Source: Acidobacteriota bacterium (GTDB taxonomy: Bacteria; Acidobacteriota; Terriglobia; UBA7540). From it: a stretch of 38,151 nucleotides of DNA. The translations under genes and the position numbers were made by a program. Below are positions 1-38,151 of the stretch, piece after piece. Below the pieces are notes generated by a model, which was not told the origin of the DNA, did no database searches, and worked only from the letters and a program-made list of their open reading frames with translations. The number at the start of each line of letters is the position of its first letter. Position 1 is the stretch's first letter. The stretch spans positions 1 to 38,151 of the forward strand of contig CADDZC010000038.1 in NCBI GenBank assembly GCA_902812365.1, written 5' to 3'.

Positions 1-79
1 CAAAGGCTCCCAGCGACGCCCGCCCTCCGGCCGCTTCGGCCGGACGCGGCCGGAGGGCGGGCGCCGCTGGGAGCCTTTG
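1..79. repeat. Near-perfect 79-bp palindrome inside rng
   Basis: Bases 1-15 are the exact reverse complement of 65-79, and 17-34 are the exact reverse complement of 46-63. Only the 16/64 pair is mismatched, and the loop is 35-45. The arms are very GC-rich, so DNA or RNA could fold into a hairpin of more than 30 base pairs. The frame of the downstream gene stays open through it and codes for an Arg/Pro/Gly-rich stretch. The window starts exactly at the palindrome, which fits an assembly broken by the hairpin or a fold-back artefact. Confidence 0.85.
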
Positions 80-1300
80 CGGCCCGGCAACGACCAACCG
101 GTGCAGATCAACGAGTTGCTGAAAGAAGGGCAGGAAATCCTCGTCCAGATCGCCAAGGAACCGCTCGGGACCAAAGGAGCGCGCATTACGTCGCACATCG
201 CCCTGCCGGGCCGGTTTCTGGTCTACATGCCGACCATCAGCCACATCGGCGTGTCGCGCAAGATTGCTTCCGAAGAAGAGCGGCTGCGGCTGCGCAATAT
301 TATTCTGGAAAATCGCGGCTCGCTGACGGGCGGAATCATTGTGCGCACCGCCGCCGCCGGGCGTTCGGAGGAGGACCTGAAAGCCGACCTGAGGTTTCTC
401 TCCACGCTGTGGAACGAAATCCGCGCTCGGGCCGAGCGCAGCAAGGCTCCGGCGCTGATCCACGGCGACCTGACGCTGGTGGAGCGGGTGCTGCGCGACA
501 TTCTATCTCCGGATTTCAAAACCATCTGGGTGGACAGCGAGATTGAATACGAGCACACGCTCGATTTCGTCAACCGTTTCCAGCCGTCGCTGGTGGGCCA
601 GGTCAAGCTGTACACCCGCGACACGCCGATGTTCGAGGAGTTCGGAATTCAGCAGGAGATCGACAAGGCGCTGCGGCCGAAGGTCTGGCTGAAGTCCGGC
701 GGTTACATCGTCATCAACCAGACGGAAGCTCTGGTAGCCATCGACGTGAATACGGGCAAGTTTGTGGGCAAGACGAATCGGCTGGAGGACACGATCGTCA
801 AGACCAATATCGACGCGGTGAAAGAGATCGTGCGGCAGATTCGGCTGCGGGACTTGGGCGGCATCATTGTCATCGACTTCATCGACATGGACGACCGGCG
901 CAATCGTTTCAAAGTCGTCCAGGCGCTCGAAGAAGCCCTGCGGGCCGACCGCGCGCCCACCAAGATTCTTTCCATCAACGAGTTCGGCCTGGTCGCCCTC
1001 ACCCGCAAGCGCGTCAAGCAGTCGCTCGAACGGACGCTCTCGGAGCCCTGCCCTTATTGCGGCGGCGCCGGCTGGGTGAAATCCGTCACCACCGTCTGCT
1101 GCGAAATTTTTTCCGAAGTGCGCAAGATGGCCCGCCAGATCGAGGGCAACATTCTCAACCTGCGGGTCAATCCCGAAGTGGCCAAAGCCCTCAAGTCGCG
1201 CGAGGGCGTCATGATCTCGGAGCTTGAGACGCTGACCGGCAAAAACGTGGTCATCCGGAGCGATCCCCTCGTCCATCAGGAGCGGTTCGAGATTTTCTGA
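2..1300 (+). CDS. rng: Ribonuclease E/G family endoribonuclease (5'-truncated)
   Basis: Single-strand-specific endoribonuclease of the RNase E/G family, acting in rRNA maturation and mRNA turnover in the cytoplasm. Counting from the first possible start (TTG at 77), the catalytic Asp pair is visible as AIDVNTGKF (Asp at codon 223) and IVIDFIDM (Asp at codon 267). The Zn-link motif CPYCGGAG follows near codon 325. The C-terminal half of an S1 domain precedes them (LLKEGQEILVQIAKEP). The frame is open to the window edge and the N-terminal half of S1 is missing, so the gene is partial. The Arg/Pro-rich stretch before codon 10 fits the low-complexity S1 insertion seen in some acidobacterial homologues, but it is also the palindrome. 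The downstream neighbour is convergent. Confident for the family; RNase G versus E is not resolved because no long C-terminal scaffold follows. Confidence 0.93.
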   Translation, partial: KGSQRRPPSGRFGRTRPEGGRRWEPLRPGNDQPVQINELLKEGQEILVQIAKEPLGTKGARITSHIALPGRFLVYMPTISHIGVSRKIASEEERLRLRNIILENRGSLTGGIIVRTAAAGRSEEDLKADLRFLSTLWNEIRARAERSKAPALIHGDLTLVERVLRDILSPDFKTIWVDSEIEYEHTLDFVNRFQPSLVGQVKLYTRDTPMFEEFGIQQEIDKALRPKVWLKSGGYIVINQTEALVAIDVNTGKFVGKTNRLEDTIVKTNIDAVKEIVRQIRLRDLGGIIVIDFIDMDDRRNRFKVVQALEEALRADRAPTKILSINEFGLVALTRKRVKQSLERTLSEPCPYCGGAGWVKSVTTVCCEIFSEVRKMARQIEGNILNLRVNPEVAKALKSREGVMISELETLTGKNVVIRSDPLVHQERFEIF

Positions 1301-1333
1301 CCGCGGCCGGCATCGTCCACCGCCCGCGCCCGG

Positions 1334-1353
1334 GCCGGGAACGCCAACCCGGC
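1334..1353. terminator. Short GC hairpin between convergent genes
   Basis: GCCGGG at 1334-1339 pairs with CCCGGC at 1348-1353 around an 8-nt loop. It lies between the convergent 3' ends of rng and the cupredoxin gene. No T-run follows on either strand, so intrinsic termination is only a possibility. Confidence 0.3.
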
Positions 1354-1362
1354 TAGCTCCGT

Positions 1363-1749
1363 TCACTGCGGCTGGGCGGGCGGCGACGCCGCCTCCACCA
1401 CGAGCTGTCCCTTCATGCGGCTGTGGCCGAGGCCGCAAAAGTCCGAACATTTAAACGGAAAAGTGCCCGGGCGGTCGGCGGTGAATTCCACCGTCGTCGG
1501 CACGCCCTTTTTCAAGTGCTGGTTGATGTGGAACGCTTTCAGCTCAAAGCCGTGGTCGCGGTCCAGCGCGGTGATCACCAGCTTGACGTGCTGGCCCTGC
1601 TTGACGGTGACCGTGCTCGGGTCGAACTCATATTTCTTGGCCGTCATCTTGATCTCGGACGCCGCGCTCCCGGACTCCTGAGCGCCCGCCCCAACTCCGC
1701 TGAGCGCCATGCCGGCGATCAGCACCCCAATCCATCGATGGTGAATCAT
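1363..1749 (-). CDS. Exported CuA-type cupredoxin (COX2-like periplasmic domain)
   Basis: Small exported copper protein of 128 aa. Residues 1-23 look like a signal peptide ending GAGAQ. The rest is one cupredoxin fold resembling the soluble domain of cytochrome c oxidase subunit II. The copper motif C101-x3-C105-x3-H109-x2-M112 is intact, and His66 in RDHGF fits the first ligand. Between the cysteines, the position that is usually Glu is Asp103; the COX2 Glu binds through its backbone carbonyl, so a dinuclear CuA site is still plausible. The two-helix membrane hairpin of true subunit II is absent. The ATG overlaps the stop of the upstream FAD oxidoreductase as ATGA, so translation is probably coupled. 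Likely role is periplasmic electron transfer or copper handling; the partner is unknown. An open frame extending upstream of this ATG is only a shadow of the FAD gene. Confidence 0.85.
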   Translation of the reverse strand: MIHHRWIGVLIAGMALSGVGAGAQESGSAASEIKMTAKKYEFDPSTVTVKQGQHVKLVITALDRDHGFELKAFHINQHLKKGVPTTVEFTADRPGTFPFKCSDFCGLGHSRMKGQLVVEAASPPAQPQ

Positions 1750-2924
1750 GCGACCTCCTCGCTGTGAACTGATCTCCGGCCCGGCTGATCGCCCTCCGCC
1801 CGCCAGCGGGTTTGCGCCAGCAGCCGTCCGCCCAGCCAGGGCAAGACCGCGAAAGCCGCTGCCTGGGCCGCGGCCGGCGCCCGCACCAGCCACCGCATCA
1901 GCGCCGCCAGCCGGTAACTGCGCCGGACGGCGCGCTCCCGGCCGGCCCCGTAGGCTTCGATGAGCGGCTCGGTGCCGGCGTTTCCCGCCTTCAGCATCCG
2001 CGCGGCCACCCGAGCCGCCAGTCTTCCGCCGTACAGCGCCTGCGCGATCCCGTCGCCCGTGAACGGATCGAGGAATCCCGCCGCGTCGCCGGCGAAAAGC
2101 GCGCCGCCCCGAGCCGGCTTCCGCCGCCCCATGCGGACCGGGGCCGTCGCGAAACTTCGCGAAGTCTGCGCCGCACCGCGGAACCGCTCGGAAAGCGCCG
2201 GGTGCCGGGCGATCCGCGTCATCCAGGCGGCAAAGTCTCGAACCCCGCCCGCCTTCTCGGCGCGGGCCAGCTCGCGGTGAACCAGGCAACAGGCGTTATA
2301 CCGGCCGTCCTCAATCGGAGCCAAGCCGCAATACCCGCCCGGGAAGAAGTACATCTCCACCGCGTCGCGGCGGGGCAAGCCGTGAAAATGCGCCTTGGCG
2401 CCCATCCACCCGCCCGCCCGATCTTGATCGTGAGCGGGCGAGGGCAGGCCGTCGACGGCCCACCAGCGGCCGCACGCCACCACCAGAGCCCGAGCCGGTT
2501 CGGCGGGACCGCTCCGCCCCGCCAGCGCCCAGGCTCCGGCACCGCCCGGTGTTGGAGCCCAGGAAACGCGGCGAACGGGCGTTCGTTCGAGCGCCCTCAC
2601 GCCCTGCGCTTTTGCAGCCTGCCATAACGCCAGATCGAGCGCCCAGCGCGAGAGACCGCGCGCCGGGCTGGGCAACCGGAACGCGCACACCGGGCCTCGC
2701 CGGGGAATGAATTCGGCGCGGCGAATGACGGCGGCGCCCTCCAGCGCGGCCGGGATTTCCCGCTCCAGCAGCGGCACGGCTTCCGGCGAAATGAACTCGC
2801 CGCACACTTTGTGGCGCGGAAAGCCGCCGCCTTCCCACAACCCGACCTCGAGCCCGGCGCGCCGAGCCTCGAGCGCCGCCGCCGTCCCGGCGGGGCCGCC
2901 TCCGATGATGGCTAAGTCGATCAA
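1746..2924 (-). CDS. FAD-dependent oxidoreductase, geranylgeranyl-reductase-like
   Basis: Flavoprotein of 392 aa in the NAD(P)/FAD-dependent oxidoreductase (geranylgeranyl reductase/halogenase-like) superfamily. The N-terminal Rossmann motif IIGGGPAG lies at residues 6-13, followed by an acidic strand end (LWEGG) and CGEFISPEA. The second FAD motif, ALFAGDAAGFLDPFTGDGI, sits near residue 270. No ATG is available at the conserved N-terminus; the start is TTG at 2922-2924, overlapping the methyltransferase stop as TTGA. Its 3' end overlaps the cupredoxin start as ATGA. It is therefore the third gene of a ketosynthase-methyltransferase-FAD-cupredoxin operon. Similar methyltransferase/FAD pairs occur beside type III polyketide synthases, where they modify alkyl pyrones or resorcinols; here a FabF-like synthase takes that place. 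The substrate is unknown: either reduction of isoprenoid or polyene double bonds or hydroxylation is possible. Confidence 0.85.
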   Translation of the reverse strand: MIDLAIIGGGPAGTAAALEARRAGLEVGLWEGGGFPRHKVCGEFISPEAVPLLEREIPAALEGAAVIRRAEFIPRRGPVCAFRLPSPARGLSRWALDLALWQAAKAQGVRALERTPVRRVSWAPTPGGAGAWALAGRSGPAEPARALVVACGRWWAVDGLPSPAHDQDRAGGWMGAKAHFHGLPRRDAVEMYFFPGGYCGLAPIEDGRYNACCLVHRELARAEKAGGVRDFAAWMTRIARHPALSERFRGAAQTSRSFATAPVRMGRRKPARGGALFAGDAAGFLDPFTGDGIAQALYGGRLAARVAARMLKAGNAGTEPLIEAYGAGRERAVRRSYRLAALMRWLVRAPAAAQAAAFAVLPWLGGRLLAQTRWRAEGDQPGRRSVHSEEVA

Positions 2925-3640
2925 GCCTGCCGCGCTCCGTCGCGTCCGCCGGCAAGTTCCGGCCCGGGACGCTTCCAGATGGTCAGACCCAGGCGAAACG
3001 GCGCGAAGCGGCGGATTTCAAAGTGGGCGAACCCCGCCTGCCGCACAATGCCCTCGAGCTCCGCGCGCGTATAGGCTTGCCGCACGCTGGCCACGGCGTC
3101 ATGGCGCGAAAGAGGATTGCTGACCAGCCAGGGAGCGACGCGAATGAACAGGTAGGGCAGGACGTGCCGCTCGAGATCGCTGACCAGCACCGCCACGCGC
3201 GCCACCGCATACATGGCGGCCAGAAGCGCCACCGCCCGCTCACCGGAGAAGTGATGAAACAACAAATTGCAGGCCACCACGTCGAAGCTGTCGGGAGCGA
3301 AGGGAAGAGCCAGAGCGTCGGCCACGACGGGCCGCAAGGCGGCGCGGCGGGCGGCGAGGTGGCTCCGCTGGCGGTCCAGGGCCACGCATTCCAGGGTGAA
3401 GCCGCGGCGGCGGAGCCGCTCGCGCAGGCAGACGCCCAGCCGCCCGTCCCCCGCCCCGATCTCGAGCCAGGTGGCGGCGCGGAGGCCGGTGCGGCGAAAG
3501 AAGGCTTCGAGCAGCGCCCGGTTGCTGGAGAGGCCGCCGAGGTAACGATTGATGCGCCAGAGGTCGTCGAGGAGCGCGGCGATCTGGGGTGGGGTGCCGA
3601 GGTCATGGTCCAGAAACTCCACCGAAGTCACGCGGCGCAT
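2921..3640 (-). CDS. Class I SAM-dependent methyltransferase
   Basis: Methyltransferase of 239 aa using S-adenosylmethionine. Motif I, LEIGAGDGRLG, is at residues 59-69. The acidic strand and motif IV region follow as ADALALPFAPDSFDVVACN near 107-125, then LLFHHF as in UbiE/Methyltransf_11 enzymes. The ATG at 3638-3640 lies 4 nt after the ketosynthase stop. The frame is open further upstream but would run into the ketosynthase gene and has no family similarity there. The end overlaps the TTG start of the FAD gene. The packing indicates that it acts on the same product as the ketosynthase and flavoprotein, probably methylating a carbon or hydroxyl of a lipid-like or polyketide chain. The C-terminal segment 160-190 is hydrophobic (VLPYLFIRVAPWL) and may help it contact a membrane substrate. 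Confidence 0.85.
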   Translation of the reverse strand: MRRVTSVEFLDHDLGTPPQIAALLDDLWRINRYLGGLSSNRALLEAFFRRTGLRAATWLEIGAGDGRLGVCLRERLRRRGFTLECVALDRQRSHLAARRAALRPVVADALALPFAPDSFDVVACNLLFHHFSGERAVALLAAMYAVARVAVLVSDLERHVLPYLFIRVAPWLVSNPLSRHDAVASVRQAYTRAELEGIVRQAGFAHFEIRRFAPFRLGLTIWKRPGPELAGGRDGARQA

Positions 3641-3644
3641 GGAT

Positions 3645-4892
3645 TCAGGCCACCCGGGAGACCACCAGGGCCGAGTTCTTCGAGCCAAAGGCAATGCAGT
3701 TGCAAATGGCGTGCTCGATGGCGGCCGGACGCGAGGCGTGAGGGACGTAATCGAGATCGCACTCCGGGTCCGGGACGTCAAGGTTCAGGGTCGGCGGCAG
3801 GTAGCCATCGCGCATGGCCAGCAGCGTGGCGGCCACTCCCGCTGCGCCGCTCGCTCCCTGCGGATGGCCGATGATCGACTTCAGGGCCGAGCTGGGAACC
3901 TGGTAGGCCCGCTGGCCGAGCGTAATCTTGAGCGCCCGCGTCTCGATGCGGTCATTGAGGACGGTCGAGGTGCCGTGCAGATTAACGTAGTCGACCTGCT
4001 GGGGGCCGATCGCCGCCCGCTCGCACGCCATCGTCATGGCGCGAGCGGGTTCCTCGCCGTCTTCTCCCAGGCGAACGCGGTGGAACGCTTCGCAGGTGGA
4101 TCCGTAGCCGCGGATCTCCCCGTAAAGGCGAGCGCCGCGCGCCCGGGCGTGCTCATACTCCTCGAGCACAAACATCCACGCGCCTTCGCTCAGCACAAAG
4201 CCGTCCCGATCCGCCGAGAAGGGCCGCGAGCCGCGTTCGGGTTCGTGATTCCAGGAGGAAGTCATGATGCGCAACACCGAAAAAGCTTTCACAATCAGCG
4301 GCGCCAGCGGGGCGTCCGCCCCTCCGCACAGCACGATGTCGGCCATGCCGCAGCGAATGTTCTGGGCGGCGTAACCGATGGCGTCCGTCGACGAGGTGCA
4401 GCCGGTCGAGATGAGATGGCTGAAGCCGCGAAATCCGAAGTGCATGGAAAGTTCGCTGGCCAGGGTGCCAATGGTGGCCGACGGAATGGTGTAAATGCTG
4501 CACTGCCGGACCTGGCCGGAAAAGTAGAGCGAGAACTGCCGCTCCACAAATTCCTGCCCGCCGCCGCCCGAGCCGAGCAGCACCCCGACCCGCCGCCTTT
4601 CCTGAAGCGAGAGGCTGGAGGCGTCGAGGCCGGCGTCGGCCACCGCCTCGCGCGCCGCGGCGATCGCCAAGGGCACCACGCGGCTGACGTTCGAGGCGTC
4701 CTTTTCGCTGATGTAGCGCAGAGGCTCGAAGCCCGAGACCTCCCCGGCGATCTGCACGGGCAGGCCGCTCGGATCAAACAAGCTGATGCGCCGCACGCCG
4801 CTGCGGCCCTGCCGCGTCGCCTCCCAGAAGGCTTCACGGCCGATACCGTTGGGGCTGATGGCACCGATGCCCGTCACCACCGCCCGACGCAT
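3645..4892 (-). CDS. Beta-ketoacyl-ACP synthase, FabF/KAS II-like
   Basis: Condensing enzyme of 415 aa that joins an acyl chain to malonyl-ACP. The thiolase-fold triad is intact: Cys165 in STGCTSSTDA, His306 in NLHGTSTVLND, Lys338 and His343 in LKSIIGHPQGASGA. The N-terminus VVTGIGAISPNG is typical of KAS II. Being first in an operon with a methyltransferase and an FAD oxidoreductase, and not with fabG or acpP, argues for a specialised lipid or polyketide rather than bulk fatty-acid synthesis. No acyl carrier protein or chain-length-factor partner is in the window. A good Shine-Dalgarno (GGAGG) lies 9 nt before this ATG. An overlapping GTG one codon upstream (4893-4895) is 6 nt from it and equally possible. 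FabF-like activity is secure; the product is unknown. Confidence 0.9.
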   Translation of the reverse strand: MRRAVVTGIGAISPNGIGREAFWEATRQGRSGVRRISLFDPSGLPVQIAGEVSGFEPLRYISEKDASNVSRVVPLAIAAAREAVADAGLDASSLSLQERRRVGVLLGSGGGGQEFVERQFSLYFSGQVRQCSIYTIPSATIGTLASELSMHFGFRGFSHLISTGCTSSTDAIGYAAQNIRCGMADIVLCGGADAPLAPLIVKAFSVLRIMTSSWNHEPERGSRPFSADRDGFVLSEGAWMFVLEEYEHARARGARLYGEIRGYGSTCEAFHRVRLGEDGEEPARAMTMACERAAIGPQQVDYVNLHGTSTVLNDRIETRALKITLGQRAYQVPSSALKSIIGHPQGASGAAGVAATLLAMRDGYLPPTLNLDVPDPECDLDYVPHASRPAAIEHAICNCIAFGSKNSALVVSRVA

Positions 4893-4930
4893 CACGCCCG
4901 ACCTCCCGCCTGGCCAGGCATCTTATCACC

Positions 4931-4978
4931 AAACGCCCGCGGGGGCGGACTGGCGGGCGACGCTTCGACGGCGAAGCG
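4931..4978. terminator. Two small hairpins between secreted protein and ketosynthase genes
   Basis: CGCCC (4934-4938) pairs with GGGCG (4943-4947), with AAA on the plus strand, so on the minus strand the hairpin is followed by TTT. A second perfect hairpin, CGCTTCG/CGAAGCG with a 4-nt loop, spans 4961-4978. Placed after the minus-strand gene at 5029-5463, they may form a weak terminator or attenuator before the ketosynthase operon. Confidence 0.35.
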
Positions 4979-5028
4979 CCGCGGGAGCATGAAGAGGGCG
5001 CCACTTCCGGCCTGACCTCCCCCCGCCT

Positions 5029-5463
5029 TCACTTCGAGCACGAGCCGTAGTCCTTGAGCAGCTTTTGCACCTGGAAGGTCATCCGGCCAGATTCGTCCTT
5101 GACCTTCTTTCCCTTGATCGCCACCCGCTCGCCCGGCGCCAGCACGACGTCGTTGCTGGCCAGCAGCGCGTACGTCTTCTTGTCCTTCTCGTTCATGAGT
5201 TTGGTGCCGTCCGCGGAACCCTCCACACATCCCACCATCTTGCCTCGGTTGTGAAGCGCGAGATATGCCAGGCCGATGCCCGCCGCCACTCCCGCGCCGA
5301 TGGCGATGCCGGTGCTCGAGCTGTATCCACCTTTGGGAGCCGTATAAACGCCGCCGCCTCCCGACGGCGTCCCGCCACCGCCCATGCCGCCGCCGTACTG
5401 CGCCAAGGCGGTGGTGGCCACGGCCCCACACAGAACCAAGCCTAACGCTATCTTGAATCGCAT
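5029..5463 (-). CDS. Secreted or membrane-anchored glycine-rich protein, function unknown
   Basis: Protein of 144 aa. Residues 1-21 are a signal peptide (basic start, hydrophobic core, cut after ALA). Residues 22-49 are Gly/Ser/Tyr-rich. A hydrophobic helix at about 51-70 (STGIAIGAGVAAGIGLAYLAL) may be a membrane segment or a second hydrophobic patch. The C-terminal 70 residues form a small polar domain with the phrase LASNDVVLAPGERVAIKGKK, which suggests a beta-rich fold with two Cys (79 and 142) that might pair outside the cell. The start is well supported: AGGAGG lies 6 nt before the ATG. I do not recognise a family with a known role. It lies 136 bp upstream of the ketosynthase operon on the same strand, with hairpins between, so co-regulation is uncertain. 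Confidence 0.7.
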   Translation of the reverse strand: MRFKIALGLVLCGAVATTALAQYGGGMGGGGTPSGGGGVYTAPKGGYSSSTGIAIGAGVAAGIGLAYLALHNRGKMVGCVEGSADGTKLMNEKDKKTYALLASNDVVLAPGERVAIKGKKVKDESGRMTFQVQKLLKDYGSCSK

Positions 5464-5497
5464 ATCATTCCTCCTTTCTTCCGAAGCCTTCGGCTTC
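5464..5497 (-). promoter_or_regulatory. Strong ribosome-binding site preceded by 5'UTR hairpin
   Basis: On the minus strand AAGGAGGAATGAT immediately precedes the ATG of the secreted protein. Just upstream, GAAGCC (5483-5488) pairs with GGCTTC (5492-5497) around 3 nt. The hairpin may stabilise the message. No convincing -35/-10 pair was found further upstream. Confidence 0.5.
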
Positions 5498-5594
5498 AGA
5501 GAATAGGATGCCGTTCGGGGGGCGGAGCTGGGTCAAGAACTTGTCAACAGAGTGTCGATTTTTTACGGGCTCGGCGCCACCCGCCTCGCTCCGG

Positions 5595-6608
5595 CTACGA
5601 ACCGATGTACTTCGCATAGAGGCTCCGCGCGACAGCCGGCTCCTCGGTTCCCCGGATGATGGCGCGGCCGTCAGCAAACACGGTTAGCTCGTAGGAATCG
5701 ATGGCGCATTTGAGCAAAAAGGCGTTGGCTCGCACCGGCCCGAACGGCTCCAGCCGCGCCCGGAGCGCTTCCAGGTTGAGGTCACGCGATTCAAGGGGAT
5801 GGATTTGCATCGAGTCGCGGCCGCACAACCGCATCACGGTGGGAGCCTGGCCTTCCAGGTAGCGGAACTGGCGCTTCTGGCAAGCGAGGCAGTCCGGATC
5901 GCGCTGCGGACGAACGGGCTGCCAGCGGTGGCGCCAAATATCGTAAGCGAGCAGCGAGCCGTGCAGATCCTCTTCGCGCCCGACGAGAATCTTGAGCGCC
6001 TCGGCGACCTGGATGGCCGCCGCCCAGGCCACGGCCGGCCCGATCACCCCGGCGGTGTCGCAGGTCTCATGCCCGCCGCGGGGCGGCTCCGGGAAGACGC
6101 AGGCCAGGCACGGGGTGCGCTGGGGCAGGACGGTCAAGGTGGCGGCGTAGCTTCCCACGACGGCGCCGTAAATCCACGGGATGCCCCGCTTCAACGCCAC
6201 GTCATTCAACAGGTAGCGGGTTTCGAAGTTGTCGGTGCCGTCCAGGATCAGGTGAGCGCCGCCGACCAGGTTCTCGACGTTGGCGCTCGTGGCGTCGGCG
6301 ATGATTCCTTCCACCTCCACCTGAGAATTGATTCCCTTCAGTTTCCGCGCCGCCGCCACCGCTTTGGGAAGGCTGTCGCGGGCGTCGGACTCGTCGAAGA
6401 GGGTCTGGCGCTGCAGGTTGCTCTCCTCGACGAAATCGCGGTCCACCAGGCGCAAGGCTCCAATTCCCGCCCGCGCCAAAGCATCGGCCTGAGCCGTGCC
6501 CAAGGCGCCGCACCCGACGATCGCCACCCGCGAGCGGCGTAGACGCGCCTGGCCCTCCGGCCCAATGGGCGGAAAGAGCACTTGGCGGGAGTATCTGTCC
6601 GAAGACAT
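5595..6608 (-). CDS. ThiF/MoeB/HesA-family adenylyltransferase (E1-like)
   Basis: E1-like enzyme of 337 aa that adenylates the C-terminal glycine of a small sulfur-carrier protein (MoaD or ThiS type). The ATP loop is GCGALG at 32-37. The Arg finger segment is NLQRQ at 64-68, and DGTDNFETR begins at 123. The Zn site is C167-x2-C170 and C240-x2-C243. The candidate acceptor cysteine is C183 in ETCDTAGVIGP. The last 75 residues add a small ThiS/MoaD-like or sensor domain instead of the rhodanese domain of some MoeB proteins. The ATG at 6608 fits the family N-terminus (RYSRQ). It is divergent from pcm, with no thi or moa genes nearby, so thiamine versus molybdopterin use is not resolved. Confidence 0.9.
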   Translation of the reverse strand: MSSDRYSRQVLFPPIGPEGQARLRRSRVAIVGCGALGTAQADALARAGIGALRLVDRDFVEESNLQRQTLFDESDARDSLPKAVAAARKLKGINSQVEVEGIIADATSANVENLVGGAHLILDGTDNFETRYLLNDVALKRGIPWIYGAVVGSYAATLTVLPQRTPCLACVFPEPPRGGHETCDTAGVIGPAVAWAAAIQVAEALKILVGREEDLHGSLLAYDIWRHRWQPVRPQRDPDCLACQKRQFRYLEGQAPTVMRLCGRDSMQIHPLESRDLNLEALRARLEPFGPVRANAFLLKCAIDSYELTVFADGRAIIRGTEEPAVARSLYAKYIGS

Positions 6609-6654
6609 CGCGCGTGATTCCCAGGCGGCTGTCGCCGCCCGGTTCCCCGGGTCT

Positions 6655-6660
6655 ATTATA
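6655..6660 (-). promoter_or_regulatory. Candidate -10 box for the ThiF-like gene
   Basis: The minus strand reads TATAAT here, 46 nt before the ATG of the ThiF/MoeB-like gene, in the divergent region with pcm. No good -35 hexamer is present at 16-18 nt spacing, so this is a motif-only call. Confidence 0.4.
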
Positions 6661-6782
6661 GGCGTTTGGCGGCATCGCGTTTCGCTTCCCGCTCGCCCGC
6701 GCCGGCGGGGCGGTATGCTGGAAACGTCAACTTTTTCCCTGATTGAGCCGGCGGGCGCCAAGCGCGCGCCGCCGCGAAGTCG

Positions 6783-7460
6783 ATGGTGGAGGCCGAACAG
6801 TTCGAGCGGGAGCGCCGAGCCATGGTGGAACGGCAACTGCGACCGCGCGGCATCTCGGACGAGCGCGTGCTCGAGGCCATGCTGCGCGTCCCTCGCCACG
6901 AATTCGTCCATCCCTCACAAGCCGCCTTCGCTTACGACGACCGGCCGCTGCCGATCGGCGAATCCGAGACCATCTCCCAGCCGTACATCGTCGCCGCCAT
7001 GACGCAAGCCGCCGGTATCCAGCCCGGGGATAAGGTGCTCGAGGTCGGCACCGGCACCGGATACCAGGCGGCCATCCTGGCGACGCTTGGGGCCAAGGTC
7101 TACACCGTGGAACGCAACCCCCAACTGGCCCAGGCGGCGCGGGAGCGCCTGGCTCGCCTCGGCTACGCCGATATCGAGGTCATTTGCGGCGACGGCAGCG
7201 AGGGCTACCCGGCCGCCACCCCCTACCAGGCCATCGTGGTGACGGCCGCCTCGCCGCGCGTCCCGCCGCCGCTTTTCGAACAACTGGCCGAGGGCGGCCG
7301 GCTGATCATTCCGGTCGGCAACCTTCAGCATCAGGAGCTCCACTTGATTCGCAAGATCGCCGGCCGGGCCTCCACGCGCATCCTCGACGCCTGCCAGTTC
7401 GTCCCGCTGGTGGGGAGCCAGGGTTGGCCCGAATGGCCGGGGAAGGGGTGGACCCAATAG
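6783..7460 (+). CDS. pcm: Protein-L-isoaspartate O-methyltransferase
   Basis: Cytosolic repair enzyme of 225 aa that methylates L-isoaspartyl residues of aged proteins with S-adenosylmethionine. The family signature GESETISQPYIVA at 59-71 is intact, followed by motif I VLEVGTGTGYQAA at 85-97. VERNPQLA and the GDGSEGYP loop come next, then VVTAASPRVP, and the C-terminal GRLIIPVG segment. Length and N-terminus (ERRAMVERQLRPRGI) match typical bacterial PCMT. ATG 6783 is followed by a possible internal ATG at codon 14 (MVERQL), but the upstream one keeps the usual helix. It is divergent from the ThiF-like gene and monocistronic, with a long repeat-bearing gap downstream. Confidence 0.95.
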   Translation: MVEAEQFERERRAMVERQLRPRGISDERVLEAMLRVPRHEFVHPSQAAFAYDDRPLPIGESETISQPYIVAAMTQAAGIQPGDKVLEVGTGTGYQAAILATLGAKVYTVERNPQLAQAARERLARLGYADIEVICGDGSEGYPAATPYQAIVVTAASPRVPPPLFEQLAEGGRLIIPVGNLQHQELHLIRKIAGRASTRILDACQFVPLVGSQGWPEWPGKGWTQ

Positions 7461-7490
7461 GTTTTCATGGTTAAATCCATTAAGCTACTA

Positions 7491-7713
7491 GTTTTCAACA
7501 ACCTAGCGGCTTTCAAGCCGCGCCGGTCTGAACGCTCTTCGTATTTTCAACAGTTTACAGCCAGACCGGCCGCCCCATTTTAATGTTAACTCTCATTTTT
7601 TCATATACATAGTGGCTTTCAACGGCACCCTCCACGTATTTTCAACAACTTAGCGGCTTCGTTTTTGCCTCGAAGCCGCTAGGTTCCTTGTTTTCAACAA
7701 CCTAGTGGCTTCG
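7491..7713. repeat. Degenerate array of about 50-bp units with REP-like hairpins
   Basis: The core TTTTCAACAACCTAGYGGCTT recurs. Good copies begin at 7492, 7639 and 7690; partial copies begin at 7544 (TTTTCAACAGTTTACAG) and about 7596 (TTTCATATACATAGTGGC). Spacings are about 52, 52, 43 and 51 bp. Cores carry hairpins: GCGGCTT/AAGCCGC at 7506-7521 (2-nt loop) and a perfect 11-bp stem TAGCGGCTTCG/CGAAGCCGCTA at 7651-7681. GCCGGTCTG (7522-7530) pairs with CAGACCGGC (7562-7570). The array sits directly after pcm. It resembles REP/BIME clusters more than CRISPR because both core and spacing decay. No transposase lies nearby. Confidence 0.6.
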
Positions 7714-8011
7714 TTCCCTAAAAAAAGATGTTTGGCGTCGCTGGCCACCTCCTCGTTACTTCCCCGGAGCCGCTGGTTTCGTCCCCGGCCTCAATCTCGC
7801 GCCGGCGTGCCGAGCCAATGTTGCTGGTCAGGGGCAGGATGGGCGGGGCGGCGCGACTGGTGAGGGACGGGTCATCCATGATAGTATTAACTCTATAGTA
7901 CACCACGGCGCCGGCCGTGTCAACCCTCTCCGCTGCCCAGTTTGGCGTGCAATTCCGCTTGGGTTAAAGTAACATACATGACCTTGATCCTGAGTCCCTT
8001 GAGGGAGGAAT
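7714..8011. other. Gene-free AT/GC mosaic upstream of the radical SAM gene
   Basis: No convincing gene or RNA is seen. A short minus-strand open frame (7718-7906) has no recognisable family or ribosome-binding site. AGTATTAACTCTATAGTAC at 7882-7900 is a locally AT-rich island that could hold a promoter. GGGAGG at 8003-8008 is the ribosome-binding site of the next gene. No cobalamin riboswitch core was recognised. Confidence 0.4.
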
Positions 8012-9853
8012 ATGGGTTCTCGATGGCTGAATCACGCTCATACAGGCCCGTCCGAGGCCCCCGCGTGCGGCGGAGGGGGAGCCTATGAACCTCCTGACGG
8101 CGGCCGGCTGATTGTTCTCACCGCTCCCCTCACCGAAACGATCGATCACGCGGGTTACTTCATTCAGATGGCCATGGCGTCGCTGCCCATCTGGATGGAG
8201 TTCGTGCTCAACAGTAAATACCCGACGTGGCGCAACGTGGAACACAACCCGGACGGTTCGGCGCGCTACATGCCCGCCGGAACGCGGCTGCTGCAACGCT
8301 CGCTCGAGCGGGAGTGGAGCGAGCAGGACATCGTCGCCTGCTATCCGGACGATCTCGAGAAATTTATCGGGCCGCGCACCCGCGCCGTCGGCGTCTCGAC
8401 TCACAACCCTTTGGGGGTGACTTTCGCGGCGGGCGTCTATACGTCGATCTTCGGCTCCTCGCGCGAGCCCGTCAACTCGCATTACGCGAAGGCCCTGTTC
8501 GCCAAACTCAAGTCCAATCCCTACCGCCGCTATTTCAAAGTCATCGTGGGGGGTTCGGGCGGCTGGCAGATTACGCAGACGAACAGCTTCGAGGAGCTGG
8601 GCGTCGATTGCGTGGTCGAAGGCCGGAGCGAATCCGAACAGTGCCTGGAGATTTTCCGGCGGGCGATTCGCGGCGAGGAGCTGCCGCGGGAAGTCAACGT
8701 CGAGCATCCGCGCGACCGCGAGGCCATCCTGGTTCCCCGCCATCGCACCACGTTTGGCGTGGTCGAGATGACGACCGGGTGCGGGCGCCGGTGCGCGTTT
8801 TGCGTGCCCGACCTCAATCCTCAGATCGACGTGCCGAAAGAGAAGATCATGGCCGCCGTCGAAGCGAACGTGCGGGAGGGCAACCGCCAGATTTCGCTGG
8901 CCACCGAAGACATGTTCATCTGGGGACAGGTGCGCACCTCGACGCCGTTTTTCTTTCCCAACCGCGAAGCCTTGCTAGATCTGTATTCCTCGATCGTCCG
9001 CACGCCGGGCGTCGAGCAGCACGTGCTGAGCCACTCCACCATCGCGCCCTTCGTCGTTGATCCGCTGCTCATCCGGAAGCTTTCCGAGCTGCTGCTCGAC
9101 AAAAGCCCCATTCACTTGCCCCGCCTGAGCACTCACCCGAAGAAGAAGGCTCTGTCTCCCCTCGTCGGCCTGGAAACCGGCTCCGTGCGCATGGCCAAGA
9201 AGATCATGGCCGGCAAGGCCCTGCCCTTCCCTATCGAGGAATGGCCGAGCGTGGTGCTTGAAGGCTTGCGGATTGCCAACCAGAACAACTGGTTCCCGGT
9301 CATGACCTTGATCGTGGGCAGCCCCGACGAGACCGACGACGACGTCAAGGCCACGCTCGATTTGGTCTATGAAATGGAGCGCCGCGGCCTGTTCGCCTTC
9401 CTGGTGCCTTCCATTTTCACCCCCTTGCACGACACCCGGATGGAGAAGGCGGAGGGCGTCAAAGAGACCCGGCGCCTGACCCCGCTCCAGTGGCAGCTCA
9501 TTATGAAGTGCTGGAAGATGAACCTGCGCCCGGGCCAGTACAGTTGGTGGGGGCCCACGGCGTGGCGGATCGGTTCGATTCTGATGTGGCTTTACAAACT
9601 GCGGCGCGTCAACGGCCCCAACTTTACCTGGCCGCTGTTCATGTTCTCGGGAGCCATCTCCGAAAAGACGCTCGCCAGGATGGGAAAAATCTATCTGGGG
9701 CGGCCCCTGAAAACCAAGACCCGCAAAGAACTGATCGCCTCCATCAAGCCCCATTACTGGCAGTACCTGCGGGCCGACAATGGCGATCTGCCCGACGGTT
9801 ACGTGCCGCCGCCCCGGGGCGGCGCGGCGGAGGACTTGCGGGTGGTGGCCTGA
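8012..9853 (+). CDS. B12-binding-type radical SAM protein, function unknown
   Basis: Protein of 613 aa with a radical SAM core. The iron-sulfur motif C257-x3-C261-x2-C264 lies in TTGCGRRCAFCVPD. Residues 30-250 look like the N-terminal cobalamin-binding-type domain, with VIVGGSGGW and DCVVEGRSE, the usual end of such domains. Later core strands include SLATEDMFIWG, PLVGLETGSVRMAKKIM and TLIVGSPDETDDDV. The C-terminal 130 residues are helical, with WQLIMKCWKMNLRP and two Trp-rich stretches. The start has GGGAGG 3 nt before the ATG, which is close. The family includes methylases and lipid-modifying enzymes such as the Hpn proteins, but I cannot assign a substrate. It stands alone behind a long non-coding stretch. 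Its last 55 bases overlap the 3' end of the opposite-strand ROK gene. Confidence 0.85.
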   Translation: MGSRWLNHAHTGPSEAPACGGGGAYEPPDGGRLIVLTAPLTETIDHAGYFIQMAMASLPIWMEFVLNSKYPTWRNVEHNPDGSARYMPAGTRLLQRSLEREWSEQDIVACYPDDLEKFIGPRTRAVGVSTHNPLGVTFAAGVYTSIFGSSREPVNSHYAKALFAKLKSNPYRRYFKVIVGGSGGWQITQTNSFEELGVDCVVEGRSESEQCLEIFRRAIRGEELPREVNVEHPRDREAILVPRHRTTFGVVEMTTGCGRRCAFCVPDLNPQIDVPKEKIMAAVEANVREGNRQISLATEDMFIWGQVRTSTPFFFPNREALLDLYSSIVRTPGVEQHVLSHSTIAPFVVDPLLIRKLSELLLDKSPIHLPRLSTHPKKKALSPLVGLETGSVRMAKKIMAGKALPFPIEEWPSVVLEGLRIANQNNWFPVMTLIVGSPDETDDDVKATLDLVYEMERRGLFAFLVPSIFTPLHDTRMEKAEGVKETRRLTPLQWQLIMKCWKMNLRPGQYSWWGPTAWRIGSILMWLYKLRRVNGPNFTWPLFMFSGAISEKTLARMGKIYLGRPLKTKTRKELIASIKPHYWQYLRADNGDLPDGYVPPPRGGAAEDLRVVA

Positions 9854-11028
9854 AGGCGGGCCAGGGCCGCTTCCCGCGCCGCCTCGAGCGCCGAGCGGAT
9901 CGCCCCGTAAATCTGCGCCTTGTCGCCGAGGGCGCTCAACTGGAGCGGCGGCGCGATGTCGGGGTGGATGCGCCGGACCACGCGCTCGACCGTCGCCAAC
10001 AGGAACTGCGGCGCCCCCTTCACCACTCCGCCGCCGAACACGATCAGGTCCGGGTCGAGAATCGCAACCACATTCGCCACGCCGACGCCGAGGATGGTGA
10101 AGGCTCTTTCGAGCACCCGGCGGGCCGCCCGGTCGCCCCGGTGGAATCGCTCGAAGACGAACCGCGCGTCCCGCTGCTCCACCAGCCCGGCGCCCGAGCG
10201 CCGGGCGCTTCCCAGCCTCCGGCGCCCCTCGGCGGCGATCCCCAGCCCGGCAACCTGACTTTCAAAGTAACCGACATCGCCAAAGTCCTCGTTCCACCGC
10301 TGCCACTCCACGTTGAGCCGATAAAGCTCGCCGGCGTTGCCGGTTCGGCCGCGGTACAGCTCTCCGCCGGTGAAGATGCCGGAGCCGATCCCGGTGCCGA
10401 GGGCGATGAAGACGAAATTCCGGGCGCCTTGGGCGACGCCCCGCCAGTGCTCGCCGATGGCCGCCATGTTGGCGTCATTTTCCACCCGCACCGGCACCCG
10501 GAAGGCCTTGGCGAGCTCGCGGCCCAGGTCGATGTTCCTCCAACCGGGCAAGTTGTTGGCGAACGCCACCCAGCCGCGCTCCGGATCAACCGGGCTGGGA
10601 ACGCCGATGGCCAGGCTCCGCAGCGCGGGACCCTTCCCTTCCCGGCCGTGCGCGGCCGACAGCAGGAGGCGGCGGACGCCCTGTTTGATCCGCCCGATCG
10701 TCGGGCGCGGGCCGTCCTCGGGGCGGACCCGCTCTGTCGCCGCCGCCAGCCACCGGCCGCGAAAGTCGGCCAGCACCAGGCGCAAATTGCTCGCTCCCAG
10801 GTCAATGGCGGCCGCGCAACCGTAACCGGGGTTTAAGCCGACCGCCTTCGCGGCCCGGTCGTACTCGACCAGCCCCGCCCGTTCCAGCTCGGCAACCAGC
10901 CGGACGAGCGCGCGGGGCGTGAGGGACGTCGCCCGCCCCAGGGCCGCGAGGGGAGTGGCGTCGCGGAGGGCGATCGCCTCCGCAAGGCTTCGCAGCCGGT
11001 CTCGGGATTCGGGCCGGTCGGCAGGCAT
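9799..11028 (-). CDS. ROK-family protein with N-terminal HTH, lacking the zinc motif
   Basis: Protein of 409 aa. Residues 10-56 resemble the winged-helix DNA-binding part of NagC/XylR-type ROK repressors (ATPLAALGRATSLTPRALVRLVAELERAG). The sugar-kinase fold follows: AIDLGASNLRLVLAD at 74-88, the ENDAN segment with candidate catalytic Asp185, and ALGTGIGSGIFTGGELY at 209-225. The usual ROK zinc motif (His plus CxCGxxGCxE) is absent; at that position the protein reads AGELYRLNVEWQRWNEDFGDVGYFES. It could be a regulator, a divergent sugar kinase, or both; the HTH favours a regulator. The ATG at 11028 is 26 bp after purB on the same strand, so it probably ends the M16-hydrolase-purB operon. The C-terminus lies antisense to the radical SAM gene. 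Confidence 0.85.
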   Translation of the reverse strand: MPADRPESRDRLRSLAEAIALRDATPLAALGRATSLTPRALVRLVAELERAGLVEYDRAAKAVGLNPGYGCAAAIDLGASNLRLVLADFRGRWLAAATERVRPEDGPRPTIGRIKQGVRRLLLSAAHGREGKGPALRSLAIGVPSPVDPERGWVAFANNLPGWRNIDLGRELAKAFRVPVRVENDANMAAIGEHWRGVAQGARNFVFIALGTGIGSGIFTGGELYRGRTGNAGELYRLNVEWQRWNEDFGDVGYFESQVAGLGIAAEGRRRLGSARRSGAGLVEQRDARFVFERFHRGDRAARRVLERAFTILGVGVANVVAILDPDLIVFGGGVVKGAPQFLLATVERVVRRIHPDIAPPLQLSALGDKAQIYGAIRSALEAAREAALARLQATTRKSSAAPPRGGGT

Positions 11029-11054
11029 GCGATAACAAATCACGAATTCGAACC

Positions 11055-12380
11055 CTAGGCGGCGGGCGGCCGCTCGGCCGGGGGCGGCCCGCCCAGCACG
11101 CGGCGAAGCACGGCATCCACGTGCCGGAGCTGTCGCTCGAGCGAGAAGGCGCGGGCGATCTGGCGGGGCGTCAGATAGCGCCGGATATCCGCGTCCCGCT
11201 CGACCAGGGCGCGAAAGTCCTCGCGCGTCTCCCAAACCCGCATGGCGTTGCGCTGCACCCACCGATAGGCTTCTTCGCGCCGCGCGCCATGCTCGACGAG
11301 GTCGAGCAGAAGCTGGCCGGAGAAGATCAGGCCGCCGAGCCGGTCCAGATTCTCTCTCATCCGCTGGGGATAAACCAGTAGCGTTTCCACCAGGCGGGCG
11401 GTCCGGTCGAGCAGGTAATCGACCAGAATGGTCGAGTCGGGCAGGATGATCCGCTCCACGGAGGAATGGGAAATGTCGCGCTCATGCCACAAGGCCACGT
11501 TCTCGAGCGCCGCCTGGGCGTTCGCGCGCACCACCCGCGCCAGGCCGCAGATCTGTTCCGCCGTCACCGGATTGCGCTTGTGCGGCATCGCCGACGAGCC
11601 TTTCTGGTCGGGCGCGAAATACTCCTCGACTTCCCGAACCTCGGTGCGCTGCAGATGCCGGATTTCAAGCGCGATCTTCTCGAGCGAGCCGGCGATGACG
11701 GCGAGCGTGGCCAGGTAAAAGGCGTGCCGGTCGCGCTGAATGATCTGGGAAGAGATCGGGTCCGCCCGCAGTCCGAGCCGGGCGCAGATGCGCTTCTCCA
11801 GGGAGGGGCGGAGGTGGGCATAGGTGCCCACGGCGCCGGAAATCTTGCCGACCCGCATCTGCTCGGCGGCGTATCGAAGCCGTTCCCGGTTGCGCTGGTT
11901 TTCGGCATACCAGAGGGCCAGCTTCCATCCGAAGGTGATCGGCTCGGCGTGAATGCCGTGCGTCCGCCCGACCATCGGCGTGTCAGCAAACTGCCGGGCG
12001 CGCTTTTTCAAGACCCCGCCGAGGCGCGCGAGGCCGGCCAGGAGCAGCTCGGAAGCCTCGCGGACGAGCAGCGCCTGCGCCGTATCCACGACGTCGTTCG
12101 AGGTCAGCCCGTAGTGGAGGTAGCGGCCCTCGCGGCCGATATTCTCGGCGACGTTGGTGGTAAAGGCGATCACATCGTGCTTCACCCGCCGCTCGACCTC
12201 CGCGATTCGCGCCGCGCTGAATCGCCCGCGGCGGCGAATGGCGGCGGCCGCCCGGCGGGGAATCAGGCCGGCCTCCGCCTCGACTTCGGCCGTGGCGATC
12301 TCCACTTCGAGCCACTTGTGAAACTTGTTCTCGTCACTCCAGATGCGGCCCATCTCCGGGCGCGTATAGCGAGGGATCAT
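11055..12380 (-). CDS. purB: Adenylosuccinate lyase
   Basis: Cytosolic enzyme of 441 aa, homotetrameric in its family, that cuts SAICAR to AICAR plus fumarate and adenylosuccinate to AMP plus fumarate in purine synthesis. The fumarase/aspartase signature GSSAMPHKRNP is at 261-271 and holds the mobile catalytic Ser. The general-acid His141 is in VGRTHGIHAEP. HYGLTSNDVVDT at 89-100 and the N-terminal IPRYTRPEMGRIWSDE are typical of the short bacterial PurB. The C-terminal 15 residues are Pro/Ala-rich. It lies 45 bp after the WalJ-like hydrolase and 26 bp before the ROK gene, all on the minus strand, so it is likely co-transcribed with them. Confidence 0.97.
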   Translation of the reverse strand: MIPRYTRPEMGRIWSDENKFHKWLEVEIATAEVEAEAGLIPRRAAAAIRRRGRFSAARIAEVERRVKHDVIAFTTNVAENIGREGRYLHYGLTSNDVVDTAQALLVREASELLLAGLARLGGVLKKRARQFADTPMVGRTHGIHAEPITFGWKLALWYAENQRNRERLRYAAEQMRVGKISGAVGTYAHLRPSLEKRICARLGLRADPISSQIIQRDRHAFYLATLAVIAGSLEKIALEIRHLQRTEVREVEEYFAPDQKGSSAMPHKRNPVTAEQICGLARVVRANAQAALENVALWHERDISHSSVERIILPDSTILVDYLLDRTARLVETLLVYPQRMRENLDRLGGLIFSGQLLLDLVEHGARREEAYRWVQRNAMRVWETREDFRALVERDADIRRYLTPRQIARAFSLERQLRHVDAVLRRVLGGPPPAERPPAA

Positions 12381-12425
12381 AAGTCAGTGCGCGGAACTCC
12401 CCGGGTGGCATTCGCCGGCGGCCGG

Positions 12426-13211
12426 TCAAAACCGAAAAACCGCCGTCGGGGCCGACTGGCTGGCCAGATGCAATTCGGCGCGTTCGCCGCCGCGGCGGCC
12501 CTCGAGCGCTGCCCGCGCCGCGAGCCGGGCGATTTCCGGGTGGTTGTTGGTTTCGCTCAGGTGAGCCAGCACCAGGACCTGCGCCGCCCCATCGTAGTCC
12601 GTGCGGAGGAAGTCGGCGGTGGCGCGATTCGAGAGATGCCCGTGGCGGCTCATCACCCGCTGCTTCACGAACCACGGATACGGACCGATTTTGAGCATGT
12701 CCAGGTCATGATTGGACTCGAAAACCAGGCAGTGACACCCTTGCACGTGCTGCTTGACCACCTCCGGAACGTAGCCCAGGTCCGTCACCAGCCCCACCTT
12801 CACCCCCTCGGCTTCGAACGTGAACGCCACCGGATCCACGGCGTCATGGGGGATCGAAAACGGCGTCACTTCAATATCCCCCACCACGAACTTCTGCCCA
12901 ACCGAGAAAGTTTCGAAGGCCTCCAGCCGGGAATCCCAGGCGATCACCGAGCGGGTGAGGCTGGAAATGTAGATGGGCACCTGAAGATCGAGCGCCAGTT
13001 TGGTCAAGCCTTTGATATGGTCGTCATGCTCGTGCGAGATCAGGATCGCGCTGCACGACTCGGCCGGCTCATCGACGGCGGCCAGGCGAGAGCGGGTCTC
13101 TTTCCGATTCAAGCCGGCATCCACCAGCAGCCGCGTGCGCTCCGTGGCGATCCACGTCGAGTTGCCCTTGCTGCCGCTTCCGAGAACGCACACGCGAACG
13201 CCCAATCGCAT
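12426..13211 (-). CDS. WalJ/YycJ-like MBL-fold metallo-hydrolase
   Basis: Protein of 261 aa in the metallo-beta-lactamase superfamily. The metal motif is HEHDDH at 60-65. The preceding GSGSKGNS at 11-18 is characteristic of the YycJ/WalJ branch, members of which act as 5' exonucleases or phosphodiesterases. Further metal-ligand candidates are in SIPHDAVDPV, LVTDLGYV, FESNHDLDML and the late LAHLSETNNHP. RHGHLSN near 193 is also conserved in this group. The start is chosen at ATG 13211, immediately before the conserved VCVLGSGSKGNS strand, with GAGG 3 nt upstream; a GTG nine bases earlier is the alternative. Its operon neighbours are the M16 peptidase upstream and purB downstream. The exact nucleic-acid substrate is unknown. 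Confidence 0.88.
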   Translation of the reverse strand: MRLGVRVCVLGSGSKGNSTWIATERTRLLVDAGLNRKETRSRLAAVDEPAESCSAILISHEHDDHIKGLTKLALDLQVPIYISSLTRSVIAWDSRLEAFETFSVGQKFVVGDIEVTPFSIPHDAVDPVAFTFEAEGVKVGLVTDLGYVPEVVKQHVQGCHCLVFESNHDLDMLKIGPYPWFVKQRVMSRHGHLSNRATADFLRTDYDGAAQVLVLAHLSETNNHPEIARLAARAALEGRRGGERAELHLASQSAPTAVFRF

Positions 13212-13287
13212 CCCCCTCACCGGCCGGAGCGGACTCGGCCTCCGCTTCGGGCGGCCCCGGCCGCTTCCCGCCCTCCGTCATTCACGG

Positions 13288-14553
13288 CTAGCACCGCAAA
13301 TCCGAGCGCCGAATCTTCGCGCCGTTGAGCGGGCCGAGCACGGTCAGCGCGATCCGATCGGCGTCGAACAGCTCCCGCGCCACCGCCAGCACCTCCTCGG
13401 CGGTGACGGCGTCAATGGCGCTTGCCATCTCGTCGAGCGAAATGTAGCGGCCGAAATACATCTCTTGCCGGGCCAGGTTCGACATGCGACTCATCGTGGA
13501 CTCCAGGCCCAGCAACATCGACCCCTTCAGGTAATCCTTGGCGCGGGTGAGCTCTTCCTCCGTCAGGGCCTTCGCCTTGAGCTGGGCGAACTCCTCCACG
13601 ATCAGTTGCACGACGGTGCGGGCGTTGTGGATGGCCGTGCCGGCGTAGACGCTGAGGCATCCGGCGTCGCGGTAGCTGTTGAGGGCCGAGAAGACGGCGT
13701 AAGCCAGGCCGCGCTTCTCGCGCACATTCTGAAACAGGCGCGAGCTCATCCCGCCACCCAAAATCGTGTTGAGAACGTAACAGGCAAAACGCCGCGGGTG
13801 CGACTGCGGGTAGGCCGGCGCCCCCACGCAGATGTGAACTTGCTCCAGATTCTTCTTTCGCTTGTGGCGAATGGCCGGGCAGGGCACCGGAGCGCGCTCG
13901 CCCGCCGGCTCGGGGCCGGGGGGAAGCCCGCCGAGCTCCTTTTCCACCAGCGCCCGTATCTGGGCGTGATCAAGATGGCCGGCGGCGGTCACAATGATAT
14001 TGCGGGGCGTGTAGTGACGCCGAAAATAGCGGAACAACCGCCGCCGGTTGAAGCTGCTCACGGTCTGGCGCGTGCCGAGAATCGGACGGCCCAAAGCATG
14101 GTTGCGCCAGTAACTTTGCGTGAAGATTTCGTGCACCAGATCGTCCGGCGTGTCTTCCACCATCTTAATCTCTTCCTGGACGACCTGCGATTCCTTGGCG
14201 ATGTGATCCTCGCGAAACAGGGGGTTCTTCACCAGGTCCGCCAGCACCTCGAAGGCGCGGGGAACGTGTTCGTCCAAAACCTTGATCGAGAAGCTCGTGC
14301 ACTCTTTGGCCGTAAAGGCATCAAGGTGGCCGCCAATGGAATCGGCGGCGCGCGCAATCTCCTCGGCCGTGCGGTTCGTGGTGCCCTTGAACACCATGTG
14401 TTCGAGGAAGTGGGTAATGCCGTTTTCGGCCTCGCTTTCGGCGCGCGATCCGGTGCGCAGCCAGATGCCCATCGACACCGAGCGCACCGACGGCATGGCC
14501 TCCGTCACCACGGTCAGACCGTTGGGTAGAATCGTCTTTTGTACGTCGGACAT
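13288..14553 (-). CDS. M16-family zinc metallopeptidase
   Basis: Pitrilysin/processing-peptidase-like protein of 421 aa. The inverted zinc motif HFLEH is at 48-52, and the third ligand Glu128 is in QVVQEEIKM, 76 residues after His52 as expected. The second M16 domain follows from about 185, with GGGMSSRLFQNVREKRGLAY near 278-297, which supplies the conserved Arg/Tyr of the substrate pocket. Length matches the single-chain bacterial PqqL/YmxG-type enzymes that dimerise. No signal peptide is seen, so it is probably cytosolic. The ATG at 14553 fits the family N-terminus (KTILPNGLTVVTE); the frame is open upstream but unlike the family. It is first in the minus-strand operon that continues into the WalJ-like hydrolase. 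A role in peptide turnover is inferred. Confidence 0.93.
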   Translation of the reverse strand: MSDVQKTILPNGLTVVTEAMPSVRSVSMGIWLRTGSRAESEAENGITHFLEHMVFKGTTNRTAEEIARAADSIGGHLDAFTAKECTSFSIKVLDEHVPRAFEVLADLVKNPLFREDHIAKESQVVQEEIKMVEDTPDDLVHEIFTQSYWRNHALGRPILGTRQTVSSFNRRRLFRYFRRHYTPRNIIVTAAGHLDHAQIRALVEKELGGLPPGPEPAGERAPVPCPAIRHKRKKNLEQVHICVGAPAYPQSHPRRFACYVLNTILGGGMSSRLFQNVREKRGLAYAVFSALNSYRDAGCLSVYAGTAIHNARTVVQLIVEEFAQLKAKALTEEELTRAKDYLKGSMLLGLESTMSRMSNLARQEMYFGRYISLDEMASAIDAVTAEEVLAVARELFDADRIALTVLGPLNGAKIRRSDLRC

Positions 14554-14860
14554 TGCCGTCCTGAAAGGCCGCCTGAAGGCGCCAAGCGGGCCGCCGGGGA
14601 CCGAAGGCCCAGGGGCGCCTACCTGAGCTTTCACGTTTAACACAAGGCGGCGAAAAATGCCAGATTCGCCCGCCCGGGCGAAGCCGGACCGCAGCAGGAT
14701 CGCCAGTCTGCCGGCCGCTTTCCTCGCCTCGTGGCTTCGGGCCCGCGGCCACTTTTCCTTCGCGCCATACTCGCTTGGGTTTGCTCCGGCCGGGGGGCGC
14801 GCCGGCGGCTTCCCCAAGCCCTCGTTTGGCGGAATTTTAAAATTCGTGTACGCTCATCGG
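14554..14860. other. Divergent intergenic region, M16 peptidase / aguB
   Basis: No gene is supported in this 307-bp gap. It must carry promoters for both directions. A clear promoter pair was not found on either strand; the only distinct element is the AT-rich palindrome at 14832-14845 near aguB. Confidence 0.4.
14832..14845. promoter_or_regulatory. Perfect 14-bp AT-rich palindrome before aguB
   Basis: GAATTTTAAAATTC is a perfect inverted repeat 15 nt upstream of the aguB ATG, standing out in very GC-rich surroundings. It could be an operator for a dimeric regulator overlapping the promoter, or simply the promoter melting region. No regulator gene lies beside it. Confidence 0.4.
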
Positions 14861-15775
14861 ATGATGAGCGCCGGAGAACGAAAATTCAAGCTCGCCCTGG
14901 TCCAGATGTCGGTGAGCTCGAACCCCGATGAGAATCTGGCCCGCGCCGTGGGCCGCGTGGAAGAAGCCGCGCGCGCCGGCGCCGAAGCGGTGTGCCTGCC
15001 GGAGCTTTTCCGTTTCCCCTACTTTTGCCAGCGCGAAGACCCGAGCTGGTTTGACCTGGCCGAGCCGCTGTCCGGGCCAACCACCGAGGCGCTGAGGAAA
15101 GTGGCCAGACAGTCGGGCGTGGTCGTCGTCGCCCCTTTTTTCGAACGTCGCGCCCCGGGAGTCTATCACAATAGCGCCGCCGTGATCGACGCCGACGGCG
15201 AAATCCGCGGCGTCTATCGAAAGATGCATGTTCCCGACGATCCGGCTTATTACGAGAAATTTTATTTCACGCCCGGAGACCTGGGATTTCGCGCTTTCGA
15301 CACCCGCGTCGGACGCCTGGGAACGCTGATTTGTTGGGACCAGTGGTACCCGGAAGCGGCGCGCCTGGCGGCCCTGCGGGGCGCAAGCGTGTTACTGTAT
15401 CCCACCGCCATCGGGTGGCATCGGCACGAGAAAGACCTCGTCGGGGCGGCACAGCGGGACGCCTGGCGAACGGTCCAGCGCGCCCACGCCATTGCCAACG
15501 GGGTTTACGTGGCGGTGGTCAATCGCGTCGGCCAGGAACTGCCTGCCGGCGCCGCTTCGCCTGAAGCCGGAATCGAATTCTGGGGATCGTCGTTTCTGGC
15601 TGACCCCTTCGGGGTGATAGTGGCGGAAGCTTCGGCCGACCGGGAAGAGATTTTGATGGCTGAAGTGGACCCGCGGCGGATTGAGGACGTCCGGCGCCAC
15701 TGGCCGTTCCTGCGCGACCGCCGGATTGACGCCTATCAAGGCCTCGAACGCCGCCTTTTGGATGATGAGAATTGA
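14861..15775 (+). CDS. aguB: N-carbamoylputrescine amidase
   Basis: Nitrilase-superfamily enzyme of 304 aa that hydrolyses N-carbamoylputrescine to putrescine, CO2 and ammonia. The catalytic triad is Glu48 (CLPELF), Lys121 (YRKMHVPDD) and Cys158 (LICWDQWYPEAAR). The stretch HVPDDPAYYEKFYFTPGD is the substrate-specific signature of this branch, and the downstream IEFWGSSFLADPFG also fits. Start: two ATGs are adjacent (14861 and 14864); the frame is open upstream but not family-like. The stop overlaps the TTG start of aguA, so the two steps from agmatine to putrescine are encoded as a coupled pair. No arginine decarboxylase gene is in the window to make the agmatine. Confidence 0.95.
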   Translation: MMSAGERKFKLALVQMSVSSNPDENLARAVGRVEEAARAGAEAVCLPELFRFPYFCQREDPSWFDLAEPLSGPTTEALRKVARQSGVVVVAPFFERRAPGVYHNSAAVIDADGEIRGVYRKMHVPDDPAYYEKFYFTPGDLGFRAFDTRVGRLGTLICWDQWYPEAARLAALRGASVLLYPTAIGWHRHEKDLVGAAQRDAWRTVQRAHAIANGVYVAVVNRVGQELPAGAASPEAGIEFWGSSFLADPFGVIVAEASADREEILMAEVDPRRIEDVRRHWPFLRDRRIDAYQGLERRLLDDEN

Positions 15776-16896
15776 AGACACCCGTTGGCCGTCACCCGAG
15801 AGGTTCGCTCGCCACCCGCCACTTCCCGGTTCCGGCGGCGCTCGGTTTCCGGATGCCGGCCGAGTGGGAAGCGCACGAGGCCACGTGGATCAGCTGGCCG
15901 CACAATCGTCGCGACTGGCCGGGCAAGTTCGCGCCCATCCCCTGGGTTTACGGCGAAATCGTCCGGCACATCGGCCCGGGCGAGCGGGTGCGCGTGCTGG
16001 TGAATTCTGCCGGCCAGGAAACACGAGCCCGAAGGTTGTTGACCCAGATCGACGCCAACCTGCCTAACGTCGAGTTTTTCCGCATTCCGACCGACCGGAG
16101 TTGGACGCGCGATTTTGGACCCATGTTCGTGCGGCGGGAAGGGGGCGGCCGGCCCGAGCTGGCCGTGGTGCGGTTCCGGTTTAACGGTTGGGCCAAATAT
16201 CCGAACTGGAGGCGCGATAACCGCGTCGCCGAGCGAGTGGCGCGGCGGCTCGGCTATCGCGTGTTTCCGGCCCGAATCGGCGCGCGGGACATTGTGCTGG
16301 AAGGAGGAAGCATCGACGTCAACGGGCGGGGATCGCTGCTCACGACCGAGGAATGCCTTCTCGATCCCGAAGTGCAAGCGCGGAACCCGGGCCTTGGACG
16401 AGCCGATCTAGAAACCGTCTTTGCCCGCTATCTCGGCGCTACGAACATCCTGTGGCTGGGGCGCGGCATCGCCGGGGATGATACCCACGGCCACGTGGAC
16501 GATTTCTGCCGCTTCGTCGCGCCCCGCACCGTGGTGCTGTGCCGGGAAGCCAATTCCCATGATCCCAATTATCGCGCGCTCGAAGAGAACCGCGAGCGGC
16601 TCGAGGGCCTGCGGCTGGAGGACGGCTCGAAGCCGGAAATCGTCCGCCTCCCCATGCCCTCGCCGCTTTACCTCCGCGGCCAGCGCCTGCCCGCCAGCTA
16701 CGCCAACTTCTACTTTGCCAATGCCGCCCTGCTGGTGCCGACTTTCAATGATGCCCATGACCGCTTGGCGCTGGGCACGCTCGCTGAGATCGTCCGCGAC
16801 CGTCCGGTGATCGGCATCCACGCCGTCGATCTGGTTTGGGGACTGGGAACACTCCATTGCCTCACCCAGCAACAGCCAAAAGCCGAGACGCTGTGA
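15772..16896 (+). CDS. aguA: Agmatine deiminase
   Basis: Cytosolic guanidino-group hydrolase of 374 aa converting agmatine to N-carbamoylputrescine. Conserved parts are RMPAEWEAHEATWISWPHN at 27-45, DRSWTRDFGP near 108-117, LEGGSIDVNGRG at 176-187, the catalytic His/Asp stretch GDDTHGHVDD at 235-244, and nucleophile Cys363 in LHCLTQQQP. The start is TTG at 15772-15774, overlapping the aguB stop as TTGA; the next candidate is the ATG of MPAEWE at codon 28, which would also leave all conserved residues. The coupled start is preferred because most of the added residues have ordinary composition, but it is not proven. With aguB it completes the two-step route to putrescine. Confidence 0.95.
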   Translation: MKTPVGRHPRGSLATRHFPVPAALGFRMPAEWEAHEATWISWPHNRRDWPGKFAPIPWVYGEIVRHIGPGERVRVLVNSAGQETRARRLLTQIDANLPNVEFFRIPTDRSWTRDFGPMFVRREGGGRPELAVVRFRFNGWAKYPNWRRDNRVAERVARRLGYRVFPARIGARDIVLEGGSIDVNGRGSLLTTEECLLDPEVQARNPGLGRADLETVFARYLGATNILWLGRGIAGDDTHGHVDDFCRFVAPRTVVLCREANSHDPNYRALEENRERLEGLRLEDGSKPEIVRLPMPSPLYLRGQRLPASYANFYFANAALLVPTFNDAHDRLALGTLAEIVRDRPVIGIHAVDLVWGLGTLHCLTQQQPKAETL

Positions 16897-16996
16897 ACCC
16901 GCCGCGGTTCGGAACCGGACCTCGCTCGATGATCGGGGGGGGGGCCGGGCTTCGCGTGGCGGACGGCCTCGAAAGCATTGTAAAATGTCAGGGCAG

Positions 16997-17085
16997 GCCG
17001 AAGTGGCGGAATTGGCAGACGCACCAGACTCAAAATCTGGCGCTGGTCACCCAGCGTGGGGGTTCAACTCCCCCCTTCGGCACCA
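16997..17085 (+). tRNA. tRNA-Leu (anticodon CAA)
   Basis: Class II tRNA. The acceptor GCCGAAG (16997-17003) pairs with CTTCGGC (17075-17081), then discriminator A and an encoded CCA (17083-17085). The anticodon arm is CCAGA-CTCAAAA-TCTGG with CAA at 17031-17033. The long variable arm CGCTGG-TCAC-CCAGCG is typical of tRNA-Leu, and the T arm has GGTTCAACTCC. TAAAAT at 16981-16986 may be its -10 box, without a good -35. A run of ten G at 16935-16944 lies just upstream. It decodes UUG codons. Confidence 0.97.
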
Positions 17086-17121
17086 GCATGAGTTGATCGG
17101 AACGCCGGCCAGCCCGATGGC

Positions 17122-18417
17122 CTACAAGTCGGCGCCCATCTGCCGGAATAACTGGGCCGCGGCCTGAATTGTCTCTTCCACATCCGCCTCGCTGTGGGCC
17201 GCCGAAACGAATGCGGTTTCAAACTGGGAGGGTGGCAGATAAACCCCGCGCTCGAGCAGCCCGCGGAAGAAACGGCCGAATCGCGCCGTGTCGGACTTCT
17301 TGGCCGAGGCGTAGTTCGCGACCGGCTCGTTCGTAAAAAACAGGGTCCACATCGAGCCGATCCGGTTGGGCGTGACCGGGACACCGGCCTGGCGGGCGGC
17401 GGCGGAGAGCCCACTGACCAGCTTGGCGGTAAGAGCGTCGAGGCGTTCGTAGAACCCGGGCCGCCGAATCATCTCGAGGGTCTTCATTCCGGCGGCTACC
17501 GCCAGGGGATTGCCGGAGAGCGTGCCGGCCTGGTAAACAGGCCCGCCGGGGGCCACCAATTCCATGAGTTCCGCCTTCCCTCCATAGGCGCCGACGGGCA
17601 GACCGCCTCCGATCACCTTGCCCAGCGTGGTCAGATCGGGCCTGATTCCGTAAAGCTCCTGGGCGCCGCCGGGGGCGAGGCGAAAGCCGGTCATCACTTC
17701 GTCGAAAATCAGCAGGGTCCCGTGCTCGGCGGTCAGGGCGCGGAGCCTCTCGAGGAATCCGGGCTCGGGCAAGACGCAGCCCATGTTGCCGGCCACCGGT
17801 TCGACGATCACGGCGGCGAGCCGGCGGGGGTGGGCGTCGAAGGCCGACTCGAGCGCTTGAACGTCGTTGTAGGGAACGGTGAGGGTGAGCGCGGCCAGCG
17901 CCGCCGGCACGCCCGGACTATCGGGCAGGCCCAGCGTGGCCGCCCCGGATCCCGCCCTCACCAGGAGGCTATCGGCATGGCCGTGGTAGCAACCTTCGAA
18001 CTTCAGAATGGTGTCGCGGCCCGTCGCCGCGCGCGCCACGCGCAAGGCCGACATGGTGGCCTCCGTGCCCGAACTCGTCAGCCGCACCCGCTCCACCGAG
18101 GGAAAACACTCGCGAATCCGCTCGGCCAGCTCCACTTCCCGCTCCGTACAGGCGCCGAAGCTGGTACCGCGATGAGCCGCTTCGACCACCGCCTCCACCA
18201 CCTCGGGAGGGGCGTGCCCGAGGATCAGCGGTCCCCACGACATCACATAGTCGATGTAGCGGCGGCCGTCCACGTCCGTCAGCCGCGAGCCCTGACCGCT
18301 GGCGATGAAAACCGGATCCCCGCCCACGGCCAGAAACGCCCGCACCGGCGAGTTGACGCCACCCGGCATCAGTTGGATGGCGCGAGCGAAAAGGGTTTGG
18401 GATCGGCTGGCAGGCAT
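17122..18417 (-). CDS. hemL: Glutamate-1-semialdehyde 2,1-aminomutase
   Basis: PLP enzyme of 431 aa making 5-aminolevulinate in the C5 route to heme and other tetrapyrroles. Visible features are the [11 protein letters not shown] start at 18-28, [17 protein letters not shown] at 114-130 (phosphate and substrate contacts), [11 protein letters not shown] at 139-149, the [12 protein letters not shown] segment, and the PLP Lys267 in [18 protein letters not shown]. Length and ends match the family. The gene starts 19 bp after the geranylgeranyl-reductase-like gene on the same strand, so the two are probably one transcript. It is convergent with the tRNA-Leu gene 36 bp beyond its stop. No other hem genes are in the window. 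Confidence 0.97.
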
Positions 18418-18436
18418 GGGTATCGACTCGGGTCTG

Positions 18437-19729
18437 TCAGGTTATCGACGCCGGCTGTCCGCCGTCTTCACGGGCGAGGGGCGTTCCCCGGGATTCTCCT
18501 GAGCGCGACGACGGGGCGCGGCGGAAAAGCCACGTTCGGCAGGCGCGCCGCGCCCAACGCGCACCGATTTCCACTGCCGCCCGGGCGAACGTGGCCCCGA
18601 CCCGCGCCCGCAGGCCGCCGTACGACTGGGAGCCCTCGATGAGGTTGTCGAGAAGCCGGACGAAACTGGGACTGCGGGCGGCCAACTGGACGAGGCGGGT
18701 GGTGGCGAACTCGCCGAGAAACTGGCCGTGATAGAAACGCTCGGCTAGGCGCGCGCCCAGGGCCAACTGCCCCCCGAAATCCAGCCGGATCAGCTCCGGG
18801 TACCTGTGCGGGGCGCCGGCGAGGAGCGCCTCGGCCAGCAATTCTCCCGAGCGCATGGCAAAGTAGATTCCTTCTCCCGTCACCGGATCAGCGAGTCCCG
18901 CGGCATCGCCAACCAGGGCCCAGCCGCGCCCGGCCAGGCGCGCGTCCTTCCAGCGTCCCACGCCGAGCGCGGCGAGCACGTGGCTGAACACGGGACCGCG
19001 CTCGGAAGCCGGCGCCGCCGGACGCCAATAGCCCGAGCGCAGGGCGAAGTTCTCGAGCCGGCGGCGCAGCTCCGGCATGGGGGATTCGCCCGCCTTGGCG
19101 CAGATGCCGACGGAGAGGTGGTCAGGGCGCGGAAACGCCCAGGCGTAACCCTCGAAGTCTTCAAAAAACTGCACGCGTACAACCCGGTCCCGGCCGCGCG
19201 CTCGCAGCGACTCATGGAGCGGCACGTAATGGCCGAACGTCAGCATGAAATCGCGGGCCGCAAAGCTGGGAGCTACGATGCCGCGGAGGCGGCTGCGGGC
19301 TCCGGCGGCCAGCACCAGGAAGTCCGCATCATATCGACCGGCCTTCGACTCAATTCGCCAAGCGGAGCCCTCACGGCGGAAGTCGAGCACGCGAGTTTCC
19401 ACCAGCTCGGCACCGGCAGCGAGGGCGCGCCGTAACAGCAGCGCGTTGAGCACCGCGCGCGAATAAATCAGGAGGGGCCGCGCGAGGCGAAACCGGGCCT
19501 CTTCTCCCCGGCCCGAGGCGAACTCGACCCGGCGCGGGGCGGCGTGCGGCTGGGCGCTATCCCCCAAAAACGGGTAGCGGGCGAGCGCCTTGTAGGTTAA
19601 ACCGCCGCCGCAGGGTTTTTCCCAGCCGCACCTCTCTTCAAACACCGTAACCCGCAACCCGGCGCGAGCCGCTTTCTCCGCTGCCGTCGCCCCGGCCGGG
19701 CCGCCTCCGACGATCGCCACGCGCATCAT
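18437..19729 (-). CDS. Geranylgeranyl reductase family FAD protein
   Basis: Flavoprotein of 430 aa. Rossmann motif [15 protein letters not shown] at the N-terminus, then [19 protein letters not shown] near residues 30-48, where PCGGG is the hallmark of geranylgeranyl reductases (ChlP, archaeal lipid reductases, MenJ-like). The second FAD motif [23 protein letters not shown] is near residue 280. Two ATGs are adjacent (19729 and 19726). Members reduce prenyl double bonds of lipids, quinones or chlorophyll. Pairing with hemL raises a tetrapyrrole link, but many non-phototrophs carry such genes and no bacteriochlorophyll genes are here, so menaquinone or lipid saturation is as likely. The C-terminal 35 residues are Arg/Ser-rich and probably disordered. 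It is a different paralogue from the FAD protein at 1746-2924. Confidence 0.88.
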
Positions 19730-19787
19730 GGAACCGAGCGGGCTCCCCCTGCGAGGATACCACACCAACAACCCGATCCTTCTGGGC

Positions 19788-19793
19788 TACAAT
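19788..19793 (+). promoter_or_regulatory. Candidate -10 box for the MlaD-like gene
   Basis: TACAAT lies 32 nt before the MlaD ATG in the divergent gap with the flavoprotein gene. The -35 region (CCAACA at 17-nt spacing) is weak. AAGGAG at 19813-19818 is a strong ribosome-binding site, 7 nt from the ATG. Confidence 0.35.
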
Positions 19794-19825
19794 GAACTGT
19801 CGATGCTCGTCGAAGGAGATGACAC

Positions 19826-20902
19826 ATGCCGCAGCGCAAAGATTTGAAATGGAGCCAGCTCCGCGTGGGCCTCATGGTGAGCGTGTCCTTGATCGTGCTC
19901 GCCGTCGGCATCTTCTTTATCAGCGGTTCGGTGGGCTTCCTCACCACCAAGTACACCCTCCGAGTCTACTTCTCGACGGCGGGCGGGCTGCGCGAGGGCG
20001 CACAAGTGCGCGTGGCGGGAATTCCGGCCGGGAACGTCGACCGGATTCGCCTCTCCAACTCCGCCGATCCGGATCGCGCCGTCGAGGTGGACCTGAAAAT
20101 CGCCAAGCGCTTTCAGCCGGATATCCGGGCCGACTCCGAAGCCGATCAGACGACGGCCGGGTTGCTCGGCGATACCTACATCGATATCTCCCGCGGCACG
20201 CCCAATCAGCCCGCCATTCCCCCGGGCGGCGTCGTGAAAAGCCATCAGGAGAAGGATATCAAGCAGATCGTCCAGAACGCCGACGACGTCATTTCCAACC
20301 TCCGGGTGCTTAGTTCCAAGCTCAACGACATCGCCAACCAAGTCACCTCCGGACAAGGAACCATCGGCAAGATGATTTACGACCCCTCGTTCTATAACAC
20401 CATGAACGGGACGGTGGAAAAGGCGAACCGGATCGTGACCGAGGTGGGAGAGGGCAAGGGCACGGTCGGTAAGTTTCTGGTGGACGAGACGGTGTACAAC
20501 CAGACGGTGGCGACACTTGACAAGGTCAATCACCTGGTCGACGAGGCCGAGAACGGCAACGGAACGCTGGCGAAACTGCTGAAAGATCCAACGCTTTATG
20601 ACACCATGAGCAGAACCGTCCAGCGCGCGGATGTGCTGATGGATAACATCAACCAGGGGCGCGGAACCCTCGGCAAACTGGCGAAAGACCCCGAACTGTA
20701 CAACCGCATGAACGACACCCTCGGGCACGTCGACAGCATCACGGCCCGCATGGACCGGGGCGACGGGTCACTCGGCTTGCTCTCGACCAGCTCTAAGCTT
20801 TACGACAATCTGAGCGCCAGCGCCGCCTCGCTGCGGGAGTTCCTGACCGAGTTCCGCAAAAATCCCAAGAGGTATCTCACGCTGCGGGTGCGGATTTTTT
20901 AA
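19826..20902 (+). CDS. MlaD/MCE-domain protein with a C-terminal 34-residue repeat array
   Basis: Inner-membrane-anchored periplasmic lipid-transport component of 358 aa. A single membrane helix is at about 13-33 (VGLMVSVSLIVLAVGIFFISG). The MCE domain spans about 42-122, with the usual AGGLREGAQVRVAGIPAG and DQTTAGLLGDTYIDIS. MCE proteins form hexameric rings that pass phospholipids between membranes. From residue 176 onward the chain is five consecutive repeats starting at 176, 210, 244, 278 and 312, each exactly 34 residues, with pattern GxGTxxKLxxDxxxYxxM then a helix. Repeat 5 is the most divergent. Genes for the permease, ATPase, MlaB or MlaC are not adjacent, so it is an orphan component here. 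It ends at a convergent terminator. Confidence 0.9.
   Translation: MPQRKDLKWSQLRVGLMVSVSLIVLAVGIFFISGSVGFLTTKYTLRVYFSTAGGLREGAQVRVAGIPAGNVDRIRLSNSADPDRAVEVDLKIAKRFQPDIRADSEADQTTAGLLGDTYIDISRGTPNQPAIPPGGVVKSHQEKDIKQIVQNADDVISNLRVLSSKLNDIANQVTSGQGTIGKMIYDPSFYNTMNGTVEKANRIVTEVGEGKGTVGKFLVDETVYNQTVATLDKVNHLVDEAENGNGTLAKLLKDPTLYDTMSRTVQRADVLMDNINQGRGTLGKLAKDPELYNRMNDTLGHVDSITARMDRGDGSLGLLSTSSKLYDNLSASAASLREFLTEFRKNPKRYLTLRVRIF
20351..20860 (+). repeat. Coding array of five 102-bp (34-codon) repeats
   Basis: These bases encode residues 176-345 of the MlaD-like protein. Each unit begins Gly-x-Gly-(Thr/Ser) and is 34 codons long with no indels. The DNA copies have diverged, so this is an old repeat under structural constraint rather than a recent expansion. 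Confidence 0.85.
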
Positions 20903-20906
20903 GGCG

Positions 20907-20935
20907 AGAGCCGGGGGTGGCCACCGCGGCTCTTT
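20907..20935. terminator. Hairpin terminator between convergent MlaD and PilX-like genes
   Basis: AGAGCCG (20907-20913) pairs with CGGCTCT (20927-20933). The loop holds the inner self-complementary GGTGGCCACC, so the stem can extend. TTT then GCATTT follows on the plus strand. It lies directly after the MlaD stop, before the 3' end of the opposite-strand pilin gene. Confidence 0.6.
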
Positions 20936-20962
20936 GCATTTCCCCCCGAGGGCTTGCTGATT

Positions 20963-23731
20963 CTATTGATTCGGCAACAGCGCCTGCTCAAACGACAAGG
21001 CGTTGACGTCCGTAAACCGCGGGGTTCCCGGCGGCAGCGTGGAGAGGCTTTGGAAGTCCGTGTCAAAATTCTCGCCTCGCGTCGGCGGGCTGTAAACCGT
21101 CGTGCAGCACTTGTAGATTCCGGTGGCCTGGCGGGAATAGTAAAAACTGACGATCGAGCCGCGATAGTAGAAGCTCTGGCCGCCCCAGTTTTCCAGATAG
21201 CGGAGGAAATTGTGAACCCCGCCGTCCGTACCGAAGTCCTGGGGTGTGGGGTAGCCGGTGGGCTGGGCGAACGAGATGTTCTTGCCGCTGATAATTCCCA
21301 TACGATAGGAAGTTGTCGAAGCGTTGCGCCCGGAGGGGCTCGTCGGACTCGTGAAGCTGTTGGCGGTGCCCCAGCTATTCGAGAGAAAAGTTACGGCATC
21401 ACCGATCACGGCCGCCGGGACATGGCAGCGGCCCGCCTGATCGTTGAAGACGTTGCCGGCCCCGAGCGTCGTATCCGCGTTGTAGTCGCCCCGCACATAG
21501 ACGGGATTTTCGGCCGCGATGGTGAATCCGCCGTAGTTGCTGTTACCCTGGGGATAGGTGCAGTTCGCCGAGGAGAGCGGGGGCAGTTGACCGAGTGACC
21601 CGTGATAAATCCGCAGGGCGCGGCGGAAAAAGACCACGCTGTTCTTCCGCGCCACGTTGGCCGTTACCGTGGTGAAGGGAGAGATCGCGCACCCCGGCGT
21701 GTAAATGCAACTCCCCGCCGGCTGCACGATGTTGGGGTCTGGCGCCGCACCGTATGTATCCAGAAGCCCGTTGCCGTTGACATCTTCGGGAGACTCGCCG
21801 TTGTAATTGGCCGGTTCCAAAACTCCGTCCGGAGCGCCCGTCGGAGAGGCGGCGTTCACGATGTCCTCGTTACCGTATTCTCCCGTCTCGTGGTTGACGA
21901 TGACCGGGTTGGCGGCCGGCGAGCTCGTATCCGGCGCCGGATCATAGTTGCCGCGCCGGTCCGAAAAATAGACGATGTAGCCACCGTAAGTGTTGACGGC
22001 CTGGGTGCCGCTGCACGTTCCGTGGACGGAGACGATTCCCTGGCAAGCAAACCACAGTTGCAGGCTGGAGACGTCCAGCTCGGCGTAGCTCATGATGCCG
22101 TTCATGTAAATGTTGCCGTCATTCGTATCCCGCCTGCTCCCTTCGCGGGTATCGTAGAGGTTAAGGGGAATATAGTCGTAGGGGCTGGTGCTGGCGGTAC
22201 TGTTGCCCAAAGGACCACCCTGAGCCACCCCGCTGCGGGAAGCCGGCGGGCCGGTGGGATTCCCGTTGAGCGGCAGAGTGTTCACCTGCTCGAGGTGGAG
22301 GATGGGATAGTACGTCTTGCCTCCGGTGGTACACGGGCCCGTTTGCGACGTCCCGGAGCCGTTGACGTCGTTCGGATGTTCAATTCCCTGCTCCAGAATC
22401 TCCATCGTCACCGGCACCCAAACGGGCGGGGGGCCCACGCTGGTCTGCATGTCGATTTCGATATAACCTCCGAGCAGGGGCGTTCCGCTGGGCGTCATAA
22501 AGTCGTTGTCTTGGGTCTGATTCGTGGGGCCGCCGCTCGGGACCGGTCCGGGTGAGAGCGCGATCGGGGGATGGCAGGGGTCCACCGTATAGCCATAAAG
22601 GGCCGGAGCCGTCGGCAGGTTCAGCGTATTGTCGAGCGGCACGATGGCAGGGTAGCCGTTGACGTCCGTCGTCGGGTTACCCGGCTGTGAGGCCGGCAGC
22701 GAAGCGGCCGTGTCGGAAAGCAAGATGCGGAGGCTCGCCTTGTTCATGAAGCGCTCGAGACCCACCAGGGCCGCGTCCGTCGACAAGTCGCGGCGAATCA
22801 AGTCAATCGGTTGCGCTCCCGCCAAAGCGATCGCCAGGTTAAGTTTCTTCGCGCCCGTCTTCCCGTTGCGAATATTGGCGTTGTAAGTCACCAGCGACAG
22901 TTTCTGCCAATTGGGGTTCGCCGCGCTTCCGGGCCCGCCGGTCACGCTTCCCTCGCCCCACCCGAGCGGCCGGCACGGAGGGGTGGGAGGGCTGGAGCCA
23001 TTGCAGCCGCCGGCGCTCTCAATCACGTCGACAGTGCCCGTGTAGTTCGAGGAGGTCGGCCAGCCGTTCGAAAGCTGCGTGCGAACGATGTCCTTGTAAG
23101 CCGTCACCTTGTCGGCCAGAACGAGCGTGTTCCCGTTGCCTTCGGCCAAAAAAAGGTTGCCGTTGGTGTGGACGCGCCCTCCAAAATTGAAATTGGGTCC
23201 GGCGAAGAACGAGAGGTCTTTGTCGGAAAAAATCCCGAACTCGAACACCGGTACCGCCACATCCTGCACTTGGCGGCTGAGCTTCACTTCGGTCTTGGTG
23301 AGTCCGTAATCGGCCATGGCCGTCAAGGTGATCGGCGTAATGATCCCCTGCAGCCCGGCGAGAGGCCCGGAGCCTCCGATGGTGCCCGTCACCGAGGCCA
23401 GCTTGCCGCCACTCTGCGCCGGGACCAGGCTGTAGATCGGGTACGTGACGCCGGGAATGACCGGCTGATACGCCGCCGCGCCCAGACTCTGGATGTTGGC
23501 CACCGTGAGAGGCGTCGTGGCCGACAAATCGGCCAGGTCCGCGCTCATCTTTTCCAGGCCGCCTTCGGCCGCGTAAAAGGCCACCGAGTCGTCGCGATTG
23601 CTGTTGGCCACCTTCTGCTCTCCCGTCACCATAAAATAGAACCCCAGCATCATCAGGGAGAAGATCAGCATCATGCCCAGAATAATAATCAGGGCCATGC
23701 CGGAATCCCGCCGATTTCTTTCATACCGCAT
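20963..23731 (-). CDS. Very large PilX/GspK-like prepilin, minus-strand pilin operon gene 4
   Basis: Predicted pilus-tip component of 922 aa, against about 150-350 aa for usual PilX or GspK. The leader MRYERNRRDSG ends at Gly11, followed by the helix MALIIILGMMLIFSLMMLGFYF. Position +5 is Ile, not Glu, as in GspK tip pseudopilins. The helix continues into VAFYAAEGGLEKM, typical of PilX N-terminal domains. Then comes a long extracellular region with FNFGGRVHTNGNLFLAEG (also seen in other PilX-like proteins) and, near residue 645, DVNGNGLLD, an EF-hand-like calcium loop. About ten Cys occur in the passenger. The start is ATG 23731, with GAGAGG 8 nt upstream; an in-frame extension to 23824 lacks similarity and runs into the previous gene. 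The PilX family is a good call; adhesion or calcium binding is inference. Confidence 0.85.
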   Translation of the reverse strand: MRYERNRRDSGMALIIILGMMLIFSLMMLGFYFMVTGEQKVANSNRDDSVAFYAAEGGLEKMSADLADLSATTPLTVANIQSLGAAAYQPVIPGVTYPIYSLVPAQSGGKLASVTGTIGGSGPLAGLQGIITPITLTAMADYGLTKTEVKLSRQVQDVAVPVFEFGIFSDKDLSFFAGPNFNFGGRVHTNGNLFLAEGNGNTLVLADKVTAYKDIVRTQLSNGWPTSSNYTGTVDVIESAGGCNGSSPPTPPCRPLGWGEGSVTGGPGSAANPNWQKLSLVTYNANIRNGKTGAKKLNLAIALAGAQPIDLIRRDLSTDAALVGLERFMNKASLRILLSDTAASLPASQPGNPTTDVNGYPAIVPLDNTLNLPTAPALYGYTVDPCHPPIALSPGPVPSGGPTNQTQDNDFMTPSGTPLLGGYIEIDMQTSVGPPPVWVPVTMEILEQGIEHPNDVNGSGTSQTGPCTTGGKTYYPILHLEQVNTLPLNGNPTGPPASRSGVAQGGPLGNSTASTSPYDYIPLNLYDTREGSRRDTNDGNIYMNGIMSYAELDVSSLQLWFACQGIVSVHGTCSGTQAVNTYGGYIVYFSDRRGNYDPAPDTSSPAANPVIVNHETGEYGNEDIVNAASPTGAPDGVLEPANYNGESPEDVNGNGLLDTYGAAPDPNIVQPAGSCIYTPGCAISPFTTVTANVARKNSVVFFRRALRIYHGSLGQLPPLSSANCTYPQGNSNYGGFTIAAENPVYVRGDYNADTTLGAGNVFNDQAGRCHVPAAVIGDAVTFLSNSWGTANSFTSPTSPSGRNASTTSYRMGIISGKNISFAQPTGYPTPQDFGTDGGVHNFLRYLENWGGQSFYYRGSIVSFYYSRQATGIYKCCTTVYSPPTRGENFDTDFQSLSTLPPGTPRFTDVNALSFEQALLPNQ

Positions 23732-23768
23732 ACGCTGTTCCTCTCGATCGGACTCGATGCTCCCGCCG

Positions 23769-25022
23769 TCAGTACTTGTTTCTGTACGCCAGGTCACGAA
23801 TCGTGACTGAGGTGTTGAGGGCATTGGTGAAAATTTGCTGCGTTGAATTGGGAAGAGGCGGCGTGGCGCCCCAGGCCGTAAGGTTGACTTTGGCGATCAG
23901 ATTGTTCGCCTCCGGCGCCACCAGCGGCCCCGTCCATCCGGTCGTGCCGTCCGACAGATCGTAGTGAAACTGGAGCACATTGATGCCCAGGGCGATCGGC
24001 ACCGCCGGCGCCGCGTCATACTGCTCCATGAGCGCCGGCTGCTGGCCGAGTCCGGGATTCTGCAGGAAGAACGTCGTCATATCAATCTTGTAAGCCACGG
24101 TGGCGGGCCACGTGCCGTCGGAGTTGGCCAAACTCGCCGGCGTTCCGCTGATCGCACCCGGTTGGTTCAGCCCCAACGGATCGGTGTTCCGGAATGTGAT
24201 CAGGTTGTTCACGGTGTCAACCGCGGTCACCATGCCCAAAGCGTATCCATGGGTGTTGTTAAACATGATCAGATCCCCGACGTTGATCTGGTACTGGCCC
24301 GAACCCAGGTTAAACCCCGCCGGCCCGACCACGGTGACCTGCCATCCCGAACAGGCGCTGGGCAGCGGCGGGAGCGGCGAGGCAGCACAGCCGGCTGGGT
24401 AAGGAGGTATTCCCGCCGCCGATCCTGTTGTCGCCAGCGAGAGGGGCACCTGATAGGTGCTGGGAGTCGTCAACGGCGATCCTTCGAAGACCTGGTCGAT
24501 GGCAATGGTGGTGATCTTATCGGTTGTCTGGGGCTTGACTCCCGTGACAATGGTCGGGCCACACTGGTAGCCCGGCGTGATGGCCGACAGAACCCCTCCG
24601 TTAGCAGGAAACGTGCCACAGCCGGCCGCGAATGCCGGCCCCGGCCACGTCACGGCGGTTGAGCCGCTCCCTTGGGGCATCGGAATCCCTCCCACCGGAA
24701 TGCCGCCGGCTGTCGAGGTCAGATTGCGGGCGATCAAATCCACCCCTCCGCGCAGGTTCTGGTTCATGTCGGCAATGCTGGCCGCCGACTGAGTGGCGGA
24801 AAAAAGCTGGCTAAAGAGCGTGAACGCGGCCCCCATGACGATCAGCGTCAGCGCCATGGCAAACATCAGCTCGATGACCGTGAAGCCCGCGGGGGCTCTC
24901 GGCGCGGCCAGGCCCGCCTCCCGTCCCGACCTTCCCTCAGTCCTGACATGCGCGGGGCGAAGCCATTTTCCGCTACCGGCGCCCGCCGCAGCGCGCACGG
25001 ATTCAGATGTAAGGCGACACAT
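23769..25022 (-). CDS. PilW/GspJ-like prepilin, minus-strand pilin operon gene 3
   Basis: Minor pilin of 417 aa. The prepilin peptidase site is AG46|FTVIEL with Glu at +5, followed by the helix MFAMALTLIVMGAAFTLFSQLF. The leader would be 46 residues, long and Arg-rich, so the true start may be later, although no better in-frame start with a ribosome-binding site was found. The start overlaps the end of the PilV-like gene by 20 nt. The mature part is mostly beta strand with segments such as GGVDLIARNLTSTAGG (typical of PilW: helix then LTR-like turn) and VGDLIMFNNTHGYALGMVTAVD. The last residues VTIRDLAYRNKY match the end of PilW proteins. It should be processed by PilD and assembled with its operon partners at the pilus tip. 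Confidence 0.85.
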   Translation of the reverse strand: MCRLTSESVRAAAGAGSGKWLRPAHVRTEGRSGREAGLAAPRAPAGFTVIELMFAMALTLIVMGAAFTLFSQLFSATQSAASIADMNQNLRGGVDLIARNLTSTAGGIPVGGIPMPQGSGSTAVTWPGPAFAAGCGTFPANGGVLSAITPGYQCGPTIVTGVKPQTTDKITTIAIDQVFEGSPLTTPSTYQVPLSLATTGSAAGIPPYPAGCAASPLPPLPSACSGWQVTVVGPAGFNLGSGQYQINVGDLIMFNNTHGYALGMVTAVDTVNNLITFRNTDPLGLNQPGAISGTPASLANSDGTWPATVAYKIDMTTFFLQNPGLGQQPALMEQYDAAPAVPIALGINVLQFHYDLSDGTTGWTGPLVAPEANNLIAKVNLTAWGATPPLPNSTQQIFTNALNTSVTIRDLAYRNKY

Positions 25023-25557
25023 AGGTGGATACCGAGACCTGCCGGGTTTGGCCCGGCGGTGTCGTATATTTGATCGTGACCGTAATCTGCTTGACGTTGG
25101 CGTTGTTGGTGGCGCTGTCGGTAACGACGATCAGGCGCTGGTAGTTGTTGAGCGCCACGGTGACGTCGTCCGCCGTCCCCAGAACGCCGTCCGGCCCTGG
25201 CAGCGTCACGCTCTCGATGCCCGGCCCGTCGTCGGCCGTGCCGATGATCCCGTCCGCGCCCTCGGTCTTGAGCGCCTGCCAGCCGACCACGAAAATCCCA
25301 TTCCCCGTACCCACGTTGTCGATCTTGTCGTAAGTGATGGTCGCGTTGTTGCGCGCCGAAAGAATGCCCTCCAAGGTCTCACGCGCCGCCTGGCGGGCGA
25401 TGGTGTCTTCCTGGGCGGTCTGGACGGTGGCGAACCCGCTCGTGAACCCCCAGGCCAGCGCCATCAGCCCGATGCCCATAATGACGCCGGCAATCATCAC
25501 TTCGAGGAGCGTGAAGCCACCGTCGTTACGAACGCCATCGGTATAGAAGCGTCGCAT
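25003..25557 (-). CDS. PilV/GspI-like prepilin, minus-strand pilin operon gene 2
   Basis: Minor pilin of 184 aa. Leader MRRFYTDGVRNDGG of 14 residues, cleavage G14|F15 with FTLLEV and Glu at +5, then a hydrophobic helix to about residue 45. The length and short basic leader are textbook for this family. Two copies of a possible calcium loop, DGIIGTADD at 102-110 and DGVLGTADD at 123-131, face each other across a short linker. It is 14 bp downstream of the FimT-like gene and overlaps the PilW-like gene. It probably bridges FimT-like and PilW-like subunits in the tip complex, as GspI does. Confidence 0.87.
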   Translation of the reverse strand: MRRFYTDGVRNDGGFTLLEVMIAGVIMGIGLMALAWGFTSGFATVQTAQEDTIARQAARETLEGILSARNNATITYDKIDNVGTGNGIFVVGWQALKTEGADGIIGTADDGPGIESVTLPGPDGVLGTADDVTVALNNYQRLIVVTDSATNNANVKQITVTIKYTTPPGQTRQVSVSTYVSPYI

Positions 25558-25571
25558 CCTGACAACCTCAT

Positions 25572-26291
25572 CTAGTACCAGGCTGTGCCGTTAAAACGGT
25601 AGCCTTTCGTGCGTCCCGTCGCGCCCATGATCGTCACCGCCCGCTGCGTGTTCTTGTTTCCGGCCATCCCGAAAAACACGGTCCCGTTCACCGGCACCGC
25701 GCCGGAAAGCACTTCGCCGTCGCTTTGAAACGTCAGCTGACAGGGAGTGGTATTGCCGCTGCAATTAAACCCGGCCACGGGCCCGCTGTTGCCGAACCCA
25801 TCCGGCGTGTCGGGAACCCCGGCCGTCACCGTGTAGGTAACGCCCGGGGGCAAAAACACATCAGCCACGGGCGTCGTGCCGGTCACCGCCCCGGTGGTGA
25901 TGTTGATCTCCTGCCGCACCACCACGATTTCCGCCGTCCCGTTGAACGTCACCAGAAAGTTCCGCCGCTGGTCCACCGCTCCGAAGCGCGCCTGGCGAAG
26001 CTGGCTGACCACCGTCTCCAGGGCCGAGTCCGCCCGCACCATGGGAATCGTGTTGACGATGATCGTCCAGGCGGCCCCCACCAGAATTCCGGCGATGGTG
26101 ATGGCGATCAGCAACTCAATCACCGAGAATCCGCTGTCCTTCCGCCTCACGCTGCTGGCCTCGCTTTCGCCGGCGTTCACCCAGGCTGCCCCCCTCCTCA
26201 GTCCGTCGGAGAATTCATCGGCAGCTTGCGGCCGTGTCATGAGCCAGGTCCGCCCCTTTATCCTCCCTCGGCGCTTTCGGCCCAGTTCCAT
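25572..26291 (-). CDS. FimT/GspH-like prepilin, minus-strand pilin operon gene 1
   Basis: Minor pilin of 239 aa if started at ATG 26291. Cleavage site G54|F55 with FSVIELLIA and Glu at +5, followed by the helix ITIAGILVGAAWTIIVN. LRQARFGAVDQRRNFLVTFNG is the typical FimT/GspH second helix and first strand. The C-terminal FGMAGNKNTQRAVTIMGATGRTKGYRFNG also fits. The leader looks too long; ATG 26240 (MTRPQAAD) would shorten it to 36 residues, and neither start has a convincing ribosome-binding site. It is the first gene of the minus-strand operon and lies back to back with the plus-strand FimT-like gene, from which it differs strongly in sequence. Confidence 0.83.
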   Translation of the reverse strand: MELGRKRRGRIKGRTWLMTRPQAADEFSDGLRRGAAWVNAGESEASSVRRKDSGFSVIELLIAITIAGILVGAAWTIIVNTIPMVRADSALETVVSQLRQARFGAVDQRRNFLVTFNGTAEIVVVRQEINITTGAVTGTTPVADVFLPPGVTYTVTAGVPDTPDGFGNSGPVAGFNCSGNTTPCQLTFQSDGEVLSGAVPVNGTVFFGMAGNKNTQRAVTIMGATGRTKGYRFNGTAWY

Positions 26292-26293
26292 GC

Positions 26294-26336
26294 CGGCGTG
26301 CCAGTTAGGCAGCTCGCGCGGCGGAAGCCCCGGGGC
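26294..26336 (-). repeat. Copy 1 of a 43-bp direct repeat shared with the 3' end of nuoI
   Basis: Matches 31058-31100 with three mismatches and one inserted base, including an 18-base identical run at 26308-26325. Read on the minus strand, it resembles the codons for PPRELPN-HA near the end of NuoI. Here it lies just upstream of the minus-strand FimT-like gene, with a 1-nt shift breaking the upstream frame. Confidence 0.6.
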
Positions 26337-26423
26337 GCGGAACTAACCCACCGGGTCGTAATCCGCGCGTCTTCAAGCACGAGCTCTGAAGGCGCGGTGA
26401 CGGCTAAAGGTTTAGCACTCGTT

Positions 26424-26429
26424 ATTATA
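26424..26429 (-). promoter_or_regulatory. Candidate -10 box for the minus-strand pilin operon
   Basis: The minus strand reads CATGTATAATAACG, a perfect TATAAT directly preceded by TG, in the 289-bp gap between the two pilin operons. It would give a 5' UTR of about 125 nt. No good -35 is seen. The surrounding TATCACATGTATA is partly palindromic and could bind a dimeric regulator. No matching promoter was found for the plus-strand operon; TTGACA at 26499-26504 has no -10 partner. Confidence 0.45.
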
Positions 26430-26580
26430 CATGTGATACCCTAACTTTGCGGATGGCTGAACCCAGGGCTCACGGAAGGGCGGCATCCAGCCGATAAGTT
26501 GACATGACGGAGCGCTCGGAGCGGGAGCGCAGCGACAGCCGGAGGTGGAACCCAGAAGCGGGTTCGCGCCGCGCACGACC

Positions 26581-27300
26581 ATGAACTTTCACCCGAGAAA
26601 CAGCCAAGCGGTTCAGCGCCGGAGCCACACCGATACGTCCGCCGCTAATTTCCGCCCGCGCAGTCGACCAGCTGATCAGCCACACTCGGGTCTTACCTTG
26701 GTCGAAGTATTGATCGTAATGAGCATCGCGGCGGTGATCGCCGCGATTGCCGTGCCGAGCGCCACCAGCGAACTCAGAGACTATCGCCTCAGTTCCGATG
26801 CCTCGTCCGTCGCCGGCGTCCTGAACGTGACCAGGATGAAAGCGGCATCACAATACGCCCCCTATCGGCTGAACCTTTACACGGACACCGGCACGTACAC
26901 CGTAGAGAGACTGTGCGGCGCGACCCCCTCGAGTATCGACGCCAACTGCACCACCGCTTACAACCCGTTCACGACGCCGCAGCTTGACCCGGCCATCGGC
27001 ACCCAGTACATCGCGCCGGGCGACTCCTATCTAGCGTGCCACCCGGCGGCCGTCACGGCCTATCCGGGGTCGGTCGCCTCTGACCCGAGCGGGTGTCCGG
27101 GCGTGGGGCCCAACCCAATCCGAATCTATTTCAACACGCGAGGTTCGCCCGTCGACGGAGCCGGGAACCCGCTCACAACCGGCGTCGTCCTTTACATCAC
27201 CAACCAGAACAACATGGTGGACGCCGTCACCATCTCCATCGGCGGGCGCGCGGCAGTGTGGAGCTGGAACGCGGGCGGCGGCTATTGGTCAATGCGATGA
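26581..27300 (+). CDS. FimT/GspH-like prepilin, plus-strand pilin operon gene 1
   Basis: Minor pilin of 239 aa from ATG 26581. Cleavage site G37|L38 with LTLVEVLIV and Glu at +5, then the helix MSIAAVIAAIAVPSATSELRDYRLSSDA. RMKAASQYAPYRLNLYTDTGTYTVERLC matches the FimT/GspH pattern in which an Ala-rich helix leads into the first strands. The mature part has four Cys that could form disulfides. A GTG at 26545 is an alternative start but only lengthens an already long leader. Its stop region contains ATGCGATGA, giving an alternative overlapped start for the next gene. It is first in the plus-strand operon, the mirror image of the gene at 25572-26291, but the mature regions are clearly different. 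Confidence 0.85.
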   Translation: MNFHPRNSQAVQRRSHTDTSAANFRPRSRPADQPHSGLTLVEVLIVMSIAAVIAAIAVPSATSELRDYRLSSDASSVAGVLNVTRMKAASQYAPYRLNLYTDTGTYTVERLCGATPSSIDANCTTAYNPFTTPQLDPAIGTQYIAPGDSYLACHPAAVTAYPGSVASDPSGCPGVGPNPIRIYFNTRGSPVDGAGNPLTTGVVLYITNQNNMVDAVTISIGGRAAVWSWNAGGGYWSMR

Positions 27301-27335
27301 CTGACCGACATAAGGCCGGACGAGGAGAAGACACC

Positions 27336-27950
27336 ATGGCGAGGATCGCGCGCTGCGACGGCGGTGTGACGCTGATCGAGACGATGCTCGCGGTCGTCAT
27401 CGCGCTCATCGTCGTCCTCAGCCTCGGAGGGGTCATCTTCAACGCCACCGTGACCAGCAATAACCAAGGCAAGGAAGCTACGCGGGCAACCATTTACGCC
27501 CAGGATAAAATGGAAAAGCTCCTCTCGCTGGATTTTAACGCCAACCCCTCGGACGCCAATAGCTGCACTCAGCTGGCTTCATCGCAACCGGCCAGCTGCA
27601 ACACGACCGGAATTGCGGCCACGGGTTGGACGCAGGGTCTGCTCGCCGGCGGGCAGATCAGTCCGGAGCAACCGACATGCCCGAGCTCGGGCCCCTCGGT
27701 TGGCTATATCGACTTTCTTGATCAAAACGGTATGCAGCTCGGCGGAAGCTCGTGTGCGGCCCTGACCGGTACCGTCGCGTACATCCGCATGTGGCAGATT
27801 ACCGATACCGTGGTCGACGCACTTTCTCCGGCGCGCGTCATCGGCGAGAAACAGATTACGGTGGCGGTCTACTCCACCAACGCGCAGAACAGCCTGGGGG
27901 GTAACCCCATTGTCGTGCTCACGAGTTCATTGACCGACCCGAATCCGTAG
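27336..27950 (+). CDS. PilV/GspI-like prepilin, plus-strand pilin operon gene 2
   Basis: Minor pilin of 204 aa. The start is decided by the ribosome-binding site GAGGAG at 27322-27327, 8 nt before ATG 27336. This gives the classic short basic leader MARIARCDGG cut at G10|V11, with VTLIE placing Glu at +5. The ATG at 27297, overlapping the previous stop as ATGA, would add 13 residues and is less likely. The helix runs MLAVVIALIVVLSLGGVIFNATV, then the PilV-typical AQDKMEKLLSLDF. The C-terminal half holds EKQITVAVYS as in GspI/PilV. Cys pairs occur at SCTQL/SCNT and elsewhere. It sits between the FimT-like and PilW-like genes, as in the minus-strand operon. Confidence 0.88.
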   Translation: MARIARCDGGVTLIETMLAVVIALIVVLSLGGVIFNATVTSNNQGKEATRATIYAQDKMEKLLSLDFNANPSDANSCTQLASSQPASCNTTGIAATGWTQGLLAGGQISPEQPTCPSSGPSVGYIDFLDQNGMQLGGSSCAALTGTVAYIRMWQITDTVVDALSPARVIGEKQITVAVYSTNAQNSLGGNPIVVLTSSLTDPNP

Positions 27951-27987
27951 CGGCGAACGGCGCCTGGCGGTCCTCCGCAGGAGTGGC

Positions 27988-29109
27988 ATGAGACGAACCG
28001 GGAATCGGGCTTCAAGACATTTCGGGCCGGGATTTTCGCTCCTCGAACTCCTGGCGAGTGTCGCTATCATCGCCGTCATCATGGGAGCACTGTTTACCTT
28101 CATCTATCAGGCGCAGAAAAGGTACCAGGGCAACCAGGTCGTGTCAGAATCCAATCAGGATGCCCGCGCCGCCCTGGAAGTCATGACCCAGGAGATTGGG
28201 CAGGCCGGCAGCAACCCCAATTTCACCGCCAACAAGTGGCCGGCGGGGGCATCGATCAACATATCGAGCGAGCCGGTGGCCAGCCCGCAGCCGCAATGCG
28301 TCACCCTCAACGACATCAACCAGATCTACCCCGGGGACTGGCTGGCCGTGGACACGGGCGCGAACTTTGAACTGGCTCAGGTCATCACGACCAGCAACTA
28401 TACCTCCAGCCCCAGCCCTCCCTGCGCCGCCGGGATGACACCGCCGTGGATTCAGCTCGTCCTGGAACAAGACCACTGCCAGTCGGGAGCGGCGGGATGC
28501 ACGGCCCCCGAGCCGGCTACGAATCCCTGGCCGTTCCCCATCGCCAGCTACAAGCAGCCTTATCCCAGCGGCATTCTGACCGGTACCGGGACCTCGGACG
28601 ATAAGACTCTCGAGTTCTTCGGCGATATCAACGCCGATGGCGTGCTGAACTACGTTGTCTACAGCTTGTACGCCCCGGCCGGGGCGCCGACGGTGACCAT
28701 CAACGGCAACCCCTATACCCTTTACACCCTCTACCGCTCCATCACTCCGGTCACCTTTACGGCCGGTGCTGTCAACAATCCCGCGTCGCCCATGGTGCAG
28801 AACGTGCTCTACAACTCCGCGCTTAAACAAGGGCCGACCGGCCAGCCGATCTTTGCCACCTCCACCGTCACCGTGGGGGTGGTTCCCAACATCCTGACGG
28901 TGGTGGGAACGGTCGTGATCAACCTGAGCATTGCCGTGAACCCCCAGGATCTTGAGACCGGCAGCGTACAATACTATAACCTCGCGACCCAAATTCGCCC
29001 GATGAATTTGACCGCAGCCATCGCGGTCAACGGCGCCGGCGGCGGCAAGCTATTGCCGTTGCAACCAGCCGGCCTGCCCATGAGCAACCCCGTCAACTAT
29101 TACCAGTGA
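27988..29109 (+). CDS. PilW/GspJ-like prepilin, plus-strand pilin operon gene 3
   Basis: Minor pilin of 373 aa. Leader MRRTGNRASRHFGPG of 15 residues, cleavage G15|F16 with FSLLELLAS and Glu at +5, then the helix VAIIAVIMGALFTFIYQAQ. DARAALEVMTQEIGQAGSNP is the characteristic PilW stretch after the helix. The rest is beta-rich, with GDWLAVDTGANFELAQV, which parallels the GDLIMFNN segment of its counterpart at 23769-25022, and DGVLNYVVYSLY. The ending LATQIRPMNL is also family-like. Upstream GCAGGAG gives a ribosome-binding site 5-6 nt from the ATG. A GTG overlaps its stop, but the next gene more likely begins at 29121. Confidence 0.88.
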   Translation: MRRTGNRASRHFGPGFSLLELLASVAIIAVIMGALFTFIYQAQKRYQGNQVVSESNQDARAALEVMTQEIGQAGSNPNFTANKWPAGASINISSEPVASPQPQCVTLNDINQIYPGDWLAVDTGANFELAQVITTSNYTSSPSPPCAAGMTPPWIQLVLEQDHCQSGAAGCTAPEPATNPWPFPIASYKQPYPSGILTGTGTSDDKTLEFFGDINADGVLNYVVYSLYAPAGAPTVTINGNPYTLYTLYRSITPVTFTAGAVNNPASPMVQNVLYNSALKQGPTGQPIFATSTVTVGVVPNILTVVGTVVINLSIAVNPQDLETGSVQYYNLATQIRPMNLTAAIAVNGAGGGKLLPLQPAGLPMSNPVNYYQ

Positions 29110-29120
29110 GGAGCCCCAAG

Positions 29121-30854
29121 ATGCCCGCCCCACAACCGATCGTCCATCGAGCGCCACGCCAATCGGCAGATCAAGGCATTGCCCTGATTCTGGTCATGCT
29201 GGCCCTGGTCGTGCTTTCCGTACTCGCCGCCGCGATCGTCTTCACGGCGCGGTCAGAGACCATGGCCAGCTACAATTACAAGATGAACACGCAGGCCGAT
29301 TACTTGGCCAAGGCCGGCATCCAGCAGGCTACCAACTGGTTCCGCAGTTCCAAGTATCAGGCCGTCTCGCCATCGCAGGCCAGTACGTACTACGGCGTCA
29401 CTTCCGATGGCTCGGTGTTTAACCTTTACACCGCCAACACGACGCCGGTGCAGTGCATCAGCGGCTGTCCCAGCAACAACGCGGCCGTGCAGTTGATGGG
29501 AATCTCCGGCACCTCCAATTATCCCAACCTGACCAACGCCGCCGGCGTCCCCGTGGCGACGGAATTCTCCAATGACCTCGTCAACGTTCGCGTAAGCGGG
29601 GACAACAACGACTCCGGCACGTTTTCCGTGAACGCCGTTCTGCTGAACTACCAGGTCGTGAACACGGGCACCGCGCCGGCGCTGTCGACTCAAGCCGTCG
29701 AAACCTGGCTCATCACCTCTCGCGGCACCTGGACGGGCGCGGCAGGGCAGAATGGCCCCTCCGCCACTGCCGTGGAAAAAGCCATCGTTCAGCCGATCTA
29801 CACTCCCACCTGGGGCAACGCACTGTACGGGTTCTGCTCGGTCACCATGCAGGGTAGTTCCGGAGTCTGCACGGATGCGTTTAATTCGGCCTTTGGCCAG
29901 TATGGCGGAGGTAACAAGAGCGTGGCTTCGGGGGCGTGTAATTCGTCTTCCTCCAACGTCATCGACTCCGGAGCGGGCGTGGGAGCCAATGGCAGTGTAA
30001 CCCTGGGCTCCAACGTCACCGTGGCCGGGAACGTCACGGTCGGACCGGGCGCGGCGGCCTCGGCGGGCGGTGCGGCCTGCGGCAACGGTTATAACGGCAG
30101 CACCAGCTCGGTGTTAGGCGAGGTCGTGAACGGGCCGCAGAAAACACCGCCGCCGGCACCGACGTTCCGCCCCGGTTTTCCCGGCTCCGCGCCCAGCTAC
30201 TCCGGCGCGGTGACCCTCCCGGTTAACTACTCGCCGTGGCCCACAACCGGCAACTTCCCGCTCGTACCCCCCAGTGTCGTCCCTTCCAATTCGCCGCCGT
30301 TCCCAGCCAATCTCCCCCAGGGCCAGCCCTGCATGGATTCCACTTGTAGCGGCACGGCGCAACATCCGTACGAGATATCCAGCATCTCGCTCAGCGGGGG
30401 GACGAGCAGCGCTGTCAACCTGATCGGCGGCCCGGACGTCCTCCACCCGGTCTATTACGATATCGGTAGCCTCACGGAGTCGGGGAAAGGGGAGATGAAC
30501 GTTTCCGGTTACGTCGTTTTGAATGTGCAGACCACCCTGAGCATCACCGGGCAGGGCATCACCAACGGCATCAGCGGCGTCGTCGATATTCCCCCCGAGG
30601 CCGTGGTGATCAATTTCGCCGGCACCAGCGTCAGCCTCGGCGGCAACGGCGCCATCTCGGCTCTCATCAACGCTCCCAATGCCACCGTCACCGTGGGCGG
30701 CGGCGGCAGCAAAGGTTACATGGTCGGCTCCATTCAGGCCAACAGTATCAGCGTCCAGGGGGGTTACCCCGTTCATTACGATTTACAACTGAACCGAGCC
30801 GGCGGCACCATCGGCGTTCCGATCACCACCGCCTATTCCCGGCAAAAAATGTAG
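29121..30854 (+). CDS. PilX/GspK-like prepilin with bactofilin-like tail, plus-strand pilin operon gene 4
   Basis: Tip-type pilin of 577 aa. The start is decided by GAGGAG at 29108-29113, 7 nt before ATG 29121, in preference to GTG 29106, which overlaps the previous stop. After a leader ending QG19, the mature end is IALILVMLALVVLSVLAAAIVF; position +5 is Leu, not Glu, as in GspK. ADYLAKAGIQQATNWF corresponds to the AEGGLE helix of its counterpart. The passenger has short repetitive beta strands (SVTLGSNVTVAGNVTVGPGA) and a C-terminal region with ISALINAPNATVTVGGGG, resembling the DUF7305/polymer-forming domains of PilX-like proteins. It ends the plus-strand operon. The 183 bp to nuoI holds no gene and no clear terminator. 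Confidence 0.85.
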   Translation: MPAPQPIVHRAPRQSADQGIALILVMLALVVLSVLAAAIVFTARSETMASYNYKMNTQADYLAKAGIQQATNWFRSSKYQAVSPSQASTYYGVTSDGSVFNLYTANTTPVQCISGCPSNNAAVQLMGISGTSNYPNLTNAAGVPVATEFSNDLVNVRVSGDNNDSGTFSVNAVLLNYQVVNTGTAPALSTQAVETWLITSRGTWTGAAGQNGPSATAVEKAIVQPIYTPTWGNALYGFCSVTMQGSSGVCTDAFNSAFGQYGGGNKSVASGACNSSSSNVIDSGAGVGANGSVTLGSNVTVAGNVTVGPGAAASAGGAACGNGYNGSTSSVLGEVVNGPQKTPPPAPTFRPGFPGSAPSYSGAVTLPVNYSPWPTTGNFPLVPPSVVPSNSPPFPANLPQGQPCMDSTCSGTAQHPYEISSISLSGGTSSAVNLIGGPDVLHPVYYDIGSLTESGKGEMNVSGYVVLNVQTTLSITGQGITNGISGVVDIPPEAVVINFAGTSVSLGGNGAISALINAPNATVTVGGGGSKGYMVGSIQANSISVQGGYPVHYDLQLNRAGGTIGVPITTAYSRQKM

Positions 30855-31037
30855 GCTCCGTCTTTTGCCACCCCGGTCGATGTCCCTCCCAGGCCGCGGC
30901 CGGCCCCGATGGCAACGCTCTCCCGGCGTCGGGGACTCAGCCTCGCGGCAAGATTTGGGCGTCGGTACCGTGAGTCGGCATGGGGGAAAGAAAAGACGGC
31001 GGGGAGAAGCGGCCGCCGAGCGGCGGAGGACCGGCTT

Positions 31038-31562
31038 CTATATCCCCGGGGGGACCACGGCGTGCTGGTTGGGCAGCTCGCGCGGCGGAGCCCCGGCGCG
31101 CTCGGGAGGCGCCGGAGCCGGTTCCAGGAGCTGCTCCTTGCGCCAGATCAAGGCGTTGGTATCGTACGCGGCTATTTCAAACGCTTGGCCGTGAGTGATG
31201 GCGTCACAGGGGCAGGCTTCCACACAGTAGCCGCAAAAGATACAGCGGTTGTAATCGATATTGTAAACCTTGGCGTAGCGTTCGGCGGCGCTGATGCGGT
31301 GATCGGCGGTATTCTCCGCCGCCTCGATGTAGATGCAGTTGGCGGGGCAGGCGGCCGAACAGAGGAAACACGCCACGCACTTTTCCAGGCCGTTCTCGTC
31401 GCGGCGCAAGATGTGCACGCCTCGGTAGCGGTCCTCAAAGTGCACCGGCTCGCGCGGATAATTCTCCGTCACGGTCGGCCCCAGCATATTCTTGAGGGTG
31501 ACCGTGAATCCCTTGGTCACCGCGACGGTGGCTTCCGCGACATCCTTCAGAACATTGGGCAT
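31038..31562 (-). CDS. nuoI: NADH-quinone oxidoreductase subunit I (two 4Fe-4S clusters)
   Basis: Protein of 174 aa, the ferredoxin-like subunit of respiratory complex I that carries electrons toward quinone. First cluster: C62-x2-C65-x2-C68-x3-C72-P; second: C107-x2-C110-x2-C113-x3-C117-P. There are extra Cys at 76 and 119, the latter replacing the usual Thr of CPTDAI. NYPREPVHFEDRYRGVH at 34-50 is the NuoI signature before the clusters. A Pro-rich tail (residues 146-174) follows and ends PRELPNQHAVVPPGI. Start: the frame is open upstream but ATG 31562 fits the family. No other nuo gene is nearby, so it is an orphan copy in this window. It is 120 bp from the exported PPC protein gene. Confidence 0.93.
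   Translation of the reverse strand: MPNVLKDVAEATVAVTKGFTVTLKNMLGPTVTENYPREPVHFEDRYRGVHILRRDENGLEKCVACFLCSAACPANCIYIEAAENTADHRISAAERYAKVYNIDYNRCIFCGYCVEACPCDAITHGQAFEIAAYDTNALIWRKEQLLEPAPAPPERAGAPPRELPNQHAVVPPGI
31058..31100 (-). repeat. Copy 2 of a 43-bp direct repeat, in the nuoI 3' coding end
   Basis: Encodes the tail segment PPRELPNQHA of NuoI and is nearly identical to 26294-26336 in the same orientation. The two copies bracket the plus-strand pilin operon (26581-30854). Confidence 0.6.
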
Positions 31563-31682
31563 GCCGGCTCCCGACTCCTCAGCCAGTATACGGCAGGGGC
31601 GCGGCTGCGTCAAATCGGCTGCCAGACGCGGGCCGGCGGCGCCCGAACCTGACGCCGGGCGCAAGGCTTTGGGGTAAGGCCT

Positions 31683-34109
31683 TTATCGGTGCGGCGCGGA
31701 GGCCGAAGGATCCTGCCGGGCGACCCGCGCGGCGCTGGCCATCTCCCGCTGGCCTTCTACCCGCAGCGCGAGCGGGCTCGAAGCGTGCCGGGTGGGCGAA
31801 TTGGACTCGACCTCGGCCACCACGTAGATGGGCTGCCGGATCGGCTTCGCCCAATCTTCCGCCTTGAGGGTGAAGGTTCGGCTGGTCTGCGTTTCGGTGA
31901 CCAGCACTCCGTTCAGGCCCACGTTCACTACCCGCACCCCGGGCGGAAGGTTTTCGACGAAACACGGCACCCGCCCCTTGAAGCCGTTGCGGCGCTCCAC
32001 GTGCAGCGTCACCTTGACTTCCTGGCCCGGCTGCAGGGCGATTTCCCGAGGCTCGGCGGTGACGATGACATCCGGCGGCGGAATGATCGAAGCCAGTTGC
32101 AGCGCCGCCGCGCCGTTGGCGACGCGCGTCACGTCCCGGCCGTTGATCCGGGCGTGGCCCACGAACCGGATGGGCGACGGCGGCGCATCCACCGCGGCTT
32201 CGGCTGAGGCCGCCAGCACCACCACCGTCGAATTCTGTCCCGCCGGAATCGTGGCCGGGCTGGCCGTGACGCCTTTGGGCAGCCCCTTCACTTCAATTTC
32301 GATCGGACCCTCGTAGCCCGGGACGCGGTTCGCCGTCACCGTCACCGGCAGCGTGCCTCCCTTCGGAATGTTGGGATTATCGGGCGAGGCGGAGAGCCGG
32401 TAATCCGGGGCGGCGTCTCGGATCGCGAGCCGGTAGGCGAAGTCCGGACCCTCCAGGCCGCGCACATCCTGCAAGCGCAGAATGTAGTCGCCGTCCCGGG
32501 GCGCGACGAAATCGAGGCGCGAGTCGGTGCCGTAACCCGGGCCGCCGTCGTCATTGCGCCACGTCAGGTGGAAGACGGGCAGGCCGTTCGGAGGGAATTC
32601 GGCGCCGGGCGGCAGGATGTCGGCCTTATAGACCGGGGTGTTGACGGGGTGCACATCCGGCGAGGTGCCAAGAAACGCCAACCGCAAGCCGTCCACTCCT
32701 TGCAGGATCGTGTCGGCGTCGGGCTGATCGGGCACGAAGGCGACGCGGTCGAGCTCGTCGCCGACCATCAAATAATCTCCCTCGCGCAGGCCGCTGGTGG
32801 TATTCAGGCGGATGCCCAGGGTGCGCGAGTCACGATCGGCCAGCGTGGTGGTGGTTTCGTTGAGGCAGCGGATGGTGGCGCGAGGGATCGGGCGGCCCTG
32901 AGCGTCGAGCACCTCGATCACCGAATCGAGCGGCGAGCCGAGACGGGCGGCGGCCACCTCGATCGTCAGGTGCTGGCCCTGGCGAGCCGTAAAGCGAAAG
33001 TCATCTTCATCGGGCTTTGCGCCGGCCTTCCGGTCTCGGCCAATGTGTCCGTTGATCGTCACCGGAATGGACACCGGTTGGGCCTCGGCCGGCGTGTCAT
33101 TGGGTTCCCGCTCGAGGATTTCCGGTTCATTTCCGACGGCCAACGTGACGGGGTCCAGCGCAGTGCCGGCCGGCGTTTTCACGCTCACCGGCAGGGTCGT
33201 CCAGCCGTCCGCCGAGCGGGGAGGATCAACCTTGATCTGGCGGAGGCCGCCAAGGTTGACGCCGCTCACGGTGACCTCGGCGGGCTGCCCGGCGCGGACA
33301 CCGAGCGGGAAGACGCCGGTCACATAAGGCAGTGCTCCGGCATTTAAACGATAAAAATGGTCGGGACCTCCGCCCTTTTCCCGGTCCGTAATGGCCAGCG
33401 TGTAGGCGCCGTCGGCGGGCAGCTTGGCGGTGAGCACGGCGTCGGGGTGGCGATCATATTCTCCGGCCTGGGCCAGGAGGCGGCCGGAGGCGTCGCGCAG
33501 CATGAGCATCGACTTGAGCTGCGAGCCGAGGGGCGCGGCCACGACCTGAAACACTAGCTCCTCGCCCCGCTTGCCCGAGAACTGATACACATGAGTGTCG
33601 CCCGGCGCCGAAAGGACGCCGACCAGCGTGGCCGGCAACTGCACCGCCTGCGCTTCGCCCGCGCCGCCCGCCTTCTGCTCAATTTCGGGCAGCGACCCCA
33701 CCTCCAGCACACCGCGATTGGAGGTGCCGAGCGGCGTGCGGATGCGGAACCAGTGGAGGCCGGAAGGCACGTTCCCCGCCACCGTCACCTGCATCTGAAC
33801 GGACTGCTTCTTGCCGAGCGGAACTTGGGCGCCCAGATCGACCCCGGGCCGCGGGCCGGCGATCTTTTCCGGAATATCGGTCACCTGAACAACCCGGGCC
33901 GCGATGCCGGGCGCGTCAAAGATGACGTCCTTCACGTTGGCGAGATTTCGGCCGTCCACGGTGAAGGCGGCGGTGGTGCCGCGCTCAATGCCGGACGGCC
34001 ATACCTTGTCAATACTGGGCGGAATGATCGGCTCGTCGGCCGCCACAGGCTTGGCAACCAGGAACCCGCCCGCGATCAGCATTCCCAAAAAGATCGACTT
34101 GGTCTTCAT
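31683..34109 (-). CDS. Large exported protein with PPC and Ig-like domains
   Basis: Exported protein of 808 aa with a clear signal peptide (1-24, cut after VAA). An Ig/TIG-like region at about 30-140 (PSGIERGTTAAFTVDGRNL) is followed by a bacterial pre-peptidase C-terminal (PPC) domain at about 160-260 (GDTHVYQFSGKRGEELVFQV). A second TIG-like unit follows, then a second PPC at about 340-600 (EREPNDTPAEAQPV, DYILRLQDVRGLEGPDFAYRL) with an insertion. The C-terminal 200 residues are Ig-like strands (LKGLPKGVTASPATIPAGQ-type). No catalytic motif is seen. It lies 30 bp after the WD40-cytochrome gene and so is likely the third member of the DUF1553 cluster. Such proteins accompany PSD1-type genes in Planctomycetes and Acidobacteria; the role is unknown, perhaps glycan or surface binding. 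Confidence 0.83.
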   Translation of the reverse strand: MKTKSIFLGMLIAGGFLVAKPVAADEPIIPPSIDKVWPSGIERGTTAAFTVDGRNLANVKDVIFDAPGIAARVVQVTDIPEKIAGPRPGVDLGAQVPLGKKQSVQMQVTVAGNVPSGLHWFRIRTPLGTSNRGVLEVGSLPEIEQKAGGAGEAQAVQLPATLVGVLSAPGDTHVYQFSGKRGEELVFQVVAAPLGSQLKSMLMLRDASGRLLAQAGEYDRHPDAVLTAKLPADGAYTLAITDREKGGGPDHFYRLNAGALPYVTGVFPLGVRAGQPAEVTVSGVNLGGLRQIKVDPPRSADGWTTLPVSVKTPAGTALDPVTLAVGNEPEILEREPNDTPAEAQPVSIPVTINGHIGRDRKAGAKPDEDDFRFTARQGQHLTIEVAAARLGSPLDSVIEVLDAQGRPIPRATIRCLNETTTTLADRDSRTLGIRLNTTSGLREGDYLMVGDELDRVAFVPDQPDADTILQGVDGLRLAFLGTSPDVHPVNTPVYKADILPPGAEFPPNGLPVFHLTWRNDDGGPGYGTDSRLDFVAPRDGDYILRLQDVRGLEGPDFAYRLAIRDAAPDYRLSASPDNPNIPKGGTLPVTVTANRVPGYEGPIEIEVKGLPKGVTASPATIPAGQNSTVVVLAASAEAAVDAPPSPIRFVGHARINGRDVTRVANGAAALQLASIIPPPDVIVTAEPREIALQPGQEVKVTLHVERRNGFKGRVPCFVENLPPGVRVVNVGLNGVLVTETQTSRTFTLKAEDWAKPIRQPIYVVAEVESNSPTRHASSPLALRVEGQREMASAARVARQDPSASAPHR

Positions 34110-34139
34110 GGCGAACCTCGGAAACGATATTCGGCCCGC

Positions 34140-35576
34140 TTAGCGACTGGCCCTCGGGCTCCCTTCGGCCCGGCTCGATGGCTCAAGCGGCTTGAAGGCC
34201 AGAAGCGGTCCGACGGCTTGCTGGTAAGTCATAGCATCATAAAGGGTAAGGCTGCCGTCAAAGCGGCCGGCGGCCAGCCACCGCCCGTCGGGGCTCAGGC
34301 TAAGGGCCTCAACCCAATCTGGCTGATGAGCGATCACGCTGATAGGGTTGAGCGTCACGGCGTCGCGAAAGCGGATCGAGCCGTCCGCCGAGCTGGTGAT
34401 GATCGTCTTGCCGTTCGGCGACCAGAGAATCTGCAGGATGCTGTCTTCGTCGGCGATCAGGGATTGGATCAACCGGCCATCCTGATCGCCTAACTTCCAG
34501 ATATAGATGGTTTTATCGTAACCGGCGGCGGCGATTTCGCGGCCATCCGGGGAGTAGGCGAGGCCCGTCAAGCCATCCGTCGCGTCGCTAAGGGTATAGA
34601 GCCGCTGGCCGGTCGCCACATCCCAGATCTTGACCGTGCGATCCTGGGACGCCGAGGCCAGCCGCCGGCCGTCGGGGCTGAAGGCAACGCCGAATACGGC
34701 GTCAATATGGTCTTGTAAGTTCTTGATTTCCTTGCCTGTCCCTACATCCCACAGCTTCACCATCTTATCGTAGCTGCCCGAGGCCACCAGACGCCCGTCC
34801 GGACTCCAGGCCACCGCATAGATGCAGTCCGTGTGGCCTTGCAGCGTCTTGACCAGCCGGCGCGTCGAAACCTCCCAGATCTTGATCTCTCCCGAGCGTT
34901 GCGGCGGGCCGCCCCCGGCTGCGAGCAGCTTGCCGTCCGGGCTAAATGCCACTGAACGCACGTAGTCCGCATGCCCGCCGAGATTGGCCAGCACCCTTCC
35001 CGTGGCTGGGTCGAGGAGCCGCACCTCTTTGTATCCGCCCACCGCCAGAAGTTTGCCGTCCGGAGAGAATCGGACCGAGGAGACCGGGGAGATCACCGGA
35101 ACCTGCGGCTTGATATCCGGTATCGCCAATGGAGTCAACGTCTTGGCAGCTTCGCCGGGAGCCGGGCCGGGGGCGCCGAGATCAATCCACGCCTTGATGA
35201 TCTCGATCTCACTGGCAGGTAAGGGATTGCCCCCAAACGGCATCCGCGGCTGCACCTTCCCTTCCAGCATCTGGACAAGCCGGCTCTGCTCCGCCTTTCC
35301 CGGCACAATCACCGGACCGTGCTGGCCACCTTTCATGAGGCTGTCATACGTCTCCATAACCAGGCCTCCCATTCTGGAGGCGCTTGAATGGCAGGCCAGG
35401 CAGTTCTTCTGGAGAATCGGCGCGACTTCGCGGTTAAACGCCGGCGAATCAGCAGCTTGGACGCATCGGAGCCAGCCTCGTAGCGGCCCAACGGTCACCG
35501 CGGCCAACACCGCCGCCACGGCCCACATCCGACTTAAGTTATTGAGGCTAAATAATTTGTTAAACCTGTTGTGCAT
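34140..35576 (-). CDS. PSCyt1-type cytochrome c domain fused to a WD40 propeller
   Basis: Exported protein of 478 aa. Residues 17-42 are a hydrophobic signal or anchor (MWAVAAVLAAVTVG). One heme-binding motif C59LACH63 lies in a Planctomycete-type cytochrome C domain (FNREVAPILQKNCLACHSS, then GKAEQSRLVQMLEGKVQPRMPFGG). From about 140 to 465 there are seven WD40-like blades with SPDGKLLA or SPDGRRLA turns and KIWDV-type ends, enough for a full propeller. ATG 35576 is chosen; the frame is open up to 35660 and would overlap the DUF1553 gene by 43 nt, and residues before ATG 35576 lack family likeness. The gene sits between the DUF1553 and PPC genes. It probably acts in the periplasm as an electron-transfer or scaffold partner. 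Confidence 0.87.
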   Translation of the reverse strand: MHNRFNKLFSLNNLSRMWAVAAVLAAVTVGPLRGWLRCVQAADSPAFNREVAPILQKNCLACHSSASRMGGLVMETYDSLMKGGQHGPVIVPGKAEQSRLVQMLEGKVQPRMPFGGNPLPASEIEIIKAWIDLGAPGPAPGEAAKTLTPLAIPDIKPQVPVISPVSSVRFSPDGKLLAVGGYKEVRLLDPATGRVLANLGGHADYVRSVAFSPDGKLLAAGGGPPQRSGEIKIWEVSTRRLVKTLQGHTDCIYAVAWSPDGRLVASGSYDKMVKLWDVGTGKEIKNLQDHIDAVFGVAFSPDGRRLASASQDRTVKIWDVATGQRLYTLSDATDGLTGLAYSPDGREIAAAGYDKTIYIWKLGDQDGRLIQSLIADEDSILQILWSPNGKTIITSSADGSIRFRDAVTLNPISVIAHQPDWVEALSLSPDGRWLAAGRFDGSLTLYDAMTYQQAVGPLLAFKPLEPSSRAEGSPRASR

Positions 35577-35617
35577 TCGCCGGCAAAACCCTGTCCCTCT
35601 GAGAATCTTTCGCGCCC

Positions 35618-38151
35618 TCAGTGATTGAACATGAACTCCTCGCTGGTCAGCATAGCCCAAGCCATGTCCGTGAGGGCGGCGTGCCGTGGATTGGTGTTTG
35701 CAGGCGCCCCTTGCTGTTCTGCCTGGTGCAGAGCGTTCACCAGCGCCGACCGTTCGGCGTCCGTCGGATAGCGGCTAAACGACGCCAAATACAGATAGTT
35801 AACAATCTGATCGTCCGAAAATCCAAGTTTCAGCAGCAGATTAATGGAACTTGAAGGGTCTCTCAGCTTGTTGTTCAGCGTATCGCCATTAATGATATGG
35901 AGCGCCTGCGTGACCGTCGGCACCGACGTTCGCTCGCTTTCGCGGGTCTGCTGGCGCACGGGACGCCCGAAGGCGTCGAGAAAATAAGAGGTGACGGCGG
36001 TATCCGGAAGTTGGAGCGCTCGAGTGCCCAGAGGATAACCCTCAAACTTCTCCGGGACTTCCGTCACCTCGGAGTAGGCGTCCAGCAAGACTTCGGCGGG
36101 CAGCCGCCGGATGACGTAATGGGAACCGTACTTGTCATCCTGGACGTTTTCTTTCAAAGGCTTAGAGGAAGCCTGGTAGGTCGCCGACTGCATGATCGTG
36201 CGGATCATGTAATCCACATCGAAGTCGTGGGCCACAAAGTCCTTCACCAACGCCTCGAGCAATTCATCGTTCGTCGCCGGATTGGTATCTCTCAGATCGT
36301 CCACCGGCTCAACCAGCCCCCGCCCCATGAAGTTGCGCCAGATGCGATTCACGATATTGCGGGCGAAGTATGGATTTTGCGGCGAGGTCAGCCACTCGGC
36401 GAAGTACAGGCGCGGGTCGCCCGGCGTTGAGAGGGGCAACGGCTTGGCATCCAAGGGCTTGGGCGGCAGGACCTTCATAAACCGGTCGTCCGTAAACTCC
36501 CCGGTGGGGGCCGAGTAGACGGTCACGCCATTCAAAATCGTTCCCACCCCCGGCCGCGATCCTGCCGGCTCGGAGGTCTTCAGGCGCACCCGCGCGAACA
36601 GGTTGGCCATGCCGTAGTAATCCTTCTGGGTCCACTTGGCCAGCGGATGGTTATGACAATGGGCGCACGTGATGGTGACGCCCAGAAACGCCTGCGCCAT
36701 GTTTTCGGTGGTATCCAGCGGGTCGCGATGGATCACCCAATAGTTCGCCGCTCCGTTCACCCGCGTGTCGCCGGTGGCGGTGACAATCTGGTAGACAAAC
36801 CGATTCCAGGGCGTATTCTTGGCCACGTTCTCTCGAATCCAGTCGTAATAGCTCCACATGCCGTCACTCGAGAGACGGTTGCTCGAAACCAGCAGCAGGT
36901 CCGACCACTTGTACGCCCAATAGTCCACAAATTCCGGCCGTTTCATGAGCGCGTCGATCAGCTTCTGGCGCTTGTTGGGCGAGCCATCTTTCAGGAAGGC
37001 TTCCACCTCGTCGGGACGGGGCAGGATGCCGGCGGCGTCCAGGTAGGCACGGCGAATGAACTCGGCATCCGTACACAAGGGTGACGGGGGAATGTGGAGG
37101 ACGGCGAGATGCTTCAGGATATAGTCGTCGATGTAGTTGTGGCGGGGGGCGTTCTGGAAGACGGCCTCCTGCAGACGATAGGGGAACGGGATGCGCAGCC
37201 GCGAGAACGTCACATGGCTCTGATACCACACTGTGACCGGAGCCTCGCCGTAGCCGTGCATGGTCACGTGGCCGTTGTTATCCACGGTGGCCACTCCCTC
37301 GTCGCCGCTGTCAAATTTCGCCCAGCGCGTCACGTCCTGTCGGTGGCCGTCGGAAAAGCTCGCCGTCACGATCAATTGCTGCTCCGCTCCCGGCCGCAGG
37401 GATGCCTCGGCGGGCAGCACGTCGATCCGGGTAACGCGCGCGTCAGATTCCGCCGGCGCCGGCATCCCTTGCGCGATCCAGCCCGACAAAACCTGATATT
37501 CCGGCGATCCGACGGCGAACCGCCGCCCGCCGCCGTGAGGGATCGTCAGGGTCGGCTTGAGCAGGATCAGGCTCTTGGCCGGCTCGATCCGTTCCGTGCG
37601 GCGCGCCAGCGCCTGATGGGTGAGCGTGTAGTAGTCCGTCTCCGGATCATAGCCGCGCAGGGTCAGCTTGAAGCCGTTCTTGCCCGCCGCCGCTCCATGG
37701 CACGGACCGGAGTTGCAACCCATCTTGGTCATCACCGGCAAGACATCGTTCCGGAAGCTCCACACAAAAGGAACCGAAAAGTCCTTCACCGTGACGCTGG
37801 CCGCGGCCCGATGCCCGCTCACCGTGGCGGTGATCGTGGCTTGGCCGTCTCCCTGAGGGTGAGCGAGGTGGTCGGCGTCCACAATCACCACGCGAGCGTT
37901 CGAGGTGGCGATCTCAGCCTCAGAGGTCACATCCTCCTGGTGGCCGTCGGCGAACGTCCCTTCCACCACCACGCGCTGCTCGTAACGCGGCCCCACAATC
38001 GAGAACGAGGCGGGGAGAATTGCAATGCCGACCAGCGGCGACCCCGCCTCCGTCGCGTGCGCGGGCACCGGCTCGAGGGGCTGGGCGGCCCGGGCTTCCG
38101 GTTGTGGCCCACCCCCCGCGCGGTAGGGCGCGCCCGAACGAGGGCGCATCC
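35618..38151 (-). CDS. DUF1549/DUF1553 (PSCyt2/PSD1) cytochrome-like protein, 5' end beyond the window
   Basis: Large protein of which at least 843 aa are visible. The first in-frame ATG (38149) is almost at the window edge and is not followed by a signal peptide, so the true start lies outside. Domain order: Ig-like BIG2 unit at about 40-125 (YEQRVVVEGTFADGHQEDVT); GCNSGPCHG near 143, as in PSCyt proteins; a second BIG2 at about 245-320; DUF1549 from about 350 (NYIDDYILKHL, EFIRRAYLDAAGILP); then a CAHCHNHP heme-like motif near 494. DUF1553 runs from about 575 (YFAEWLTSPQNPYFARNIVNRIWRNFMGRGLVEP) to the end. These two DUFs occur together across Planctomycetes and Acidobacteria; their reaction is not established. 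It is first in a minus-strand cluster with the WD40-cytochrome and PPC proteins. Confidence 0.88.
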   Translation of the reverse strand, partial: MRPRSGAPYRAGGGPQPEARAAQPLEPVPAHATEAGSPLVGIAILPASFSIVGPRYEQRVVVEGTFADGHQEDVTSEAEIATSNARVVIVDADHLAHPQGDGQATITATVSGHRAAASVTVKDFSVPFVWSFRNDVLPVMTKMGCNSGPCHGAAAGKNGFKLTLRGYDPETDYYTLTHQALARRTERIEPAKSLILLKPTLTIPHGGGRRFAVGSPEYQVLSGWIAQGMPAPAESDARVTRIDVLPAEASLRPGAEQQLIVTASFSDGHRQDVTRWAKFDSGDEGVATVDNNGHVTMHGYGEAPVTVWYQSHVTFSRLRIPFPYRLQEAVFQNAPRHNYIDDYILKHLAVLHIPPSPLCTDAEFIRRAYLDAAGILPRPDEVEAFLKDGSPNKRQKLIDALMKRPEFVDYWAYKWSDLLLVSSNRLSSDGMWSYYDWIRENVAKNTPWNRFVYQIVTATGDTRVNGAANYWVIHRDPLDTTENMAQAFLGVTITCAHCHNHPLAKWTQKDYYGMANLFARVRLKTSEPAGSRPGVGTILNGVTVYSAPTGEFTDDRFMKVLPPKPLDAKPLPLSTPGDPRLYFAEWLTSPQNPYFARNIVNRIWRNFMGRGLVEPVDDLRDTNPATNDELLEALVKDFVAHDFDVDYMIRTIMQSATYQASSKPLKENVQDDKYGSHYVIRRLPAEVLLDAYSEVTEVPEKFEGYPLGTRALQLPDTAVTSYFLDAFGRPVRQQTRESERTSVPTVTQALHIINGDTLNNKLRDPSSSINLLLKLGFSDDQIVNYLYLASFSRYPTDAERSALVNALHQAEQQGAPANTNPRHAALTDMAWAMLTSEEFMFNH

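Follow-up and report, generated by a model that had tools for sequence, protein, structure and literature searches.

Two ancient, oppositely oriented T-V-W-X minor-pilin operons of an Acidobacteriota genome as candidate alternative, PilY1-independent tips of one type IVa pilus

Inspection of the open reading frames in the 38,151-nucleotide stretch of Acidobacteriota DNA analysed here (the window) shows that positions 20963-30854 hold eight prepilin ORFs, running as X-W-V-T on the minus strand and then as T-V-W-X on the plus strand around a 289-bp centre, all found where and as the original prediction had placed them. On the minus strand, set A consists of A_X (20963-23731), a 922-aa PilX/GspK-class minor pilin with a large distal domain that is the predicted tip subunit of the set, A_W (23769-25022) of the PilW/GspJ class, A_V (25003-25557) of the PilV/GspI class with two DGxxGTADD repeats that resemble Ca-binding motifs, and A_T (25572-26291) of the FimT/GspH class, whose start codon is tentative. 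Set B, on the plus strand, consists of the FimT/GspH-class B_T (26581-27300), the PilV/GspI-class B_V (27297-27950), the PilW/GspJ-class B_W (27988-29109) and B_X (29121-30854), a 577-aa GspK/PilX-class protein that is the predicted, ComZ-like tip subunit of this set. The lengths of 922 and 577 aa follow from ATG starts at 23731 and 29121, respectively, and for these starts the predicted lengths were correct. For B_V the most likely start is ATG 27297 and not that of the longer GTG ORF from 27093, which overlaps B_T; the homologues of B_V begin to align close to the prepilin site. With ATG starts at 26291 for A_T and 26581 for B_T the central gap is 26292-26580 (289 bp), and if B_T begins at a possible upstream GTG at 26545 it is 253 bp. 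Elsewhere in the window, a carbon-nitrogen hydrolase gene adjoins a gene of the Porphyromonas-type peptidyl-arginine deiminase/agmatine deiminase family (14657-16896), a probable agmatine-to-putrescine pair, and a minus-strand run at 31683-38149 encodes a protein with a PPC domain, a WD40 protein and a Big_2-containing PSCyt2/PSD1 protein.

The Pfam N_methyl family (PF07963) matches all T, V and W proteins with E values of 2.5e-7 to 1e-3 (A_T 2.5e-7, A_W 1.2e-5, B_T 1.7e-6, B_W 1.3e-4), and PilX_N (PF14341) scores 27.9 bits on A_X, above its cut-off of 25.5, and 17.0 bits on B_X, below it, with 10 of 26 B_X relatives matching at E 0.001. Among TIGRFAM models PilV is the best for both V proteins (TIGR02523; E 1.4e-9 for A_V, 2e-4 for B_V), and the T, W and X proteins are fitted by GspH-, HpsC/Verru_Chthon-C- and GspK/HpsA-type models, for instance TIGR01708 (GspH) on A_T at E 5.9e-7, TIGR02599 on B_W at E 2.7e-9, below cut-off, and NF037980 (GspK) on B_X at E 9.8e-6. 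As in a type IVa set, each operon has one prepilin gene per FimU/FimT-PilV-PilW-PilX class, and the expectation of one FimT/GspH-, PilV/GspI-, PilW/GspJ- and PilX/GspK-like member apiece is borne out jointly by N_methyl/PilX_N, TIGRFAM and the profile pairing described below. Glu stands at mature position +5 in the six T, V and W proteins and is absent from both X proteins (GMALII..., GIALIL...), as had been read from the sequences before, and this distribution is likewise that of a type IVa minor-pilin set. Since orthologues of each gene, up to 65% identical, keep the T-V-W-X order in many genomes and the A and B classes pair by profile, the eight-gene pattern is more than chance; across dozens of genomes the order is invariant in both families.

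We aligned each family from its relatives and compared all 28 profile pairs. The best partner of every set-A class was the corresponding set-B class (A_W with B_W, for example), reciprocally for all four. Once the N-terminal helix was taken out, T could still be aligned between the sets (E 4e-8), V and W in part and X not at all; over the aligned parts the mature proteins are 25-31% identical. Judged by these profiles, sets A and B are ancient paralogues, and the capping X subunits appear to have diverged most, beyond recognition outside the N-terminus, because the A/B alignment covers only the N-terminus of X but the whole length of T. A recent duplication, which the original prediction had also discounted, is excluded by the 25-31% identity and by the existence of separate A and B families across the phylum, and an assembly artefact by the same layout in another assembly (genome G014, locus L135). 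The two sets also differ in small motifs: GRx[RK] stands at the A_T C-terminus in 47/66 sequences, and GRxR in 40/66, with neither in any of 18 B_T (the window A_T ends in GRTK, not GRxR), and at least one DGxxGTADD repeat is kept in 11 of 12 aligned A_V and in none of 18 B_V. These differences point to different jobs for sets A and B.

The X subunits were modelled with AF2, A_X from 52 sequences (pLDDT 84, pTM 0.87) and B_X from 26 (pLDDT 81, pTM 0.73). Foldseek gave no match at E 0.001 for either model, with none below E 0.8 for A_X, and PDB profile searches with both X alignments gave no match, so the fold assignment of B_X rests on a second look with VIA-align. There, ice-binding proteins fill the 25 best PDB rows for B_X residues 177-545 (Z 15.5-17.2, rmsd 2.3-3.3 and mostly 2.3-2.7, over 180-193 residues); after them comes ComZ of Thermus (6qvi) with Z 13.1 over 311 residues at rmsd 9.9, and the next row falls to 6.7. 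On this model B_X is a GspK-type pilin with an inserted beta-solenoid of the ice-binding-protein (DUF3494-type) fold, predicted at 29676-30782 (plus strand) within the pilin domain, which is the ComZ architecture. The C-terminal part of the solenoid corresponds to Pfam DUF7305, found in 18 of 26 B_X members; Pfam DUF3494 itself neither matched the window B_X nor appeared among the families listed for its relatives, so the likeness is one of fold only. The best PDB match of A_X is again ComZ 6qvi (Z 8.8, 354 aligned, rmsd 10.4), which is only a lead. The predicted structures and their ComZ matches fit the earlier suggestion that the GspK-like X subunits could cap a tip.

The crystal structure of ComZ shows a GspK-like pilin carrying an inserted beta-solenoid of the ice-binding-protein fold, for which a location at the tip was argued to be most plausible; ComZ binds DNA and PilA2, and pilA2 adjoins comZ along with pilA1 and pilA3 (PMC6561018). 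The Thermus thermophilus PilA1-PilA2-PilA3 and ComZ group resembles the window operons in having three pilin genes, with PilA2 GspI/PilV-like, beside a solenoid-bearing GspK-like pilin, but the window has two sets, its A_X is larger, and the PDB profile searches found no sequence similarity. A second resemblance is to cyanobacterial HpsA/HpsB/HpsC (NF038301, NF038303, NF038304). Residues 834-879 of A_X (21095-21232, minus strand) match the C-terminal part of HpsA (NF038301) at E 8.4e-13, the HpsA profile matches 52 of 52 A_X members (best E 3e-18), and there are weak matches of A_V to HpsB and of A_W to HpsC. The window A_X reaches 46.9 bits against the NF038301 equivalog cut-off of 400, with a short segment aligned, and these matches point to a relationship of the A_X family to HpsA over that segment. 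The verrucomicrobial Verru_Chthon cassette A-D is likewise a prepilin cassette, and its A protein is very long; its models (TIGR02596/02599/02600) are best or second for B_T, B_W and B_X, far below their cut-offs in each case (32.4/70, 36.7/256.5 and 18.6/332.3).

The textbook tip of a Gram-negative type IVa pilus consists of PilY1 and minor pilins. The original prediction had noted that PilY1 is absent locally, which we confirm, and the absence extends beyond the locus: PF05567 has no match in the window, in the whole genome or in 61 relatives (0/61). The model itself works, because 46 of 149 Acidobacteriota genomes match it, none of them of the same class as the window genome, and lack of PilY1 seems to characterise the class as a whole. 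In a phylum sample of the same size (149 genomes) the set-A X profile matches 29, and the two occur together in one genome against about nine expected (G200, with a marginal, N-terminal A_X match), giving a one-sided Fisher p of 1e-4 by genome and of 1.5e-3 by GTDB family (63 families in the sample), where the exclusion follows clades and genomes are not independent. PilY1 and set-A X thus appear almost mutually exclusive across Acidobacteriota, which is a strong hint rather than proof. The window genome has one PilB gene with adjacent PilT and PilC genes (contig 39) and two further PilT-like ATPases, in line with the single shared pilus machine that had been proposed, and its four PilA genes lie on contig 1, none of them local to the operons, so that the major pilin is indeed missing from the locus. 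On contig 1, the four tandem PilA-type prepilin genes (L095, 9397-12073) adjoin a response-regulator gene.

Several four-pilin sets for one machine have precedents. Myxococcus xanthus has three FimU-PilV-W-X-PilY1 clusters for a single machine, of which two suffice individually, and its sets are like those of the window in being complete and in having an X without Glu+5 (PMC7541494); regulated use of different tips has been proposed (PMC9109919). Unlike those clusters, the window operons contain no PilY1 gene, their genome has no PF05567 match, and their X proteins carry large distal domains. Xylella fastidiosa also has paralogous pilE/V/W/X, fimT and pilY1 sets, which divide roles within a single bacterium and have mostly opposing phenotypes, but PilY1 proteins are present and the sets lie in separate regions (PMC9956873).

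Intact T-V-W-X operons of either set are common in the relatives surveyed (Acidobacteriota, Terriglobia), where a set normally stands alone. Among 39 genomes of the family A_X proper occurs in 10 and B_X in 20, with 18 genomes having only B and eight only A, near-complete genomes among them. Both sets occur in two, the window genome (G000) and G014, where they stand head to head in the same orientation, and of the 53 set-A loci whose upstream sequence exceeds 3 kb, that of G014 (L135) has a divergent set B. The expectation that mirrored pairing is conserved in relatives therefore fails insofar as the sets mostly stand alone, and holds insofar as they are not randomly placed where the family has both (2/2 head to head). 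Co-occurrence lies below expectation (2 vs ~5; one-sided Fisher p 0.026 at n=39, weakened by incomplete assemblies, and p 0.10 when restricted to high-quality genomes). Other arrangements are also found: in L151 (Acidobacteriales) a third complete T-V-W-X set (1342-5404, minus strand) faces an A_T at 7661 (plus strand) from 2.3 kb away, with T, V and W nearest B and an X clearly near neither A nor B; L149, a further Acidobacteriales record, carries pieces of a second set; set-A genes occur in tandem as two complete sets in L192 and as two adjacent X genes in L201; and in G080 set A and a B-like X lie unlinked on separate contigs. Multi-cassette genomes with several B-like X genes or fragments are seen as well (G004, G020, G017), with B-like X matches on five contigs of G004 (258, 301, 145, 136 and 5).

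With G016 and G031 left out of the reading (their branches have length 10, which most likely reflects wrong ORFs), the RpoB tree places the window genome in a group with g12 and, deeper, with g2, g15 and g6 at modest support. The B operon tree joins G014 and G030 (support 100) with the window next (62), the A operon tree joins G014, G033, G005 and G021 (support 100) apart from the window and G001, and both agree with the RpoB grouping. We found no flanking genes common to G014 and the window. On these trees and flanks the A/B pair may have been inherited and moved as a unit, or may have formed twice. A gene that seemed to be a common upstream neighbour of set A in G033 and of set B in G030 (F30) proved to be an MFS transporter, a member of a large family, and was dropped. 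The idea of one divergent control region found no support: the intergenic DNA of G000 and G014 shares no more than chance words, no sigma-70 site above the scan threshold lies in the window intergenic region, and neither A_T nor B_T has a sigma-54 consensus in the preceding 450 bp (a looser form, TGG-N9-TGC, occurs in 11 other upstream regions but not in the window). The unlike intergenic DNA and the lack of a strong promoter thus give no support to a conserved shared control region.

Taken together, we suggest, with a probability of roughly 60%, that the two operons encode two alternative, PilY1-independent priming and tip complexes for one type IVa pilus, with a receptor domain in each X subunit. 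Each T/V/W/X set would form a short priming complex in the inner membrane; from it the single type IVa machine (PilB/PilT/PilC, with PilA) would extend the fibre, leaving the set at the fibre's tip. X would cap the top of the complex because it lacks Glu+5, and its pilin domain would bear a large distal domain, in set B an ice-binding-fold beta-solenoid as in ComZ, in set A a larger domain that is partly HpsA-related and of uncertain fold. These distal domains would do the receptor or adhesin work done elsewhere by PilY1, and a cell with both sets would have two tip types at its disposal for different targets. The data show the make-up and order of the genes, the pairing of the classes, the predicted B_X fold, a single PilB-type motor, the lack of PilY1 and its near-exclusion with A_X across the phylum; we infer the assembly and location of the tips, the use of PilA rather than a type II system, the division of labour between the sets, their ligands and their regulation.

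A different and unlikely assignment is that one set, more likely A, provides the minor pseudopilins H-I-J-K of a type II-like system, with the other set a type IVa tip and the head-to-head placement incidental. Type II GspH-I-J-K has the same four pilin classes with a K lacking Glu+5, the window proteins give weak GspK, GspH and GspI profile matches, and the type II secretion-like locus on contig 47 has a secretin, GspE and GspF but few prepilin genes; in G014, moreover, set A lies 5 kb from a locus homologous to it (gspD-G-F-E). However, the other set-A loci examined (with 10 kb flanks for most) have no type II gene near them, and in two (L099, L179) a PilA-like gene lies ~0.1-1 kb from A_X, so that window-type sets are usually unlinked to type II genes and the gene neighbourhood favours type IVa pili over type II secretion for set A. 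Both X proteins carry a distal domain and greatly exceed the 307 positions of the GspK model, every type II equivalog cut-off is missed (GspH 29.6/80, GspI 16.3/44.35 at best, GspJ 11.5/64.85, GspK 25.3/130), and contig 47 has its own K-like protein. That locus (L096, 5465-14702) also encodes a TPR-secretin fusion, and its K-like protein is short (13791-14702).

Less probable again is a role of one or both sets as a competence-pilus tip like that of ComZ, with A_T as a FimT-like DNA binder. The ComZ-type X, the GRx[RK] motif frequent in A_T and missing from B_T, and ComEC, present in the window genome and in 36 of 39 family genomes, would all suit DNA uptake. Yet the window A_T has GRTK, the clear ComZ-like fold belongs to set B and the motif to set A, and ComEC is near universal. 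GRxR, the DNA-binding motif of FimT, is moreover partly present in FimU, and tested FimU proteins bind no DNA (PMC8897410), while the ComZ solenoid, whose closest fold relative is an ice-binding protein, has no conserved ice-binding residues and its authors drew no functional clue from the fold (PMC6561018).

A compound tip, in which subunits of both sets mix in a larger complex and a divergent promoter keeps the sets in step, is very improbable: the head-to-head placement in G000 and G014 despite differing flanks would suit it, as would RpoB and operon trees that allow an inherited pair, but it would have two X caps that both lack Glu+5, the DNA between the operons is not conserved, and most relatives have one set (18/39 only B, 8/39 only A), so each set is probably self-sufficient and able to work without the other, which favours alternative tips.

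Two alternative tips for one pilus may fit a wider pattern, which we put forward tentatively and as somewhat less likely than not: that Terriglobia and other set-A Acidobacteriota build a tip without PilY1 in which X carries an exchangeable receptor domain, and that lineages alter their grip by swapping or stacking whole T-V-W-X cassettes, be they A, B or others. Several minor-pilin clusters per genome are already known from Myxococcus and Xylella, and a regulated choice of tip has been proposed. In the literature searched we found no report of ComZ-type X subunits in PilY1-less cassettes across Acidobacteriota, or of two kinds head to head, and no paper on the minor pilins of Acidobacteriota. 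Were ComZ-like capping pilins in use across a large phylum in place of PilY1, the tip would be modular at its X subunit, and ComZ would be one case of a wider solution rather than an oddity of Thermus; with two kinds of set in one genome, alternative tips could be compared side by side.
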